Positions 1-64,000 of a DNA stretch of 64,000 nucleotides are shown here, piece after piece. Source of the stretch: Pseudothauera hydrothermalis (GTDB lineage: Bacteria; Pseudomonadota; Gammaproteobacteria; Burkholderiales; Rhodocyclaceae). Both the position numbers and the translations under genes were made by a program. The stretch is from the NCBI RefSeq assembly GCF_003345255.1, contig NZ_CP029331.1, positions 2,542,001 to 2,606,000 of the forward strand, given 5' to 3'. Position 1 is the stretch's first letter. The number at the start of each line of letters is the position of its first letter. The notes under the pieces were generated by a model, which saw only the letters and a list, made by a program, of their open reading frames with translations, ran no database searches and had not been told where the DNA came from.

Positions 1-183
1 GCATTCGAAACACGTGATAAAGATAAACCAGGATCGCTTTACCTGCTTCGAAATGAAACACCCTTCGATATTTCGCACTCACCTGGAGTTGAAACTAAAC
101 CAACGATTGCGCGCATACGACGCACCTCAAAATCAACAGAAAATAAAGATCGCTGCAAGATCGCTGTTACCTCGCTGTCGAAT
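1..183. other. left-edge segment without a recognisable gene
   Basis: No convincing coding frame is seen. The right part carries closely spaced copies of GATCGCTG (149-156 and 159-166) and CTCGCTG (171-177); more ATCGCT copies lie just beyond the insertion sequence (about 1462 and 1504). Removing the insertion sequence joins this stretch to the oriT region, so it was probably the non-coding flank of the transfer origin. Function unknown. Confidence 0.4.
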
Positions 184-1453
184 CAGGGCAATCGCACCTT
201 CATGTCATAACTCCGAGCAACTCGGCCCGAAATTCGTCAATAGTGGCAGCCAGCATGCGCTTGGACTTGATGCTCGCCTTACGGGTCGTGTTCAGCCGCA
301 GCAGGTTCATCACGATGTGGCGAACAACAGCCAAGTTGTTGGCCGCGTAACCGCTGCGCACCCGGGACTGATCCTCGTTGAACTGCACATCCAGACACCA
401 GTGAAGCCGATTCTCCACCTCCCAGTGGCTGCGAACTGCTTTGGCGATGCGCTCGGCGTCCGCGGGCAGGCTGCTCAGGTAGTAGGCACGCTCGGTGCTG
501 GTTTTGTTGCCGACAGTGCGCACCCGCTCGATCAAGGCGAAGCTCGCGACGTCCTTCCACTCTTCGCCCTTGTAGAGCCGATCGGTGGCGTCGTACGCAA
601 CGCAGCGGCGGATCTCCGTGCGTCCATGGCCAAGATTCGTGGTTTCATGCGTCGAGGCCGGCGTGAGCGGTCCCCGTGGATCCGCGACGCCGGCAAAGCG
701 GATCGAGTCGAGCAACTTCGGGTGGTTGTCCTTCACGCACAGCACGTAGTGGGCGCCGCGTTCGCGGATCGTGCGCGCAATCTTCGCCTGTGTGCCCATC
801 GCGTCGATCGTCACCACGCAGCCTTCCAGGGCGAGCTTCGAGAGCAACTCGGGAATGGCGGTGATCTCGTTGGATTTCTCGGCCGTGGCCCTCTGGCCCA
901 ACACCACGCCCATCCCGGCGGCGAACGCGCTGACCATGTGCAGGGCACTTGCAGGGGTCTTGCCCTTGCTTGCCGTTCTTCGGCTGCTCTTGCCGTCGAT
1001 CGCAACGACCGTGTCTTCGGCCAGCACCGGCACGACCATGCCGACCCAGCGCCGAAACGCCGCCTCGAACTCGTCAGGCTCAATCAGGCCGAACACGCGC
1101 CCGATCGTGTCGTGCGAAGGGATGCCATGCTCAAGCTTCATGAACCCTCGCAGCCAATCGATCTTGGCCTTGGCCCACAACTCGATGTCGACGAAGTCGT
1201 CCACGCCCGAGAGCACTGCACACACCGCGACCGTGAGCAGTTCGGACAGGTCGTGGCGTGTGTGGCGCTTGCTGCGCGGGTCGGAAACCGAGACGAACAC
1301 CTGCGTCAGCGGCATGATGCTTACTGCCTTCATGGGATCCCCAAAAAGACAGTAAGCTACACAAAATATGACGCTGTGAACAGGGGGTGCCTAAGTGCAT
1401 GATCGTAAACGGCTTATCTGTTATGCGTATGATAAGTAGGTGCGATTGCCCTG
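184..1453 (-). mobile_element. ISAs1-family insertion sequence, complete
   Basis: The ends are inverted repeats of CAGGGCAATCGCACCT (184-199) and its complement (1438-1453). They are flanked by a perfect 10-bp direct repeat GCTGTCGAAT at 174-183 and 1454-1463, the target duplication. Total length is 1270 bp, with one intact transposase gene on the minus strand. Intact ends, duplication and reading frame suggest a fairly recent insertion. It separates an ATCGCT-rich stretch from the oriT region. Confidence 0.93.
200..1333 (-). CDS. ISAs1-family transposase
   Basis: This 377-aa DDE transposase catalyses cut-and-paste or copy-type movement of the surrounding element. The N-terminal part (about 7-90) is the typical ISAs1 N-terminal domain with the DPRSKRHTRHDL stretch. 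Likely catalytic acidic residues are D113 (in AIDGKSSRR), D177 (in TIDAMGTQ) and a glutamate in HWEVEN near residue 305-307. Length matches the family and no frameshift is seen. The gene nearly fills the element between the terminal inverted repeats; its stop lies just inside the left repeat. An ATG at residue 1 or at residue 7 could be the start. Long opposite-strand frames here are codon-bias shadows. Confidence 0.94.
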   Translation of the reverse strand: MKAVSIMPLTQVFVSVSDPRSKRHTRHDLSELLTVAVCAVLSGVDDFVDIELWAKAKIDWLRGFMKLEHGIPSHDTIGRVFGLIEPDEFEAAFRRWVGMVVPVLAEDTVVAIDGKSSRRTASKGKTPASALHMVSAFAAGMGVVLGQRATAEKSNEITAIPELLSKLALEGCVVTIDAMGTQAKIARTIRERGAHYVLCVKDNHPKLLDSIRFAGVADPRGPLTPASTHETTNLGHGRTEIRRCVAYDATDRLYKGEEWKDVASFALIERVRTVGNKTSTERAYYLSSLPADAERIAKAVRSHWEVENRLHWCLDVQFNEDQSRVRSGYAANNLAVVRHIVMNLLRLNTTRKASIKSKRMLAATIDEFRAELLGVMT

Positions 1454-1463
1454 GCTGTCGAAT

Positions 1464-1743
1464 CGCTATTGCAGTGCTGTTAAACGCAACTACACCGCTT
1501 TTTTATCGCTTATTTGCATGAGGCAACTGGAGTTGCGATCCAGCCGCAATGAAATAGCGATGAATTGCCTGGCGTGTATGTGAAAGATTGGATGCTGAGC
1601 ACAGGGCAGGATGTGTGAAGTTAGCTAACCGTCAAGCCGGTTATCTATCTTCACCGGATCTTATTCACACCCAAGGGTGTTCAACGCTCATCCTGCTCTG
1701 CGAGGCATCGGCTGCCGCCGAAAGGGTTAAAGAGAGACAGGCA
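1464..1743. other. oriT-bearing intergenic region
   Basis: About 280 bp without a gene between the insertion sequence and traJ. It contains a 10-bp palindrome GTTAGCTAAC (1620-1629), whose centre TTAGCTAA matches the core of the IncP KorA operator, and the oriT described separately (about 1661-1700). The rest shows nothing recognisable. In IncP plasmids traK would lie divergently on the far side of oriT; no traK is seen here, so that side has been lost or rearranged. Confidence 0.5.
1661..1700 (+). other. oriT: IncP-type origin of transfer (oriT) with nic site
   Basis: The IncP relaxase nicks at YATCCTG|Y. CATCCTG occurs at 1690-1696 followed by C at 1697, so the predicted nick is between 1696 and 1697. 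Just upstream lies an inverted repeat ACACCC-AA-GGGTGT (1667-1680), in the position where TraJ binds in RP4. The traJ gene starts about 47 bp downstream, the same arrangement as in RP4. Sequence match and context agree; mobilisation has not been shown and the matching relaxase gene is not in the window. Confidence 0.72.
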
Positions 1744-2109
1744 ATGATGAAAGAGACGAGCCGCAAACGCCGACACCATCTTCGGGTTCCGGTACTGCCT
1801 GAAGAGAAAATCCATATCGAACAGCAGGCCAAGCAGGCCGGAATGAGCGTTGCCCGTTATTTGCGGGAGGTGGGTCAGGGCTACCAAATCAAGGGCGTCA
1901 CGGATTACCAGCGGGTGCGAGAGCTTGCCCGCATCAATGGTGACCTCGGTCGTCTGGGAGGGCTGCTCAAGCTGTGGCTAACCGACGATGTGAGAACCGC
2001 AGCTTTCAGTCCGGAAACGATCCACCGCCTCCTGGCAAGGATCGAGGCCACCCAGGACCAGATGACCCTGGTAATGAGGACCATTGTTCGGCCTCAGGCT
2101 GATCAGTGA
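1744..2109 (+). CDS. traJ: TraJ, oriT-recognition protein of an IncP-type relaxosome
   Basis: TraJ binds the inverted repeat beside nic and guides the TraI relaxase there. The 121-aa product has the family's most diagnostic stretch, ARINGDLGRLGGLLKLWL, essentially as I recall it from RP4 TraJ, and the preceding VGQGY and following TDD also agree. Length is close to RP4 TraJ. I chose ATG 1744 (a second ATG follows at 1747) because it follows a purine-rich AGAGAGACAGG stretch and matches the expected N-terminus; the frame opens upstream at 1588, but that extension runs through the oriT repeats and is unlikely to be translated. The stop is immediately followed by a KorB operator. No traI relaxase follows: the next gene is trbJ, so the tra and trb blocks have been joined. 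Confidence 0.88.
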   Translation: MMKETSRKRRHHLRVPVLPEEKIHIEQQAKQAGMSVARYLREVGQGYQIKGVTDYQRVRELARINGDLGRLGGLLKLWLTDDVRTAAFSPETIHRLLARIEATQDQMTLVMRTIVRPQADQ

Positions 2110-2110
2110 T

Positions 2111-2123
2111 TTTAGCCGCTAAA
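2111..2123. promoter_or_regulatory. KorB operator (OB), first copy
   Basis: TTTAGCCGCTAAA is an exact match to the 13-bp KorB operator consensus TTTAGCSGCTAAA of IncP plasmids. It starts one base after the traJ stop and lies upstream of trbJ, so KorB encoded elsewhere on the element could repress or coordinate the trb genes. No korB gene is in the window. Confidence 0.85.
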
Positions 2124-2245
2124 AAAATGACACCGTGATTCAAACAAAAACGGCCGGGCCCCGGTGTCGCCCTGGTCAATTACCGAATAGCTCCGTGGCG
2201 CGGCTACTCGATGACGCTAGCCACTTTCAGCAAAGGTTATCGACC

Positions 2246-3034
2246 ATGAGCACTCGCAAAATTTTAGCGGCTAAAACCGCGTTTCTGATCTCGCTCGCCA
2301 TCGGCGGCGGCTCGCTACCGGCTCAAGCCGGGATTCCAGTCATTGACGGGGGCAACCTGACGCAAAACGTCATGACCGCCATCGAGTCGGTGGCACAAAC
2401 GCTCAAGCAGATCGAGCAGTATCAAACCCAGCTCCAGCAGTACGAAAATCAGCTACAGAACACCATGGCCCCGGCCGCGTATATCTGGGACCAGGCTACC
2501 CGCACGATGGACAACCTGCGTTCGGCAATGAACACCCTGGATTACTACCAGACCCAGCTCGGCAGCCTGGATGCGTATCTCGGCAAGTTCCAGGACGTGG
2601 CCTACTACCGTGGCTCGCCGTGCTTCAACGCCACCGGCGGTTGCACAGAGGCCGAATGGGCAGCCATGAACGAGAACCGCCGCCTGGCGAGCGAAAGCCA
2701 AAAGCGCGCCAATGATGACCTGTTCCATACCCTGAAACAGCAGCAGGATGCGCTGCAATCAGACGCCCGCACACTGGAACGGCTCCAGCACAGCGCACAG
2801 GGTGCGGATGGACAAATGCAGGCCCTAGGCTATGCCAACCAGCTTGCCAGCCAGCAGGCTAACCAGCTCTTGCAGATGCGTGCCATGTTGCTTGCGCAAC
2901 ACCAGGTCATTGCAACACGGATGCAAGCCGAGGCCGACCTCGATGCGAAGCAACAGGCTGCCCATGCCGCTTCCACCGAATCGCGGATAGCGCCGACCAA
3001 CAGTCCCAAGAACTGGCTCGAACTGGCCCGCTGA
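2246..3034 (+). CDS. trbJ: TrbJ, mating-pair formation protein
   Basis: TrbJ is a VirB5-like, periplasmic/pilus-associated component of the P-type conjugation apparatus. The 262-aa product begins with a signal peptide (charged MSTRK, hydrophobic core, LPAQA-G cleavage site near residue 28). It continues as a long glutamine-rich coiled-coil with the TrbJ-typical GIPVIDGGNL start of the mature chain and a VAYYRGSP loop near residue 130. ATG 2246 has AAAGG nine bases upstream. The gene precedes trbK by 15 bp and trbL follows, matching the IncP trbJ-K-L order. A second KorB operator overlaps its first codons. It appears intact but would need the remaining trb genes, absent here, to act. Confidence 0.87.
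   Translation: MSTRKILAAKTAFLISLAIGGGSLPAQAGIPVIDGGNLTQNVMTAIESVAQTLKQIEQYQTQLQQYENQLQNTMAPAAYIWDQATRTMDNLRSAMNTLDYYQTQLGSLDAYLGKFQDVAYYRGSPCFNATGGCTEAEWAAMNENRRLASESQKRANDDLFHTLKQQQDALQSDARTLERLQHSAQGADGQMQALGYANQLASQQANQLLQMRAMLLAQHQVIATRMQAEADLDAKQQAAHAASTESRIAPTNSPKNWLELAR
2263..2275. promoter_or_regulatory. KorB operator (OB), second copy, inside trbJ
   Basis: TTTAGCGGCTAAA is a perfect match to the KorB operator consensus and lies in the codons for residues 6-11 of the TrbJ signal peptide, 152 bp from the first copy. The two differ only at the central S position, each being the complement of the other. Paired operators bracketing the trbJ start suggest KorB-mediated control or partition-complex loading; this is inference. 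Confidence 0.8.
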
Positions 3035-3049
3035 CAAGGAGAGGCACCC

Positions 3050-3325
3050 ATGAACAAATTCACTATTCCGATGCTGGCAGGCTTCCTTCTCGCCATCACT
3101 GGCTGCGACAACACCCCACCCGCCCCGACCATGCCAGAGGTGAACGATGCCAACTGCCAGATGGCAGAAATCATGAAGATCGAAGACAAGGCAACTCGGG
3201 AGACATTTGCCGGGTTGTGCTCGCGCCGGCCAGCAGGGGACGGCATTTCCCCCACAGAGCAGCCGCTTACTAACTTTTCAATAAGTAGTGTCAGCCCAGG
3301 ATATAGCGGCACTCTGGCTGCCTAA
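3050..3325 (+). CDS. trbK: TrbK entry-exclusion lipoprotein, 3' end altered by IS630 insertion
   Basis: TrbK blocks uptake of a like plasmid by acting at the inner membrane. The product has a lipoprotein signal (lipobox ITGC, cysteine about residue 19) and the TrbK motif DANCQ...IEDKATRETFAGLCSRR. A strong AAGGAGAGG site precedes ATG 3050. The IS630 element entered at TA 3282-3283: codons up to ...LTNFSI are native, after which the frame runs 13 codons into the element. Joining the two flanks through one TA gives I-W-E-T-Q-stop, so only the last four native residues were replaced. The protein may still work. The insertion also separates trbK from trbL. Confidence 0.82.
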   Translation: MNKFTIPMLAGFLLAITGCDNTPPAPTMPEVNDANCQMAEIMKIEDKATRETFAGLCSRRPAGDGISPTEQPLTNFSISSVSPGYSGTLAA

Positions 3326-4355
3326 AAAATGACTTCACGAGTTCGGGGAGCTTCTGGATGCTACGCAAAGCACGGAGTGCGAGTCGCTTCATCTCCTCGG
3401 CGCTCTCGACCAACTGGCTCGAAACCTTCCGCTTCACATGAGCCCAGACTGTTTCGTCCGGGTTCAGCTGCGGCGAGTAAGGCGGCAAATAGAACAACTT
3501 GAGCTTGCCGTCCAAGCTCTCGATGTAGCTCTTGACCATCTTTGCCTTGTGAATCGGATGACCATCGACGATCAGAAAGACCGGTTTCTCGGCATTGAGC
3601 ATCAAGCGCTTGAGGAACTCGACGAACACTTTCGCACCGACCGAGCCCTCATGCAGCATGAACCGAAATTCGCCCTGCGTGCCGACGGCCGAGATCATGT
3701 TCAGCGAGAAGCGCCGACCCGTCGCCTGCACCACCGGCGTCCGGCCTTGTGGCGCCCAAGTCGTGCCGGTGTGGTAGTCCGAGCGGATGCCCGACTCGTC
3801 GCCAAAGTAGATCGTTGCTCCGAGCCGCTTGGCTTCAGCGCGAATCGCGGGGTAGGTCTCCGTCTCCCAAGTGCGCACCAGGACGGGGTCTTGCTGCCAC
3901 GCCTGGTAGAGCGGCTTCTGGGCGCTGAAACCCAGGATCTTCATCAGGCGGTGAACCGAGGAGACCGACAGCTCTTTCTTGAATTGGCGTTTGATCAAGT
4001 GACGAATCAGAGACAGCGTCCACAAGCCGAACTCGAACTTGAACTGCTGCGGGTTGTGGTCACGAACCGCATTGGCAATCCACGAAAGCTCCTCGGCGCT
4101 GAGTTTGCTCGGGCGTCCCGGAATCGGCTTGGCGAGCAATGCGTTCTGTCCGCCATTGGCAAAATCGGCGAGCCACCGGAAAACGCTGCGCTCATTCACG
4201 CCATACGCCGCCGCGACGCTTTGCACCGTCTGCCCGTCACGTACCGCTTTGACGGCCTGCTGCCGCATGACCTGCAAGGTGTGATGATCGAGAGCTCGGC
4301 CGTCGGAAAGTCGTTTGCATTTCATAGGCCATATTATCGCTCACATGACACTACT
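3284..4355 (-). mobile_element. IS630-family insertion sequence, complete
   Basis: Terminal inverted repeats read AGTAGTGTCA (3284-3293) and TGACACTACT (4346-4355). They are flanked by the TA dinucleotide duplication (3282-3283 and 4356-4357) typical of IS630/Tc1 elements. Length is 1072 bp with one intact transposase on the minus strand. The element splits the trbK-trbL junction. Its perfect ends suggest it is recent and possibly active. Confidence 0.94.
3291..4325 (-). CDS. IS630-family transposase
   Basis: A 344-aa DDE transposase. An N-terminal helix-turn-helix (about 15-60, with VQSVAAAYGVNERSVFRWL) is followed by a winged-helix/linker (70-130) and the catalytic core. Catalytic residues are D176 in YFGDESG, D254 in LIVDGHP and E291 in NPDETVW; the D254-E291 spacing fits the family. 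Length is typical and the frame is intact from ATG 4325 to the stop inside the left terminal repeat. Plus-strand frames here are shadows. Confidence 0.95.
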   Translation of the reverse strand: MKCKRLSDGRALDHHTLQVMRQQAVKAVRDGQTVQSVAAAYGVNERSVFRWLADFANGGQNALLAKPIPGRPSKLSAEELSWIANAVRDHNPQQFKFEFGLWTLSLIRHLIKRQFKKELSVSSVHRLMKILGFSAQKPLYQAWQQDPVLVRTWETETYPAIRAEAKRLGATIYFGDESGIRSDYHTGTTWAPQGRTPVVQATGRRFSLNMISAVGTQGEFRFMLHEGSVGAKVFVEFLKRLMLNAEKPVFLIVDGHPIHKAKMVKSYIESLDGKLKLFYLPPYSPQLNPDETVWAHVKRKVSSQLVESAEEMKRLALRALRSIQKLPELVKSFFRQPECRYILG

Positions 4356-4414
4356 TATGGGAAACTCAGTAACTGGCTGGAGTTGACCGAGCCGCAACAT
4401 CGGGAGGGCAACTG

Positions 4415-5794
4415 ATGAAGACCATGACTAGAGCAATCCTGAGCGGCGGGGTCCTGGTGCTGCATTCGAGCCTCGCCAGTGCAAACCTGACCAACCAAGG
4501 GATTCTCGACCAGGTAGTAACCGACTACGCCACCCGAGCAGCCAGTTGGCAGCACGTGATTATCGATGCTGCGTCGTGGCTGTTCTGGACGCTGGTGGTG
4601 ATCTCGATGGTCTGGACGTTCGGAATGATGGCCTTGCGCAAAGCAGACATTGGCGAGTTCTTCGCCGAGCTGGTCCGTTTCATCATCTTCACTGGCTTCT
4701 TCTGGTGGCTGCTGGTCAACGGGCCGGCGTTTGCCAACTCGATCATCCAGTCATTGGCCAGAATCGGTGAGCAGGCGGCTGGCGTGTCCTCGGTCACGCC
4801 GTCCGGCATCGTCGATGTGGGCTTTATGATCTGGAAGCAGGCCATCAATAACCTGTCGGCCTGGTCGCCCGTCGATAGTCTGGTGGGCGCTGTATTGAGT
4901 GCCGCAATCATGCTGCTTCTGGCCCTGGTCGCCATCAACATGCTGCTGATGCTGATCGCAGCCTGGCTACTGGCCTATGCCGGCATCTTCTTCCTGGGCT
5001 TCGGCGGATCGCGCTGGACTTCGGACATGGCGATCAACTACTACAAGACCGTCCTTGGCGTTGCCGTTCAGATCATGACAATGGTGCTGCTGGTTGGCAT
5101 TGGTAACGACATGCTGTCGACGTTCTACACCAGGATGAACCAAAACGTGCTCAACTTCGAAGAGCTGGGCGTCATGTTGGTGTTCTGCATGGCGTTGCTG
5201 TCACTGGTTAACCGAGTGCCACCGATGGTAGGCGGGATCATCACAGGTTCCGGCATCGGATCTGCCGGCGGCATCGGCAACTTCGGCACTGGAGCTGCGG
5301 TAGGTGCCGTTATGGGAGCGGCTGGGATGGCAGCGGGCGCAGCAAGCGTGGCAGGTTCAGCCGTCATGGATGGTGCTGCAAACCTGGCGGGTGGCGGTTC
5401 AGCCATCAAGGCAGCGTTCGATAAAGCACAAGCCTCGATGTCGAGCGGGAGCGACATGCCCAGCATGGGAGGAATGTCGAACAGTAGTGCTGGCGGCCAT
5501 GGTACCAACGCCGGCGGTGACGGCAATGCCGGCAGCAGCCCGTTCGCCCAAGCCGCCGGGTTTGGTGGCAATTCGGAGAGCGGCGCAAAGCGGGCCGTTA
5601 GCCTGGCGGCCGGCACGGCAGGCAACTTGGCCAAGGGCATCGGCGCTGCGGCCGCTGAGAAGATCAAAGACCGCGTTGCGGATACAGCAGGCGGTCGCCT
5701 GGCGTCATCACTTCGTTCGAGCAGCCCATCGTTCGAAGGTAACAGCCTGGCTGGCACAGCCGGGCATAACGGTCACAACAAGAGTGAGTCCTAA
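4415..5794 (+). CDS. trbL: TrbL, inner-membrane mating-channel protein
   Basis: TrbL is the VirB6-like polytopic inner-membrane subunit of the P-type conjugation channel. The 459-aa product has a signal-like N-terminus, then about six hydrophobic segments between residues 45 and 285 (for example around WLFWTLVVISMVW, FIIFTGFFWWLLV and AIMLLLALVAINMLLM). A long Gly/Ala/Ser-rich hydrophilic tail follows (290-459). A GGGAGGG site precedes ATG 4415. The tail is somewhat shorter than in RP4 TrbL as I recall it, but the frame ends normally. It is the last transfer gene: trbM and later genes do not follow, and 146 bp downstream the BREX operon begins. Confidence 0.87.
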   Translation: MKTMTRAILSGGVLVLHSSLASANLTNQGILDQVVTDYATRAASWQHVIIDAASWLFWTLVVISMVWTFGMMALRKADIGEFFAELVRFIIFTGFFWWLLVNGPAFANSIIQSLARIGEQAAGVSSVTPSGIVDVGFMIWKQAINNLSAWSPVDSLVGAVLSAAIMLLLALVAINMLLMLIAAWLLAYAGIFFLGFGGSRWTSDMAINYYKTVLGVAVQIMTMVLLVGIGNDMLSTFYTRMNQNVLNFEELGVMLVFCMALLSLVNRVPPMVGGIITGSGIGSAGGIGNFGTGAAVGAVMGAAGMAAGAASVAGSAVMDGAANLAGGGSAIKAAFDKAQASMSSGSDMPSMGGMSNSSAGGHGTNAGGDGNAGSSPFAQAAGFGGNSESGAKRAVSLAAGTAGNLAKGIGAAAAEKIKDRVADTAGGRLASSLRSSSPSFEGNSLAGTAGHNGHNKSES

Positions 5795-5854
5795 CCCACC
5801 ATCCAACAACATCGCCCCGGCATAATCCTGATCACCATGATCGCCACACTGAAT

Positions 5855-5930
5855 TGGCATGTGTGTAATGGACGCATGCTGGGGCGTGCCATATACTTCC
5901 TGAAACCATCATGGCCCCGATTCCAGCATG
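5855..5930 (+). promoter_or_regulatory. predicted promoter and operators of the BREX operon
   Basis: A sigma-70-like promoter is visible: -35 TGGACG (5869-5874), 17-bp spacer, -10 TATACT (5892-5897). Two inverted repeats overlap it. One is CATGCTGG (5875-5882) with CCAGCATG (5923-5930); the other is TGGCATG (5855-5861) with CGTGCCA (5885-5891). Their position around the promoter of a WYL regulator gene fits autoregulation by BrxR, which is inference. Confidence 0.5.
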
Positions 5931-5940
5931 AGTCTCAGGA

Positions 5941-6852
5941 ATGTCCAACGAACAGCTTGACGACCTTACCCAGCCGCAGCGCGACCGCCTTGCCTTTGTG
6001 GAGCTGCGGGTGCGCTTCATCGGGGATATCCGCCGCCAGGATTTGGTATCGCGCTTCGGCATCCAGTCAGCCGCTGCCACGCGGGATCTGGCGGTTTACA
6101 AGGAACTGGCGCCAGGCAATATCGACTACGACACCAAAGCCAAGTACTACGTACTCGGCGAGCACTTTAAACCCGTTTTTGACTTCCAGCCCGAGCGGGT
6201 TCTGGCCTGGTTGACCCAGGGGTTTGGCGATGGCGAACCATCCCGGCTGAGAGCCTGGGTGGCCAGTGAGATTCCATCCAGACTCACGCATCCAGATCTG
6301 GACGTACTGGCCGCCGTCACCCGGGCCATTCACCAGGAGCGGCCGCTGGCCATCGAATATCACTCCATTTCCAGCGGCCGCACCCAGCGCGAAATCGTGC
6401 CCTTTGCCCTGATCGACAACGGGCTGCGCTGGCACGTCCGCGCCTTTGATCGCAAAACCCAGGAATTCAGGGATTTCGTGATTACACGGATAAAGCGTCC
6501 CGCCGCCCCACGGGATGCCAGCGTGCAAACCCACGAGCGCAGCGACCAGGATATCCAGTGGACCCGCATCGTGGAGCTGGAACTGGTTCCGCATCCAGCA
6601 CAGCCGCGCCCTGAGATCACCAAAATGGATTACGGCATGGAGGACGGCAGCCTACGCATGAAATTGCGGGCTGCCACGGCGGGCTACATTCTGCGCAAAT
6701 GGAGCGTCGATTGTTCCCCGGATCACAGCCTGCGGGGGCCCGAGTATCGCCTGTGGTTGAAAGACCACCTGGCCATTTATGGCGTCAAGAGCGCTTCGCT
6801 CGCACCCGGCTACTGCTCGTCAGAGCAGCAGCAAGCGGCCGAACTGGACTGA
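5941..6852 (+). CDS. brxR: BrxR-type WYL transcriptional regulator of the BREX island
   Basis: This 303-aa protein fits the BrxR/CapW family: N-terminal winged helix-turn-helix (about 10-70, with RQDLVSRFGIQSAAATRDLAVY), central WYL ligand-binding domain (about 125-190, including IEYHSISSGRTQREIVPFAL) and a C-terminal dimerisation/WCX-like domain (about 205-285). Such proteins repress the neighbouring defence operon and are thought to respond to an infection signal. It is the first gene of the cluster, seven bases before brxF, with inverted repeats over its promoter. The only Shine-Dalgarno-like AGGA directly abuts ATG 5941, so translation may be weak or the transcript nearly leaderless. Family assignment rests on domain layout and position. 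Confidence 0.82.
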   Translation: MSNEQLDDLTQPQRDRLAFVELRVRFIGDIRRQDLVSRFGIQSAAATRDLAVYKELAPGNIDYDTKAKYYVLGEHFKPVFDFQPERVLAWLTQGFGDGEPSRLRAWVASEIPSRLTHPDLDVLAAVTRAIHQERPLAIEYHSISSGRTQREIVPFALIDNGLRWHVRAFDRKTQEFRDFVITRIKRPAAPRDASVQTHERSDQDIQWTRIVELELVPHPAQPRPEITKMDYGMEDGSLRMKLRAATAGYILRKWSVDCSPDHSLRGPEYRLWLKDHLAIYGVKSASLAPGYCSSEQQQAAELD

Positions 6853-6859
6853 GGCCGCC

Positions 6860-7327
6860 ATGCTGGAGCAGCTCGAACAACGAATTAACGAAGTAGGCGC
6901 CTTGCAAACCAAGCTGATCCTGCTGATTGGCAGCCCCGGTAGCGGCAAGAGTGCCTTGATCGGTGCATTAGCAAAGCAGCACGGCATCCGTGTGATGAAC
7001 GTCGGCGCCGCCTTGGGCCGCCAGTTGGCCGCGATGTCTCAGCGGCAGCGGGCACTCCAGGCAAATGTGGTTCTGCGGGATCTGGCTGATGAACATGCCG
7101 AGGGTGACCTGCTGTTGCTCGACAATCTCGAGCTGCTGTTCGACCGCTCGCTCAAGCTGGACCCGCTGGACCTGCTCAAGCGCCACGCCCATGGCCGCCG
7201 CGTAGTCGCGGTGTGGCCTGGTGAGCTGCGCGAAGGCCGGCTTGTCTATGCCGAGATGGGGCATCCGGAATATCAGGACTACGGCCTGGATGGCCTGGTT
7301 CCATTTGAAATTGAATCGTTGGGGTAA
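6860..7327 (+). CDS. brxF: BrxF, small P-loop ATPase of type 3 BREX
   Basis: A 155-aa protein with Walker A GSPGSGKS (24-31) and Walker B-like LLLLDNLELLF (84-94), the size and motif layout of BrxF. BrxF is the hallmark small gene that opens type 3 BREX operons immediately before brxC, as here (11-bp gap). Its exact role is not established; a nucleotide-binding partner of BrxC is plausible. The start is ATG 6860, just after the brxR stop; the frame is open further upstream inside brxR, but that part is brxR sequence. Confidence 0.85.
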   Translation: MLEQLEQRINEVGALQTKLILLIGSPGSGKSALIGALAKQHGIRVMNVGAALGRQLAAMSQRQRALQANVVLRDLADEHAEGDLLLLDNLELLFDRSLKLDPLDLLKRHAHGRRVVAVWPGELREGRLVYAEMGHPEYQDYGLDGLVPFEIESLG

Positions 7328-7338
7328 AGGGGAAGCAC

Positions 7339-10300
7339 ATGCGCTACGGGGATCTTATTCAGTTCGAGCCGATTGAGTCGGTCATTCAGCTGCTCGACGC
7401 CAATCGGCCGACCGAGGCCAAGAAGCTCGTGGCCACCTATGTCATTTCCGATGACATGGCCGAGCGCATTGCCAAGCAGATGATCCCGCAGCTCTCCTTC
7501 GATGAGTCGGTTGACCATAAGGGCGTACTGGTGGTGGGCAACTACGGCACCGGTAAATCGCACTTGATGTCGGTGCTGTCGCTGATCGCCGAAGACGCCG
7601 CCTATGTGCCGATGGTTCAGCACCCCAAAGTCGCCGAGGCGGCCGGCAGCATCGCTGGCAAGTTCAAGGTGCACCGCATCGAGATCTCCAGCCAGATGTC
7701 CCTGCGCGACATCATCACCCAGGAGCTGGAGATCTTCCTGGAGAAGCAGGGCGTCAGCTACGCTTTCCCGCCGGCCGACAAAGTCGTCAATAACAAAGCG
7801 GCGTTCGAGGAAATGATGGCCGCCTTTGACGAAGTACACCCTGGCAAGGGCGTGCTGCTGGTGGTCGACGAGTTCCTTGAGTTCCTGCGCTCGCGCAAGG
7901 GCCACGACCTGGTGCTGGACCTGTCCTTCCTGCGCGAGATCGGTGAAGTCACCAAGCACCTGCGCTTCCGCTTTGTGGCCGGCGTACAGGAAGCTATTTT
8001 CGACAGCAGCCGCTTCCAGCATGTTGCCGACAGCCTGCGCCGCGTAAACGAGCGTTTCGCCCAGGTGTTGCTGGCCCGTCAGGATGTCAGCTTCGTGGTC
8101 GCCGAGCGTTTGCTGAAAAAATCCGCTGACCAGCAGCACAAGATCCGCACCTACCTCACACCCTTCGCCAAGTTCTACCACAACATGAACGAGCGGATGG
8201 ATGAATACGTGCGGCTGTTTCCGGTGCACCCGGACTACATCGGCACCTTCGAGCGCCTGATCTTTACCGAAAAACGCGGCGCATTGGTCACCCTGCGCGA
8301 CCAGATCCAGGCCATCCTGGACGATGAAGTACCCACCGACCGCCCAGGCCTGATCGGCTTCGACAAGTTCTGGGAAACAGTCACATCCAACTCAGTATTG
8401 CGGTCTGACCCAAACATCGGCCCGGTACTTAAGGTAGCGGAGGTACTGGAAGAGCGGGTTCAAAAGGCATTTACTCGCCCCGCATACAAAGCGATGGCCC
8501 TTCGCGTCATCAAAGGCCTGTCGGTCCATCGTCTGACCACCGGCGGCGATATCTACGTGCCTGTGGGGCCAACTGCCGAGGAACTGCGCGATGCTCTATG
8601 TCTATACCAGCCGGGCATCGAAGATCTGGGCGGCGAGCCGTCCGATGACCTGCTGACCGCCGTGCAAACCACCCTGCGCGAGATCGTCAAGACGGTGAAC
8701 GGCCAGTTCATCTCCAAGGCGCCCGATACCGAGCAGTACTACCTCGACCTCAAGAAAGACGTCGACTACGACGCCCAGATCGAGAAACGCGCTGAGGCAC
8801 TGTCCGACGACGCCCTGGATCGCGCCTACTACAGCGCCCTGATGCAGTTGATGGAGCGCACCGAGGAAGACACCTACGTCACCGGCTACCGGATTTGGCA
8901 ACACCAGGTGGAGTGGCAGGAGCGGCGTGTAGAACGCAACGGCTACCTGTTCCTTGGTGCCCCCAACGACCGGCCGACCGCCCAGCCGGAACGTGATTTC
9001 TACATCTACTTCATCCAGCCGTTCGAGCCCCCGCGCTTTCGCGACGACAGCCGCCCGGATGAGGTGTTCTTCCGCCTGAAAGGCCTGGACGATGCCATCA
9101 AGCGCTATTTGGCCTGCTATGCCGCTGCCCAGGAGCTGGCATCCTCGGCCAGCGGTGGCGCCAAGTCAGTGTATCTGGACAAGGCGAAAGAAGCCCTGCG
9201 AGACATGAGCAAATGGCTGCAGGACAAACAGCTGACAGCCTTCGAAGTCACCTACCAGGGCAAGACCAAAACCTTGCAGGAGTGGGCCAAGGGTGTCTCC
9301 ATGCGTGACAAGCTTCGCCTGGGGCCGGATGAGCGTGCCAACTTCCGTGACATCGTCAATGTGACCTCAGGTCTGGCCCTCGGCACCCACTTCGCGGATC
9401 TGGCGCCGGAGTACCCGACCTTCTCGGTGCTGGTCACCGAATCGAACCGCAAGCAGCTCATCACCAACGCACTGAAGGCGCTGGCCGGTGGCACGCGCAC
9501 CAAGGACGCCATCGCCATCCTGGACGCGCTGGAGATGCTCGACGGCGACCGCATTGAGCCCACGCGATCCAAGTACGGACAGGAAGTGCTCAACCGACTA
9601 CAGGCGAAGGGCCACGGCCAGGTGCTCAACCGCAGCGAGCTCATCAGCGGTGCGACCGACGTCGAGTACTTCGCGCCCGCGCGCTTCCGCCTGGAGCCCG
9701 ACCTGCTGGTGGCGGTGCTGGGCAGCCTGATCTACTCGGGCGACATCGTTCTGGCCATCACCGGCGACAAGATCGACTCCGGCAAGCTCTCCCTGCTGGT
9801 CGAACGTGCGTTGGACGAGCTGAAAACGTTCAAGCACGTCGAGGCGCCCAAGGAGATCAATGTCGCCGTCCTGCGCTCACTGTTCGAGCTGCTGGGCCTG
9901 CCATCTGGATTCGCCCAGATGGCGACCCAGGGCAAGGAGGAGCCGGTCAAGGAACTGCTGGATGCCGTGGCCAAGCAGGTGCAGCGCGTGCTCAGGGTCG
10001 GCACCGATCTGCAGGACCGCCTCAGTTTCTGGGGACAGTCCCTGTTGCGCGAGGAAGAGTTGCGCGACTGGCGCGCGCGGCTGGAAGCGCTCAAGAGCTT
10101 CCTGGATGGGCTGTCGCCCTACAACACCGTCGGCAAGCTCAAGAATCTGCGCATCACCCAGGCCGACATCGATGCCCAGAAGAAGAATCTTGATGTGCTG
10201 TCCTCGGTGGAGAAGCTGCGCGATCTGGTGGCCGAGCTGGGCACGACGGCGGCCTTTCTGTCGCAGGCCGAGATGGTGCTCGCCACCGACCATGCCTGGG

Positions 10301-11064
10301 TGCAGCAGGCCCAGACAGCCCGCAAGGAGATTCTCGACAAACTCATCGCGGACAAGAGCGCCACGCATGCCGCCGAGTACCGCCAGCGCCTGGCCGCCCT
10401 GAAGAAGGACTACATCACCGCCTACGTGGCCCAGCACAGCAAAGCCCGGCTCGGTGTGGCGGAGGACAAGACCAAGTCCGCCCTGCGCCGCGACTCGCGC
10501 ATCACCACGCTGCGCGCCCTGGCGGGCATCTCGCTGATGCCTACCGGGCAGCTCACCAGCTTCGAAGACAAGCTCGACAAGCTCAAAAGCTGCGCCTCGC
10601 TGGTCGAAGCTGAGCTGGCCACCAGCCCGGTATGCCCGCACTGCGGTTTCCGGCCGGCCAACGAGCAAGCCGACCTGCTGCCAGCCGCCAACGTGCTCAA
10701 GACGCTGGATGACGAGCTCGATCGCCTGCTCGATGGGTGGCAGCAGACCCTGCTGGACAACCTCGACGACCCGATCATCCAGGCCAACTTCGAGCTGCTG
10801 AAGGCCAGCCAGCGCGAGCTGATTACCGCCTTCCTGGCGTCCAAAACACTGCCCGACCCGGTCACGCCGGAATTTGTGGCCACCATCCAGGAGGCACTGT
10901 CCGGCCTGGAGAAGATCCTGGTCACTGGCGACGACATTAAACAGGCGCTGCTCGCCGGCGGCTCTCCGGCCACACCTGACGATCTGCGCCGCCGCTTCGA
11001 GTCATTTATGACCGAGCGCTGCAAGGGCAAGGATGCGAGCAAGCTGAGATTCGTAGTCGAGTGA
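7339..11064 (+). CDS. brxC: BrxC/PglY, large AAA-type ATPase of BREX
   Basis: A 1241-aa P-loop protein with Walker A GNYGTGKS (67-74) and Walker B LLVVDEFLEFL (173-183), matching BrxC in size and motifs. BrxC is an essential BREX core protein and probably works with PglX and PglZ on phage DNA. The rest is largely helical. A single CPHC pair lies near residue 1098, and coiled-coil-like stretches lie around 900-1050. It follows brxF by 11 bp. Usually pglX would come next in type 3 BREX; here the SIR2-HerA pair intervenes 22 bp downstream. The frame is intact and high in G+C, unlike the following two genes. Confidence 0.92.
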   Translation: MRYGDLIQFEPIESVIQLLDANRPTEAKKLVATYVISDDMAERIAKQMIPQLSFDESVDHKGVLVVGNYGTGKSHLMSVLSLIAEDAAYVPMVQHPKVAEAAGSIAGKFKVHRIEISSQMSLRDIITQELEIFLEKQGVSYAFPPADKVVNNKAAFEEMMAAFDEVHPGKGVLLVVDEFLEFLRSRKGHDLVLDLSFLREIGEVTKHLRFRFVAGVQEAIFDSSRFQHVADSLRRVNERFAQVLLARQDVSFVVAERLLKKSADQQHKIRTYLTPFAKFYHNMNERMDEYVRLFPVHPDYIGTFERLIFTEKRGALVTLRDQIQAILDDEVPTDRPGLIGFDKFWETVTSNSVLRSDPNIGPVLKVAEVLEERVQKAFTRPAYKAMALRVIKGLSVHRLTTGGDIYVPVGPTAEELRDALCLYQPGIEDLGGEPSDDLLTAVQTTLREIVKTVNGQFISKAPDTEQYYLDLKKDVDYDAQIEKRAEALSDDALDRAYYSALMQLMERTEEDTYVTGYRIWQHQVEWQERRVERNGYLFLGAPNDRPTAQPERDFYIYFIQPFEPPRFRDDSRPDEVFFRLKGLDDAIKRYLACYAAAQELASSASGGAKSVYLDKAKEALRDMSKWLQDKQLTAFEVTYQGKTKTLQEWAKGVSMRDKLRLGPDERANFRDIVNVTSGLALGTHFADLAPEYPTFSVLVTESNRKQLITNALKALAGGTRTKDAIAILDALEMLDGDRIEPTRSKYGQEVLNRLQAKGHGQVLNRSELISGATDVEYFAPARFRLEPDLLVAVLGSLIYSGDIVLAITGDKIDSGKLSLLVERALDELKTFKHVEAPKEINVAVLRSLFELLGLPSGFAQMATQGKEEPVKELLDAVAKQVQRVLRVGTDLQDRLSFWGQSLLREEELRDWRARLEALKSFLDGLSPYNTVGKLKNLRITQADIDAQKKNLDVLSSVEKLRDLVAELGTTAAFLSQAEMVLATDHAWVQQAQTARKEILDKLIADKSATHAAEYRQRLAALKKDYITAYVAQHSKARLGVAEDKTKSALRRDSRITTLRALAGISLMPTGQLTSFEDKLDKLKSCASLVEAELATSPVCPHCGFRPANEQADLLPAANVLKTLDDELDRLLDGWQQTLLDNLDDPIIQANFELLKASQRELITAFLASKTLPDPVTPEFVATIQEALSGLEKILVTGDDIKQALLAGGSPATPDDLRRRFESFMTERCKGKDASKLRFVVE

Positions 11065-11086
11065 TAGTGCGAAGGTGACGTAGAAA

Positions 11087-12181
11087 ATGACCACACCATT
11101 GCTTACGGAAGAAATAGCGATTAAGGCAATCCGGGACTTCTTCCGCGGAAAGCCTTTCGTGTTCTTCGGGACAGGAATGTCATGTGCAATGGACATGGGT
11201 TTCGGCATGCCTGCGCTTCGGGATGAACTTGTGCGGAGAATGCAGGAACGAGTCCTCACCGCCGCCCAGGCATCTGAATGGCAAGGCGTAGCAGACGCGC
11301 TTCAACAAGGAGCTGATCTTGAGAGTTCCCTGAACGCAGTCAACGATCATGGTCTGTTGAGAATAGTGACGGAAATCACCGGCGCATTCGTCGCCGGTCT
11401 GGATAGGCAATACGCATATTCGATCGCACAGGGTACGACAGAGTGGCCGCCAAGCCGACTTCTTTCCCGCTTGATTGAAACGCTTCCAGAAAGCGATGGC
11501 GTCTTGCATGTACTTACGCCCAACTATGATTTGCTGTTCGAATATGCCTGCGATTTCTCGGGAATACCCTACACCAACGGGTTGTTCGGCGGCATCGAAC
11601 GTAAGGAAGACTGGACGGCCGTGGATCGCGCATTGCGTGAACCGTGCAGGATTTGCCAAGGCCGAAGGATAAGAACGGTCTGGCGCCACAGGAAGCACGC
11701 TCGCTTATACAAGGTGCATGGGTCACTGAACTATTTTCTCCACCGGAACGCCGTTATTGAAAACAACGCATGGATGTGGAGTCCGCCAGAGTTCGCTGAG
11801 CGCGTCATGATCACTCCGGGCCTGTCGAAGTATCAGGCGCTTCAACGTTACAGGCGTGAACTACTGCAATACGCGGACAGTGCAGTGGAGAGTGCGACGC
11901 ACTTCCTCTTTCTCGGGTATGGCTTCAATGACAGCCACCTAGAAGAGTATGTCAAGCGCAAGCTCGTCACGCAGTCGAGTCCAGGCCTGATCGTCACAAG
12001 AGACTGCAATCCGAGAATCGAGTCGTTGCTCGGCCAGTCAGAAAATCTTTGGTTGGTCTGCAAACTGGACGACGAAGACGGAACGAGAATCTTTAATAAG
12101 CGCTACTCCGGCTGGCTGGAGTTAAAGGGCCAGAACCTATGGGACGTGCGTGACTTCACAGTCAGAATATTCGGGAGCTGA
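11087..12181 (+). CDS. SIR2-family NADase-like defence protein (SIR2-HerA pair)
   Basis: A 364-aa protein with the SIR2 fold signatures of bacterial defence effectors. They are GTGMS (28-32, the GAGxS-type NAD loop), PNYDLLFEYA with N146/Y147/D148, VHGS with the catalytic-type H211, and GYGFNDSHL (277-285). Proteins of this kind paired with HerA cleave NAD+ when phage infection is sensed, causing growth arrest. All key residues are present, so activity is expected but not shown. The downstream herA starts after two bases. A site with AAGGTGA precedes ATG 11087. By eye the gene is less G+C-rich than brxC, suggesting separate origin. Four cysteines or CxxC-like residues (187-190) form no full zinc site. 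Confidence 0.85.
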   Translation: MTTPLLTEEIAIKAIRDFFRGKPFVFFGTGMSCAMDMGFGMPALRDELVRRMQERVLTAAQASEWQGVADALQQGADLESSLNAVNDHGLLRIVTEITGAFVAGLDRQYAYSIAQGTTEWPPSRLLSRLIETLPESDGVLHVLTPNYDLLFEYACDFSGIPYTNGLFGGIERKEDWTAVDRALREPCRICQGRRIRTVWRHRKHARLYKVHGSLNYFLHRNAVIENNAWMWSPPEFAERVMITPGLSKYQALQRYRRELLQYADSAVESATHFLFLGYGFNDSHLEEYVKRKLVTQSSPGLIVTRDCNPRIESLLGQSENLWLVCKLDDEDGTRIFNKRYSGWLELKGQNLWDVRDFTVRIFGS

Positions 12182-12183
12182 TC

Positions 12184-13923
12184 ATGCCTATTTTTACGTT
12201 TGACACATCTTATTCACTGGGGAAGGTTCGCCTGGTCGATACGCGCAAGGTCAATATCCAGGTCAATAGCGATGAGGATTTGCGGAAGGCACGAGTCGGG
12301 CAGCTTGTCGCACTGTCGTTGCCTGGCGCCGTCGAAGAGTGGCTGATCGGCATCATCGAGAAGGTGGTGAAGACACCCGTTCTCGAAGACATTTCCGTTC
12401 AGCATGATGACGATTCTGCTGATGCAGCGGAACTGAATTTATTGCGCGAGAGCGTTCACAACACGGTTCAACTCACCCTGGTTGGTACCGTCGGTTTGAC
12501 AAACGAGAATAAACCAAAGTTTTCGCGATCCTTGGTCCAAGTGCCGGAGATAGACGCAGGGTGTTTCATACTGCGTGATGCGCAGTTGCAGACATTCATG
12601 AACTTGCTCTCTAAGGAAGGCAAGACCGAACATTCCCTGGAGGTTGGCCGTTACACCATTGATGAGTCGGCGAAGGCTTATCTGGATGGGAACAAGCTAT
12701 TTCAACGACATGCGGCCCTGCTCGGCAGCACCGGCTCTGGCAAGTCCTGGACTGTTGCTGCCATTCTCGAACAGGCTTCAAAACTCCCCTCATCGAATCT
12801 GATCGTTTTCGACTTGCACGGCGAATACCGAGAGCTGAGCTATGCCCGGCATCTCCGCGTTCCTGGACCGGAAGATCTTGGGAAGTCGGACCCGGCTCTG
12901 CTTTTCCTACCTTACTGGCTCCTCAACACGGAGGAGCTGCAAGCCATGTTCATCGATCGGAGTGAGTTCAGTGCTCACAACCAAGTGATGGCTTTTCAGG
13001 ATACGGTTGTTGCGAAGAAGAAAGAGACGCTTGAGAAGCACAAGAAAACAGAGGTTCTAAATGCGTTTACTCTCGATAGTCCTATTCCGTTCGATATCAA
13101 TAGTGTGATCGCCGAGCTACAGCGGCTCAACGAAGAAATGGTGCCTGGTGCAAACAATAAAGAGAGGCAAGGCCCATTCCATGGGCAATTCAGCCGTTTA
13201 CTGCTGCGTCTGAACAGCAAGGTCAGCGACAAGCGCTATGGCTTCCTGTTCCAGGCACCGACATCTGAACATGGCTATGACGCCATGGCCGCTTTGGTCA
13301 AGCGGCTCATGGACTACTCGGAAGACAAGTCTCAGATCAAGGTCATCGATTTTTCCGATGTGCCCGCCGACATTCTTCCCGTAATCGTTGGCTTGGTTGC
13401 CAGAATCATCTATCAAGTCCAGTTCTGGATGGACCGCAACAAGCGTCGTCCATTGGCTCTGGTCTGTGATGAGGCACACCTCTACCTGCCCAAGAAGGAC
13501 GGGAAGAACCCCGTCGAGCAGCGCGCTATCGAGAATTTCGAGAAGATCGCCAAGGAAGGACGCAAGTACGGTGTTGCGCTCCTTGTGGTCAGCCAGCGGC
13601 CTGCCGATGTCAGCACGACGATACTGAGTCAGTGCAACAACGTCATCGCCTTGCGCCTGACCAACGGGGATGACCAGAACACGGTCAGACGCTTGATGCC
13701 GGAAAGCCTGGAAGGGCTGATGGATACGCTTCCCATCCTGGATATAGGGGAGGCTTTGGTCGTGGGTGACGCCGTACTGCTGCCCAGCCGAATCAAGATT
13801 CATGCGCCCCAAGAACGGCCACTCAGCGCCACCATTGAATTCTGGGATGAATGGAGTGAGGCGCCAGGGACGCCTGACTTTGCGAAGGCGGTGGAGAACA
13901 TGCGCAGACAGAATAGGGCCTGA
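12184..13923 (+). CDS. HerA-type hexameric ATPase, partner of the SIR2 protein
   Basis: A 579-aa FtsK/HerA ATPase. An N-terminal HAS-barrel-like domain (about 5-125) precedes the motor domain with Walker A GSTGSGKS (181-188), Walker B LALVCDEAHLYLP (424-436) and the SQRPADVSTTILSQ sensor segment typical of HerA. The protein forms hexamers that assemble with SIR2 or other nuclease partners in defence complexes. It lies two bases after the SIR2 gene and its TGA overlaps the pglX ATG by one base. Thus the pair is translationally tied to both sides of the BREX operon. A GGGAG site before ATG 12184 sits inside the SIR2 gene. It is intact; housekeeping HerA of archaea is a distant relative only. 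Confidence 0.88.
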   Translation: MPIFTFDTSYSLGKVRLVDTRKVNIQVNSDEDLRKARVGQLVALSLPGAVEEWLIGIIEKVVKTPVLEDISVQHDDDSADAAELNLLRESVHNTVQLTLVGTVGLTNENKPKFSRSLVQVPEIDAGCFILRDAQLQTFMNLLSKEGKTEHSLEVGRYTIDESAKAYLDGNKLFQRHAALLGSTGSGKSWTVAAILEQASKLPSSNLIVFDLHGEYRELSYARHLRVPGPEDLGKSDPALLFLPYWLLNTEELQAMFIDRSEFSAHNQVMAFQDTVVAKKKETLEKHKKTEVLNAFTLDSPIPFDINSVIAELQRLNEEMVPGANNKERQGPFHGQFSRLLLRLNSKVSDKRYGFLFQAPTSEHGYDAMAALVKRLMDYSEDKSQIKVIDFSDVPADILPVIVGLVARIIYQVQFWMDRNKRRPLALVCDEAHLYLPKKDGKNPVEQRAIENFEKIAKEGRKYGVALLVVSQRPADVSTTILSQCNNVIALRLTNGDDQNTVRRLMPESLEGLMDTLPILDIGEALVVGDAVLLPSRIKIHAPQERPLSATIEFWDEWSEAPGTPDFAKAVENMRRQNRA

Positions 13924-16697
13924 TGATGGACGAGCAGCTTAACCTTGGGAAAAACGCAAAAGACGCCGAGCCGGTCGAATGCCTTGGGCAAAAATTCCCG
14001 AGCGACCAAGCGCGGCGCGAGCACTTCTTGAAACTGCTGGCTGAGAAGCTGAAAGATCCGGCATTCCGCAAGCAGGATGGTTTTCCGCAAGGATCGGACG
14101 AGGCCATTCTGGCCATGTCCGATCCGCCGTACTACACCGCGTGCCCGAACCCCTGGCTCGCGGACTTCGTGAAGCACTACGGCAAGCCCTATGACCCGAA
14201 GGAACCGTATCGGCGCGAGCCGCTGGCCATCGACGTGTCCGTAGGCAAGACTGACGCTATTTATCGGGCGCACGCTTACCACACCAAAGTGCCGCATCTG
14301 GCCATCGTGCCGTCGATCCTGCACTACACCAAGCCGGGTGACGTGGTGCTGGATGGGTTCGCCGGTTCGGGTATGACGGGCGTGGCCGCACAGTGGTGCG
14401 GTACAGCGCCTGCCAGCTACCGGCATGAGATCGAGATGGCCTGGAAGAAACAGGGTCGTCCGGCACCGCGATGGGGGGTACGACGCGTCGTGCTCAACGA
14501 TCTGTCGCCTGCGGCGACCTTCATCGCAGCCAACTACAACACCCCGTTCGATGTCGATGCCTTTGCCAAGGCGGGCAAGCAGCTTCTCAAGCAGGTCGAG
14601 CAGGAAATCGGCTGGATGTATGAGACGCTGCACAGCGATGGCAAGACCATAGCGCGTATTGACTACACGGTATGGAGTGAGGTGCTGAGCTGTCCAGCCT
14701 GTGCGGGTGAAATTGTGTTCACCGACGCCGCCCTGGATGAAGAAACAAAGGCGGTCGCTGATGTGCTGACGTGTCCCCATTGTGGCGCGCAAGGCAAGAA
14801 GGAGCAGATGGACCTGCGCTTTGAGACATTTATTGACCCAGCGACAGGGCAGACGGAGAAGCGACCGAAGCGTGTGCCCGCGCTCATCTCGTACAAGCTG
14901 GGAAAGACGGCTTATACCAAGAAGCCGGACGAGGCTGACCTGGAGCGAATCGCAAAGATTGCCTCGCTTCCGATTCCCGAAAACCTGCCGATCGATCGCT
15001 TCCCGGATTGTCAGATGACACGGGTTGGCCGCATGAAAACGACGAACTCTGCGGCCATCCACTTCATGTTCTTGCCACGTGCGGCGCAAGCAATGGCACT
15101 GCTTTGGGGCAAAGCCAATTCGAGTGCCGACCCTCGAACTCGAAGCATGTTGCTCTTTATGGTGGAGCAGGCTGTTTGGGGCATGTCTATCCTTGCACGG
15201 TACACGCCTACTCATTTCTCGCAAGTAAATCAGTATCTGAGTGGCGTGTACTACGTGGCATCACAGCACTCCGAGTGCAGTCCGTGGTACATCCTTGCTG
15301 GGAAGCTCGATCGATTGGCTAAGGCGTTCCGCAACTATCAGGCGCATCCTGCGAAAGCAGTGATAAACACTGGAACAGCCGCACGTTTGGCTTTGTCGGA
15401 TAACTCCGTCGATTACATCTTCACGGATCCGCCTTTCGGCGAAAACATCTACTACTCCGACCTGAATTTTCTTGTCGAGTCTTGGCACGGCGTCAAGACG
15501 GACCCAGACCCGGAAGCCATCGTCGACCGTGTTCGCCAGAAGGGCATTCCGGAATATCAGCACCTGATGTACAGCTGTTTCGCTGAGTACTACCGGGTAC
15601 TCAAGCCTGGGCGCTGGATGACTGTGGTGTTCTCCAACAGCAAGGCAGCGGTCTGGAACACGATTCAGGTGGCCTTGCAGCAGACTGGGTTCGTAGTCGC
15701 CGAGGTCACCGCGTTGGATAAGAAGCAAGGCAGCTTCCAGCAGGTGATGTCGCCGAACACTGTGAAGCAGGATCTGGTGATCTCTGTCTACAAGCCGAAC
15801 GGTGGGCTGGAAGATCGCTTCAATAAACAAGGAGCGACGGTGGATTCGGCCTGGGACTTTGTGCAGACCCACTTGCGCAACCTTTCAGTGGTCAAGGCTA
15901 GAAACGGCGAGCTGGAATTCATCGTCGAGCGCGACCCACGCCGCATCTTCGACCGAATGGTGGCCTGGTTTGTTCGCCATGATGCGCCGGTGCCGCTGTC
16001 GAATGATGAATTTCTCTCCGGCTTGCGCAGTCGCTACCCAGAGCGCGACGGCATGGTCTTCCTTCCCGATCAAGTTGCTGAATACGACAAAAAGCGCGCC
16101 CAGGTGGCCCAGGCGCCGCAAATGGAATTGTTCGTCTCCGACGAGCGGAGCGCCATCGACTGGCTGACTGACTTCCTCAAGCGCCGCCCTTCGACTTATC
16201 AGGAAGTTCACCCAGAGTTCACCACTCAGTTGGGCGCCGGCTGGAAGAAACACGAAGCCAAGCCGGAGCTGATGGCACTGCTGGAAAATAATTTCCTGAA
16301 GTACGAAGGTACTGGCGATGTACCGAGCCAGATCCACAGCTACCTCTCCACCAACCATAAGGACCTGCGTGGGTTGGAGAAGAACGATCCGCGCCTGATC
16401 GCCAAAGCCAAAGACCGCTGGTACGTGCCCGATCCGAACAAGGCACAGGATCTGGAGAAGAAACGCGAAAAGGCACTGCTTAAGGAGTTCCAGGTATACC
16501 AGGCCTTCACCGGCCGACGCCTTAAGGAGTTTCGTCTGGAAGTGCTGCGCGCCGGCTTCAAGGAAGCCTGGGGCAAGAAGGACTACCAGACCATCATCGC
16601 CGTGGCCAAGAAGATCCCCGATGAGGCACTGCAGGAAGACGAAAAGCTGCTGCTCTGGTATGACCAGGCACTGACTCGAACCGAGGACGGCTTGTGA
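13923..16697 (+). CDS. pglX: PglX (PglXI), adenine-specific DNA methyltransferase of type 3 BREX
   Basis: A 924-aa DNA methyltransferase that would mark host DNA and help discriminate phage DNA. Motif order is unusual: SDPPYYTACPNPWL (66-79) comes before the SAM-binding FAGSGMTG (146-153). A second DPPFG (502-506) follows a CxxC/CxxC zinc-ribbon-like insertion (cysteines 257/260 and 284/287). The C-terminal third is a helical target-recognition or BREX-specific part. Motif IV preceding motif I resembles the beta class, as in DUF1156-type methylases. The ATG overlaps the herA stop. Which DPP motif is catalytic is not clear from sequence. The recognition sequence cannot be predicted. Confidence 0.9.
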   Translation: MMDEQLNLGKNAKDAEPVECLGQKFPSDQARREHFLKLLAEKLKDPAFRKQDGFPQGSDEAILAMSDPPYYTACPNPWLADFVKHYGKPYDPKEPYRREPLAIDVSVGKTDAIYRAHAYHTKVPHLAIVPSILHYTKPGDVVLDGFAGSGMTGVAAQWCGTAPASYRHEIEMAWKKQGRPAPRWGVRRVVLNDLSPAATFIAANYNTPFDVDAFAKAGKQLLKQVEQEIGWMYETLHSDGKTIARIDYTVWSEVLSCPACAGEIVFTDAALDEETKAVADVLTCPHCGAQGKKEQMDLRFETFIDPATGQTEKRPKRVPALISYKLGKTAYTKKPDEADLERIAKIASLPIPENLPIDRFPDCQMTRVGRMKTTNSAAIHFMFLPRAAQAMALLWGKANSSADPRTRSMLLFMVEQAVWGMSILARYTPTHFSQVNQYLSGVYYVASQHSECSPWYILAGKLDRLAKAFRNYQAHPAKAVINTGTAARLALSDNSVDYIFTDPPFGENIYYSDLNFLVESWHGVKTDPDPEAIVDRVRQKGIPEYQHLMYSCFAEYYRVLKPGRWMTVVFSNSKAAVWNTIQVALQQTGFVVAEVTALDKKQGSFQQVMSPNTVKQDLVISVYKPNGGLEDRFNKQGATVDSAWDFVQTHLRNLSVVKARNGELEFIVERDPRRIFDRMVAWFVRHDAPVPLSNDEFLSGLRSRYPERDGMVFLPDQVAEYDKKRAQVAQAPQMELFVSDERSAIDWLTDFLKRRPSTYQEVHPEFTTQLGAGWKKHEAKPELMALLENNFLKYEGTGDVPSQIHSYLSTNHKDLRGLEKNDPRLIAKAKDRWYVPDPNKAQDLEKKREKALLKEFQVYQAFTGRRLKEFRLEVLRAGFKEAWGKKDYQTIIAVAKKIPDEALQEDEKLLLWYDQALTRTEDGL

Positions 16698-16933
16698 TTC
16701 TAGCGGTGTGCCGTAATCCACTGATCAGCACCACCCGGCATGTCTGGGTGGTGCTCGGTCGCGCCTGGGATCAAGTCGGGACCAAGTTGGGACCAAGTCG
16801 GGCTGATACCACCGGGGTAGTCGCCGGGGAAGTTACCGGGGAAGTTCGCCGATGCTGCGAAGCGAAGCTGGGCGCGGTTAAGCACCATGAAACCAGACCA
16901 GTGACAAGCCTGCCGATTGGGGGCAGCCAATGA
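16694..16933 (+). CDS. possible small coupled ORF between pglX and brxHII
   Basis: A 79-codon frame starts at GTG 16694, overlapping the pglX stop (GTGA), and ends at TGA 16931-16933, overlapping the brxHII start (ATGA). It thus tiles the only sizeable gap in the operon exactly. The product is basic with no recognised domain; its middle (DQVGTKLGPSR) is encoded by short tandem repeats. No Shine-Dalgarno site is evident. It may be a translated linker that carries ribosomes to brxHII, a decayed gene end, or chance. Confidence 0.3.
   Translation: MILAVCRNPLISTTRHVWVVLGRAWDQVGTKLGPSRADTTGVVAGEVTGEVRRCCEAKLGAVKHHETRPVTSLPIGGSQ
16727..16755 (+). terminator. hairpin in the pglX-brxHII gap (attenuator-like)
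   Basis: Perfect 10-bp arms AGCACCACCC (16727-16736) and GGGTGGTGCT (16746-16755) enclose a 9-base loop. No T-run follows, so it is not a standard intrinsic terminator. It could pause transcription or stabilise the upstream mRNA. Confidence 0.4.
16772..16804 (+). repeat. three 11-bp tandem repeats
   Basis: CAAGTCGGGAC, CAAGTTGGGAC and CAAGTCGGGCT run head to tail, differing by one to two bases. A second short duplication, CCGGGGAAGTT twice, follows at about 16825-16850. Both lie in the gap before brxHII. Unit length is near one helical turn, as in protein-binding arrays, but the cause is unknown. Confidence 0.7.
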
Positions 16934-19767
16934 CACGGCGACCAAACGATTACACCATTGGCGATTGGTGCTGGTTCGTCCGGCAGGCGACGCCGTGCCG
17001 CGTCGTTGAACGCCAGGACGTGTGGGGCGAGGTGGCCTATCGCGTATGGCTACCGGCCAAGAATACGGTGGTGCGTGCCCGTGCGCAGGATCTCGACGAT
17101 CTGGCAGCGGTGCGCCCGGCGGTTGAGCAGATCCTGCATACGGCGGCATCCGCAAAGTTGCTGGATGCGCTGGAAGACAACCTGCTGCTAGCCCCCATCC
17201 AGTCCAGCGTGGTGCCGCTACCCCATCAGCTGTATGCGCTGAATCGGGCCATGAGCCGCGACCGCATTCGCTACCTGCTGGCGGACGAAGTGGGCCTGGG
17301 CAAGACCATTGAGGCCGGCCTGATCCTGCGCGAGCTGAAGCTGCGCGGCATGGTGCGGCGGGTGCTGGTGGTGGCCCCCAAAGGCCTGATTCGTCAATGG
17401 CAGGCGGAGATGCGTTTGCATTTTGGCGAGCACCTGCGCTTTATCGAAGCCACCGAGCTGGCTGCCTTTCGCGCCTGGCGCGCCGAGGGCACCCAGAATG
17501 ACGACAACCTCTGGGCCATGCACGACCAGGTGATTGTGTCACTGGACTCGGTCAAGCCCATTGAAGGCCGTCGGGGCTGGAGCCTGGAACAACTCAACAG
17601 CTACAACCGCGAGCGTTTCGAAGACCTGGTTTCCGCCGGCTGGGATCTGGTGATCATTGATGAGTCCCACCGCATGGGTGGCAGTACCGACCAGGTCGCC
17701 CGCTACAAGCTGGGCGCCGCTCTGGCCGAAGCGGCGCCCTACCTGTTGCTGCTGTCCGCTACGCCACATCAGGGCAAGACCGATCAGTTTTTGCGCCTGA
17801 TGCAGTTGCTAGACCGCGAAGCCTTTGTTGATGAAGGCAGCATTCATCGTGACCGGGTGCAGCCTTTTGTTATCCGCACCGAAAAGCGGTCCGCCATCAA
17901 TGCCGATGGCCAGCCCTTGTTCAAGCCGCGTTCCACGCGGTTGCAGGCGGTTGCCTGGCAGGCACGGCACACGGCGCAGAAGCAGCTGTATGACGCAGTC
18001 ACCGACTATGTGCGCCACGGCTACAACCAGGCCATGGCCGCCAAGCAACGCCACATCGGTTTTCTGATGATCCTGATGCAGCGGCTGGTGACCTCCAGCA
18101 CCGCAGCCATCCGTGCCACGCTGGAGAGACGACAGGCCTTGCTGGATGCGCCACAGCCACAGGCCAACCTGTTCGATAACGTGGACCTGGACGAATGGGC
18201 AGAGCTTGACGGGCAGTCACAACTCGACGTGGCGCTGCAGGCCAGCAACTGGGAGCAGGAAAAGGCCGAAGTCGAGATGCTGCTTGATCTGGCCCGGGAA
18301 ACCGAGCGGCAAGGCACCGATGCCAAGGCCGAAGCGCTGCTGGAGCTGATCTACAAGCTGCAACAGGAAGAGAACGACCCCGAGCTGAAGGTGCTGGTGT
18401 TCACCGAGTTTGTGCCCACCCAGGCCATGCTGGCCGAGTTTCTGGAAAGCCGCGGGTTTTCCATTGCCCTGCTTAACGGCGGCATGGATCTGGAGGCGCG
18501 CACCCGCGCCCAGCAGGCATTTTCCCGCGATGTACGTGTGCTGATCTCCACCGACGCCGGCGGTGAGGGCCTGAACCTGCAGTTCTGCCATGTGATCGTG
18601 AACTTCGATATGCCCTGGAACCCGATGCGCCTGGAGCAGCGAATCGGCCGCGTTGACCGCATTGGCCAGGCCCATGTGGTGCGCGCCATCAACTTCGTGC
18701 TGGAAGACACGGTGGAGCACCGGGTGCGCGAAGTGCTGGAGCAGAAGCTGGAGATCATTGCCCAGGAGTTCGGCGTCGACAAAGCCGCCGACGTGATGGA
18801 CTCCGTGGAAGTCGAGCCGCTGTTTGATGAGCTGTTTGTGTATGGCTTGCAAGACCCAGAATCCATCGACAAGGAGTGCGATGCGGTCATCAATCAGGTA
18901 CGCGAGAAAGTGGCCGCGAGCCGTGCCGATACGGATCTGCTGACCGACGATCACCCGCTGGAAGCGGTTGAGTCCCAGAAATGGCGGGACCACCCGGCGC
19001 AATACTGGCTGGAGCGTGCGGTAACAACCGGCCTGCCCACCCGTGGCGGCGCAGCGGAGCAGTCAGACCATGCCTGGCGTTTAACCTGGGCGGATGGCAG
19101 TGAATCTTTCCCTGTCTGCTTCGATGCGCGAACCGCTGAGCAGAACCCTGAGATGGAATGGATCACGCTGGAAGATCCCCGAGCCCGTGCGCTGATCGGC
19201 GATCTGCCGCGCTGCGTGGCCGGACAGCCGCTGCCGGTCGTACAGGTAACCGGACTGCCTGACACCGTGCAGGGCACCTGGTCACTGTGGAGCGTGAGCC
19301 TGGCTGCTTCCAACAGTTCTGCCAACTTCACCCGGCGTCGCTTCCTGCCGGTCTTTGTTACTGATGATGGGCGCAGCTTTGTCCCCACGGCCAAGCGGAT
19401 CTGGGATCTGTTGCTGACCGAAGAGGTGCGCCTGACAGCAGACCCAGACAGTGAGCATGCAGCCGCACTCTTTGAGCAATCGCTGACGGCAGCCAAAGGT
19501 CAGGGTGAGCGGCTGTTCTCCGAGCTGCTGGAAGAGCACCGAACCTGGCTTGCCGAGGAACGTGAGCGCGCCCGCTATGCCTTTGAGTCGCGCTTTCAGG
19601 CCATTGGCCGAATCGGTCTGCCTGCCGTCCGCGAACACCGGCGTAAGCGCCTTGAAGCCCAGCATCAGGCCCGTATGGCGGATCTGGCGGAAGCAGAAGC
19701 CTGCACGCCAGAGCTGAATGCCGTGCTGATACTGCGCATTGGCTCGGCGGGAGGTGCCGCAGCATGA
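16930..19767 (+). CDS. brxHII: BrxHII, SNF2/DEAD-like helicase of type 3 BREX
   Basis: A 945-aa superfamily 2 helicase/translocase. It has an N-terminal SH3-like part (about 1-60), motif I LADEVGLGKT (117-126), motif II DESH (244-247), motif III SATPH (276-280) and motif VI RIGRVDRIGQ (571-580). These identify the SNF2/RapA-like subgroup used by BrxHII. A C-terminal domain rich in charged residues (about 860-930) is probably accessory. This helicase is specific to type 3 BREX and is expected to move on DNA during phage exclusion. The stop overlaps the pglZ start (ATGA). Confidence 0.92.
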   Translation: MTRRPNDYTIGDWCWFVRQATPCRVVERQDVWGEVAYRVWLPAKNTVVRARAQDLDDLAAVRPAVEQILHTAASAKLLDALEDNLLLAPIQSSVVPLPHQLYALNRAMSRDRIRYLLADEVGLGKTIEAGLILRELKLRGMVRRVLVVAPKGLIRQWQAEMRLHFGEHLRFIEATELAAFRAWRAEGTQNDDNLWAMHDQVIVSLDSVKPIEGRRGWSLEQLNSYNRERFEDLVSAGWDLVIIDESHRMGGSTDQVARYKLGAALAEAAPYLLLLSATPHQGKTDQFLRLMQLLDREAFVDEGSIHRDRVQPFVIRTEKRSAINADGQPLFKPRSTRLQAVAWQARHTAQKQLYDAVTDYVRHGYNQAMAAKQRHIGFLMILMQRLVTSSTAAIRATLERRQALLDAPQPQANLFDNVDLDEWAELDGQSQLDVALQASNWEQEKAEVEMLLDLARETERQGTDAKAEALLELIYKLQQEENDPELKVLVFTEFVPTQAMLAEFLESRGFSIALLNGGMDLEARTRAQQAFSRDVRVLISTDAGGEGLNLQFCHVIVNFDMPWNPMRLEQRIGRVDRIGQAHVVRAINFVLEDTVEHRVREVLEQKLEIIAQEFGVDKAADVMDSVEVEPLFDELFVYGLQDPESIDKECDAVINQVREKVAASRADTDLLTDDHPLEAVESQKWRDHPAQYWLERAVTTGLPTRGGAAEQSDHAWRLTWADGSESFPVCFDARTAEQNPEMEWITLEDPRARALIGDLPRCVAGQPLPVVQVTGLPDTVQGTWSLWSVSLAASNSSANFTRRRFLPVFVTDDGRSFVPTAKRIWDLLLTEEVRLTADPDSEHAAALFEQSLTAAKGQGERLFSELLEEHRTWLAEERERARYAFESRFQAIGRIGLPAVREHRRKRLEAQHQARMADLAEAEACTPELNAVLILRIGSAGGAAA

Positions 19768-21794
19768 CGTATTTATCCAAAGATAATGTCGCGCATCGCA
19801 GCACACTGCTGGCTGATCGGATTCTGAAGGAATTCCCATCCGACCTGGCCCGGCTGTGGATTGTGGCGGACCCGGACAACGTGCTGCTGGACGAGCAGGT
19901 GCTGGCCGGACTGCGTGAACGCGGCTTCGAGGTGCTGTCGTTTGAGGATAGCATCGCCTTTCGGGCCGAGTATGAAGAGCGCTACCGTGCCGCCTGGGAG
20001 GCTGAGGAGGCCAATGCACCCAGCGCCCTGGTCATTCAGGTGCGCGATTCCAGCACTGCGGAGTTGCCCTGGGATTACTTACGCCAGGCGCGCAAGGTCA
20101 GCCTGTCGCTCGCAGAGCTATTCCCAAAGCTGAGCTACACGGTACTCAGGCAGCTGGGTAGTGAGATCCTGCCGTTGCTGTTCGAGGTGCAGGCGCGCCA
20201 CGCGACGCAGGCGATGGGCGAAGCCGCCACCAAAGAATTTGTGCTGACGCACATCTACCGGGTAAGCCCCCACTTGATTACCCGACCAGAGGATTTGTGG
20301 CGTGAGCTGCTGCGGCTGCACTACCGTGAGACGCTGCTCCCTCAGACCCTGGCCGAGCATATTCAACAGGTATTGGCTGACCGGCCGGTGTTCGCCAACA
20401 GCCCGATTGCCGAGCTGTTCTCCAACAGAAGTTTTGCGCTGCGTGTGGTGCAGGACGCCTGGTACCGCTACCTGAACAAACTGGGACTGATCGGCAGACG
20501 CACGGCGGAGCCGGTAGCGCCGGACTACATACCGCAGCTCGACATTCCCTTCGAGCATCACGACATCCGCGTAATCATTGATTCGATGTTCCTGGACGGC
20601 ACGCTACACCCGCTTGCCATTCAGGGCGTGCCGGTCAGCTTGCCGGAATGGGCAAAAGCCGGCGTAGTGCAGGACCCTGCGGCGATGCGCAACCTGGTGC
20701 TGGAGGGTATCAAGAGCCTCAGTGAAGAGCTGCCTGGCGCTACATCGTCTCACAGGGATTGGACCCACTTTGCCCGGCGCCTAGGCGAAGTGATCTCGCG
20801 TTTCCACAGTCTGGATGCTGCGCGCGCAGAAGGCCTGAAGGCGGACATGAAGGATCTGGTGGCACGCGCCGACAGTGAGCTGCAAACCTGGGTTCAGGCG
20901 CACTACGCTGACTTACCTTCCCTGCCCGCTGCCAAGGGGCCGGTAATGGTGCATCAAGTACCGCGCTACCTGGCAATGCGCCGAGCTAACGGTGAGGAAA
21001 AAATTGCGCTGGTCGTCTTCGACGGGTTGGCTGTCGATCAGTGGACACAGATTCGCGAAAACCTCATCGAGCACGCGCCACGTCTGATGTTTGATGAAAA
21101 TGCCTGCTTTGCCTGGCTGCCCACCCTGACGTCCATTTCCAGGCAGGCGTTGTTCTCCGGCCTGCGCCCACGGGAGTTCGCCGAGCATATCGAAACAACC
21201 TCAAAAGAACCTCAGCATTGGACCCGGTTCTGGCAGGACCAGGGATTACGTGCCAACGAGATCCTCTATCGAAAGGCGATCAAGCGCACTGATGAGCTGC
21301 CGGAGTTGCAGGAGCTGCTCTCGAATCCTGCTCTGAAAGTCGCCGGCCTGGTGGTGGATACCGTGGATGAAATCATCCACGGCGCCGTGCTCGGCAAACG
21401 CGGTGTGGCTGCACAGATCAACAGCTGGTGTGAGTCGGGGTTTGTTGATCGGCTGTTTGCGATGCTGCTCGACGAGGGCTTCCACATCTACCTGACGGCC
21501 GACCACGGCAATGCAGAAGCTGTGGGTATTGGCCGCCCAAACCAGGGGGTTGCCTCGGAGCTGCGTGGCGAACGGGTGCGCACCTATCGCAGTGAAACCA
21601 TGATTGCCGAGACAGCAACTGCAATACCGGACAGCTTCCGTCTCGATATCGCAGGCCTGCCGGCCAACTTTATGCCGCTTTTTGCAGGAGAGCGCGGAGC
21701 CTTTGTTCCGAAGGGTGACCAGGTAGTGGTCCACGGTGGCATGTCCCTGGAAGAACTTATCGTGCCCTTTGTGAAAGTGAGTTACGTCAATTGA
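19764..21794 (+). CDS. pglZ: PglZ, alkaline-phosphatase-superfamily protein of type 3 BREX
   Basis: A 676-aa protein with the PglZ-type alkaline phosphatase core. It shows a metal-binding aspartate in ALVVFDGLAVDQW (D420), a nucleophile region PTLTSISRQALFSG (about 453-466) and TADHGNAEAVGIG (578-590) with D580/H581. PglZ is the universal BREX marker; its enzymatic target is not settled. The N-terminal half (1-390) is the BREX-specific helical part. ATG 19764 overlaps the brxHII stop, and the pglZ stop overlaps the brxA start. No defects seen. Confidence 0.92.
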   Translation: MTYLSKDNVAHRSTLLADRILKEFPSDLARLWIVADPDNVLLDEQVLAGLRERGFEVLSFEDSIAFRAEYEERYRAAWEAEEANAPSALVIQVRDSSTAELPWDYLRQARKVSLSLAELFPKLSYTVLRQLGSEILPLLFEVQARHATQAMGEAATKEFVLTHIYRVSPHLITRPEDLWRELLRLHYRETLLPQTLAEHIQQVLADRPVFANSPIAELFSNRSFALRVVQDAWYRYLNKLGLIGRRTAEPVAPDYIPQLDIPFEHHDIRVIIDSMFLDGTLHPLAIQGVPVSLPEWAKAGVVQDPAAMRNLVLEGIKSLSEELPGATSSHRDWTHFARRLGEVISRFHSLDAARAEGLKADMKDLVARADSELQTWVQAHYADLPSLPAAKGPVMVHQVPRYLAMRRANGEEKIALVVFDGLAVDQWTQIRENLIEHAPRLMFDENACFAWLPTLTSISRQALFSGLRPREFAEHIETTSKEPQHWTRFWQDQGLRANEILYRKAIKRTDELPELQELLSNPALKVAGLVVDTVDEIIHGAVLGKRGVAAQINSWCESGFVDRLFAMLLDEGFHIYLTADHGNAEAVGIGRPNQGVASELRGERVRTYRSETMIAETATAIPDSFRLDIAGLPANFMPLFAGERGAFVPKGDQVVVHGGMSLEELIVPFVKVSYVN

Positions 21795-22522
21795 AAACGA
21801 CCAATCCGCCTGCCCCAAAAATCGGCTTCGACCGCTACATAGCGCTGGAGTGGGCATCCGCTGCATTACGTGTGCGTGCCGGCCTGGCTGAACCCGATGA
21901 CATGAATGCCCTGCTGGATGAGGCAGGCCTCGGCGTGGCGGCACGCAAGAAGACGCGCACCGTACTGAATCGCCTATGGCTCGAACCGCGACCTGAACTG
22001 GCTAGCTTCGCCGAACGCGGTATCGCCATTTACAAAGCCAACCCTGGCGTCCCAACCGCTGCCCTGACCTGGGGAATGGCAATCGCCAGTTACCCATTCT
22101 TCGGCAAGGTCGCTGAACTGGTGGGCCGCTTGTCCGCACTCCAGGGAGACTGCGCCTCGACAGAAGTCCATCGCCGCATGAGCGAAGTCTATGGTGAGCG
22201 GGAAGGCACCTACCGCATGACCAACATGGTCCTGCAGTCGCAAGCCAGCTGGGGTGCCATCGAGCGCGTGGAGAAAGGCAAGCGCCTGGTCCGCCTGAAA
22301 CCCCTGGTGCTTAATCATGCCGAAACCATCGCCTGGCTGATCGAGGCGGCCTTGCGCTACGGCGGAAAATCGGTGTCCGTGGCGGCCCTGTCGTCCCTGG
22401 CGGTGCTCTATCCATTCGTTCTCGATCAACCCCTGGGCTACCTGGCGTCGCAAAGCCCGAACCTGACGCTCCACGCCCAAGGCCCTGGCAGCCAGGTGGT
22501 CGGCTTGCGGACAGAAGACTAA
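21791..22522 (+). CDS. brxA: BrxA-like protein closing the type 3 BREX operon
   Basis: A 243-aa, mainly helical protein in the position of brxA, the last gene of type 3 BREX. BrxA of other systems is a DNA-binding DUF1819 protein thought to assist the complex. I identify it from position, size and general character rather than a diagnostic motif. The first codon is TTG 21791, overlapping the pglZ stop (TTGA), consistent with coupled translation; the first in-frame ATG lies about 37 codons later and would cut into the conserved-looking part. A small ORF follows after 43 bp. Confidence 0.75.
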   Translation: MKTTNPPAPKIGFDRYIALEWASAALRVRAGLAEPDDMNALLDEAGLGVAARKKTRTVLNRLWLEPRPELASFAERGIAIYKANPGVPTAALTWGMAIASYPFFGKVAELVGRLSALQGDCASTEVHRRMSEVYGEREGTYRMTNMVLQSQASWGAIERVEKGKRLVRLKPLVLNHAETIAWLIEAALRYGGKSVSVAALSSLAVLYPFVLDQPLGYLASQSPNLTLHAQGPGSQVVGLRTED

Positions 22523-22565
22523 GACTGGACTCAGGCCTGATAAACACACAAAAGGATCTGATGAT

Positions 22566-22739
22566 ATGAGTGCCGGAGAGGACGAAAACGTACCGACCCA
22601 GGAGAACGGGCAACCTGAACCGTTCTTCATAACCGAAGACGTTGAAGCAGAGCTTGTCGCCGCAGGCTATGAGTTTGAGCCACCAAACCATGTGCGCACG
22701 ACCTGCCTGAGCCAGGATACCGGCTCTTCGAGGCAGTAG
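22566..22739 (+). CDS. small acidic protein (57 aa) at the end of the BREX operon
   Basis: ATG 22566 follows a good AAAAGGA site by about ten bases and opens a 58-codon frame ending TAG 22737-22739. The product is acidic (MSAGEDENVPTQ..., then FFITEDVEAELVAAGYEFEPP) with a likely helix around VEAELVAAG. No known family is recognised. It follows brxA in the same direction, so it may be the last gene of the operon. Acidic, short and last in a defence operon is the profile of a modulator or DNA mimic, but nothing in the sequence proves a function. Confidence 0.6.
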   Translation: MSAGEDENVPTQENGQPEPFFITEDVEAELVAAGYEFEPPNHVRTTCLSQDTGSSRQ

Positions 22740-22760
22740 CCTGAGATCCAACCACGCCAC

Positions 22761-22789
22761 CCAACTGACAAGGAATCCTTGTCAGTTGG
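22761..22789. repeat. perfect palindrome 1 (14-bp arms)
   Basis: Arms CCAACTGACAAGGA (22761-22774) and TCCTTGTCAGTTGG (22776-22789) pair perfectly around a single central A. The central CAAGGAATCCTTG is identical to that of the second palindrome 46 bp away. No T-run follows. It could be a transcript-end hairpin after the small ORF or a dimeric protein site. Confidence 0.85.
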
Positions 22790-22808
22790 ATCTGAGCATA
22801 CCGAGGGC

Positions 22809-22833
22809 AGTAGTCAAGGAATCCTTGACTACT
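22809..22833. repeat. perfect palindrome 2 (12-bp arms, same core)
   Basis: Arms AGTAGTCAAGGA (22809-22820) and TCCTTGACTACT (22822-22833) around a central A. It shares the 13-base core CAAGGAATCCTTG with palindrome 1, while the outer arm bases differ but remain complementary. Confidence 0.85.
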
Positions 22834-23024
22834 CAAATGGCCACCAGCGAAGCACGGCTGACTGTACTGAAAAGCAGGTGAAATCGGTACAGTAGCGGTA
22901 CACTCACCCGTTCTGGCTATCTTCGCAAAATTACGCTAACCTACTGTCATGTAAATACTTTTAGCTTTTCTGGCTTACGGTAGATTACCCCTGATTTTGC
23001 TGGGCTTGCAGCATTGCGTGCAAA
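22834..23024. other. non-coding element end
   Basis: About 190 bp without a supportable gene between the palindromes and the tRNA fragment. It contains two CGGTACA copies (in ATCGGTACAGTAGCGGTACA, about 22884-22903), possible integrase arm-type sites. The stretch becomes A+T-richer toward the tRNA fragment. No promoter or integrase gene is recognised. Confidence 0.4.
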
Positions 23025-23069
23025 CTCATAATCCTTTGGTTGCGGGTTCGAGTCCCGCAGGGCCCACCA
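23025..23069 (+). other. 3' fragment of a CAU-anticodon tRNA gene (attR-like site)
   Basis: The segment reads as the 3' half of a tRNA. It has anticodon loop CTCATAA (anticodon CAT at 23027-23029), T-stem GCGGG (23042-23046), T-loop TTCGAGT, T-stem CCCGC (23054-23058), acceptor strand AGGGCCC (23059-23065), discriminator A and CCA (23067-23069). The 5' half is absent: bases before the loop cannot form the anticodon stem, D-arm or a full acceptor stem. That is the scar expected on one side of an element integrated into a tRNA gene, with the intact copy on the other side (left of the window). The tRNA is Ile2 or elongator Met; the acceptor sequence favours Ile2 but does not decide. Confidence 0.82.
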
Positions 23070-23095
23070 AACACCGCTTTGCGACGTTTCAGCGT

Positions 23096-23131
23096 AACGG
23101 CTGCACCGCCTTGGGGCGGGCAGCCGTTTTT
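23096..23131 (+). terminator. intrinsic terminator of the original tRNA gene
   Basis: Arms AACGGCTGC (23096-23104) and GCAGCCGTT (23120-23128), extended by inner CCGCC/GGCGG around a TTGG loop with one bulged A, are followed by further Ts. It lies 27 bp after the tRNA CCA, so it terminated tRNA transcription before the integration and marks the chromosomal side of the junction. Confidence 0.85.
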
Positions 23132-23165
23132 GCTTTGCTCGCATGCTTGGCCGCTCGTGCGTGTC

Positions 23166-24533
23166 TTATCCGCCGCGCACCGCGAAACGCGCTGCCAGCG
23201 CGTCGAGCAGCTTGCCATGCACGCCACCGAAGCCGCCGTTACTCATGACCAACACATGGTCGCCAGGCAAGGCTTCGCCGCTTACTGCGGCCACCAAGGC
23301 ATCCAGGTCGGCATCGCAGCGCACCCGCTCGCCCAGCGGCGCAAGGGTTTCCTCAGCCTGCCAACTCAGGCCATGGGTGTAGCAATAAACTTTGTCGGCC
23401 TGCGCCAAGCTGCCGGGCAGCTCGGCCTTCATCACACCCAGCTTCATGGTGTTCGAGCGCGGTTCCAGGACCGCCAAAATACGCCCTGCGGGCTGGCGGC
23501 GACGCAGCCCCTCGATGGTCAGCGCAATCGCCGTCGGGTGATGGGCAAAATCGTCATAAACGGTGACACCGCCCACCTCACCCACTGCCTCCAGCCGACG
23601 TTTGATGCCGGCAAAGCGCGCCAGGCTGGCAATGGCTTGCTGCGGCGGCACCCCGACATGACGCGCAGCAGCGATGGCGGCCAGCGCGTTGGCGCGGTTG
23701 TGACGGCCCGCCAACGGCATGCTGACCCGGCCCAGCTCCTGCCCGCCCAAATAGAACGCCGCCTGACTGTCGTCGTCGCCTGCCGCACTCGACCACCCGG
23801 CGGCGTCCTCGAACCATTCCAGTTCCGACCAAAGGCCGCGCGCCAGAACCCTTCTGAGCGCACCTTCGGTGGCATTGGCAACGATGCGAGCGCTGCGCGG
23901 CATGGTGCGCACCAGATGATGGAACTGCGTCTCGATGGCCGCCAGATCGGGAAAAATGTCAGCGTGGTCGAACTCCAGGTTGTTCAAAATCAGGGTTCGC
24001 GGTCGGTAATGCACAAACTTGGAGCGTTTGTCGCAAAAAGCGGTGTCGTATTCGTCGGCTTCGATCACAAAGAAAGGCGAGTCGGTCAACCGGGCAGAGA
24101 GGCCGAAATTTTTCGGGACGCCGCCTACCAGAAAACCGGGCGCAAGGCCGGCGTCCTCCAGCATCCAGGCCAGCAACGAGGTGGTGGTGGTTTTGCCGTG
24201 AGTGCCGGCCACCGCCAACACCCACCGACCGGCCAGCACATGCTCGGCCAACCATTGCGGCCCGGATACATAAGGCAGCCCCCGATCGAGAATCGCCTCC
24301 AGCAAGGGGTTACCGCGGGAGATGGCATTGCCGATCACAAACATGTCCGGCGCCAGATCGAGCTGCGCCGGATCGTAGCCTTCGGTCAGTCCGATGCCTT
24401 GCTCGGCCAGTTGAGTGCTCATCGGCGGATAAACGTTGGCATCGCAGCCGGTCACCGTGTGTCCGGCCGCACGGGCCAGCAAGGCCACACCACCCATGAA
24501 AGTGCCGCAAATGCCGAGGATGTGGATGTGCAT
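23166..24533 (-). CDS. mpl: Mpl, UDP-MurNAc:L-Ala-gamma-D-Glu-meso-DAP ligase
   Basis: Mpl joins recycled tripeptide from old peptidoglycan to UDP-MurNAc in the cytoplasm, using ATP. The 455-aa product has the Mur ligase layout. These are an N-terminal nucleotide-binding domain starting MHIHILGICGTFMGG, central ATPase with P-loop GTHGKTT (110-116) and EADEYDTAF, and a C-terminal domain with YDDFAHHPTA and LEPRSNTMK, both typical of Mpl. Length is normal. It is the first gene on the chromosomal side of the tRNA scar and is divergent from the next gene, sharing a 92-bp upstream region. Confidence 0.96.
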   Translation of the reverse strand: MHIHILGICGTFMGGVALLARAAGHTVTGCDANVYPPMSTQLAEQGIGLTEGYDPAQLDLAPDMFVIGNAISRGNPLLEAILDRGLPYVSGPQWLAEHVLAGRWVLAVAGTHGKTTTTSLLAWMLEDAGLAPGFLVGGVPKNFGLSARLTDSPFFVIEADEYDTAFCDKRSKFVHYRPRTLILNNLEFDHADIFPDLAAIETQFHHLVRTMPRSARIVANATEGALRRVLARGLWSELEWFEDAAGWSSAAGDDDSQAAFYLGGQELGRVSMPLAGRHNRANALAAIAAARHVGVPPQQAIASLARFAGIKRRLEAVGEVGGVTVYDDFAHHPTAIALTIEGLRRRQPAGRILAVLEPRSNTMKLGVMKAELPGSLAQADKVYCYTHGLSWQAEETLAPLGERVRCDADLDALVAAVSGEALPGDHVLVMSNGGFGGVHGKLLDALAARFAVRGG

Positions 24534-24625
24534 GAATACTCCATGGCGGCCGCAATGGTTCTGTAACCGGCCGATGTAAAATGCCTTGCATTCTACCCGA
24601 CCAGGCCACCGCCCCAGTTGCCGCC

Positions 24626-25231
24626 ATGCCCAGCCGAAGCGCCCCCTCCCGATCCGACAACCTGCGTCGTGAAATTGCCGCCCTGGCCGCCCGCATGATG
24701 GCCGAGGACGGCATCGGCGACTACGGTTTTGCCAAACGCAAAGCCGCCCGTCAGCTCGGTGTCAATGAATCCGAAACTCTGCCCACCAATGCCGAAATCG
24801 AGGCCGCGTTACGCACCTGGCAAGCGCTCTACCAAAACGACGAGCACCAAGCGCGGGTGCGCGAAATGCGCGAAGCGGCGGTCGACATCATGCGCGCACT
24901 GGCAGATTTCCGGCCCTACCTGACCGGCGGCGTACTCGATGGCACCGCGGGACGCTACGCGCAGATCGAAATCGATCTATTCCCCGAAAGCGCCAAGGAT
25001 GTAGAGATTTTCTTCCTGAACGAAAACGTCGCCTACGAACACCGCACCCCGCGCCACCCAGGCCCCAACCCGCCGGAGGCTGTGCTAGCCTTCGATTGGG
25101 GCGATATGCCGGTCCGCCTGTCGATCTATCCGGCCGGTGCCGAACGCCTCGGTCGTCGATCCCACGAACGTGCCCGCCTGCCACAGGTCGAAGCACTACT
25201 CCAAGCCCCCTCCTCAGGACCGACTCCATGA
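24626..25231 (+). CDS. conserved hypothetical cytoplasmic protein
   Basis: A 201-aa protein without signal peptide or membrane segment that I cannot assign to a named family. The N-terminal half is helical and charged (RREIAALAARMMAEDGIGDYGFAKRKAAR cannot be given whole: key parts are GIGDYGFAKRKAA near residues 30-42). It ends in a beta-rich half with the segments YAQIEIDLF, FLNENVAYEHRTPRHP and LAFDWGDMPVRLSIYP. I chose ATG 24626; an earlier ATG at 24581 is possible. Its last bases overlap the tlpA-like start (ATGA), so the two are probably cotranscribed. Similar spacing next to mpl suggests a stable chromosomal neighbour. Confidence 0.7.
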   Translation: MPSRSAPSRSDNLRREIAALAARMMAEDGIGDYGFAKRKAARQLGVNESETLPTNAEIEAALRTWQALYQNDEHQARVREMREAAVDIMRALADFRPYLTGGVLDGTAGRYAQIEIDLFPESAKDVEIFFLNENVAYEHRTPRHPGPNPPEAVLAFDWGDMPVRLSIYPAGAERLGRRSHERARLPQVEALLQAPSSGPTP

Positions 25232-25782
25232 AACGTCCGCTGCAACTCGCCTTGGTCGCGCTGGTCGCCGTGGCCGCGGCCAGCGCAGGCTACCTCACCA
25301 GCCGTCACCGCCAACCATCCGTAGCAACCACTGGCGTCAGCCCGGATGCGGGTGCAACACTGCTCGGGCTGACCCTGCCGGATCTGGCCGGCCAGCCGCA
25401 AACGCTGGCCCAATGGCAAGGCAAGGTGATGGTGGTCAATTTCTGGGCCACCTGGTGCCCGCCCTGCCGCAAGGAAATTCCCGACTTCGCCGCGGTCAGC
25501 CAAAAGCTCGCCACTGCGCCGGTGCAGTTCGTCGGGGTGTCGATCGATGCCGCAGACAAGGTCCGCGCCTTCCAGGCCGAACATACCGTGCCCTATCCGC
25601 TGCTGATCGGCACTGCGCAGACCCTGCAGCTCGCAGCCGATCTCGGCAATCCGGCGCAGGCGCTGCCCTTTACGGTGATTCTGGATCGCGCCGGGCGCAT
25701 CGCGCACATTAAGCTGGGCACCTTGAACGCCGACGAACTCGAAGGCAAAATCCGCGCACTCTTGCCCGCCCCTGGCGCCTGA
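25228..25782 (+). CDS. TlpA/ResA-like thiol-disulfide oxidoreductase
   Basis: A 184-aa periplasmic, membrane-anchored thioredoxin-fold protein. An N-terminal hydrophobic segment (about 5-22) acts as signal anchor, followed by the thioredoxin domain with the active site WCPPC (76-80) and the cis-proline segment ALPFTVILD near residue 150. WCPPC is typical of TlpA-type reductases, which keep periplasmic cysteines reduced, for example for cytochrome assembly. The client protein is unknown. ATG 25228 overlaps the previous stop; the same frame is open further upstream but the signal anchor fixes this start. Confidence 0.88.
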
Positions 25783-25834
25783 GGCAAGCCGCCACGCTAG
25801 ACAAAATGCAGCGATTTGCGGCAAACTTGCCGCC

Positions 25835-26332
25835 ATGACGCGCCCAAAACGCAGCCAAAAGGACTCAGCCCAGCGGCCTGACGCAGCCCGCATACTGGTT
25901 CTTCACGGCCCCAATCTCAACCTTCTCGGCACGCGCGAGCCGCAGATTTACGGCCACACCACGCTGGCCGACATCCACGCCGCCATGGCTGCGCGGGCAC
26001 GTGCCGAGAATGTCATCGTCGAGTCGTTTCAGAGCAACCACGAAGGGCAACTCATCGACCGGGTCCAGGCCGCTGCATCCGAAGGGATCGGCTTCATCGT
26101 CATCAACCCGGCCGGCTACACCCACACCAGCGTCGCCTTGCGTGACGCCTTGGCGGCGGTGTCGATTCCTTATGTCGAGGTGCATCTGTCCAACATCCAC
26201 GCCCGCGAGCCCTTCCGGCAGCACTCTTATTTTTCCGACCGGGCGGCCGGTGTCATCTGCGGGTTGGGCGCATACGGCTACATGGCCGCGCTCGAGTACG
26301 CCCTGTCGCGGCTGCGGGACGCACAACATTAA
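25835..26332 (+). CDS. aroQ: AroQ, type II 3-dehydroquinate dehydratase
   Basis: AroQ catalyses the third step of the shikimate pathway, 3-dehydroquinate to 3-dehydroshikimate. The 165-aa product carries the family markers [47 protein letters not shown] and [18 protein letters not shown]. These include the catalytic tyrosine in IYG and the histidine and arginine of the latter motifs. About 18 N-terminal residues precede the family core, so an internal start is conceivable. It directly precedes accB, a linkage common in proteobacteria. Confidence 0.95.
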
Positions 26333-26377
26333 TCATCGTCGACGCCGCTCAGGGCGTCGTCCTGTCCGGAGAACAGC

Positions 26378-26827
26378 ATGGATCTGCGCAAGCTCAAGAA
26401 ACTGATCGATCTCGTCCAGGAATCGGGCATTTCCGAGCTCGAAGTCACCGAGGGCGAGGAGAAGGTGCGCATCGCCAAGCATCTGAGCGCCCCGCCGCAG
26501 CCGACCGTGGTCAGCCATATTCCTGTCGCCGCACCGGCGGCACCTGCCACGGCAACGGTTGCAGCGGCCGCTGCCGACGACCCGCTGCCGGCCGGCCACG
26601 TGGTCAAATCCCCTATGGTCGGCACCTTCTACCGCGCCTCGTCGCCCGGCAGCAAACCCTTTGTCGAAGTCGGCCAGAGCGTCAACGAAGGCGACACCCT
26701 GTGCATCATCGAAGCGATGAAGCTGATGAATGAGATCGAGGCCGACGCTTCCGGCGTCATCAAAGCCATTCTGGTCGACAACGGCGAACCGGTCGAATAC
26801 GGCCAACCGCTGTTCGTCATCGGTTGA
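26378..26827 (+). CDS. accB: AccB, biotin carboxyl carrier protein of acetyl-CoA carboxylase
   Basis: AccB carries biotin between the carboxylase and transferase steps that make malonyl-CoA for fatty acid synthesis. The 149-aa protein has the usual short N-terminal helix region ([13 protein letters not shown]), an Ala/Pro-rich flexible linker (about 38-70) and a C-terminal biotinyl domain with EAMKLMN (112-118), K115 being the biotinylated lysine. The thumb segment ([11 protein letters not shown]) is present. accC follows after 130 bp and completes the usual accBC pair. Confidence 0.96.
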
Positions 26828-26957
26828 TTGCGCGCCATGTCCGAAAAAATTCTAGTCACCAACCGCGGTGACCAGCCGCCGGCAGGCGGCGCAGCGGCGC
26901 AGCCAAATCGCATCGTGGCCGCAGGCCACCAGGGCGGTTTCACCGCGGAGACCACCC

Positions 26958-28319
26958 ATGTTTGAGAAGATCCTGATTGCCAACCGCGGTGAAATCGCCC
27001 TGCGCGTGCTGCGCGCCTGCCGGGAACTCGGCATCCGCACCGTCGCGGTACATTCCGAAGCCGACACCGAGGCCAAGTACGTCAAACTCGCCGACGAATC
27101 GGTCTGCATTGGCCCACCACCGTCCGGCTTGAGCTATCTGAACGTGCCGGCAATCATCTCCGCGGCCGAAGTCACCGACGCCGAAGCCATCCACCCTGGA
27201 TACGGTTTCTTGTCGGAAAACGCCGACTTTGCCGAACGGGTGGAACAGTCCGGCTTTGTGTTCATCGGTCCGCGCCCCGATACCATCCGCCTGATGGGCG
27301 ACAAGGTGTCCGCCAAAGACGCCATGAAGGCTGCCGGTGTGCCCTGCGTGCCCGGTTCGGACGGTGCGCTGTCCAACGACCCCAAGGAGATCGTCAAGAT
27401 TGCCCGCGCGGTCGGCTACCCGGTCATCATCAAGGCCGCGGGCGGCGGTGGCGGCCGCGGCATGCGCGTGGTGCATACCGAAGCGGCCCTGCTCAATGCC
27501 GTCACCACCACCCGCGCGGAAGCCGCTGCCGCCTTCGGCAACCCCGAGGTGTATCTGGAAAAATTCCTGGAAAACCCGCGGCACGTGGAAATCCAGGTTC
27601 TCGCCGACCAGCACGGTAACGCGGTCTATCTGGGTGAGCGCGACTGCTCGATGCAGCGCCGCCATCAAAAGGTCATCGAAGAAGCGCCCGCGCCAGGCAT
27701 CGACCGCCGCCTGATCGCCAAGATCGGCGAACGCTGCGCCGAAGCCTGCCGCAAGATCGGCTACCGGGGCGCGGGCACTTTTGAATTCCTGTACGAAAAC
27801 GGCGAGTTTTATTTCATTGAAATGAACACCCGTGTGCAGGTCGAACACCCGGTCAGCGAATTGATCACCGGCATCGACATCGTCCAGGCACAGGTGCGCA
27901 TCGCCGCGGGTGAAAAGCTGTGGTTCAAGCAGGCCGACATCGCCTTCCGCGGCCATGCCATCGAATGTCGCATCAATGCCGAGGATCCGTTCAAATTCAC
28001 GCCCTCTCCGGGCCGCATCACCAACTGGCACACCCCGGGCGGCCCCGGCGTGCGGGTCGATTCGCACGTCTATAGCGGCTACACCGTGCCGCCGCATTAC
28101 GACTCGATGATCGGCAAACTGATCACCTATGGCGACACCCGCGAGCAGGCCATCCGGCGGATGCGCATTGCGCTGTCCGAAATGGTGGTCGAAGGAATCA
28201 AGACCAATATTGCGCTGCACCAGGAGCTGATGCTCGACGCGCGCTTCATCGAAGGCGGCACCAGCATCCACTACCTGGAGCACAAGCTGGCCGACCGTAA
28301 TGAAGTGAAAAAGGGCTAA
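26958..28319 (+). CDS. accC: AccC, biotin carboxylase
   Basis: AccC carboxylates the biotin on AccB with ATP and bicarbonate. The 453-aa product has the biotin carboxylase N-domain ([17 protein letters not shown]), the ATP-grasp glycine loop GGGGGRGMR (162-170), [10 protein letters not shown] (79-88) and the catalytic region [12 protein letters not shown]. Length is standard. I chose ATG 26958 because the family begins [11 protein letters not shown]; the frame is open 30 codons upstream but that stretch is not conserved. The 130-bp gap to accB is somewhat long; no separate gene is seen in it. Confidence 0.96.
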
Positions 28320-28332
28320 GGCGCGTCCGATC

Positions 28333-29235
28333 ATGTGGATCTCCGTCACCTTGCAGGCCGACGCCGCCAGAGCCGAAGCGCTGTCCGACGCGCTGATCGA
28401 AGCCGGCGCGCTGTCGGTAGGCATCGAAGATGCCGACGCAGGCACCGCTGCGGAGAAGCCGCAGTTCGGCGAACCGGGCCATCACCCCACCCGGCTGTGG
28501 GATCACAGCCGGGTGGTTGCCCTGTTCGACGGCGAAACCGACCTCACGCTGGCGCTCGCCCAAGCGGCCAGCACTGCCGGATTTGCCGCGGTGCCGCCCT
28601 TCACCGTGGAAGAAGTGGCCGAACAAAACTGGGTGCAATTGACCCAAAGCCAGTTCGAGCCCATCCGCATCAGCGAGCGCATGTGGATCGTGCCCTCTTG
28701 GCACGACGCGCCCGACCCCTCGGCGATCAACATTGCCCTCGACCCCGGCATGGCCTTTGGCACCGGCTCACACCCCACCACCCGGCTGTGCCTGCAATGG
28801 TTGTGTGAGGCCGTGCGAGCCGGCGACCAGGTGCTCGACTACGGTTGCGGCTCCGGCATTCTCGGCATCGCCGCCGCCAAACTGGGCGCGGCCGAGGTCC
28901 TGGGCATAGACATCGACGACAAGGCGCTGCAGGCCGCGCAGGACAATGCCCAGCGTAACCGCGTCAGCCTTCGCCTGCAGCACTCGCGGCTGCCGCTCGA
29001 GCAGCGCTTCGACATCGTCGTCGCCAACATTCTCACCAACCCGCTATGCGTGCTCGCCCCGCTGCTTGCCGCCCGGCTCAAACCCGGCGGCTGGCTGGCA
29101 CTGTCGGGCGTATTGGACACGCAGGCCGAACAGGTCATCGCCGCCTACGCCCCGTTCATCGCCTTAGAAGTGGGCGACACCCAGGAAGGCTGGGTGCGGC
29201 TCGAAGGCTGCCTCAAGGAGCGCGGCCGGACATGA
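28333..29235 (+). CDS. prmA: PrmA, ribosomal protein L11 methyltransferase
   Basis: PrmA trimethylates several amino groups of ribosomal protein L11. The 300-aa product has the N-terminal L11-recognition domain (about 1-95), then the Rossmann methyltransferase domain with LDPGMAFGTGSHPTT (136-150), SAM motif I DYGCGSGILG (169-178) and the NPPY-like motif NILTNPL near residue 235. Size and motif order match PrmA. It begins 13 bp after accC and its stop overlaps the next start (ATGA), so it belongs to the same operon. Confidence 0.95.
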   Translation: MWISVTLQADAARAEALSDALIEAGALSVGIEDADAGTAAEKPQFGEPGHHPTRLWDHSRVVALFDGETDLTLALAQAASTAGFAAVPPFTVEEVAEQNWVQLTQSQFEPIRISERMWIVPSWHDAPDPSAINIALDPGMAFGTGSHPTTRLCLQWLCEAVRAGDQVLDYGCGSGILGIAAAKLGAAEVLGIDIDDKALQAAQDNAQRNRVSLRLQHSRLPLEQRFDIVVANILTNPLCVLAPLLAARLKPGGWLALSGVLDTQAEQVIAAYAPFIALEVGDTQEGWVRLEGCLKERGRT

Positions 29236-30338
29236 TGTTTGCCCGCTGCCCGGCCTGCCAGACGGTGTTCCGCGTCCGGCCGGAGCAGATCGGCGCACGC
29301 CGTGGCGAAGTCCGTTGCGGTCATTGCTTTCACCCTTTCAATGCGCTGGACCACTTGCTTGTTCCAGCCAATGCCCGCCGCAGCCCGCCGAACACATCGG
29401 CGCCCCCGCAAAGCGGTGTAAGCGTCCCAGTCCCTGCGCCCAAACCAGCCCCTGCGCCCGACCCGCTCGCCGACACCGCCGCCGCGGCGCCCAGCGTCGC
29501 ACCAGCAGCCCCGCTGGGCGTCGAGCTGGATTTCGAAATCCCGGAAGTCTGGCGCTCCCCCCGCGCCGGCAAGCCCGCTCAAACCCCACCCCCGGAAACC
29601 GAAGCGGCCCCGGCGCTGGATTTTTCCTCCGCCTTGGCTAGCGCACTGGCCGATGCGGGCGCCGGTCGTACCGAACCGGGCCGCGCACCGACCGATGAGG
29701 CGCCAGCTCAACCCCCGGCCGAGGACCTGACCGCCGACACCCCGGCAGTCGAACCCCGCGCTGCGCCGGTCGAATCCCCTTCCGCCGCCGACCTGCCGGC
29801 CGACGCGGACGCAAACGCTGCGCACTACGACATCCGCTACGGCCCGGCCCCCGCCGCCGGCCGCCGCTGGCTGTGGGGGCTGGGTGTAGGCGTGTTGCTG
29901 GGCATGCTGGCGGTGCAGGCGGCTTATCTGTTCCGCGCCGACATCGCCCGCAGCCTGCCGATGCTGCGCCCGCTCTATCTGGCGGCCTGCGCGCAACTGG
30001 GCTGCACCGTACCGCTTGCGCAGGATGCGGAGCAAATCGGCATCGTCGCCTCCGACCTGCAGTCCGACCCTCGCACCCCCGGCCGCTACACGCTGGAAGC
30101 CACCATACGCAACCGTGCAGCCTACCCGCAGGCTTGGCCGTATTTGGAACTCACCCTGACCGACATCCAGGATCGCCCGCTGGTACGCCGGGTACTCACC
30201 CCTGAACAATGGGCGCAGGCCGAAACCGCCAAACTGCGGGCCGGCTTTCCGGCCGGGCGCGATCAGACGGTCACCCTGCACTTCGACGCCCCCGGTCTGC
30301 AGGCCGCGGGCTACCGGCTGTACATCTTTTACCCGTGA
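29232..30338 (+). CDS. zinc-ribbon, DUF3426-type membrane protein
   Basis: A 368-aa protein of the MJ0042/DUF3426 type often found after prmA in betaproteobacteria. The N-terminal zinc ribbon has CPAC (6-9) and CGHC (29-32). A long Pro/Ala/Glu-rich linker follows (about 50-210), then one transmembrane segment (about 217-235, WLWGLGVGVLLGMLAVQA) and a beta-rich C-terminal domain (DUF3426, about 255-368). The likely topology is cytoplasmic zinc ribbon and periplasmic C-domain. Function unknown. ATG 29232 overlaps the prmA stop; the frame is open upstream inside prmA but those codons belong to prmA. Confidence 0.85.
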   Translation: MMFARCPACQTVFRVRPEQIGARRGEVRCGHCFHPFNALDHLLVPANARRSPPNTSAPPQSGVSVPVPAPKPAPAPDPLADTAAAAPSVAPAAPLGVELDFEIPEVWRSPRAGKPAQTPPPETEAAPALDFSSALASALADAGAGRTEPGRAPTDEAPAQPPAEDLTADTPAVEPRAAPVESPSAADLPADADANAAHYDIRYGPAPAAGRRWLWGLGVGVLLGMLAVQAAYLFRADIARSLPMLRPLYLAACAQLGCTVPLAQDAEQIGIVASDLQSDPRTPGRYTLEATIRNRAAYPQAWPYLELTLTDIQDRPLVRRVLTPEQWAQAETAKLRAGFPAGRDQTVTLHFDAPGLQAAGYRLYIFYP

Positions 30339-30428
30339 GCGCTCCGGCATCATCGAGCGGTCATCGAACGCCGCTAAAAAGGTCATTTCTCCCTGCCGCA
30401 GCCCCCACCAACGAGGACCCCGACCCGC

Positions 30429-30821
30429 ATGGAGCCACAGACCCCGCCGCCTATGGAAAGCCCGTTCAAGGGCAAAACCGGCCTGGTGCGCATCTGGAAC
30501 GCCTTTCGCTATTCGCTTGCCGGCCTGCGCGCGGCCTTCAAACACGAGGACGCCTTCCGTCAGGAATGCCTGCTGGCGGCCATCCTCATCCCCGCCGCTT
30601 TTTTTGTGCCGGCAACGCTCCTGGGCAAAGCGATACTAATCGGCAGCACCCTGCTGGTGCTGATCGTGGAACTCATCAACTCCGCCATCGAGGCCACGGT
30701 CGACCGCGTCTCGCTGGAACACCATCGCCTGGCCAAACGGGCCAAGGATATCGGCAGCGCCGCGGTATTGCTGACGCTGCTCAATTTGGCGTTGATGTGG
30801 GCGCTGGTGCTGCTCGACTGA
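30429..30821 (+). CDS. dgkA: DgkA, diacylglycerol kinase
   Basis: DgkA phosphorylates diacylglycerol to phosphatidic acid in the inner membrane, recycling lipid from membrane-derived oligosaccharide and LPS modification. The 130-aa protein has three hydrophobic helices and the family signature ELINSAIEATVDRVS, with an AFRYSLAGLRAAFKHEDAFRQE amphipathic N-terminal stretch (about 26-47). The second ATG (residue 9) is an alternative start. It converges with the minus-strand lipoprotein gene, leaving only 13 bp between the stops. Confidence 0.95.
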   Translation: MEPQTPPPMESPFKGKTGLVRIWNAFRYSLAGLRAAFKHEDAFRQECLLAAILIPAAFFVPATLLGKAILIGSTLLVLIVELINSAIEATVDRVSLEHHRLAKRAKDIGSAAVLLTLLNLALMWALVLLD

Positions 30822-30834
30822 CAAGGCGCCAGCG

Positions 30835-31308
30835 CTAGCGCGTCACCCGGGTGGTGCCCCCATCGCTGAGCAAGCGAACCCGCTCGCCGGGCCGAAATTG
30901 CTCGCCTTCGTCCTCCTGCACCACAGCCAGATAGCGACCATCGTCCAGCCGCACGGTAATCTCCACGCCCTGCCGCCGGGTCACGCCTTCTTCGATTGCC
31001 GCACCGGCCACACCGCCGGCCACCGCGCCAACGATCGCACCGGCGACCGACCCGCGGCCCTTACCGATATTCGATCCGGCCAAGCCGCCCAGCGCCGCGC
31101 CGGTCGCCGCGCCCACCGGCGTTTTAGTGCCTTCGAGCACGACCGGACGCACCGACTCCACCGTACCAAATTGCACCGTCATGGCCCGACGCGCCTCGGT
31201 GCGCTGATAGGTGCCGCCCCCTAAGCCGGTGGCACAACCGGCCACGCCCAGTGCGGCTACCGTCGTCATCAATACCACCAACTGTGTCAGTCGTTTGCTT
31301 GCTGCCAT
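30835..31308 (-). CDS. SlyB/Pcp-like glycine-zipper outer-membrane lipoprotein
   Basis: A 157-aa lipoprotein with a signal peptide ending in the lipobox VAGC (about residues 24-27). A glycine-zipper two-helix segment follows (GAATGAALGGLAGSNIGKG and AGAIVGAVAGGVAGAAIEEG, about 64-108), then a small C-terminal beta domain. This layout is that of SlyB/Pcp (17 kDa surface antigen-like) proteins, which sit in the outer membrane and help its integrity. I chose ATG 31308 because it gives a proper signal peptide; it overlaps the 3' end of the upstream kinase gene by 22 bp, suggesting cotranscription. Confidence 0.85.
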   Translation of the reverse strand: MAASKRLTQLVVLMTTVAALGVAGCATGLGGGTYQRTEARRAMTVQFGTVESVRPVVLEGTKTPVGAATGAALGGLAGSNIGKGRGSVAGAIVGAVAGGVAGAAIEEGVTRRQGVEITVRLDDGRYLAVVQEDEGEQFRPGERVRLLSDGGTTRVTR

Positions 31309-32237
31309 AGCTCCTCTCCAAAAGCCGCCAAGTAACGGGCGGCAATCTCCGCGCGCGATGGCGCATGATTTTGCCCGCCACGATGGGCGATTTTGATCGC
31401 CCCCAGCACGGCCGCCAAGCGGCCGCAGCGCTGCCAATCATACCCTTGCGCCAGGCCATAGAGCAGGCCGGCCCGATAGGCATCGCCACAGCCGGTCGGA
31501 TCGACCACCCGGTCGGGGCGCACGCTGGGAATATCGATGCGACAGCCATCGGTATAAATCTGCGAGCCCTCCGCGCCCCGCGTCACCACCAAGGCGTCCA
31601 CCCGGCGGGCCAGCGCATCGAGCGTGAGACCGGTTTTTTCGCACAACAGCCGGGCTTCGTAATCGTTGACCGTGCAGTAACGGGCCCGTTGCAGGCACTC
31701 CAACAACTCCTCACCGGAAAACATCGGCAAACCTTGCCCCGGATCGAAGATAAAAGGAATGCCCGCCTCGGCAAACTGAGCGACATGGCCCAACATGCCT
31801 TCGCGCCCATCCGGCGCCACGATGCCCAGGCGCACCCCGACGGCCTCCTCCACCTTGTTCAGATGTGAATGATTCATGGCGCCGGGATGAAAAGCGGTAA
31901 TCTGATTGTCGTCCAGATCGGTGGTGATGAAGGCTTGTGCGGTATAGGTGCCGGGAACGTGCCGCACATGGTCCTGCCGCAAGCCCAACCGCGCCAGCCG
32001 TTCACGATAAGGCGCGGCATCGTCGCCGACGGTGGCCATGATCAGCGGCTCTTCGCCCAGCAATTTCAGGGTGTAAGCAATGTTGCCGGCGCAGCCGCCA
32101 AACTCCCGGCGCAGGTCCGGCACCAGAAAAGCGACATTCAGAATGTGTATCTGCTCGGGCAGGATGTGATGCCTGAAGCGGTCATGAAAGACCATGATGG
32201 TGTCGTAGGCGATGGAACCGCAGACAAGAATCGACAT
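31287..32237 (-). CDS. PfkB-family carbohydrate/nucleoside kinase (adenosine-kinase-like)
   Basis: A 316-aa ribokinase-fold kinase that transfers phosphate from ATP to a sugar or nucleoside. It has the N-terminal GG motif region FGGCAGNIAYTL (46-57) and the C-terminal signature DPTGCGDAYRAG (246-257) with the catalytic aspartate D252. Homologues in betaproteobacteria are commonly annotated as adenosine kinases; substrate cannot be settled from sequence. I chose ATG 32237 (MSILVCGS), the typical family start; the frame runs on upstream without conservation. It overlaps the slyB-like gene and lies 94 bp after the glycosyltransferase gene. Confidence 0.88.
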   Translation of the reverse strand: MSILVCGSIAYDTIMVFHDRFRHHILPEQIHILNVAFLVPDLRREFGGCAGNIAYTLKLLGEEPLIMATVGDDAAPYRERLARLGLRQDHVRHVPGTYTAQAFITTDLDDNQITAFHPGAMNHSHLNKVEEAVGVRLGIVAPDGREGMLGHVAQFAEAGIPFIFDPGQGLPMFSGEELLECLQRARYCTVNDYEARLLCEKTGLTLDALARRVDALVVTRGAEGSQIYTDGCRIDIPSVRPDRVVDPTGCGDAYRAGLLYGLAQGYDWQRCGRLAAVLGAIKIAHRGGQNHAPSRAEIAARYLAAFGEELWQQAND

Positions 32238-32331
32238 GGCGGGGCACCGGAAAAATACGTGAGGCACCACATTATCCCGGAACGGCGCCGCCGGCGGCAC
32301 CCCGGCATACCAAGATCGCGCCGGCGCGGCG

Positions 32332-33558
32332 CTAAGCGGTCCGCGGCCCGCCCAGCCGGCCGCAGTGCGTCTGACGCGCCTCATGCGCGGCAATGACTTC
32401 ATTCATCACCGCCAGCAAGCGGCGGACAATGCCATCCCAGTCGGCGTCCGCCACGCTCGCCCGCGCCCTGGTCGCCAAGCGCCGGCGCAAGGCCGCATCG
32501 GCGCCCAAGCGTTGAGCGGCCTGGATGAAACCGGCCTCGTCGCCCAAGGGCACCAGCCAACCGTTGTCGTCGCTGCGCACCCGCTGGGCCGCTGCGGCAT
32601 AGTTGAAACTCACCACCGGCAAGCCGCTGGCCAGCGCCTCGGTGGTTACGTTGCCGAATGTCTCGGTGGTGCTCGGAAACAAAAACAAATCGGCCGAGGC
32701 ATAATGCGCCGCCAAATCCTCGCCGCCGCGCATGCCTGCATAGATGAACTCCGGGCGCGCGGCCTCGAGCGCGGCCCGCGCCGGGCCGTCGCCCACAAAC
32801 AGCAAGCGGGCGTCGGGCTGCACCGCGCACAGCGCATCGAAGGCGCGCACCGCCAGCGCCAGATTCTTTTCCGGCGCCATGCGCCCGACCACCGCCACCA
32901 CCACGGTGTCATCGCCCGCACCCCAGGCGCGCCGCAAGGCTGTGGAGCGTCGCGCAGGATGGAACAAACCGGTATCCACCCCACGGGCCACCACCTCGAC
33001 CCGGCGCACCCCGCGCGCGCGCAGCTCCGCGGCCAGCTCCGGGGTAGGCACCAGACAGACCTCGCCCTTGTTGTGAAAGCGCCGTAGCCAGGCCGCCACC
33101 GGCTGCTTGAGCCAACCGACGCCGTAATAGCCGCTGTAGCGATGAAAATTGGTATGAAACTCGGTGATCACCGGCAGGCACAGCTTACGCGCCGCTGCCA
33201 CCGCAGACCAGCCCAGCGGGCCTTCGGTGACCACCTGAACCACGTCCGGGCGGCGTAGCGACCACAACCGCTGCAAAGCGCTGCGCGCCGGCAGACCCAG
33301 TTTGAGCTGGTTGTAACGCGGAATCGGCATCCCGCGCGAGAGCACCTCCTCCAGCCCTTGGGCGCTGGTCGGGCGGTCGTCCTGCCCCTGGCGCGGACGC
33401 ACCAACTGCACCTGATGGCCCAGGCGCAACAGGCCATCGACCACGCGGCCGGTGGTCATCGCCACGCCATTGACCTCCGGCGGATAAGTTTCGGTCACCA
33501 CCGCAACCCGCAACTGGCGTTCGGCGGTTCCAAGATGCATGACGAGCGGCGTATCCAT
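32332..33558 (-). CDS. GT4-family glycosyltransferase
   Basis: A 408-aa GT-B fold glycosyltransferase. The N-terminal domain starts VAVVTETYPPEVNGVA and contains FHTNFHRY (about 136-143). The C-terminal donor-binding domain has VGRMAPEKNL, LFVGDGPAR and the EX7E-like segment STTETFGNVTTEALASG. These features match MgtA/PimB-like enzymes that use GDP-mannose or UDP-glucose, often to make glycolipids. Start is ATG 33558, or a second ATG six codons later. It is divergent from the olsB-like gene, with which it shares about 180 bp of upstream DNA; a glycolipid role beside ornithine-lipid genes is possible but inferred. Confidence 0.88.
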   Translation of the reverse strand: MDTPLVMHLGTAERQLRVAVVTETYPPEVNGVAMTTGRVVDGLLRLGHQVQLVRPRQGQDDRPTSAQGLEEVLSRGMPIPRYNQLKLGLPARSALQRLWSLRRPDVVQVVTEGPLGWSAVAAARKLCLPVITEFHTNFHRYSGYYGVGWLKQPVAAWLRRFHNKGEVCLVPTPELAAELRARGVRRVEVVARGVDTGLFHPARRSTALRRAWGAGDDTVVVAVVGRMAPEKNLALAVRAFDALCAVQPDARLLFVGDGPARAALEAARPEFIYAGMRGGEDLAAHYASADLFLFPSTTETFGNVTTEALASGLPVVSFNYAAAAQRVRSDDNGWLVPLGDEAGFIQAAQRLGADAALRRRLATRARASVADADWDGIVRRLLAVMNEVIAAHEARQTHCGRLGGPRTA

Positions 33559-33739
33559 GAGCGCGTATGCTGCGCAGGCAAAACGACAGGGCGATGACCC
33601 ACCGATGACGTTACCGTTACCGCCGCTGTCACCGTGGCGTCATCGCAAGGTCACGTTTGCGCAACGCACGCTTTCGACAATGGCGCAACCGTCCAGCGGC
33701 CCATCTGCCTGCCGCCATTTCTCTACAAGGACCCGCGCC

Positions 33740-34498
33740 ATGCTGCACAAAAGCCCGCAACTTGCCCGCAAGGCCAGCCGCAACCTGCATGTCGGACTGG
33801 CCAACTGCGACACCGAAGTACTGGAAGCGCAAAAACTGCGCTACCGTGTGTTTGCCGAAGAACTGGGCGCCCGCCTGCCCTCGCGCACACCGGGCGTGGA
33901 TCGCGACCTCTACGACCCATTTTGCGAGCACCTGATCGTGCGCGACGAAGACGCCGGACGCATCGTCGGCACCTACCGCATCCTGTCCCCGGCTGCCGCA
34001 CGCCGGGTGGGCGGCTACTACTCCGAAAACGAATTCGACCTCACCCGCCTGCAGCACCTGCGCAACCGCATCGTGGAAATCGGCCGCTCCTGCATCGACG
34101 CCGACTACCGCAACGGCGCGGTCATTGCCCTGCTGTGGAGCGGACTGGCGCGCTACATGCAAGACAACGGCTACGACTACCTGATCGGCTGCGCCTCCAT
34201 CAGCATGGCCGACGGTGGCCATGCCGCGGCAAGCCTGTACAATCGCCTGCGCAACACCCATCTGGCGCCACCCGAATACCGCGTGTTCCCGCGCTGCCCG
34301 CTGCCGCTGGCACGCCTGCGTAGCGACCTGCCGGCCGAAGCACCGCCGCTGATCAAAGGCTATTTACGCGCCGGCGCGTGGATTTGCGGCGAACCGGCGT
34401 GGGACCCCGATTTCAACACCGCCGACCTGCCGATCCTGATGCCGATGAACCAGGTGGACGGCAAATACGCCCGGCACTTCATGGGACGCAAAGACTGA
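33740..34498 (+). CDS. olsB: OlsB-like L-ornithine N-alpha-acyltransferase (GNAT fold)
   Basis: A 252-aa GNAT-fold acyltransferase of the hemolysin-like/OlsB type, which would N-acylate ornithine with a 3-hydroxyacyl-ACP as the first step of ornithine lipid synthesis. Motifs include EAQKLRYRVFAEELGA, YDPFCEHLIVRD, VGTYRIL, VEIGRSCIDADYRNG and LIGCASI, all characteristic. I chose ATG 33740 because AAGGA precedes it by eight bases and the protein start matches the family; the open frame extends upstream. An acyltransferase gene follows at once, fitting an olsB-olsA pair. The assignment to ornithine lipids is from family and pairing. Confidence 0.85.
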   Translation: MLHKSPQLARKASRNLHVGLANCDTEVLEAQKLRYRVFAEELGARLPSRTPGVDRDLYDPFCEHLIVRDEDAGRIVGTYRILSPAAARRVGGYYSENEFDLTRLQHLRNRIVEIGRSCIDADYRNGAVIALLWSGLARYMQDNGYDYLIGCASISMADGGHAAASLYNRLRNTHLAPPEYRVFPRCPLPLARLRSDLPAEAPPLIKGYLRAGAWICGEPAWDPDFNTADLPILMPMNQVDGKYARHFMGRKD

Positions 34499-34533
34499 AC
34501 ACCGCAACCGCCCACCCCGCCAGCTCCGGCCCG

Positions 34534-35310
34534 TTGCGCGCCTGGCGCACCCTGCGCACCGCCGTGCATCTGATCCAGGGCGTGTTGACCACCGCCCTGG
34601 TCTATCCCTTTTGCCGCCCGGACACCCGGCTGGCGCTGCGCCAGCGCTGGTCGCGCCGCCTGCTCACCCTCCTGGGCATTCAGCTGGAAATCGACGGCCC
34701 GCCGATCGAACCCGGCTGCCTGCTGGTGGCCAACCACATCTCCTGGGTGGACATCTTCGTCATCAACGCGCTGGCGCCGTCGGCCTTCGTCTCCAAGGCC
34801 GAAGTTCGCGCCTGGCCGATCGTCGGCTGGCTGGCCGCGCGCAACGACACCGTCTTCCTGCGCCGCGGCAGCCGCGGTCACGCCAAGATCGTCAATGCCG
34901 AAATCGCCGCCCTGCTGGAAGCCGGCCGCAACGTCGCCGTGTTCCCGGAAGGCACCACCACCGACGGCAGCCATGTGCTGCACTTTCACGCCGCCCTGCT
35001 GCAACCGGCGATTGCCGCCGGCAAACCGGTGCAGCCGCTGGCCATCTCCTACCACGCCCCCGACCGCACCCCCAGCCGCGCACCGGCTTATGTGGGGGAG
35101 GTGTCTCTGATCGCGTGTTTTGCTTCCATCATCGCCCAGCCGCATATCGTGGCAACGATCCGCCCGAGCACCTTGCTCGACACGTCTGTGCTCGGCGACC
35201 GTCGCCAGGCGGCTCAAACCGCGCGGAACTGCATCGTCTGGGCTTTGGAGCAAGGCTGGAGACCGGAACCTGTCGCTGCTGTCTTAGACTCCGCCACGCA
35301 AGGCGGGTGA
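34534..35310 (+). CDS. olsA: PlsC-family 1-acylglycerol-3-phosphate/lyso-ornithine-lipid acyltransferase (OlsA-like)
   Basis: A PlsC-domain acyltransferase, about 258 aa, with the HX4D catalytic motif NHISWVDIF and the substrate motif FPEGTTTDGS, plus an N-terminal membrane-associated helix (LIQGVLTTALVYPF). After OlsB it probably adds the second acyl chain to lyso-ornithine lipid; a role in phosphatidic acid synthesis is the alternative. No in-frame ATG exists near the expected start. I give TTG 34534; CTG 34495 overlapping the olsB stop (CTGA), with GGGA upstream, or GTG 34564 are equally possible. Start is therefore unresolved. Confidence 0.8.
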   Translation: MRAWRTLRTAVHLIQGVLTTALVYPFCRPDTRLALRQRWSRRLLTLLGIQLEIDGPPIEPGCLLVANHISWVDIFVINALAPSAFVSKAEVRAWPIVGWLAARNDTVFLRRGSRGHAKIVNAEIAALLEAGRNVAVFPEGTTTDGSHVLHFHAALLQPAIAAGKPVQPLAISYHAPDRTPSRAPAYVGEVSLIACFASIIAQPHIVATIRPSTLLDTSVLGDRRQAAQTARNCIVWALEQGWRPEPVAAVLDSATQGG

Positions 35311-35349
35311 CTCGCTGCTACCGCAAACTTCACGCCCCACTCGGCCCAC

Positions 35350-36612
35350 TCAGATTTTGGGTGAGAATCCCAGGAGCGCACGCAAACGCGCGGCCGCGCG
35401 ACGACCAAGCGCAAGCATTTCGGACCGAGGCGCCTGCACACCCGTATCGCTGCCTTCCGGGTGTAAAACGCCCGCGTAGAGCAGCGCTGCCTCCCCGCGT
35501 GCGTCGCGTGCCGTGACTTCCACGCGTAGCTCGGCCGGCCGCTCCAATTGCAGAGTAAATACCCACCCTGAGCCTGCCAGACACCTTTCCCCGAACACCC
35601 GTTCAACGTCTTCGCGCGGCATACCGGTTGCGCAAGCATGCATGGCTCCGTTGACCCGAATATCGACTTGCCTCACTGGCCCATCATCCAATGACGCTGC
35701 CCAGCCACGCAGAAACAATTGCCCGTCCCGAGTGATGCGGCGCTCGTCGACCCAGCCCCATGGTCCGTAGCGAAAACCTTTAAGCACATCGAGGTCCAGT
35801 TCGCCACACCGGGCGATCACGTAAAGATCCTGTTCATGAGCAAGTCCGCGCGGGATACGATGACAGTCAAACTGCGCACCGCAGACCGTCCGCACCGCCT
35901 CACGCACATAGTGTTCGGTCACATACGTGGTGCCATAGGCATCCGCATCGAGATCGGCGTTCTCGCTGAACGGGCGAAAGCTGATACCTTCGGGCGGCAT
36001 ACTTTCGCCCGTCGGTAAAAGGCCGGCGCCATGCACGCTAAAACAGATCGCACCGCTTTCGCTCACACAGTCCTTGAGCCGCGCCAACCAGGCATGAAAC
36101 AGCCTGCCCGGCAGATGAGAAAACAAAGAAGCGACCCAAATCAGATCGAAGCTGCGCCCCGGCTGGAAAGCGCCCGGCTCATAGGCGGACGGCACCACCT
36201 TGACCCGGAAGCGATCCCGCACGAAGGCAAGCGCCTCAGGCTGAATTTCGGCAGCCCAAATCGCCCCTTCAGCGAAGGTGGGAGACAAAAAACGCAACAG
36301 GCGGCCATATCCACACGCAAAATCGAGCACAGCAGCCCCAGGGCGCCGATCAATGCCAAGCAGCGAGTACACCTGCCGAAATGCTCGATATTGCTGTAAG
36401 CCGACATTGAAATACTGGCTGAATGCGGCGTTCGCATCCTGATGATGCCGCAGCGAATGCAGCAGCATTTGATCGTCCGGATGGATACTGCAATCGATCA
36501 CCCCTGCTGCGTCCCCCTGAAAGCCGGCATAGGCCGCCACGCGAGTGCACCAATAAGAATCGGCGCACATTTTTCGCACCTGTTCCAGGAGCGCCGGTGC
36601 AATCTCAGACAT
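35350..36612 (-). CDS. class I SAM-dependent methyltransferase with C-terminal accessory domain
   Basis: A 420-aa protein. The methyltransferase domain (about 75-235) has motif I VLDFACGYGRLLRFL (94-108), acidic motif II and SFDLIWVASLFSHLP as motif IV/post-IV. The C-terminal part (about 285-400) is beta-rich (GWAASLDDGPVRQVDIRVNG...) and looks like an added carbohydrate- or ligand-binding domain. Methyltransferases in such loci often cap surface polysaccharide chains, which fits the glycan genes downstream, but the substrate is unknown. It lies just downstream of a methyltransferase fragment on the same strand. Confidence 0.82.
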   Translation of the reverse strand: MSEIAPALLEQVRKMCADSYWCTRVAAYAGFQGDAAGVIDCSIHPDDQMLLHSLRHHQDANAAFSQYFNVGLQQYRAFRQVYSLLGIDRRPGAAVLDFACGYGRLLRFLSPTFAEGAIWAAEIQPEALAFVRDRFRVKVVPSAYEPGAFQPGRSFDLIWVASLFSHLPGRLFHAWLARLKDCVSESGAICFSVHGAGLLPTGESMPPEGISFRPFSENADLDADAYGTTYVTEHYVREAVRTVCGAQFDCHRIPRGLAHEQDLYVIARCGELDLDVLKGFRYGPWGWVDERRITRDGQLFLRGWAASLDDGPVRQVDIRVNGAMHACATGMPREDVERVFGERCLAGSGWVFTLQLERPAELRVEVTARDARGEAALLYAGVLHPEGSDTGVQAPRSEMLALGRRAAARLRALLGFSPKI

Positions 36613-36655
36613 TCCCCCTCCTAATCAACCGAAAAGTCTAAACCCATGTCGGCGC

Positions 36656-36922
36656 TCAACTCCGTCCCCCGCCGCGTAACGCGCAAAAAACGAAGAATGG
36701 AAAACCCAGATGGCCCTGCCAAGGCCCCCAGTACATTGCCGCAAAGGCATCGGCAAACCCGGCCTGACGCAAATCGGTCAGCACATCCCAACCGAAGTTT
36801 TGAAAACACAGCGAACCCTCTTGTGAAACCGGGTTCCCATGAACTGCCGGCGGCAAGTGATGCACCACGCCCTCGGTGCCAAGTGAGGCGCGGATTATGG
36901 ACGGAAAGGATCGACCGCTCAC
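36656..36922 (-). pseudogene. C-terminal remnant of a second methyltransferase
   Basis: An 88-codon frame whose translation (HHLPPAVHGNPVSQEGSLCF, then FGWDVLTDLRQAGFADA, and a terminal FPFFVFCAL) matches the C-terminal end of bacterial SAM methyltransferases. These typically end with a HLLPPEYHGNP...FGWDLLDDLRAAGF...LFVA pattern. The catalytic N-terminal part is missing. The frame is blocked upstream by TGA (36923-36925) and the MITE-like element begins 34 bp further. Best explained as a gene decapitated by a deletion or insertion next to the element. Confidence 0.65.
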
Positions 36923-36956
36923 TCAGGCACCTCGCTTCTCTGCCGGCGGGGCAGCT

Positions 36957-37107
36957 CTAGCAGGCCGTTGAAAAACGTAGCGAGGATGGCCAGATGCAAG
37001 GCGCACGGAGCGCAGCGACCGAGACATATCAAATAGATAGGCGAGGGAGCGAGCACCGCGCAACGCCGCAGATGGCCCACCGCAGTAGTTTTTCAACGGC
37101 CTGCTAG
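36957..37107. mobile_element. 151-bp MITE-like element with 20-bp terminal inverted repeats
   Basis: The ends are perfect inverted repeats, CTAGCAGGCCGTTGAAAAAC (36957-36976) and its complement (37088-37107). The inside is non-coding. CTAG at each outer edge may be a 4-bp target duplication or part of the repeat; being palindromic it cannot be told apart. Non-autonomous elements of this size and shape are mobilised by a transposase encoded elsewhere. The right end supplies or preserves the stop codon of the large gene 37104-39983. Confidence 0.82.
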
Positions 37108-39983
37108 GCCACCAAGCCCCTTCCGCAGTAATGATCATCCAGCACCAAGGCATTGACGACGGCCTGTTCCGCATCGGCCATGCGCTCGACAAACGACTCG
37201 AACAGCCGCAAGGCCAACTGGGGCGGTACGGTGAATTCGGGTAGCAATCCGCGCCGCACCTTCAAAGCATCCTCGACGTACGCCAGCGCCCCGGCGTGCA
37301 CCTCGGCCCGCAGCGCGCGCGTAGCCAACTCCGCCGGTGCAAGCGTTCGATACTCCGGCCGCACCTGACCATCCGCGGCCCACGCATACCGCACCACCTG
37401 GGGGTCGTCCGAACTGAACAGCTTTTCCGCTATGAAGCTTTGCGCGATAAATGTCGGCCCCGCAGGCGCCGGCTTGGCACGATCATGGAAACAACCCACG
37501 GCCATGACGCCGAACGCTTCCGCGACCCCGGCCGCCCGCTCGTCGGTGGCCATGTAATACCCATGCACCCCACCGCCAAGCAAAACATTCAGTCGGCGCT
37601 GAATGGTACCCGAGTAGCCAATATCGACCACGGCCGCCGGCTCGCACCGATCCATCCCCAGTCCAACTTCGCGCAAGTAGCGCATCAGCGGCCCCCGTTC
37701 CGCCTCCGCCTGCCGCAACACCTCCGGCAACACGGCGTCGAGCACCGGCAGCAGATCATCGATTCCTTCGTCCCGAATCTGCACCTTGCGGCCTTTGCGC
37801 CATAGCCCGCGGTCGTAGAGCGACTGCCATTGCGCTTCGTTTAGCGTGACGCCAAAACGTTCGGTCAAGTAATCGGCCAACGTATTGGGGCCATAAAAGG
37901 TGCGGGCGATCGCCAGCATGTCATCCATGCCCGAAATGGCCGGCACATTGACCGCACGACGTGACAGCACAAGATACGACGCAGACGGCAACCCTTCTGC
38001 AACGGCAGCGTAGCGGCGGAACACTTCCAGCAGAAACTGACCTTCGCGGGCAAGAAAATACAATTTGCGCACCCCGTCGGCCTGTGCCCGCGCTGCCAGC
38101 CACTGCACAAACGACAAGGCCATAGGCCCGGCCACGGTATAACCCAGCGCACGCGGGCTGGCTTCACCCACCAGGCAGGCAGGATCGAAAGCGCTCAAAA
38201 ACCCGGGCGACAAATAACGCTGCACGATCAGCCCCAGCGCAAGATCGCCGTCGAGCGCATTGGCCTCCTCGGACTGCTCCGCCTCCTCGATCAACGGCGC
38301 CATGCGCGGCAACGCCCGCGCAAGCTCGACCGCGCGCAGCACATGCAAAGTGTTCATGCCGCGATCGGCCGGAATCTGGAAATCCGAACGCTCGTTGTCG
38401 CCGACCATCAGCACTTGGTGCGCGAGAACGGCTTCTTTCTCGAGGATATAGTCATAGAGCGCCCCGCTGTCTTTGCGCACCCCCACCTCTGACGATACAT
38501 AAAGGGCGTGCCAGCCCGTCACTCCGCAGCGCAGCAACATCGCCTCCAGCTGCTGGCGAGGCAGATACATATCGCTCGCCAACACCACCCGCTTGCCCGC
38601 ACGCAGCGCATCGTCCAACAACCGGCGGTAATCTTCGCGCGCCGAAACCGCTGCAAGCTCAACCTCCTGCTCCAACCGCCGCAGCGTCGCCACATCGGCT
38701 TCCGACAAACCGGCCAAGCATCCCAGTTGAGCCAAAATATCCGGCAAACCCACATCCCGTCCGGCACGGGCCCGGGCCACATTTTCAGCCTCGGCGCGCC
38801 AACGTAGATACTGGCTACCCAACACCGCCCCCGCCCGGCGGGCCACGACCTGCTTGAGCCGCTCCGGCTCAAGCAAAGGGCGTTGCAAAAGGGTATCGAA
38901 AATATCGAACACCACTAAACGCACGTCGGCGCTGGAAACACGCGCACGCGCCCATGCCGCAGTGCGCTCCACCGCTTGCTCGAACCGCCAGGCCGACCAC
39001 GACGGCTGCAAAGTGTCGCGCAAAATGGCCACTGGCTTGCCCGAGTGCTTTGCCAGCACACCCAGCAAACGCTCGAAGGCGTGCGCCAGCGTGCCGTCGG
39101 TCTGCCCTTTTTCCTCCTCAAAGTCGCCCAACTGCACGCCTGCCTCGAACAGAGGCCGCAAAACTTCTGTCCGCGCCCAAAACATCGACCCCACCGGAAA
39201 ATCGAAATACCCGCGCGGCACCCTTGCGATGCCCAAACGCTGGCACCAGGCCCTGCCTGCTTCCCGGTTCGCGAGCCAAGTGCTCGCCATATAAGGCACC
39301 CGGCCAAAACATTGGGGGAAGACCATTCCCGTTCCATTGGCAAGCAAAGCAAAAATACGCCGCAACCGGTCTTCACTCCCGAACAAGGCGCCCAGCAAAT
39401 AGTCGCGCCAGCCGTCGGTCGCCCCCCGGTTATACAGCGATTTCTTGGAATGGATATGCGCAATGAAATCGAAAGCGCTCAAATCCTTGCCAAAGGTGCA
39501 CAACATCGGCGCGATGTCGCGCCCGCGATTCGGCACAACTTTCACCTCTAGGCCGGCCAGTCGCGGCAGGCGTCCGAAAACTTTGCGACATTCGGCTTGG
39601 GCATCCGCATGCGCGACCGAGACAAACAAATGAAACTCGAACGGCATGTTATGCAGGCGTTCGGCAAATTCGGTCGCCAGTTCTGGATAAAACACATGCG
39701 CATGAACTGCCACCCTGCCGGGCGCATCCGCCAACGGCGCCACGGCGGACAGATCCACGAGGCTGGATGCACCGGGCAGCGCGGCACCGCCTCCAACCCC
39801 AGGATTCGTCCGACGCTGACGCCACAGCTCATAGTGCGCCATGCCACGAAACAAAAAACCCGCATGGCGATAGGCCAGCTCCACCAAAGCGTCACGCCGC
39901 CGTACCGGCAGCCGCCAATAGACCGCCCGACCCAATTGGCGAATACGCATGCGCAGCCCAGTGTTGGTCAACACGTCAAACAT
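37104..39983 (-). CDS. large rhamnan-synthesis-F/HAD multidomain polysaccharide protein
   Basis: A 959-aa cytoplasmic protein with at least three parts. Residues about 65-330 resemble RgpF (rhamnan synthesis F): VHAHVFYPEL, NRGRDIAPML, HIHSKKS, WRDYLLG and FPVGSMFWAR. A HAD-type hydrolase follows (about 355-560: VVFDIFDTLLQRPL with catalytic aspartates, VLASDMYLPR, VGDNERSDF). The last part (about 580-930) is a domain often fused to HAD in such loci (LYFLAREGQFLLEVF, VDIGYSGTIQ). Together they suggest sugar transfer plus phosphate removal in surface polysaccharide synthesis. The stop TAG coincides with the end of the MITE-like element; the protein is probably full length. Six bases separate it from the next gene. 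Confidence 0.82.
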   Translation of the reverse strand: MFDVLTNTGLRMRIRQLGRAVYWRLPVRRRDALVELAYRHAGFLFRGMAHYELWRQRRTNPGVGGGAALPGASSLVDLSAVAPLADAPGRVAVHAHVFYPELATEFAERLHNMPFEFHLFVSVAHADAQAECRKVFGRLPRLAGLEVKVVPNRGRDIAPMLCTFGKDLSAFDFIAHIHSKKSLYNRGATDGWRDYLLGALFGSEDRLRRIFALLANGTGMVFPQCFGRVPYMASTWLANREAGRAWCQRLGIARVPRGYFDFPVGSMFWARTEVLRPLFEAGVQLGDFEEEKGQTDGTLAHAFERLLGVLAKHSGKPVAILRDTLQPSWSAWRFEQAVERTAAWARARVSSADVRLVVFDIFDTLLQRPLLEPERLKQVVARRAGAVLGSQYLRWRAEAENVARARAGRDVGLPDILAQLGCLAGLSEADVATLRRLEQEVELAAVSAREDYRRLLDDALRAGKRVVLASDMYLPRQQLEAMLLRCGVTGWHALYVSSEVGVRKDSGALYDYILEKEAVLAHQVLMVGDNERSDFQIPADRGMNTLHVLRAVELARALPRMAPLIEEAEQSEEANALDGDLALGLIVQRYLSPGFLSAFDPACLVGEASPRALGYTVAGPMALSFVQWLAARAQADGVRKLYFLAREGQFLLEVFRRYAAVAEGLPSASYLVLSRRAVNVPAISGMDDMLAIARTFYGPNTLADYLTERFGVTLNEAQWQSLYDRGLWRKGRKVQIRDEGIDDLLPVLDAVLPEVLRQAEAERGPLMRYLREVGLGMDRCEPAAVVDIGYSGTIQRRLNVLLGGGVHGYYMATDERAAGVAEAFGVMAVGCFHDRAKPAPAGPTFIAQSFIAEKLFSSDDPQVVRYAWAADGQVRPEYRTLAPAELATRALRAEVHAGALAYVEDALKVRRGLLPEFTVPPQLALRLFESFVERMADAEQAVVNALVLDDHYCGRGLVA

Positions 39984-39989
39984 CTTTTG

Positions 39990-42900
39990 TCATTCAACCT
40001 GCAGCGCCGCCCTGCACGCCGCGACAAACCGCGCCCATGCCGACGGGCACCCGCGCACCTGCCGCAGCCGCGCGGCCTGCGCCAGCCGCTCGCATAAAGA
40101 CGCGGCACCGTCTTGGGTCACGGCATTCAACCGTTGCATCAGGGCCTGCGTCCGCTCCGGTTCCGCCGCCGGCACATCCATGCCGAGCGTCACCACGGGC
40201 AGCGCGCACGCCATGGCCTCGAGCGCGCCGGCATCCTGGCCGGGCGTAGGCCGGCAACTCAAATAAAGGTCTGCCGCCAGCAACCACGGCTCGAACACCG
40301 GATCGTCCAGCACAAACAGCCGCCGCAACGCCTGCGGCAGCGCAAGACCTTCGCCCTGCGCCTGCCCCCAGGCCGCATCCAGCGCCCCCAGCCAAACAAA
40401 GAACACGCCATTATGGCTGTCCCCCGCCGCCATGGCGATGCGCGCAAAGTCCACCACACCGCTGTCGGTGCTGCCGGAACCGATGCCTAGCACAATCCGC
40501 CCGCCGTCCGGCAGTCCCAGTCGATCCCGTTGCGCCGCACGCAGCGCCGCCCGACTGCCGACCCCCGCGGCATCCACGGCAACATAAGGCGCCCAGCGTC
40601 CTGCCCAATCCCCTGCAACAGGAACATCCGCATCGACGCGCGCCGTACCGTCGGCAAATCGGGCAAGCATCTGGCGACTGGGCGCACCCGCCGGCCACTC
40701 GGCCAAGAGGCGATCGATACGCCGTTCGAGCACCGGATCGCCGCCCACGACCACCGCTGGCGGCTCGGGTAACGGTTTATCGGGCACTGCTACAGTGCTC
40801 GCAGCCACTTCGGAATTTGCCCCCTCCGCAAGCCACCCACTTTTAGCACCTTTGAGCCAGCGCAACGGCGCCGTCACTTTCCAGGACGTAGAGGCCAACA
40901 GCGCATCCCGCTCGGCCTGAACCAAACCCAGTCGGCCCGCCAGATCGCCTTCCACATACGCATTGCGGGCGCGCTCGCGCGACAACGACTCGGCCACCGC
41001 GCGATACTCGGCCTCGGCCTTCGCTACAGCCTGCCGCGCCTGGGTGAGCTGCTCGTCCAGCACCCGCTGCCGGCAACGCGCATCGGCCAGCGCCACGCAC
41101 AGTAACTGCAACACTCTGCCCGATGCTGGCGCAGCCCCCGAAGCCCGCGCCGGCAACAAAGCCCTGTAATCGGCGACCATTTGCGTAGCGGTGCGCACCG
41201 GCTGCTGCCTCAGCCGTGCCGCCACCTCGGCCAGATCGCGCCGTTCCTCGGCCCAGGCTTTGAGCCGCCCGATGACCGCAGCCGCTTGCGGTGCAACCAA
41301 AAAACCGTTATGCCCCTCGACGATGCGCTCGGCAAAAGCACCGTGCGCACTGGCGAGCACCGGAATACCCAAGGCTTGCATTTCGCTCAAGGTATAGCTG
41401 AAGGTCTCCGGCAGGGTCGGCAGCAACAGTGCGCAATCCGGCGCAAACGCCGCCACATGGGCTGCCAGTTGTGCCTGCGCATAATCGCTCACCGACTGCA
41501 CATGCGGTAATCCGGCAAACGCCATGCCAAAGTCGCCACAGCCCAGCAACAACACATCGGCAAAAGCACCGATCTGGGGCAGCACCTGGCGCAACAGATC
41601 CAGCCCCTTGTGCGGCGCAAGCCTTCCGGGCACCAAAACCTTCAGACGTTGCGCAGGCCGCGGCAAAAGCGCGGCTGGCGCCCTGGCCAAGCCATGGGCA
41701 ATACAGTGCCATGAACGCGTGCGTAGCGCAGGCAACAGCTTGGCGTAACGCTCATACACCGAACGGCTCGGTGCCACCACGGTCAGCGCCTGCGCGCTCA
41801 AACGCGCGCCATAGGCTTCGCGCAGTGCCTGCCAGCGAGCCACGTCCGCATGCTGCCAGAACACATTGAGCGGATTGTGCGCAAAACACCGCGCAAGGGT
41901 GTCTGCTCCACACTCGGTGCAGGACTGTCCAAACCAACCGAACAACGCCGGGCAGAATGGAAACAGATCGTGCAGTACCACAATCGTCGGCAGCCCGGTC
42001 TCCAGCGCCTCCAACGCATGGCCGATCAACGAAGACACCACCACCGCGCGCACATCGAAAGCCGCCACCAAATCCGCCAAGATGGCCCGATACTGCGTAT
42101 GCGCGGTAGCGCAAAAATCGATGGGCGGCTCCAGGTTCCAGGCCAGCAATACCTCGTCGGCCAGCGCAGGCTCCACCAACTCCAGCCGCACCCCGGCCTG
42201 GTTGCGCCAACTGCGCGATCTCAACACCAAGTGACGCGCGCGCGTAGCGTCGGCACCGGCCATGTCATGCACCCAGCGGGCCACACCGCCGCCCCAGCTA
42301 TGGGCCACATGCAACCACACCTCCTGCGGCACTGGAGCAGCGGCCACCGTATTACAGGCCGGGGACTCGACACGATCCATGCCCACATGGCGCACCACAT
42401 CCTGCCACAGCACCTGCGGCAGCGGCGCTGGGGGACGGGCCGCACGCTCGCGCGCCACTTCCGCCGCCTCGTCCGCGCTATGTGCGGCACGGGCCGCGTC
42501 GATTACCGCGCGCAGCGGGCCGAGCGGGTCGTCGGCAATGAAGCGTGCCACTGCTTCAGCATACTCTGGATGCAGCGCCTGCAGGCGCGCCGCCCCTTGC
42601 TGCATCAGCGCCTCACGCTCCTGCGCAAAGCTCACACCGCCGCGGTGATAAACAAACACATCGGCACACAGCAAGTTGCGCCAACCCGCCTTGGCCGCCC
42701 GACGGCACAAATCGTTTTCCTCACCATAGCCGCGAGGAAACGCCACCTCATCGAATAGCCCGATGGCATCCAAGCAGGCCCGCCGCAGAAACATGCAAAA
42801 GCCCACCCCAGTAGGCAAATCGGCCACTGCGCCGGCCAGATGGCGGGCAAACAGCGCGTCCAGCGCAGCGAGCCCCAGCCGGCCCGGCACATCGCCCGCC

Positions 42901-43298
42901 CACCCCTCATACGGATACGAACAAATCGTCGCGTTATTGGAAAACGGCGTGATCGTCGCCGCATCCGGGTAGTTCACCGCACACCGCAACAACCGGTCCA
43001 ACCAATCGCCCGCCACTTCGGTATCGCTGTTGAGCAACACCGCATCCCGCTCCGGATGCAGCGCCAGCGCCTTATTTACCGAACGCACAAAGCCAAGATT
43101 GTGCGCATTGCGCAGCAACGTGATCCGGCCCGCATCGGACAACTGCTGCAACCAGGCCGACAACGCCGGCTCAGGCGAAGCGTCATCGACCACCACGAGT
43201 TCGAAAGCCGTCCGTTGCGTGCAAGCTAACACGCTCTCTAGACAGCGCCGTGTCGCGGCTTCACCGGCAAACACCGGGACGATCACATCCACCAACAC
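39990..43298 (-). CDS. multidomain glycosyltransferase (GT2 + GT4 + GT-like)
   Basis: An 1102-aa fusion. Residues 1-270 are a GT2 enzyme (VDVIVPVFAGE, VVVDDASPE, LLNSDTEVAGDW with the metal-binding DxD-like segment, GYGEENDLC). Residues about 325-690 are a GT-B fold GT4 (HVAHSWGGGVARWVHD, VLVPGRLAPHKGLDLL, LPTLPETFSYTLSEMQALG). A coiled coil follows (about 730-790), then a further GT4-like domain without an obvious acceptor half (about 905-1100: GRIVLGIGSGSTDSG, LLAADLYLSC, GALEAMACALPVVT). It would build several linkages of a surface glycan. No frameshift seen. It is downstream of wzm with a 123-bp gap. Confidence 0.85.
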   Translation of the reverse strand: MLVDVIVPVFAGEAATRRCLESVLACTQRTAFELVVVDDASPEPALSAWLQQLSDAGRITLLRNAHNLGFVRSVNKALALHPERDAVLLNSDTEVAGDWLDRLLRCAVNYPDAATITPFSNNATICSYPYEGWAGDVPGRLGLAALDALFARHLAGAVADLPTGVGFCMFLRRACLDAIGLFDEVAFPRGYGEENDLCRRAAKAGWRNLLCADVFVYHRGGVSFAQEREALMQQGAARLQALHPEYAEAVARFIADDPLGPLRAVIDAARAAHSADEAAEVARERAARPPAPLPQVLWQDVVRHVGMDRVESPACNTVAAAPVPQEVWLHVAHSWGGGVARWVHDMAGADATRARHLVLRSRSWRNQAGVRLELVEPALADEVLLAWNLEPPIDFCATAHTQYRAILADLVAAFDVRAVVVSSLIGHALEALETGLPTIVVLHDLFPFCPALFGWFGQSCTECGADTLARCFAHNPLNVFWQHADVARWQALREAYGARLSAQALTVVAPSRSVYERYAKLLPALRTRSWHCIAHGLARAPAALLPRPAQRLKVLVPGRLAPHKGLDLLRQVLPQIGAFADVLLLGCGDFGMAFAGLPHVQSVSDYAQAQLAAHVAAFAPDCALLLPTLPETFSYTLSEMQALGIPVLASAHGAFAERIVEGHNGFLVAPQAAAVIGRLKAWAEERRDLAEVAARLRQQPVRTATQMVADYRALLPARASGAAPASGRVLQLLCVALADARCRQRVLDEQLTQARQAVAKAEAEYRAVAESLSRERARNAYVEGDLAGRLGLVQAERDALLASTSWKVTAPLRWLKGAKSGWLAEGANSEVAASTVAVPDKPLPEPPAVVVGGDPVLERRIDRLLAEWPAGAPSRQMLARFADGTARVDADVPVAGDWAGRWAPYVAVDAAGVGSRAALRAAQRDRLGLPDGGRIVLGIGSGSTDSGVVDFARIAMAAGDSHNGVFFVWLGALDAAWGQAQGEGLALPQALRRLFVLDDPVFEPWLLAADLYLSCRPTPGQDAGALEAMACALPVVTLGMDVPAAEPERTQALMQRLNAVTQDGAASLCERLAQAARLRQVRGCPSAWARFVAACRAALQVE

Positions 43299-43421
43299 CT
43301 TGCTGGCCGTCCTTTGGAAAAGTCATTGTCGGGGACGCTGCCCGCAAGCGGCGGCCTAACTACGGAGCAACGGCGAAACCGCAGCTGGCAGAAAGCGTTA
43401 CGCCATTGAAGAAAAACCAGC

Positions 43422-44264
43422 CTAAAGCACATCGGCCATTCGCGTTTTCAGCCTGGAAAACCAACACTGCGCAAAATAAAGGGTAGCGAGTGCAGCGATC
43501 CAATACCTTGCAAGCACAGCGAACTCAGGCAACTCACCTCCCAGCAAAACACCTCGAATCACCTCGATGGGCAAGGCAGCCGGCAGTATGGCCACTATAA
43601 CCCGGAACTGCGCCGGCACTGATTCCAAAGGATAAAACACCGGACTTAGAAACATGAGGCCCGTTGTAAGAGGTCCGACAATCTGCCTGACATCCCGTAT
43701 ATAGCAAGTCAGCGAAGACAGAACCAAACTAACTGCGACTAGAATAAAAACATAGGGCAATAGAACCGTCGGCAGCAGCCATAACGCAGCCACGTTGGGC
43801 ATACCCGCATAAAATGCGTACGCGCTAAGCAACAGCAGCCCAACGAAAAAATTGAAAAGCGCGCTACCCACCGACGCCCAAGAAAGAATCTCCAGAGGAA
43901 ACACGACTTTCTTAACATAATTTGAGTTTCCGACCACAAGCTCAGTCGATCGACTCAAGACCTCAGCAAGCAACCCGTAGACAATCAACCCACTGTAAAG
44001 AACCGCCACAAATTGCGAATTACTCCCTTCGGCCACGCCCCACCTGAGGTTTAAAACGATGCCAAAAGTAAAGTAATAAACGGCCAGCATGACCAATGGC
44101 GTTATCACGCTCCAAGCAAACCCGAGCGACGCCCCCTTAAACCTCAAAGATACATCACGAACCAACAACACCCTGAACAAGTCCCACCCACGAGCGACCG
44201 GCCGCCAGGGCGCTAGCAGCAACCCAATCCCCCGCTTGAAGCTCATGGTTGAACTGAGCCGCAT
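43422..44264 (-). CDS. wzm: Wzm-type ABC-2 polysaccharide export permease
   Basis: A 280-aa inner-membrane protein with six hydrophobic segments and the ABC-2 transporter pattern. It has an N-terminal amphipathic stretch [21 protein letters not shown], then [10 protein letters not shown] in the centre and [14 protein letters not shown] before the last helices. It would form the channel through which lipid-linked O-antigen or capsule-like glycan crosses the inner membrane, powered by the Wzt protein encoded just upstream. The wzm start lies within the 3' end of wzt (22-bp overlap), so translation is coupled. A second ATG (residue 7) is a possible start. Confidence 0.92.
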
Positions 44265-45622
44265 AGCGTCGATCCGTTCAGCGTCATACTTATTTCAGTC
44301 ATTGGAATCCCCAACAACCCGTGAGTGACGTGCGATCCCAATGAATGGAATACCAACGCCTCGTGCAGCCATTGATGCTGCACATGCTCGGCTTGCGTTC
44401 CACTTGCGATACCGGTGGCGATCGAATAATGCCCAGGCGGAAGATACGGCATGCGAAAAGAAAACCGCACCTTTGCATGATCGCCCGCTGCCATACGCGG
44501 GCGGTTATTTATATAAGTAAGAAATGTGTTGTCGCCAAAAAGTACCTGGCCGTAGCGGTCTCTCAACAAAAACCCGGCAATCACGGACTCGAGTTCCGTC
44601 TTTGCGACAAACTCGATTTCCAGCGTCAAGCATTCACCACCGACGACCCAACCCAGAACCCGACCGTTTTCATCGACGAAGCGTACCGAAAGTGTGTCGA
44701 CCAACCCGGTTCCAAAACCATCCGCCTTCGGATTGAAAATTCCGAGCTCGATGTCATTACGAAGATTCGATTCATTGATCAGCTGCCTGCGCATATCGGC
44801 TGGGAGCGTGACGGGCTCGGCTGGCATGGAGTTTGGCCGATTATCCGTCGACATATCCGAAGATCGCGCATCTACCGTTTGCTGCTCGGCGTAAATGGAT
44901 TCCAAATAAGCATCGATCACCGCGCCTGCATCCGCCTTCATCCGAACCGCGCCATGATCGAGCCATATCGCCTTTTGACAAAGGCTATTGACCGCAGGTA
45001 GATCGTGGCTCACCAACAGAAGAGCGCCTTTCTCGGCGTGTTCACGCAGAAAACGCAAGCATTTTTGGCTAAAGAGCGCATCGCCCACGGCAAGCGCTTC
45101 ATCTACGATGAGAATATCCGCATCCAGGTGCACCACTACGGCAAAAGCAAGCCTCAGGAACATCCCCGAGGAGTACGTTTTAACCGGCTGATGAACATGA
45201 TCTCCAATGTCGGCGAACGCGAGAATGCTATCCAACTTTGCGTCGAGCTCAGCCGTCGAAAGTCCGTGCAATGCGCCGTTGAGGCGGACATTCTCGATGC
45301 CGCTGAATTCCGGATTGAAACCCGCCCCCAGTTCAAGCAGTGCCGCAATGCGCCCGCGGCGCACGATTCTTCCAGTATCGGGCTGCAAAGTTCCGGCGAT
45401 CAGTTGCAACAGCGTCGACTTGCCTGCGCCATTTCTGCCGATTAGGCCGATCGACTCACCGCGTCTGAGTGTAAAACTCACCCCTTGCAGGGCGACGAAA
45501 CCGCCTGCCTTGGGTCGCCGGAGGAGGCCAAGGGATTCAAGGAGCGCGCGTCGACCGCTTGCCGCCGCAATACCAAAGGACTTAGAAACGTTGTCAACGG
45601 CTAGTAGTGTTTCCTTCGCCAT
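44243..45622 (-). CDS. wzt: Wzt-type ABC transporter ATPase with C-terminal glycan-binding domain
   Basis: A 459-aa ATPase. Residues 1-255 hold the nucleotide-binding domain with Walker [10 protein letters not shown] (62-70), signature [12 protein letters not shown], Walker [13 protein letters not shown] and the switch histidine in LLVSHDLP. The extra C-terminal region (about 300-455) is the Wzt carbohydrate-binding domain, with [31 protein letters not shown] and ALVFHSLGS. Such domains recognise the capped end of the glycan, so export is coupled to termination. It overlaps the parvulin gene upstream and wzm downstream, forming a tight operon. Confidence 0.93.
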
Positions 45623-46499
45623 TCCGGGCCTTCAGCTCGTCAAAAAGGCGGCTCACTACGCTCTCGTTGATGTGAACGTCAGGCAAGTCCAGGATTTCGT
45701 TACGGGTTGCTTCCACAATGGAAGCTCGCGCGCGATCACGCTCCTCGGCGACAATTTGCTCACGAACCGACTCAAAAGTTTTCAACTGGGGGGCAAAGAG
45801 GCCGTCGACACGGATAATGTGATAGCCGAAGCGGGTCTTGACCAAGCCCTCGACCAGCCCCGGTTCCTTGCGGCCGAAAACCGCTGCGTCGAATTCAGGC
45901 ACCATTTTTCCTTTTGCAAAGCGTCCGAGGCTACCGCCGACCGTTTTGGTAACCTGATCATCGGAATAGGCCTCGGCCAACGCAGCGAAAGCTCCCGGCA
46001 CTTTAGCGACCCGCTCGCGTACTTCTTCGGCCAGCTCGCGCGCCTGTTCATCGCAACGGGTCTCATTGACCGCGATGAGTATGTGCGCCGCTTCGGCTTC
46101 GGCTGGCGTCATATAGCGTTCGGGAAAAGCACGGTAAGTGGCCAGCGCCGCGTGCTCGAAGTCGGTGGGCATCTGGGCCTCGATCCTACGTTCCAAGGCC
46201 ATGGCGGCTAAGGTTTTATCAATTGCCAACTGAACGCGGGCTTGCTGCACGGCATCCATCGATTCCAACGGCAAAGTGCTGGCAAGTTTTTTTTGCACAA
46301 AGAGATTTACGATGAAACGCCTGAACGCCACGTCAGCCATATCGGCGGGCGGATTTTTGCCCCAGCGTTCAGCGATTGCAGCGGAGACGTAGGATTCAGG
46401 CAAAACAACGGTCCCTTGCACCACAACGGCGTCATCTGACGCGACAGCCAATTGCGTCACCACGAACAAGGGCATAAACCAGGTGAGTATTTTCGGCAT
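45594..46499 (-). CDS. periplasmic parvulin-type peptidyl-prolyl isomerase
   Basis: A 301-aa exported isomerase/chaperone related to PpiC/SurA. A signal peptide (about 1-20, ending LAVA-S) precedes a SurA-like helical chaperone region (about 45-150), the parvulin domain (about 150-245: [53 protein letters not shown]) and a C-terminal helix. It would help fold outer-membrane or secreted proteins. I chose ATG 46499 because it yields the signal peptide; the frame continues upstream. Its 3' end overlaps wzt by 29 bp. Confidence 0.87.
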
Positions 46500-46575
46500 A
46501 TTTTTCAACGCGAAAAAGCGAAGGGGCGGCGAAGCCGCCCCACGATGGGACACCAATTGACGGCAAATGTAAAAA

Positions 46576-47700
46576 TCAATTACCGGACAGAATGAAATTG
46601 TAACGACAGTTGCTGCTGGTCGTGCATGTCGGACTGCTACCATTTAGCACCTGATTCGTTACGTTGACATAGTAGGTGGTATTCGGCTCTAGATGGCAGT
46701 ACCGCGAAGGGCTCAGATTAGGGTAACCGACCACGAAGCTGCGTGAAACGGTATCGTAAGCGGACGCATAACATCCACCCGACTTGCCTGTGGTGGAAAT
46801 ATCCCCAGGGCATTGAGAAATCACTACCGTGCGCTGCCCAACAGACCCAGTAAGCCGTGCAAGGTCGGCAACACCTCCGCCAGGCCCGGCGGAAGTTGTG
46901 AAGCGGAATGCCTGAATTTCTTGCGGCGTCGCCGGCGAAATCGTGGTGCGCGTGAAGTTTGTGCCGACGACCTGGGTGTTGATGATATTGACGTTTGACG
47001 GCGTAGGCCCGCAGGCGCTCGCTGTAGCCGGCGAGAAGCTGGCTGCGGTTGTAACATCCGCAGTCAGCGTAAGGTTGCAGGTTGCCCCTTGGCCGGCGCA
47101 AGCGCCGGACCAACTGCTGAATTGATAGCCGGAAGCCGGATTGGCGGTCAGTACAACGGCCGAACCGTGGTCAAAGGTCAAGTTTTGACTGGCGCCCGCG
47201 GCAACCGTTTGAGCCCCGACGCTCACAGTGCCATTGGCCCCCGCCGACACGCCCAGTGTGCGCTGTACCGCGCCCGCTACCGCGCTGAAAACCGCCGACA
47301 CCGAAACTGGGCCATTCATCGTTACGGTGCAGGCACCAGTGCCTGAGCATCCCCCGCCGCTCCAGCCGTCGAAGACGAAATTGGCGTTGAGCGGTGTGGC
47401 AACCAGGGTTAACTCGGTTCCGGCAGGAAAGGCTTGCTGGGACTGCCCTGGCGCACCATTGACGGTCACCGTACCGCGGCTGGTGTTATATGTGAGGGTC
47501 AGAAAATGAGTGTCCGATGGCAGCGCTCCGCTGCGGGCGTAAATCGTGACATTGCCTGACGGGTCGACGACCAAGCTTTGCAGCGTGTAGGTGACCGGAC
47601 TGGCGGTATCTACATGCAAAATCACATCGGCCGCCTGAGCAGGCCCCGCCAGCGCCGCAGCAACGGCCAACAAAACAGATCGACTCCTGTGCCTAAGCAT
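46576..47700 (-). CDS. secreted protein with two InlB-type beta-repeat domains
   Basis: A 374-aa exported protein of unknown function. The signal peptide ends near PAQAA (about residue 24). Two copies of a beta-grasp repeat of the kind found in bacterial surface proteins (about 75-140 and 145-225) each end with an FxxWSG...CS/C...F pattern: FDGWSGGGCSGTGACTVTM and FSSWSGACAGQGATCNLTL, with cysteine pairs that could form disulfides. The C-terminal part (about 230-374) has further cysteines. Its role may be adhesion or surface display, and the type II secretion system encoded downstream could export it; both are guesses. The terminator at 47722-47760 insulates it from the upstream gene. Confidence 0.65.
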   Translation of the reverse strand: MLRHRSRSVLLAVAAALAGPAQAADVILHVDTASPVTYTLQSLVVDPSGNVTIYARSGALPSDTHFLTLTYNTSRGTVTVNGAPGQSQQAFPAGTELTLVATPLNANFVFDGWSGGGCSGTGACTVTMNGPVSVSAVFSAVAGAVQRTLGVSAGANGTVSVGAQTVAAGASQNLTFDHGSAVVLTANPASGYQFSSWSGACAGQGATCNLTLTADVTTAASFSPATASACGPTPSNVNIINTQVVGTNFTRTTISPATPQEIQAFRFTTSAGPGGGVADLARLTGSVGQRTVVISQCPGDISTTGKSGGCYASAYDTVSRSFVVGYPNLSPSRYCHLEPNTTYYVNVTNQVLNGSSPTCTTSSNCRYNFILSGN

Positions 47701-47721
47701 TGCGGCATCTCCCTATGTTTC

Positions 47722-47760
47722 AAAAAAAACGTGCGCCGTGGCACGACACCGGCGCACGTT
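47722..47760 (-). terminator. strong intrinsic terminator
   Basis: Read on the minus strand, a 10-bp perfect stem (47751-47760 with 47728-47737) is followed by a run of eight Ts (47722-47729 as A on the plus strand). It lies 33 bp after the stop of the secreted-protein gene 47793-49226 and would end its transcript. Confidence 0.9.
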
Positions 47761-47792
47761 AGACTATAAGGCTAGCAACTAGTTCAGTTGAA

Positions 47793-49226
47793 TTAGTTGT
47801 TGATACCCTTCAGCACCGACGAACCCAGGTAATTACGCAACACCGAACCGCCGTTGCGCACGCCATTGGTGTAAGACATGGCAGAGAAGCCGATGACTGG
47901 CAGACCAGGCAAGGTGACCGCAGCAGGCGTGCCAGTGGGATCTTGAATGACAGGCAGCGAGCCATTCGTGAATTCCACCTGCGCCCAACCGTTCTGGAAG
48001 GCTGCGGGCACGGTGAACGCGCCGGCGGTGAAAATGGGTGCAAAGACCGAACCGGATTCCGACCCGTCTTCACGCGTACGATTGAAAGTAACGGTGTTGA
48101 CCTCGTTGCAGAGGGTGATGGCAGCGCCAGCAGGCGGACGCGGCGAGAACTCTTCCGGATCTACGGTGGTGAACGCTTCCTCGCGGTTGTAGATGGTGAT
48201 ATCCACTTCGTCGCAAGAGCGGTTTGCGCCGGTCCAGGCGGTGCTGAAAGGCACCAACGGCGGGGTGGCACCATTGACGTAGAAGCGCTTGGTCGGGAAG
48301 GTGATGACCCAGTCGGTCTGACCCAGCACCGCATCTTCCACCATGTAGTCGTTGGCTACAGCCTGATGGGTCAGCACCGCGGACACCGCATCGACAGCCG
48401 GACGAAGGGCATCAGGACGATAGGTCACTGCCTGGCCGTTGCGGAAGACAATGGCGTCGGTATTGACCTGAGTCAGCGCAGGCAGCTCGTCGCCCGGCTC
48501 GTAGTGCAAGTGCCGTTCGGCCGCCACCTCAAAGAACCCATCCAGCGCGACTGCATCGACCGTGGTCGCCCGCCCTTCTTCCACATTGATCAGCGTACTG
48601 AACCCATACAGCCCGCCGGTCGGCGCTGAGATGGCAGTCTCAACAGTACGGCTATTCAGAGTGCTGGTCGGGTTGATAGCCGCTGCACGGATGGCCGCGC
48701 AGTCAGTCGGGCGACCGTTGGCGCCATGCGTGGCCGCCGCTGCCAGAGCGCCCTGGAGCTCACCCATTTCGATCACTTCGATGTAGCCTTCGCGGGTACG
48801 GTCCAGGCCACGCTGCGTTTCGCCGGCCACATCGAACAGGAAGTTACGGAAATCGACCTGGCTATTCGGGCGACCCACGATGTCACCCACGGTGCAAGAG
48901 GTGTCGCTGGTACGCAGCGCAGCACCTTGGGCAGTACGGACGATCACACCAGTCCACACATCTTGCGGCGACAGGTAAAGGTTGAAGTCCAGCACTTCTT
49001 GGCTGTTCATACCTTCCAACACACGCACCTTGACTGCCTTGGCCTGATCGGTGGTATTGACGATATGAACATAGGTATCCCACTGACCGTTTTCGGTTTG
49101 CTGAACGGTGTAGTACGGATACAGCAGAACCTGCCCGGTGCCATCCGAGTTGACATAGACCGCCTGCGCTGCGCCAGCAAAACCCAGACCGGCAGCAATA
49201 ACGGAAGCAAGAAGTTTTTTCTTCAT
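47793..49226 (-). CDS. abundant-looking secreted/surface protein of unknown family
   Basis: A 477-aa exported protein with a clean signal peptide (MKKKLLASVIAAGLGFAGAAQA). The mature start VYVNSDGTGQVLLYPYYTVQ is followed by alternating beta-type segments and few cysteines. I do not recognise a named family, though similar YVNSDGTGQVLLYPYYT proteins are often annotated as surface or hypothetical proteins in environmental proteobacteria. It has its own strong terminator, and 243 bp of upstream DNA without a clear gene. A monocistronic, well-insulated unit suggests high or regulated expression. S-layer-like or type II secretion substrate roles are untested ideas. Confidence 0.65.
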   Translation of the reverse strand: MKKKLLASVIAAGLGFAGAAQAVYVNSDGTGQVLLYPYYTVQQTENGQWDTYVHIVNTTDQAKAVKVRVLEGMNSQEVLDFNLYLSPQDVWTGVIVRTAQGAALRTSDTSCTVGDIVGRPNSQVDFRNFLFDVAGETQRGLDRTREGYIEVIEMGELQGALAAAATHGANGRPTDCAAIRAAAINPTSTLNSRTVETAISAPTGGLYGFSTLINVEEGRATTVDAVALDGFFEVAAERHLHYEPGDELPALTQVNTDAIVFRNGQAVTYRPDALRPAVDAVSAVLTHQAVANDYMVEDAVLGQTDWVITFPTKRFYVNGATPPLVPFSTAWTGANRSCDEVDITIYNREEAFTTVDPEEFSPRPPAGAAITLCNEVNTVTFNRTREDGSESGSVFAPIFTAGAFTVPAAFQNGWAQVEFTNGSLPVIQDPTGTPAAVTLPGLPVIGFSAMSYTNGVRNGGSVLRNYLGSSVLKGINN

Positions 49227-49469
49227 CGCATTACCTTTTGTGGTTGAAGTAGATGGTTACCAACGAAGCAAACAACCTAACGGCCATTGAGCCCGTTTTT
49301 GGCATACCGGCTCGATGTTGCCTTTTCTTGTTCGGTCTGTCCAGATGACAAACACGACAGGAACATCCTCACCTGGCGCAATCATGACCAAATCGTGCGG
49401 CCGTTGCAAGCCCCATATCGCTTCGAGCCGCCGATGTTGCATCATTGCAACAGCGATGCGTGCGCGGCG
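49227..49469. other. intergenic region, promoter side of the secreted-protein gene
   Basis: No gene is supported here. It must hold the minus-strand promoter and ribosome site for the secreted protein (AAAAGGTAAT just before its ATG). A 62-codon minus frame (49257-49445) lacks a ribosome site and family features and is not called. Confidence 0.4.
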
Positions 49470-49895
49470 TCAGCGGCGGAACAACCACCACTGACCATCG
49501 ACCTTGACCCAGCGCTGAGAAGACGAGCGGACAATGCCATCGATCGCCCCGCCAATGCGCGGAACACGCAGACCCTCGTAACCAAGTTCAACCTCAACCG
49601 CACATGATTCTTCGCTTGGGCACGCGACCGATACCACCCGCCCTTCGGTATAGCGCAAACCCAAACTTTTACCGAGGTGCTGTTCGTAAGATAGGCGCTC
49701 GCGGTAGGCCGGCACGATCATGTCGTACGCGGCGCGCTGGTCACCATTTACCAGTGCGGTCAAATAGGCTTGGGCACGCTCGCGGACAATTTCTTCCGGC
49801 GCACGTGTATCGACGGCAGACAATTGACAACCGGAAAGGATGAGGAGCAGTGAGCAGACCGTTGCGGTTCGGAGGAGAGAGTGTTTGAGGTTCAT
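49470..49895 (-). CDS. small outer-membrane lipoprotein, NTF2/SnoaL-like
   Basis: A 141-aa lipoprotein with lipobox LSGC (about residue 20-23). The remainder (RAQAYLTALVNGDQRAAYDMIVPAYRE, key part about 40-65, then beta strands ending SSQRWVKVDGQWWLFRR) has the alpha-then-beta layout and the terminal W-R pattern of small NTF2-like lipoproteins. No enzymatic residues stand out. It is divergent from the glycosyltransferase-like gene, and 180 bp separate the two starts. Confidence 0.68.
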   Translation of the reverse strand: MNLKHSLLRTATVCSLLLILSGCQLSAVDTRAPEEIVRERAQAYLTALVNGDQRAAYDMIVPAYRERLSYEQHLGKSLGLRYTEGRVVSVACPSEESCAVEVELGYEGLRVPRIGGAIDGIVRSSSQRWVKVDGQWWLFRR

Positions 49896-50075
49896 CGCTT
49901 AAATTGGTTGATACGGAAAGTTGTTATTCAAAACATGACCCATCACAGCGGTTGGTCGACCAACCGCGAGTGTTTTGGGTTCCGCTGCGCGCCCCGGCAG
50001 TTTGCTAGAATCGCGCCTTCGCATCCGCGGCACACCTCTCGCGGAATGCCCGTGCTACTTCTCTAAGTTGGAATC

Positions 50076-51158
50076 ATGCCAGCGATTCAAGCACTTACTG
50101 TGTTACTCGACGCGCGCTCTGAGATGGACCTTGAGCATCTGGGAAAGCAGGCCGCGCTGTTGGCTGAACCAGGTGTCGAGTTCATTTTGTGCGGAAAGAC
50201 TTACTTCAGCTCGTATCCGGCATCGATATCCGACGCACTGGCCGACGGACGCTGCCGGATTGTAGCGGCTTCTTCCGGCAAGATCGATGCGATCAACGAG
50301 GCCATCGCACAATCGCCGGGGCGCTGGATAACAATTGTCGATGCGCAAGGCATGTTCAAACCAGACCATTTGCGCTCGCTGCGCGCGATTGCTGCGCGCT
50401 CACCTGAATTTGCCGCCATTTATGCCGACGTGGACCTGTCGAGCGTTTCCGTCGAGGCCCGGACGCAACTGGCCGGTCCGGGCGGCTACTGGAAGAGACG
50501 ATTGAGCGCGGCACCGCCACGCTGGCTGGGCACTTGGATTTTTGCACCGGGCGTTTTTGAGCGGGGCGCGCGCTTTGATTCTCGATTCGAACACTTCGCC
50601 AAGTGGGACTTCGTGCTGCAATGCGCTGAATTCGGCGATTTCCTGCACGTGGCACGGCAAGGCGCGTGTTTGCAATCAGCGCCTACCTACCGAGCAGCTC
50701 CCACGGCCGCTGCAGAGCTGGCGTTGCTGACCGAAAAATGGGGGGCGCACTACGCAAAACTTGCTGAACAAGCCGACGCTGTGCTTTACGTTGCAAAGGA
50801 CTTGCATGCCAAAGGCCAATACGCCGAAGCGCAGGCGCGGGCCGCAGCGGGGCTTGCCATTGACCCCGGCAACCCTGGGCTGCTGAGCGTGGTGGCGAGT
50901 TGCCGGATGAAGGCAAACGACGGTCCGGGCGCCCTGGCCGCGCTGCGTCGGGCGAACGAGAGCGATCCATGGTCTTTCTCCCTGCTCGCCGATCGCTGCA
51001 TGCTGGAGACCCGCTTTGGCAATCTAGGTTTTTCCCGCAAAGCCCTGGACCTGCTGGAACGTATGGCGCAGTCCGACGAAGACCGCGCCAAGCTCGGGGC
51101 GTTACGGCGACAGTACTCGACGGCAGTGAGCGACGCATACCCCAGGGCCGGCCAGTGA
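50076..51158 (+). CDS. glycosyltransferase-like protein with TPR tail
   Basis: A 360-aa cytoplasmic protein. The N-terminal half (about 5-215) resembles a GT2 nucleotide-sugar domain (LTVLLDARSEMD, NEAIAQSPGRWITIVDAQGMFKPDHL, YADVDLSS). The usual DxD is replaced by DAQ, so activity is doubtful. The C-terminal half (about 230-345) is helical with tetratricopeptide-like repeats (AQARAAAGLAIDPGNPGLL, ALAALRRANESDPWSFSLL). It overlaps the next gene (GTGA) and probably works with it on a surface polymer. Confidence 0.65.
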   Translation: MPAIQALTVLLDARSEMDLEHLGKQAALLAEPGVEFILCGKTYFSSYPASISDALADGRCRIVAASSGKIDAINEAIAQSPGRWITIVDAQGMFKPDHLRSLRAIAARSPEFAAIYADVDLSSVSVEARTQLAGPGGYWKRRLSAAPPRWLGTWIFAPGVFERGARFDSRFEHFAKWDFVLQCAEFGDFLHVARQGACLQSAPTYRAAPTAAAELALLTEKWGAHYAKLAEQADAVLYVAKDLHAKGQYAEAQARAAAGLAIDPGNPGLLSVVASCRMKANDGPGALAALRRANESDPWSFSLLADRCMLETRFGNLGFSRKALDLLERMAQSDEDRAKLGALRRQYSTAVSDAYPRAGQ

Positions 51159-52972
51159 AACGGCTGGTTCGACCGCTGCGTGCGCGCGGCGCCACGGTCG
51201 GTTTGTGGTGCGCCTGTTTGTTGGTCGGGCTGTTCGCGTGGTTGGCCTGGCAGCGTACCGTTCTGGTGGATCGTATCTTTGGTTCGGCCATCGGTTGCAG
51301 CGGTTGCCTGACGACCGACGTTTTGCTGCACGACGCATTGCTACTCGGCGGGGCGTGTCTGGCCGGGATAGTTGGCATTAGCGCGCTACCGCGCTTTTTG
51401 GGTCTGATACTGCGCGGGCTGGCTTTGTTATGTGCCGCGATGTACTGGGGCGATTTGGCAACCCTGACGACGTTCAACACGCGGCTACGCATCAGCGATA
51501 TCTTGATTTATGGCGCTCAACCGGATGTGGTGCTGCGCCACTTGCACACCACCGGCCAGATTAACATCGGTTCAGTATTGGGCGCGTGTGGCCTGCTGGC
51601 AGCGGTTTTTTTCTATCTTTTTTTGCCGAGATGGGCGTCTGTTGCGCCACGCAAGATGGCTGGGCTATTGGTCTTTCCAGCTACTGCCATCATTATCGGA
51701 TTTAGTGTGCCACCCAGACCGTATGTGCATGACTGGGGGGTGCGTAACGTGTTAGCGGCAAATTTCGATATCGGGGTGGCGCAGCCATATAGCGATGGCG
51801 CACGAATTGCGGCCGAAGGTGCGCCCCCATCCGAGCCGGTGTGCGCCGCCGGCGTGGGTTTTCGCGGCGACATCGTGTTGCTCATCCTGGAATCATGGTC
51901 GCCGTATCAAAGTATGCTTTTTGGCGGCATTCGGGATTGGACCCCAGGGTTGGATTCTTTTGCGCTCAGGCATGGCTACCACACGCAAATGCATGCGGCT
52001 GGATTCACAACCAACGAAGGCTTGATGAGCCTGCTGGCAGGCGTGGAATTTCTTTCTCCTGTTAAACCGTTCTCTAAAATTGGGCCATTTGAAACGGCGT
52101 GGGGTTTGGAAAACACCTTACCTAAGGTATTGCACGGACTCGGCTACCACACAGCGTTTCTGACATCGGGCGATCTTGCCTTCTCCCGGAAAGGAGCTTG
52201 GCTGGCTGACATTGGGTTCGATTACGTCGAAGGGCATGATCATCCGATTTACAACAACCACCCACGGCTACATTTTGGGGCTGCGGCCGACGAAGTCCTC
52301 TACGAACGCGCGAAACAGTATTTGTTCGACCGTCAAGCGCAGGACAGGCCGGTGCTGCTGGTCATCGAATCGGTATCTTCACACCATCCGTACATACATC
52401 CTTTAACCAGGGAAGCGAGCCAGGAGGCTGCCTTCCGCTACATGGATGCCAGCGCAGCCAAATTTCTAGGGGATTTGGAGGATGCCGGCTTCTTGAAACG
52501 CGGACACATCATCGTCGCCAGCGATCACCGCGCAATGATTCCGATCACTCGCGAAGAGATAAGCCGGTTCGGGCGCGGCGCGGCATCTCGCATTCCCATG
52601 ATCTGGGCTGGTCCGAAATTGCCACGTGGCGAGCATAGGGTTTTGGTCGGACATCAAGCCGACATGATTGACTCGATCAAGTGGTTGGCAGCCGAGCAGT
52701 TCTGTTCGGAACGACAACGCCCCGTGCTGTTCGCCCCTGCGGCCGATAGTCAGACTACCGGGCGCTGCGCCTTTCACGCCCGCGGTGACGACCGTGACGT
52801 TATCGACGTGTTCTGCCCGAATGGCGGTGAGGGGTCGATCAAGCTTCGGGGAGATCAGACCCGTTTTCAGTCGAAAAGTGGTCTCGATGCCGAGCAGACG
52901 ACAGCCATCGTGGCCTGGGTCAATCGTTACAGAATACTGGCAGAACAGCGGGGGGCGCATACACCCCCTTGA
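51155..52972 (+). CDS. LTA-synthase-family membrane sulfatase-fold protein
   Basis: A 605-aa inner-membrane protein. Four to five hydrophobic helices lie in the first 180 residues and a periplasmic alkaline-phosphatase/sulfatase domain spans about 230-560, with VLLILESWSPYQ, FTTNEGLMSLLAG (nucleophile region), FLTSGD, SVSSHHPYIHPL and VASDHRAMIP. This is the architecture of LtaS/OpgB-like phosphoglycerol or phosphoethanolamine transferases. In a Gram-negative cell it probably adds a phospho-group to a glycan or lipid. The start GTG 51155 overlaps the previous stop; the open frame extends upstream inside the other gene. The usual SDHG is SDHR here. Confidence 0.82.
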   Translation: MKRLVRPLRARGATVGLWCACLLVGLFAWLAWQRTVLVDRIFGSAIGCSGCLTTDVLLHDALLLGGACLAGIVGISALPRFLGLILRGLALLCAAMYWGDLATLTTFNTRLRISDILIYGAQPDVVLRHLHTTGQINIGSVLGACGLLAAVFFYLFLPRWASVAPRKMAGLLVFPATAIIIGFSVPPRPYVHDWGVRNVLAANFDIGVAQPYSDGARIAAEGAPPSEPVCAAGVGFRGDIVLLILESWSPYQSMLFGGIRDWTPGLDSFALRHGYHTQMHAAGFTTNEGLMSLLAGVEFLSPVKPFSKIGPFETAWGLENTLPKVLHGLGYHTAFLTSGDLAFSRKGAWLADIGFDYVEGHDHPIYNNHPRLHFGAAADEVLYERAKQYLFDRQAQDRPVLLVIESVSSHHPYIHPLTREASQEAAFRYMDASAAKFLGDLEDAGFLKRGHIIVASDHRAMIPITREEISRFGRGAASRIPMIWAGPKLPRGEHRVLVGHQADMIDSIKWLAAEQFCSERQRPVLFAPAADSQTTGRCAFHARGDDRDVIDVFCPNGGEGSIKLRGDQTRFQSKSGLDAEQTTAIVAWVNRYRILAEQRGAHTPP

Positions 52973-52999
52973 GCACGGCAATGTCACCGCACACGTCGA

Positions 53000-55297
53000 T
53001 TACCGGTTATCCATATCGGCGGCCCATCCGCGCAGCGACTTCAGCGAATCCGAGACGCGACCACGCATTTCGGCGGTAACGGTACGCAACTCTTCATCAC
53101 TGCGCACAACCCGGGGCGTAATCATGACCAACAGTTCGGTGCGGGTGCCGTTGTTGGTAGTGGTTGCAAACAAATTACCGAGAACCGGTATGTCTTGCAG
53201 CAATGGCACACCTTGCTTACCGCGTGCGCTATTGTCGCGGATCAGGCCACCCAAGACGACCGTTTCGCCGGAACGCACCGTGACCCGACTGGAGAACTGC
53301 CGCTGTAAAAAACTGCGCTGCCCGGTCGCGGAATCGACCTGACCGACGTCGGTAACCGCTTGCTGCACGTCCATCGAAACCATGCCCCCCGCGTTGACTG
53401 ACGGGGTCACTGCCAGCGCGACGCCGGTGTCCTTGTACTGTATGGAGCTGGTGGTCGTCCCGCCATCCGTTACGGTTGTCGCGGAACGGATAGGCTGCTG
53501 ATCGCCCACTTGAATGGTTGCGGTGTGGTTGTCCTGGACCAGCACACTTGGGCTGGAAATCACGTTAACAAGAGACTTTTCCGCCAGTGCTGACAGGACG
53601 GCGCGAACCTCGCCCGCTGCGTTGACAATTGAATACGAAAACCCCGGATTGACCGGCCCAATGGCATTTGTGTTGCCGCTGGTGAGTTGCCCCCTGCCCG
53701 ACCAGGATCCATGTGTGTCATTGAAGTACCACTGCAGTCCGTAGCGAAGTTCGTCGGTCAACGTAATCTCCACAATGCTGGCTTCAATGAGTACCTGCGT
53801 GGGCGCGACGTCGAGGCGCTTGAGCGCGGCCTCTATCTTTCGATATTCGCTTGGGGGAGCGTAAAGCAGCAGTGCATTGTTCCGCTCGTCGGCGACGACG
53901 CGAATGCTCCCGTCGATAACGGTTTGGGTGAACCCTTCGTCTAGGGCACCGGTGGTGTTGGCGCTACCCGTGCTTTGCGCAACCTGGGTAGCTCGACCGC
54001 CGATGCTTAGCGACCCCAGACCCGGCGCCACCGACCGCTGGGCGCGCTGGGCACTGCTGGTAGAGGTCTGCGTTTCACCACCGAAAATAGCCGTCAACAA
54101 ACCAGCAAGATGCTTGGCGGTGCCGTTTTGTACCGGATAGACGTATAACTGCGACTCACTGCCTCCGGTCCGCGGTTTATCAAGTTTAGCAATCCAGTCA
54201 CGCGCAATGTCCAGGTAATGCGCTCGCGGTGTGATGACCAGCAGTGCGTTCAGCCGCTCGATGCCGACCACTCGCACGACGCCTGCAATGGGCGAAGGAA
54301 GTTGCAATGAAGCATTCTGCCCTGCGGCCTGCGCACTGTTTGGCGAGACTTTTTGACTGCCCCCGGAGGCGCTTTGACCGCCGGTTGGAGCTCCGGCGCC
54401 CAACGTTGTACCGGTTCCCGCAAGCACCGCACGCAAGCCCGCTTCGACCTCTGCGATAGTCGAGTATTGCAGCGGAAAAAGGCCGAGCGACATCCCTTGT
54501 AAGATGTCGATGTCGAAAGTGTTGATGATCTCCAGCCAGCTATCGAGCTGACCGCGTGATCCGGCTAGTACGAGTAGATTGCGAAAGCTGTCAATACGAA
54601 CGAACGCCTCCGGCGCCGCAATCGGTTTGAGAATATCGGCCATTTCGGCTGCACCGACATACTGGAGCGGAACGATAACCATGCTTTGCCCAGCCGACAG
54701 AGTGGAGGTATTCGTGAAAGCCGGCGCCACACCGCGCATGGTCTCCGGCCGACCAACGTGATACACCCCCGCCGCATCGCGCACCACCAGCAAACCGTTG
54801 GCCTGCAAGGCTGATTCGAAGACAGCAAAAACCTGGTCGCGTGGCAAATCACTATGGGTATGAAGCGTGATCGAGCCGCCGATCGGTTGATTGATCGAAT
54901 AGGGCACTTTGAGGATATCGCCAAGAATCGCATGCACGACGTCGGTGACCGGCGCCTGCTCGAAACGCAACGAGACACGACCGCCGCTCAGACGAACAGC
55001 CTGCCGGGGAGGCGGGGCGGCGAACATGCGGTCATTACCACGCAGCAAAACGGGTTCGTTGGCGTTACTCGTGTCGTCTTCTGCCCTTTTGTCCGAGTCA
55101 GCATTCTGCGCAGGCGCGGAGCCAGCAGGTTGCGTGGTCTTGTCTTCGCCTGGCGATTGCGCGGCCGCCTGAACCGAGGCGGGCGCCACCTGCCCCCCTA
55201 GCATTGCTGAAGTACGCGGCTCGGCAGTGCTGGCACAGCCCGCGAGAAAGCTAGAGGTGATGCAAACGATGAGTGCAGGGCGTAAAGCGTAAGTCAT
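53000..55297 (-). CDS. gspD: GspD, type II secretion outer-membrane secretin
   Basis: GspD forms the outer-membrane channel of the type II secretion system. The 765-aa product is a lipoprotein-type secretin (lipobox FLAGC, cysteine at residue 21). N-terminal N0-N3 domains (about 95-500, with GGRVSLRFEQAPVTDVVHAIL) are separated by Ser/Gln/Gly-rich linkers. The C-terminal secretin domain (about 535-745) has VLIEASIVEITL, the SSPSVLVQDN region, and GETVVLGGLIRDN followed by PLLQDIPVLGNLF. A lipidated secretin needs no separate pilotin, as in XpsD-type systems. It is the last gene of the operon, 31 bp after the GspC-like gene. Confidence 0.94.
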   Translation of the reverse strand: MTYALRPALIVCITSSFLAGCASTAEPRTSAMLGGQVAPASVQAAAQSPGEDKTTQPAGSAPAQNADSDKRAEDDTSNANEPVLLRGNDRMFAAPPPRQAVRLSGGRVSLRFEQAPVTDVVHAILGDILKVPYSINQPIGGSITLHTHSDLPRDQVFAVFESALQANGLLVVRDAAGVYHVGRPETMRGVAPAFTNTSTLSAGQSMVIVPLQYVGAAEMADILKPIAAPEAFVRIDSFRNLLVLAGSRGQLDSWLEIINTFDIDILQGMSLGLFPLQYSTIAEVEAGLRAVLAGTGTTLGAGAPTGGQSASGGSQKVSPNSAQAAGQNASLQLPSPIAGVVRVVGIERLNALLVITPRAHYLDIARDWIAKLDKPRTGGSESQLYVYPVQNGTAKHLAGLLTAIFGGETQTSTSSAQRAQRSVAPGLGSLSIGGRATQVAQSTGSANTTGALDEGFTQTVIDGSIRVVADERNNALLLYAPPSEYRKIEAALKRLDVAPTQVLIEASIVEITLTDELRYGLQWYFNDTHGSWSGRGQLTSGNTNAIGPVNPGFSYSIVNAAGEVRAVLSALAEKSLVNVISSPSVLVQDNHTATIQVGDQQPIRSATTVTDGGTTTSSIQYKDTGVALAVTPSVNAGGMVSMDVQQAVTDVGQVDSATGQRSFLQRQFSSRVTVRSGETVVLGGLIRDNSARGKQGVPLLQDIPVLGNLFATTTNNGTRTELLVMITPRVVRSDEELRTVTAEMRGRVSDSLKSLRGWAADMDNR

Positions 55298-55328
55298 CTT
55301 GTTTTCTCGATTGCGCGCAATGCAATGG

Positions 55329-55991
55329 TTACTTCTTGAGCTGAACTGCCTGGTTGGTCTGGACCACTTCCGCCTGCGACTTCTGAGTGCGGGCAGCGAT
55401 GCGAGGACGGTCCGGGTGGTTTTGCCCCTGTTCTTGCGGCTCCGAATTCTGCCCAGAGATATCTTTATCGGAGTTCTCTGGCGCCCCCGCCTTGGGTGAC
55501 ACCGGATGCGATATGGCTGGCTGGGGGAGATACTTGAGTTCGAGCGTGGTGCGACGCCCCCCTGGCCTGGAAAATTCAGCCTTGATCCCTTTGACGGATC
55601 TCAGTTCCCACGGGCCGAGTTTTTCACCCACATGAATCCGCTGGACCTTACCGTCAACCTGAAGAATGCCGCCAGCATCATTACCCGAACCAAATAGCCC
55701 GAGCACCTTCACATCCCGTAGCGGGTCAGGCTCATCCTTGGCAGGGTTTTCGGCCACATCGGCCGGCGGCGGCCGGCGGCTTTCACTGAACACGGGGCGC
55801 GCGGCGAGACTGGGTTCGGGCGGCAGCGCAAACCGCACGCCGGGGGACTCGGGAATCTGATACAAGCCGGCGTCCGGTAGGCGGGGGGCGGGAGGTGTCC
55901 AGCGCTTGTCGCCAGTCGTCCAAATCGTTGCCGCAGCACCAAGCATGGCAACACCCAATGACACGATCAGGTGGACAGGCTTTGACATCAT
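55329..55991 (-). CDS. GspC/XpsN-like periplasmic connector of type II secretion
   Basis: A 220-aa single-span inner-membrane protein (hydrophobic segment about 8-27). It has a proline-rich linker, a small periplasmic homology-type domain (about 90-165: DVKVLGLFGSGNDAGGILQV, VGEKLGPWELRSVKG) and a hydrophilic Gln/Pro-rich tail. The central segment resembles the HR domain of GspC and PilP, which contacts the secretin. Position between gspM and gspD matches XpsN-like proteins of xanthomonad-type systems. Start ATG 55991 overlaps the gspM stop. Family assignment is by domain shape and position. Confidence 0.7.
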   Translation of the reverse strand: MMSKPVHLIVSLGVAMLGAAATIWTTGDKRWTPPAPRLPDAGLYQIPESPGVRFALPPEPSLAARPVFSESRRPPPADVAENPAKDEPDPLRDVKVLGLFGSGNDAGGILQVDGKVQRIHVGEKLGPWELRSVKGIKAEFSRPGGRRTTLELKYLPQPAISHPVSPKAGAPENSDKDISGQNSEPQEQGQNHPDRPRIAARTQKSQAEVVQTNQAVQLKK

Positions 55992-56539
55992 GGCTTCAGA
56001 TGAATGGCGCTCAGCTTCAGTTGAACACGCACTTCACCGGTGTCGGCCGCGCCGCGGCGCGTACGCGCGGGCGTGATGGTATAACCATCTACTTGGATCG
56101 ATGGCGACTGCGCAGCAAATGCCACGAGCAATTCTCGCAGCGCAGCCGGTGACGCACTCAGGGTGACGTTGATCGGTACGATTTCATAGCCGTCTGCGGG
56201 TTGAGGAGGAAGGATTTGGCTACCGCCGACCGTTAGGCCGGAGGCTTCGGCCAGGCTACGCACCCGTTGCTGCAGTTCTGCACCAACCCGGTCGAGCGGG
56301 TAGTCTGCAGGGTAGGCATGGCGCTGCAAATAGCGCTGGGCTCGGGTCAACGCCGCTTCGATTTGGGGCGCGGCTTCGCGTAAGCCGAGCAGGCGGGCAT
56401 GGCGGAAGGCCAGTTCGTCCCGGGCCTGGGCAGCCCAGTCGTATCGGAACATGAATTGATCGACAACGGGAATCAGGGCAACCAGCGCAATGAGCGCAGT
56501 AACCGCTAACGAAATGCGCGCCCGCCGGCTTAGATTCAT
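55988..56539 (-). CDS. gspM: GspM-type inner-membrane assembly protein
   Basis: A 183-aa protein with one transmembrane helix (about 8-27, ARISLAVTALIALVALIPVV), a periplasmic coiled coil (about 40-75) and a small ferredoxin-like C-domain (ADGYEIVPINVTLSASPAALRELL and VQLKLSAIHL). This is the GspM/PilO-like layout; it partners GspL in the inner-membrane platform. I chose ATG 56539 since it gives the expected short cytoplasmic tail; it overlaps the gspL stop by four bases. Confidence 0.86.
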   Translation of the reverse strand: MNLSRRARISLAVTALIALVALIPVVDQFMFRYDWAAQARDELAFRHARLLGLREAAPQIEAALTRAQRYLQRHAYPADYPLDRVGAELQQRVRSLAEASGLTVGGSQILPPQPADGYEIVPINVTLSASPAALRELLVAFAAQSPSIQVDGYTITPARTRRGAADTGEVRVQLKLSAIHLKP

Positions 56540-57615
56540 CGCCCCCCTCCCAATGCGGTTGCACCAGCCTGCGGTACATCCGGCGAAGCTTGGACAGCAT
56601 TCACGTTGCCCCAATTGAATTCAATGGAGAAGGTTTCGCGCCCGTCCGGAGCACGGGTGATTGCACCGGGGGTGCGCACGGCCTCGATGCCCGGTGTTTG
56701 ACCGAGCGCGGCAATGAGCTCGGCAGCGTTCAAGGCTACACCGCCGATGCGCACGGTGTTGCCTGCGACCTCCAGACGGTTAAGATAGGCGGTGTCTGGG
56801 AGGGTTGCGGTCAGCACATCGAGCAAACGGGCCAAGTCAGGGCGCGTTTGTAGCGAGCCGTGTATGGCCTGGACGCGCTGGGCGGCTTGAACCAGCGCTT
56901 CGCGCTGTGCGACCACTGCGGCGGTTTCTTGCATCAACTTCGCGTACTGCGCTTGCGCATCGAACACTTGCTCTCGCTCAAGCATGAAGGGCGCGGCGAT
57001 GAGGGCCAACAGACTCAAGCCGGCAAAAAACACCGCGGCAATAATCTGCATGCGCTGGCGGACAAGCCGGCGAAGACGCACAGATTCCCCAAAGCCGCGA
57101 AGAACGACCGCCTCGCCGCTGTCTGGCATTGCCCAAATTTCGGGAGGTTGCGCAAGATCGAAGCCGGCTGCGGTAATCCGCTCGATGACATGTGGGCGGG
57201 CTGCCAATACCAAGGTTAAGTCGAGATGCCCGTCGGCGCGTCTTACCGAGCGCCAACCCCATACGGTTTGTTCAAAAGGAAATGGCGTATTGGCGATGAC
57301 ATCGAGTTCGATGGCTGCCCGCAGGTCTTCGGCCACGAGGTCAGGTAGTACGAGTTGGCGTACAAGGGTAGCGTCTTCGTCAAGCACGAGCGCTTGAGCG
57401 CTACGCTCAGGGGCGCGGACGCCAACCGCAGGCGGTCGGGTGCCTTGATAAACAACTTGGCGACCGTCAGGCATCCGTACCCGTACCGGCTCAGACGGCG
57501 TCAGCCAAGCAAAAAGCGGCCATTCGAGCGCTTCGCACCATCCCTGCCGAAAATTCCGCCAAACTTTGCCCAAATCCAGTCCGAACAGGGAAAGCGGTCC
57601 AGCGCTATGCGCCAT
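56536..57615 (-). CDS. gspL: GspL-type protein (PilM/PilN-like), recruits the GspE ATPase
   Basis: A 359-aa bitopic protein. A cytoplasmic actin-like, PilM-like domain (about 1-195: ATLVRQLVLPDLVAEDLRAAI) binds GspE, then comes one membrane helix (about 208-228, IIAAVFFAGLSLLALIAAPF) and a periplasmic PilN-like coiled-coil and ferredoxin-like domain (about 230-335). I chose ATG 57615, which gives a typical soluble N-terminus; the frame continues upstream into gspK's end. It lies four bases after gspK and overlaps gspM. Confidence 0.88.
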   Translation of the reverse strand: MAHSAGPLSLFGLDLGKVWRNFRQGWCEALEWPLFAWLTPSEPVRVRMPDGRQVVYQGTRPPAVGVRAPERSAQALVLDEDATLVRQLVLPDLVAEDLRAAIELDVIANTPFPFEQTVWGWRSVRRADGHLDLTLVLAARPHVIERITAAGFDLAQPPEIWAMPDSGEAVVLRGFGESVRLRRLVRQRMQIIAAVFFAGLSLLALIAAPFMLEREQVFDAQAQYAKLMQETAAVVAQREALVQAAQRVQAIHGSLQTRPDLARLLDVLTATLPDTAYLNRLEVAGNTVRIGGVALNAAELIAALGQTPGIEAVRTPGAITRAPDGRETFSIEFNWGNVNAVQASPDVPQAGATALGGGR

Positions 57616-57619
57616 GCGA

Positions 57620-58540
57620 TCACTCCTGCGCAACTGCACGCACGTCCTCGGCCGCGAGCTCACGCCAGGGCAGCCCGCCACGCCCCGAAACCGCAAGATC
57701 GATCCAGAGCACCCGCGAAAGGCGCATTCCGTCTACGGTGCGGGTTGCTTCCATGCGATAAAGGCTGTCAGATGTGGAGGCGAGAAACTGTTGTTCGAGC
57801 GCCGTCGTATCGATGGCGGTTTGATTGACTTGTCGGGCGGCAAGAATGCGGTCAACCGTATCGGAGCGCCCTTTGGCGAGCACCGTCAGAACCCCCGCAG
57901 GGGCAAAACGCGGGTCGACACCAGCCATGCCGCCATGAACGGTAACCAAGCTGCGGATTCTATCATGAATGTCAAGACCGACCCCAAGCACTTGGACGAG
58001 GTCATCCGTGCTCGAAAACGGTCCGCCACGGGGCAAAAACCGGCTGCCGGCAGCAATGTATTGTTCGCTCTCGGCCCCAGAAGGCAGTACGGCATCGTCT
58101 GCATCCCGCCAGTCCAGAATACGGCTGGCCAGCACAACCGCGTCACCTTCGGGCAAGCCGGCGCCATAAATGAACAGGGCCTCTAAAAGCTCGGCCGACG
58201 CCGCATTGAGATTGATAAACCCTGCCGCAGGAATGGCGGTGACATTTAATGTATGACCGGCAAAGTCAACAGAAGAAACAAACGGCCGGTCGGGACGTTC
58301 GGCAGCAAATTTGAGTTGCAAAGCCGCCTGCCGGATAGCGGCATCCCCCATCGCAGCATGCTCTATGAATAATCGTTGATTGACCGCGCCGCGCAGGTCG
58401 GCGCGATTGCCGGCAATAAGCGCGGTTACCAACACACTCAACGCTGCAACCAGCCACATGACGATGACAAGCGCTACGCCGCGGATGGCATAAATGCTTG
58501 CTCTGCGCGAAATACCGAGTACGGCGACGGCTCGGAACAT
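57620..58540 (-). CDS. gspK: GspK minor pseudopilin
   Basis: GspK is the tip protein of the pseudopilus. The 306-aa product has a type IV prepilin-like N-terminus, RG|VALVIVMWLVAALS, with the prepilin cleavage glycine near residue 21. It lacks the usual glutamate at position 5 of the mature chain, as is characteristic of GspK. The large C-terminal globular domain has FINLNAASAELLEALF and PFSSTDDLVQVLGVG, typical of the GspK SAM-like/helix-hairpin regions. It is longer than the other pseudopilins, as expected. Its start is five bases after the gspJ stop. Confidence 0.92.
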   Translation of the reverse strand: MFRAVAVLGISRRASIYAIRGVALVIVMWLVAALSVLVTALIAGNRADLRGAVNQRLFIEHAAMGDAAIRQAALQLKFAAERPDRPFVSSVDFAGHTLNVTAIPAAGFINLNAASAELLEALFIYGAGLPEGDAVVLASRILDWRDADDAVLPSGAESEQYIAAGSRFLPRGGPFSSTDDLVQVLGVGLDIHDRIRSLVTVHGGMAGVDPRFAPAGVLTVLAKGRSDTVDRILAARQVNQTAIDTTALEQQFLASTSDSLYRMEATRTVDGMRLSRVLWIDLAVSGRGGLPWRELAAEDVRAVAQE

Positions 58541-58545
58541 ATGTA

Positions 58546-59226
58546 TCAGAGGTCCGGCAAACCAATGGGTAACGGTTCAATAACCGTCGCGCCGGGGCGC
58601 GGCTGATCCGCGGTGTTAAAGAGTGATATGACCAGCGGCGGCCAAGGGCGGCCGCGCACAGAGAGCGCAAGATAAAGCTTGTCTGGCAGCACGGGTTCGT
58701 TTTCCCATTGGTCCGACCAACTCGCCTCACCTACTCCCAGGTAGCGTATTTGGATATGGGTGATGCCATCGAGCAATATCCGCGGCTCGAAGGCTTCCCA
58801 GTCCGGGGCCTTATCCGGTCCGCGATAAGCGGCCATGAATAGCACCAGCCGCTGATCTTCGCCTGCGTCGGGTTCAAGTTGCAGCCGCAGGTGCATCAGC
58901 CCACCCACACCATGACGCGCGGGCAATATCCCCAGCCACTGCAGCGCCTGCGCACCGCCCCGAAACCAAACCCCTTGCTCTTTGGCATCCTGCGCCGCGC
59001 GCAACTCGGGCGAGGCACTGGCAATGGCACGACGCAGCAGCGCACTGACAAGGCGCAGATCATCGTTGACGAGCGTCTGCGCCTCGAGGCGTTCGCCAGT
59101 CTCACCCAAACTGCGCAATGCACCAAGCAAGCCAAGTACGATGAGGGTTAGCAGCGTGAGTGCAACGACAACTTCGATCAGGGTAAAACCGCCACTCAGC
59201 TTGTGAGAAAAGCGCTGCAACGTCAT
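58546..59226 (-). CDS. gspJ: GspJ minor pseudopilin
   Basis: A 226-aa minor pseudopilin of the pseudopilus tip complex. It has the prepilin motif G|GFTLIEVVVALTLL (cleavage before F, with the key glutamate at mature position 5). The beta-rich C-domain includes LRLQLEPDAGEDQRLVLFM and IQIRYLGVGEASWSDQW. The length is right for GspJ. Start ATG 59226 overlaps the gspI stop by four bases. Confidence 0.92.
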   Translation of the reverse strand: MTLQRFSHKLSGGFTLIEVVVALTLLTLIVLGLLGALRSLGETGERLEAQTLVNDDLRLVSALLRRAIASASPELRAAQDAKEQGVWFRGGAQALQWLGILPARHGVGGLMHLRLQLEPDAGEDQRLVLFMAAYRGPDKAPDWEAFEPRILLDGITHIQIRYLGVGEASWSDQWENEPVLPDKLYLALSVRGRPWPPLVISLFNTADQPRPGATVIEPLPIGLPDL

Positions 59227-59627
59227 GGTTCGGCTCGCTCCGGTACCAACGTCGACAGCACGGCCTCACGTCGCCGCTGTCCTTCGCTCCATTCCACCCG
59301 CGCCTCCAAGCGCCGCAGATTCTGCGGTGGCAACGGGTCCAGGGTTAATGGGTAAGGCTCGCTGGAAAGACTCCAGTCGAATTCCCCGTTTGCCGTTGAA
59401 CCGCTGAGCCGAATGCCCTCGCGCGGGACGGCGCTGTTTAGACTCAGCAGCGATTGCGCCAAGATGAGGGCGCGGGTATTGCGGTCGATTGCCTGAGCGC
59501 CGCGCACACTACCGCCCGCGGCGTGATACAAAACGCCTAGCGCAATCGCCATGATGGTGAAGGCCACCAGGACTTCGAGCAGCGAAAACCCGGATACATG
59601 TCTGGGCGAAATCTGCCTGATGCTCAT
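59223..59627 (-). CDS. gspI: GspI minor pseudopilin
   Basis: A 134-aa minor pseudopilin that nucleates the tip complex with GspJ and GspK. The prepilin leader SG|FSLLEVLVAFTIMA is complete, followed by a short C-domain (EFDWSLSSEPYPL, LRRLEARVEWSEG). I chose ATG 59627 because it overlaps the gspH stop by four bases and gives a short leader peptide; the frame opens 13 codons upstream inside gspH. Confidence 0.9.
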   Translation of the reverse strand: MSIRQISPRHVSGFSLLEVLVAFTIMAIALGVLYHAAGGSVRGAQAIDRNTRALILAQSLLSLNSAVPREGIRLSGSTANGEFDWSLSSEPYPLTLDPLPPQNLRRLEARVEWSEGQRRREAVLSTLVPERAEP

Positions 59628-60103
59628 TGCTCCAGGGATCGTTGCACGAAGCGGCCCAGCAACCAATCGACCTGGATGCGCACGCCCCCTCCTGCAGAAC
59701 GGAGGATGTCAATTTGCCCGCCGGTTGAACTGCCATCGGGGTAGAAGCGGATAGCGCCGGCACTTTGCCCGCCTTCCGTGGCAGCGACTAACAACCTGAG
59801 TTCGATTTGCTCCGGATAAGGCGTCAACTTGCCTTCGACACCGTACAGACGCTTGTCCAGCTCGACCTGGAAGGCAACATCCCGCCCCCAGCGCATGGCC
59901 TCCAGGCGAGCAAGTTTGAGCCCAGTCAATACATGGCGCACTGCGGCGCGGTATTGCATCGTCTCGTACGCCTTGGCCACGGCAAACGGTGTGCTGACGA
60001 TCAAAAGCGCGACAATTGCCAGCACAACCATCAATTCCAGCAGGGTGAAACCCCGGATCGAACTGGCTCCATAAAGCGGAGAGAATACCCGCTGAGCACT
60101 CAC
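59624..60103 (-). CDS. gspH: GspH minor pseudopilin
   Basis: A 159-aa pseudopilin with a leader of about 18 residues ending RG|FTLLELMVVLAIVALL and a C-terminal domain with LEAMRWGRDVAFQVELD and AIRFYPDGSSTGGQIDI, the GspH (FimT-like) signature. It sits between GspG and GspI/J/K in the assembly. ATG 60103 overlaps the gspG stop. Confidence 0.92.
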   Translation of the reverse strand: MSAQRVFSPLYGASSIRGFTLLELMVVLAIVALLIVSTPFAVAKAYETMQYRAAVRHVLTGLKLARLEAMRWGRDVAFQVELDKRLYGVEGKLTPYPEQIELRLLVAATEGGQSAGAIRFYPDGSSTGGQIDILRSAGGGVRIQVDWLLGRFVQRSLEQ

Positions 60104-60537
60104 ATCCAGTTGCCAATATCGGCGTTTTCGCCGTCACCGCCGGGGGCGTTGTCGGCACCGTAGGTGTAGATGTCGATGTCGCCGTGCCGTCCGGGGACTT
60201 CGTAGCGATAGGGGTTGCCCCAGGGGTCGGCGGGCACGCCGCCTTTGCGCAGATAAGGGCCATTCCAGCCGGCAGGCGCACTGGCCGGACGGGTGACCAG
60301 CGCATCGAGTCCTTCTTCGCGCGTGGGAAAGCGCCCCATGTCGAGTTTGAAAAGTTCGGCCGCCTGTTCGAGATCCTTGATCTGCACCGCTGCGGTCTTG
60401 CTCTTAGCTCCGCCGAGCTGGTTGAGCACGCGCGGACCGACCAGACCGGCAAGCAGTCCAATGATGGCCAGAACGACGAGAATTTCCACCAGGGTAAAAC
60501 CCAGGGATGAGCGAGGGGAGAAACGAAAGCGGTTCAT
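60100..60537 (-). CDS. gspG: GspG major pseudopilin
   Basis: GspG forms the pseudopilus shaft that pushes substrates through the secretin. The 145-aa protein has leader LG|FTLVEILVVLAIIGLL and the family hallmarks LDMGRFPTREEGLDAL, GPYLRKG and DPWGNPYRY, plus the aspartate-rich C-terminal calcium-binding loop (DIYTYGADN). Length is standard. The upstream 112-bp gap to gspF is the largest inside the operon and could hold an internal promoter for this abundantly needed subunit. Confidence 0.95.
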   Translation of the reverse strand: MNRFRFSPRSSLGFTLVEILVVLAIIGLLAGLVGPRVLNQLGGAKSKTAAVQIKDLEQAAELFKLDMGRFPTREEGLDALVTRPASAPAGWNGPYLRKGGVPADPWGNPYRYEVPGRHGDIDIYTYGADNAPGGDGENADIGNWM

Positions 60538-60649
60538 TGAATGTCCAGAAATCAGATAGGGCGAAGACCGGGGAGAAATTTTAAGTCAGTCAGGCGCCGG
60601 ACTGTTCTACATGGCCGAACCGTTGCATTTGGAGAGATTTCATCCGGTA

Positions 60650-61903
60650 TCACAGCGCCAGGTCATTGACTGAAAGTATGCCCAGCAGAATGGAGACGAT
60701 AATCGCCGCAATGACCGCGCCCAAAAGCAGGATGAGCACTGGTTCGAGCATGGTTAAGGCGCGCTTGACGCCAGCCTGAACCTCGGCATCGTGCACGCGC
60801 GACAGTTCGAGCAGCATGGCATCGAGGCGGCCGGTTTCTTCGCCCAGCCGCACCATGTTGAGCGCCAACGGGGTAAAGAGGCCGGTATGTTGCAAGGCAT
60901 CGGCAAGACGTCCGCCTTGTTTGATCGCGCCCGGCACGTTGGACATGGCTGCGCGCAGAGGCAGATTGCCTAACGTATCGCTTGCAATCTTCAATGCGCT
61001 GACAATCGGCACGCCGTTGCCAAGCAGGGTGCCCATCGTACGGGAAAAACGGGTCAGTTCGTATTTGCGCAACACTTCGCCGAGAATCGGCATGCGCAAT
61101 AATCGACCATCCAGCCACTGCCGGCCGCGTGGCGTGGACAGCCAGCGACGCCCAAACCATACGCCCGCTGCAGCAGCCAGGGCGATCAACCACCCCCATG
61201 CGGCAACCACATCCCCCAATACGATGATGATACGGGTGGGCAAAGGCAGCGCGTCCCCCATGTCCGCGAACAGCGTTTCAAATTGCGGCACGACGAAGCC
61301 GAGCATGAGCACGACCGATACACAGGCCACCGTAACCAGAATGGCCGGGTAGATTAGCGCAGAAATGACCGATTCGCGCAGGGCTTTGACCCTTTCCAGA
61401 TGCTCGGCGAGCCTGGCGAGTACTTCACCGAGGTTGCCGCCGGCTTCGCCCGACCGAAGCATGCTGATATAGAAATCGCCAAAAAGTGCCTGATGCGGCT
61501 GCAGCGCCTGAGACAATCCTTTCCCCCCTTTGACTGCTTTGAGCAGGTCCTGCAGCAGGGTAACCATCGAGGGTTTTTCGGTCATATCGATCAGCACCCG
61601 CAAAGCACGATCCAGCGGCAGCCCCGCACGCAGCATGACCGCTAATTCCGCGGTCAAGCGATGTATGTCCGCGTGGTCCGGCGCACGCCGGGCGGCGAAC
61701 CCGCTTAAAGCCGCTTTGCTTGCCGGCTTGTGCGCAACGAGCCGATCGGTGGCAGGTTGCGCCCCATCCGATTCTTCCAGGCGAATGGGAGTGAGCCCCT
61801 TGGCGCGTAGCTGACGCAGGGCAGCTTCACGTCCGGCAGCCTCGACCGTGCCGTCGAGCATCTTGCCGGCCGCGTCCGCGGCGCGGTAGATATACTCAGG
61901 CAT
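60650..61903 (-). CDS. gspF: GspF inner-membrane platform protein
   Basis: A 417-aa polytopic protein anchoring the assembly platform. N-terminal cytoplasmic region MPEYIYRAADAAGKMLDGTVEA, two T2SSF repeats (about 80-200 and 280-400, the first with LAVMLRAGLPLDRAL, GEAGGNLGEVLARLAEHLE, the second with LLGNGVPIVSALKIA, GEETGRLDAMLLELSRVHD), and three membrane helices. It overlaps the gspE end by eight bases. Confidence 0.95.
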   Translation of the reverse strand: MPEYIYRAADAAGKMLDGTVEAAGREAALRQLRAKGLTPIRLEESDGAQPATDRLVAHKPASKAALSGFAARRAPDHADIHRLTAELAVMLRAGLPLDRALRVLIDMTEKPSMVTLLQDLLKAVKGGKGLSQALQPHQALFGDFYISMLRSGEAGGNLGEVLARLAEHLERVKALRESVISALIYPAILVTVACVSVVLMLGFVVPQFETLFADMGDALPLPTRIIIVLGDVVAAWGWLIALAAAAGVWFGRRWLSTPRGRQWLDGRLLRMPILGEVLRKYELTRFSRTMGTLLGNGVPIVSALKIASDTLGNLPLRAAMSNVPGAIKQGGRLADALQHTGLFTPLALNMVRLGEETGRLDAMLLELSRVHDAEVQAGVKRALTMLEPVLILLLGAVIAAIIVSILLGILSVNDLAL

Positions 61904-63632
61904 TGTTTTGGTCCTGGGTGACGCGCAGCAGTTCTTCTAGCGAGGTGGTTCCGGCAGCGACCTTGCGTAGGCCGTCTTCGTACAAAGTCAGCATCCCGCC
62001 TTGGCGTGCGACGTTGTGTAGCGTGGTGGCATCGGCACCGGCCAGGATGGCTTTGTGGGCCGCCTCGTCCATGATGAAGAGTTCATGGATCGAGGTACGC
62101 CCGAGATACCCGGTGTGCTTGCACCGCAGACAACCGACCGCGGTATGGATGGTGCGCTGACCTGGCGGCAAATAGCGGTCCAGCCCGGATCGGGCAAGGG
62201 CCTCCGATGGCAGTTGCACCGGTGCTTTGCAGTGCGGACACAACACTCTGAGCAGGCGTTGAGAGAGCACGCCATTGACGGTGGAGGTAATGAGATAGCG
62301 CTCCACGCCCATGTCCTCGAGCCGGGTGATGGCCCCAGCCGCGGTATTGGTGTGCAGCGTCGACAGCACCAAGTGGCCGGTCAGCGACGCTTGAACGGCG
62401 ATTTGCGCAGTCTCGGTGTCACGCATTTCACCAATCATGATGACATCGGGATCTTGCCGAAGAATCGAGCGTAGCGCGTGCGCGAAGGTCATACCGATCT
62501 GTGCATGCACCTGAACCTGGTTGATGCCGGCAAGCTGATATTCCACCGGGTCTTCGACAGTAATGATTTTGAGCGCCTCGGCGTCGAGTTTGGCCAGCGC
62601 AGCGTACAGCGTGGTGGTTTTACCCGAGCCGGTCGGACCGGTCAGCAGCAGGATACCGTGAGGGCGATCGATGAGTTGGCGAAAACGCGCCAAGGTGTCG
62701 GGCGAAAACCCCATGTCCTCGAGCTCTAGCCGGATGCTGGCACGGTCGAGCACGCGCATCACGACGCTTTCACCATGCACGGTCGGCAAAGTGGATACGC
62801 GCAGGTCAAGCTCGTGACCCTTGACCCGGTTACGGATGCGCCCGTCTTGCGGTAGCCGGCGTTCGGCAATGTTGAGATGGGCCAGCAGCTTGATGCGCGA
62901 GGTCACAGCCGCAGCAAGCGCAGCGTCAGCCACCTCAGCCTTGTGTAAGACGCCGTCAACCCGGTAACGGATATGAAGGCCGTCTTCGTAGGGTTCGAGA
63001 TGGATGTCGGAAGCACGTAAATCGATGACTCGGGAAATGATCTGATTGACCAGACGAATGACCGGCGCTTCGGAGGCCAGATCTTTGAGATGCTCGACAA
63101 AGTCGCTGTCGGCCCCGAAGGCGCCGGCTTGGATGCCTTCGTCGTCTTCTTCGGTCGTTTCAGGCTCGGCGTAGAGGCGTTCCAGCGCGACCTGCAGTTC
63201 GCTCTCCAGCGCAAGACAGGCTTCGATTGTGCGCCCGGTGGCCAGCCGAAGCGCCTTGAGTAAAAAGGCATCCTGCGGCACGGCCATCGCAACCACTAAC
63301 GTGTCCGCACGCAGTTCGAGCGGCAACACCCCGTGCGCAAGCAGATAGTTTGGCGCCAGACCCGGCACGTCGACCGGCAAATCGGGGAATTCCGCTGCAC
63401 CAACCAACCGCAGTCCTAGCTGTTCGACCAGGGCGCGGGCGACATCGGCTTCCGAGACCAGACCCAACCGCACCAGAACGCGGCCGAGCAAGTCACCCAT
63501 TTCTTGTTGGGCGGCAAGCGCTTGCTCCAGATCGCGCGCCTCGAGTTTATTCGCGCGGACGAGGAGCGCGCCAAGCCGCGGCCTTGTTTCAGCGGCGGAC
63601 TGTTGAAGGTCAGTCAGAGGGGATTCAATCAT
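61896..63632 (-). CDS. gspE: GspE secretion ATPase
   Basis: GspE is the cytoplasmic hexameric motor of type II secretion. The 578-aa product has an MshEN/T2SSE N-domain (about 15-160) and a linker with acidic residues (158-166). The ATPase domain has Walker A GPTGSGKT (332-339), an Asp box with ITVEDPVEYQL, Walker B-like DPDVIMIGEMRD and a His box LSTLHTNTAAG. The tetracysteine zinc site CPHC/CLRC (about 469-509) is typical of GspE. It is the first gene of the operon. A PilB role is less likely given the gsp context. Confidence 0.95.
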   Translation of the reverse strand: MIESPLTDLQQSAAETRPRLGALLVRANKLEARDLEQALAAQQEMGDLLGRVLVRLGLVSEADVARALVEQLGLRLVGAAEFPDLPVDVPGLAPNYLLAHGVLPLELRADTLVVAMAVPQDAFLLKALRLATGRTIEACLALESELQVALERLYAEPETTEEDDEGIQAGAFGADSDFVEHLKDLASEAPVIRLVNQIISRVIDLRASDIHLEPYEDGLHIRYRVDGVLHKAEVADAALAAAVTSRIKLLAHLNIAERRLPQDGRIRNRVKGHELDLRVSTLPTVHGESVVMRVLDRASIRLELEDMGFSPDTLARFRQLIDRPHGILLLTGPTGSGKTTTLYAALAKLDAEALKIITVEDPVEYQLAGINQVQVHAQIGMTFAHALRSILRQDPDVIMIGEMRDTETAQIAVQASLTGHLVLSTLHTNTAAGAITRLEDMGVERYLITSTVNGVLSQRLLRVLCPHCKAPVQLPSEALARSGLDRYLPPGQRTIHTAVGCLRCKHTGYLGRTSIHELFIMDEAAHKAILAGADATTLHNVARQGGMLTLYEDGLRKVAAGTTSLEELLRVTQDQNNA

Positions 63633-63786
63633 GAAGGCCGAAATTGCGCTTTTGGCAGTTGCAGTTGGTGCCGGAGTTTACCGCGAAGCCCGGGCCGCCG
63701 GTGGCGATCCTTGGCTTGGCAGCCATATTTGGTGCCCTTTGCTCTCATGTGCTTTTGGTGCTCGGACCGACAGCCCGGCAAGTCGC
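63633..63786. other. upstream region of the type II secretion operon
   Basis: A 154-bp stretch between gspE and the partial frame. It should contain the operon promoter (minus strand) but no clear -35/-10 pair stands out. A plus-strand frame through it is not supported. Confidence 0.35.
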
Positions 63787-64000
63787 TCACCGATCACCGG
63801 CTTCAAGGCCGTGGCAACAGATCTCGCGGCCTTGACACGGCTGCGGGGTCTGCAGCGCACCGATAAGCATAAACACGCGTCGTGCAAAACCATAACGTGC
63901 CAGCGCACCAGACATGATGGTACGCATTCGGCGCCAACGCGAAGGCGCAGCCAGACCGGTCTCGAGCACTGCGAGCGCTTCACGCCATGAGGACGCAAGC
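63787..64000 (-). CDS. 3' part of an unidentified protein, continues beyond the window
   Basis: A minus-strand frame is open from the window edge to TGA at 63787-63789, giving 70 residues. The translation (ASSWREALAVLETGLAAPS, then RRMRTIMSGALARYGFARRV, ending GLEAGDR) is basic and partly hydrophobic. I do not recognise the family. It reads toward gspE in the same direction. Other frames here are open too, so even its coding status is uncertain. Confidence 0.3.
   Translation of the reverse strand, partial: LASSWREALAVLETGLAAPSRWRRMRTIMSGALARYGFARRVFMLIGALQTPQPCQGREICCHGLEAGDR

Follow-up and report, generated by a model that had tools for sequence, protein, structure and literature searches.

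In the Islander survey of genomic islands, the rule is that an island carries a fragment of its target and the target gene is restored; the tRNA islands in the available portions of that source have a tyrosine integrase, a crossover in the anticodon loop and a displaced 3' fragment at the far end (PMC4383910). A second group of comparable elements, an IncP island and GIsul2, inserts at the 3' end of guaA and encodes an integrase together with relatives of TrbJ and TrbL of IncP plasmids, and the use of IncP helper plasmids has been proposed for them; the island also encodes TraJ-like relaxosome proteins and a relaxase (accessible text of PMC5704250). Archaeal pTN3-like integrases target tRNA genes in such a way that the working copy relies on element DNA, with attB in the 5' half and expression from the integrase promoter, and integration in archaea is described as regenerating an intact tRNA, the few exceptions concerning promoter use (PMC8371274, available sections). 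At the split tRNA-Thr locus of Caldiarchaeum, the 5' fragment precedes a second tRNA-Thr; a mobile element separates or adjoins the two, and a putative recombinase lies beside the locus. The second tRNA, 1.8 kb from the fragment in one archaeal population, was read as reconstitution from attP plus attB, and a tRNA intron was discussed as protection of the site (PMC3293823, available sections).

The element described here has its right end within the window, a 64-kb stretch (G000:C1:2542001-2606000) of a single-contig 3.06-Mb genome, and its left end outside the window (locus L035). Like the Islander tRNA islands, it has an adjacent tyrosine integrase, a crossover in the anticodon loop and a displaced fragment at the far end. 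As far as the available part of the survey describes them, those islands restore the split gene (PMC4383910), whereas here it is left in two pieces and a different, complete tRNA takes its place; no restoration of the target tRNA by an element-borne fragment was found at this locus, where a stump remains and a separate complete tRNA lies inside the element. Relatives of TrbJ and TrbL are shared with the IncP island and GIsul2, and TraJ-like relaxosome proteins with the IncP island, but the element described here occupies a tRNA gene beside rpoD, no relaxase was seen among its scanned open reading frames (ORFs), and no replacement tRNA is described for the IncP island or GIsul2 in the available text (PMC5704250). 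The reliance of the working tRNA on element DNA recalls the pTN3-like integrases (PMC8371274, in part), and a 5' fragment placed ahead of another tRNA of its kind recalls Caldiarchaeum; there, unlike here, the available text describes no whole tRNA that the element itself carries between the two host halves (PMC3293823). A whole replacement tRNA is absent from the available portions of PMC4383910, PMC5704250, PMC8371274, PMC9897764, PMC3293823 and PMC10333595, and no element with one was found in a limited literature search, most subscription papers being outside its scope. In our reading, the tRNA fragment at the right end of the element is very probably the scar of integration by whole-tRNA replacement.

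The features of the right end, in window coordinates, are as follows.

23024 to 23033, plus strand: core ACTCATAATC at attR, the same 10 bases being present at both junctions with differing flanks

23024 to 23069, plus strand: displaced 3' half of the host CAU tRNA, which joins with the 5' half to give an intact tRNA

23096 to 23131, plus strand: intrinsic terminator of the host tRNA, with a significant fold and a similar hairpin in G001

23166 to 24533, minus strand: chromosomal Mur-ligase family gene of the right flank (mpl of the original prediction), with three Mur-ligase Pfam domains

The original prediction had described the last 45 bases of a CAU tRNA lacking its 5' half, and the sequence from 23025 to 23069 does read through CCA as such. 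The segment is in fact 46 nt long (23024 to 23069), is preceded by unrelated sequence and is 100% identical to positions 32 to 77 of the rebuilt host tRNA. ARAGORN found no whole tRNA in the 64-kb window, and an Rfam search of the fragment at a relaxed threshold gave nothing near a gathering score. The fragment is not a chance match, because joining it with a 5' half 28.6 kb to the left yields an intact tRNA and because a genome of the same genus (G001) holds that whole tRNA at 99% identity. Downstream, a hairpin at 23096 to 23128 is followed by a T-run to 23131. This hairpin was missed by a simple terminator scan, but the region from 23070 to 23140 folds at -33.7 kcal/mol (z -3.76), a value equaled by 0 of 200 shuffles. 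Its proposed origin as the terminator of the original chromosomal tRNA is borne out by the similar hairpin that follows the intact tRNA of G001, the two genomes sharing 80.6% identity over 108 bp that include the tRNA half and the hairpin. The placement of the attachment-site junction at 23,024/23,025, with the element extending to the left, likewise held; the same core recurs 28,563 bp away. The right flank itself gave less: mpl was not found within approximately 1.5 kb of the intact tRNA in G001 or in two genomes of the same family (G035 and G064), so that conservation of the right flank is unsupported by this gene. The original prediction had further staked itself on a second copy of the 45 bases. 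Searches of the complete 3.06-Mb genome with the 141-nt region and with the last 32 nt (up to 3 mismatches) found none, the segment occurring only once, and the model as first written therefore fails.

At the left end, the order after rpoD is the 5' half of the host tRNA (the stump), 76 nt of other DNA, a complete CAU tRNA (the spare) and a tyrosine integrase gene, located in G000:C1 (and in L035) as follows.

2536430 to 2536470 (L035:6430-6470): 5' half of the host tRNA, 100% identical to positions 1 to 41 of the rebuilt host tRNA

2536461 to 2536470 (L035:6461-6470): left copy of the core ACTCATAATC, 28,563 bp left of the right copy

2536547 to 2536623 (L035:6547-6623): spare CAU tRNA, complete

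2536695 to 2537813 (L035:6695-7813): tyrosine integrase gene (Pfam Phage_integrase, 1.1e-29)

The spare is the best-scoring tRNA of the genome, begins 28.5 kb left of the fragment and is followed after 72 nt by the integrase gene; no consensus promoter was found before it in a promoter scan. An intact CAU tRNA beside an integrase had been expected at this end and is present there, but the expected identity with the 3' 45 bases is lacking: only the 10-bp ACTCATAATC is exactly common to the spare and the right-end fragment, and over its length the spare matches the rebuilt host tRNA at 82% identity. The two host halves, when joined, give a 77-nt tRNA that is 99% identical to the intact tRNAs of G001, G035 and G064, all of which adjoin rpoD. 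On these alignments, the host tRNA gene is split at its anticodon loop and its halves lie 28.6 kb apart.

To place this arrangement among its relatives, the best 80 of 285 confirmed stretches from GTDB genomes and 14 IMG/VR loci carrying related integrases were collected, giving, together with our own, 95 loci, of which three had too little upstream sequence and 92 were assessed. Two copies of CTCATAAT lying 116 to 117 nt apart before the integrase were found in 12/92 loci (L035 to L039, L043, L045 to L047, L049, L052 and L138), and all 12 have a host-like 5' half, a 75- to 76-nt spacer, a complete 77-nt CAU tRNA and the integrase. Within 350 nt of the integrase, 63/92 loci have a single tRNA (42 CAU, 19 CAA and 2 TGT), a textbook-like layout as classed by the upstream tRNA and not by displaced halves, and no upstream tRNA was found in 15. 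The remaining two, L059 and L061, have a pair of tRNA-Lys genes (TTT then CTT) upstream of their integrases. Hosts of the 12 split-plus-spare loci belong to Chromatiaceae, Pseudomonadaceae, Marinobacteraceae, Neisseriaceae, Lysobacteraceae, Comamonadaceae and Hydrogenophilaceae, in addition to bins without a family, and the layout is thus present in at least seven named families.

A displaced 3' half, in each case AACTCATAATC, was identified for our own element and eight others (9/12), on the same contig in L036, L038, L047 and L049 and on another contig of a draft assembly in L039, L043, L045 and L052; none was found for L037, L046 or L138, the last a viral-contig fragment. In all nine genomes with both halves, ARAGORN recognized the joined halves as an intact tRNA, with 12/12 acceptor and anticodon pairs formed in each. 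Mismatched combinations of halves averaged 10.3 pairs and were perfect in 10 of 72 cases, and the observed total was reached once in 100,000 permutations. The pattern ACTCATAATC-N90..120-ACTCATAATC was found in G000 only, being 1 of 369 genomes of the class and 1 of 398 of the phylum (overlapping samples, and a pattern that misses other spacings). A chance repeat of the core was rejected, as the double-core pattern is absent from the 368 other class and 397 other phylum genomes; by the same counts, the replacement layout is rare.

On the left, 12/12 loci have paired GGTACA-like repeats at 183 or 184 nt from the core, a distance kept even though spacer identity falls to 33%. On the right side, GGTACA precedes AACTC by 125 or 126 nt in 8 of the 9 elements with a known right end, the exception being L039, where none occurs in the 200 nt available. 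In the window, these repeats are located as follows.

22886 to 22902, plus strand: two GGTACA repeats, putative integrase arm-type sites, at a position conserved in 8/9 elements

The arrangement resembles an attP flanked by arm sites, the putative role of the repeats. Of the 44 single-core loci, 42 also have a GGTACA-like pair, its distance varying from 67 to 193. In one of these, L048, which is related to L045 to L049, the core-to-repeat distance of 67 equals 184 minus 117, as if the repeat-to-repeat stretch between two cores had been deleted and replacement had turned into restoration, although this is a single case. Mapped onto a tree of 91 integrases, the replacement layout requires five changes, at least four of them forced by well-supported branches; it is clustered beyond shuffling (0/500) and does not form a single clade. 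By this tree, the layout is one that has been gained or lost more than once.

Among the left-end segments compared across the 12 loci, the spare tRNA is the most conserved, with a mean pairwise identity of 0.93. The host 5' halves follow at 0.88, the integrase gene (its first 900 nt) at 0.77, the gap between tRNA and integrase at 0.65 and the spacer at 0.55. Six distinct spare sequences were identified, in which 99.2% of cells are paired and four pairs have changed on both sides (reached by 2/500 shuffles). The covariation score was reached by 0/500 shuffles, and sliding the structure destroys the signal. By its conservation and covariation, the spare looks functional. When stump, spacer and spare were folded together, the probability of the spare acceptor stem was 0.00 to 0.93, versus 0.80 to 0.97 for the spare alone. 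At our own locus it was 0.42 with the native spacer, 0.04 without a spacer and 0.08 with shuffled spacers, but at other loci the native spacer was no better, or worse, and a protective folding role of the spacer is hence not claimed. A search of plasmids with the spare gave two tRNA-sized matches, and no match to the integrase was found in the plasmid collection at E 1e-60. Six annotated features surround the match in an Aeromonas plasmid, one of them a "recombinase family protein."

Three CAU tRNAs were identified in the genome and typed by sequence as the spare, an elongator-Met type and an initiator type. The scan covered 42 distinct tRNA sequences (2 of 53 hits, both long-armed, were left out), and neither a tRNA-Ile with anticodon UAU nor another Ile2-like tRNA was among them. 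The lysidine synthase TilS is encoded in the genome (TIGR02432, 160.5 bits, above cut-off). In 10 other host genomes, most of which are drafts or bins, the spare was the only whole tRNA found with the ACTCATAATC arm (up to 2 mismatches). The AUA codon is rare, accounting for 12/294 isoleucine codons in 14 mechanically called ORFs of the right flank and 15/216 in seven ORFs of the element. In Escherichia coli, ileX adjoins rpoD. By elimination of the other CAU types and from the site beside rpoD, as for E. coli ileX, the split tRNA and the spare are probably both tRNA-Ile2, reading AUA.

Several other explanations of the locus were weighed. An intact CAU tRNA beside the integrase at the other end, and the single tRNA found there in most related loci (63/92), are what textbook integration would produce, with the intact tRNA as the host gene restored by the element's 3' half and the fragment as the displaced original. 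However, the host 5' half is still present on its own, as a stump that ends 76 nt ahead of the intact tRNA, by which simple restoration is refuted at this locus; the 45-nt segment has no second copy and the stump-plus-spare layout recurs in 12 loci, and we regard this explanation as extremely improbable. It is scarcely more credible that two neighboring host CAU tRNA genes were present, of which one was split and the intact one lies outside the element. Two CAU tRNA sequences do lie within 120 nt at the left end, but the intact one sits between both host halves and is therefore inside the insertion. Moreover, spacer, tRNA and integrase travel together into several families, backbone stretches 90 to 98% identical occur in three other hosts, and G001, G035 and G064 show the host tRNA beside rpoD, with further partial matches listed in G001 only (the displaced half and a distant weak one). 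Neighboring host tRNAs were accordingly rejected, as the spare lies between the host halves and travels with the integrase.

A very unlikely history is one of successive integrations and deletions at the same site, with the stump as older debris and the spare restored by a second element. The target is used repeatedly, as in G001, where the intact tRNA is followed by a 1.1-kb remnant and then by a displaced 3' half whose terminator is duplicated, and the layout changed five times on the integrase tree. Against this, the outermost halves fit perfectly in 9/9 genomes, and spacer length and core-to-repeat distance are constant within 1 nt in 12/12 loci; the fit and the constant spacing argue for one unit inserted in one event. 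The spare might instead be incidental cargo, losable without cost since AUA is rare (the 12/294 of the right flank). We consider this unlikely too, given that no Ile-UAU or other Ile2-like tRNA was among the 42 distinct sequences scanned and that the spare is the most conserved of the segments compared.

Integration by whole-tRNA replacement, the reading preferred here, draws on the split of the host gene, the fit of its halves, the element-borne spare with its conservation and covariation, and the layout of the 12 loci, all features of sequence. The tyrosine integrase would recombine the 10-bp core of the element with the anticodon loop of the host CAU tRNA beside rpoD, cutting the gene into a 5' stump and a 3' half that come to lie 28.6 kb apart. 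The element brings no matching 3' half; a whole tRNA of the same kind, which it carries 76 nt in from its left end, would take over. The spare may be transcribed, perhaps by read-through from the host tRNA promoter, and would be modified by TilS and needed by the host. Replacement could allow the element to enter hosts with different tRNA sequences, and loss of the element other than by precise excision would be expected to harm the host.

The locus would represent a recurring, cross-family exception to the restoration rule, in which the broken gene stays broken and is replaced, and this would explain how one element enters hosts whose tRNA sequences differ. More tentatively, and with somewhat less than even confidence, we propose a class of mobilizable elements that destroys a single-copy, probably essential tRNA gene, supplies its own tRNA and spreads across distant families, imprecise loss being punished, as in a tRNA addiction module. 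Under such a scheme, the elements could spread between distant families because they need not match the host tRNA, and loss other than by precise excision would be punished because the host would depend on the element's tRNA for AUA. This suggests a simple route by which a mobile element may become indispensable. Island finders may overlook such elements, or place their boundaries wrongly, if they require the displaced fragment to match the intact tRNA.

The element is approximately 28.6 kb long, and its backbone consists of genes for the integrase, for a NikA-like protein (with a traJ-II RNA), for a weakly matching TrbJ-like protein and for TrbL. The genes within the window are as follows.

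1588 to 2109, plus strand: NikA-like relaxosome protein gene (Pfam NikA-like, 2.2e-22)

1604 to 1707: traJ-II RNA motif (Rfam RF01760, 93.2 bits)

2135 to 3034, plus strand: TrbJ/VirB5-like gene, a weak match (Pfam T4SS, 3.2e-4, below the curated cut-off)

4415 to 5794, plus strand: TrbL/VirB6 gene (Pfam TrbL, 6.7e-39)

5941 to 6852, plus strand: WYL-domain regulator (Pfam WYL, 1.3e-13)

6779 to 7327, plus strand: brxF (PADLOC BrxF, 1.9e-43)

7339 to 11064, plus strand: brxC (PADLOC BrxC, 1808 bits)

11087 to 12181, plus strand: SIR2 gene within the BREX operon (PADLOC, 1.9e-162)

12184 to 13923, plus strand: HerA gene within the BREX operon (PADLOC, 1.7e-232)

13923 to 16697, plus strand: pglXI (PADLOC PglXI)

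16930 to 19767, plus strand: BREX helicase (Pfam only)

19764 to 21794, plus strand: pglZ (PADLOC PglZ)

21791 to 22522, plus strand: brxA (PADLOC BrxA)

The TrbJ of the related L047 element gave a match of 1.5e-72. Type III BREX consists of brxF, brxC, pglXI, brxHII, pglZ and brxA. The set is complete here in one operon, five genes being recognized by PADLOC and the helicase by Pfam only, and the operon differs from type III BREX in the SIR2-HerA pair inside it. A type III-like BREX is also the cargo of the Pseudomonas element at L038. The position taken by SIR2-HerA (window 11087 to 13923) holds two unrelated large ORFs in this Pseudomonas element (L237:9973-13844), neither with a PADLOC match; on this comparison, the BREX-internal position is a cargo slot inside a defense operon. 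Other cargo includes matches to a type I restriction enzyme, an AbiP2-like reverse transcriptase, HerA and SIR2 in L036 and restriction-modification pairs in L047 and L049. Backbone stretches of L036 (Thiohalocapsa), L037 (a Nevskiales bin) and L038 are 90 to 98% identical to our own, except for one 258-bp stretch of L037 at 76%, and L047 and L049 have only the left end in common with it (73 to 74%). These identities are consistent with spread of the element between families. An IS630-like and a second DDE transposase gene, two copies each (L035:9183-11455 and window 200 to 1333 and 3291 to 4325), interrupt the backbone; the copies give identical proteins, and L036 and L038 align on either side without these stretches.

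Nine partially matching loci were examined among the 61 genomes sampled from the family. In G001, the locus L243 (G001:C3:23000-26000) is a remnant in which the intact host tRNA and terminator are followed by 1.1 kb containing two small ORFs that by eye resemble a toxin-antitoxin pair. Its right end is 89 to 91% like the L045, L047 and L049 elements, and a second tRNA 3' half with a terminator copy follows (117 bp at 98%). In three of the nine loci (G034, G011 and G063), a second CAU tRNA lies downstream of a 5' stump, at spacings that differ from those above. Because none of the ten ORFs scanned next to them encodes an integrase, these loci may represent remnants or a different type of element. 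In G034 and G011, the anticodon arm of the second tRNA is interrupted by a group I-like intron (Rfam Intron_gpI, 3.2e-7 and 2.2e-10, respectively, each short of the gathering score). Such introns in CAU tRNA anticodon arms lie at L242:961-1172 (G034), at L247:479-688 on the minus strand (G011) and at L244:591-691 (G047). An intron at this position would hide the integrase target, a putative protection of the tRNA. A RES/Xre toxin-antitoxin-like pair adjoins the stump-plus-second-tRNA locus in G034 (L242:2236-3616), and a methylase and a ResIII helicase gene adjoin that in G063 (L253:414-4909); by these similarities, the neighbors are again defense-type cargo.
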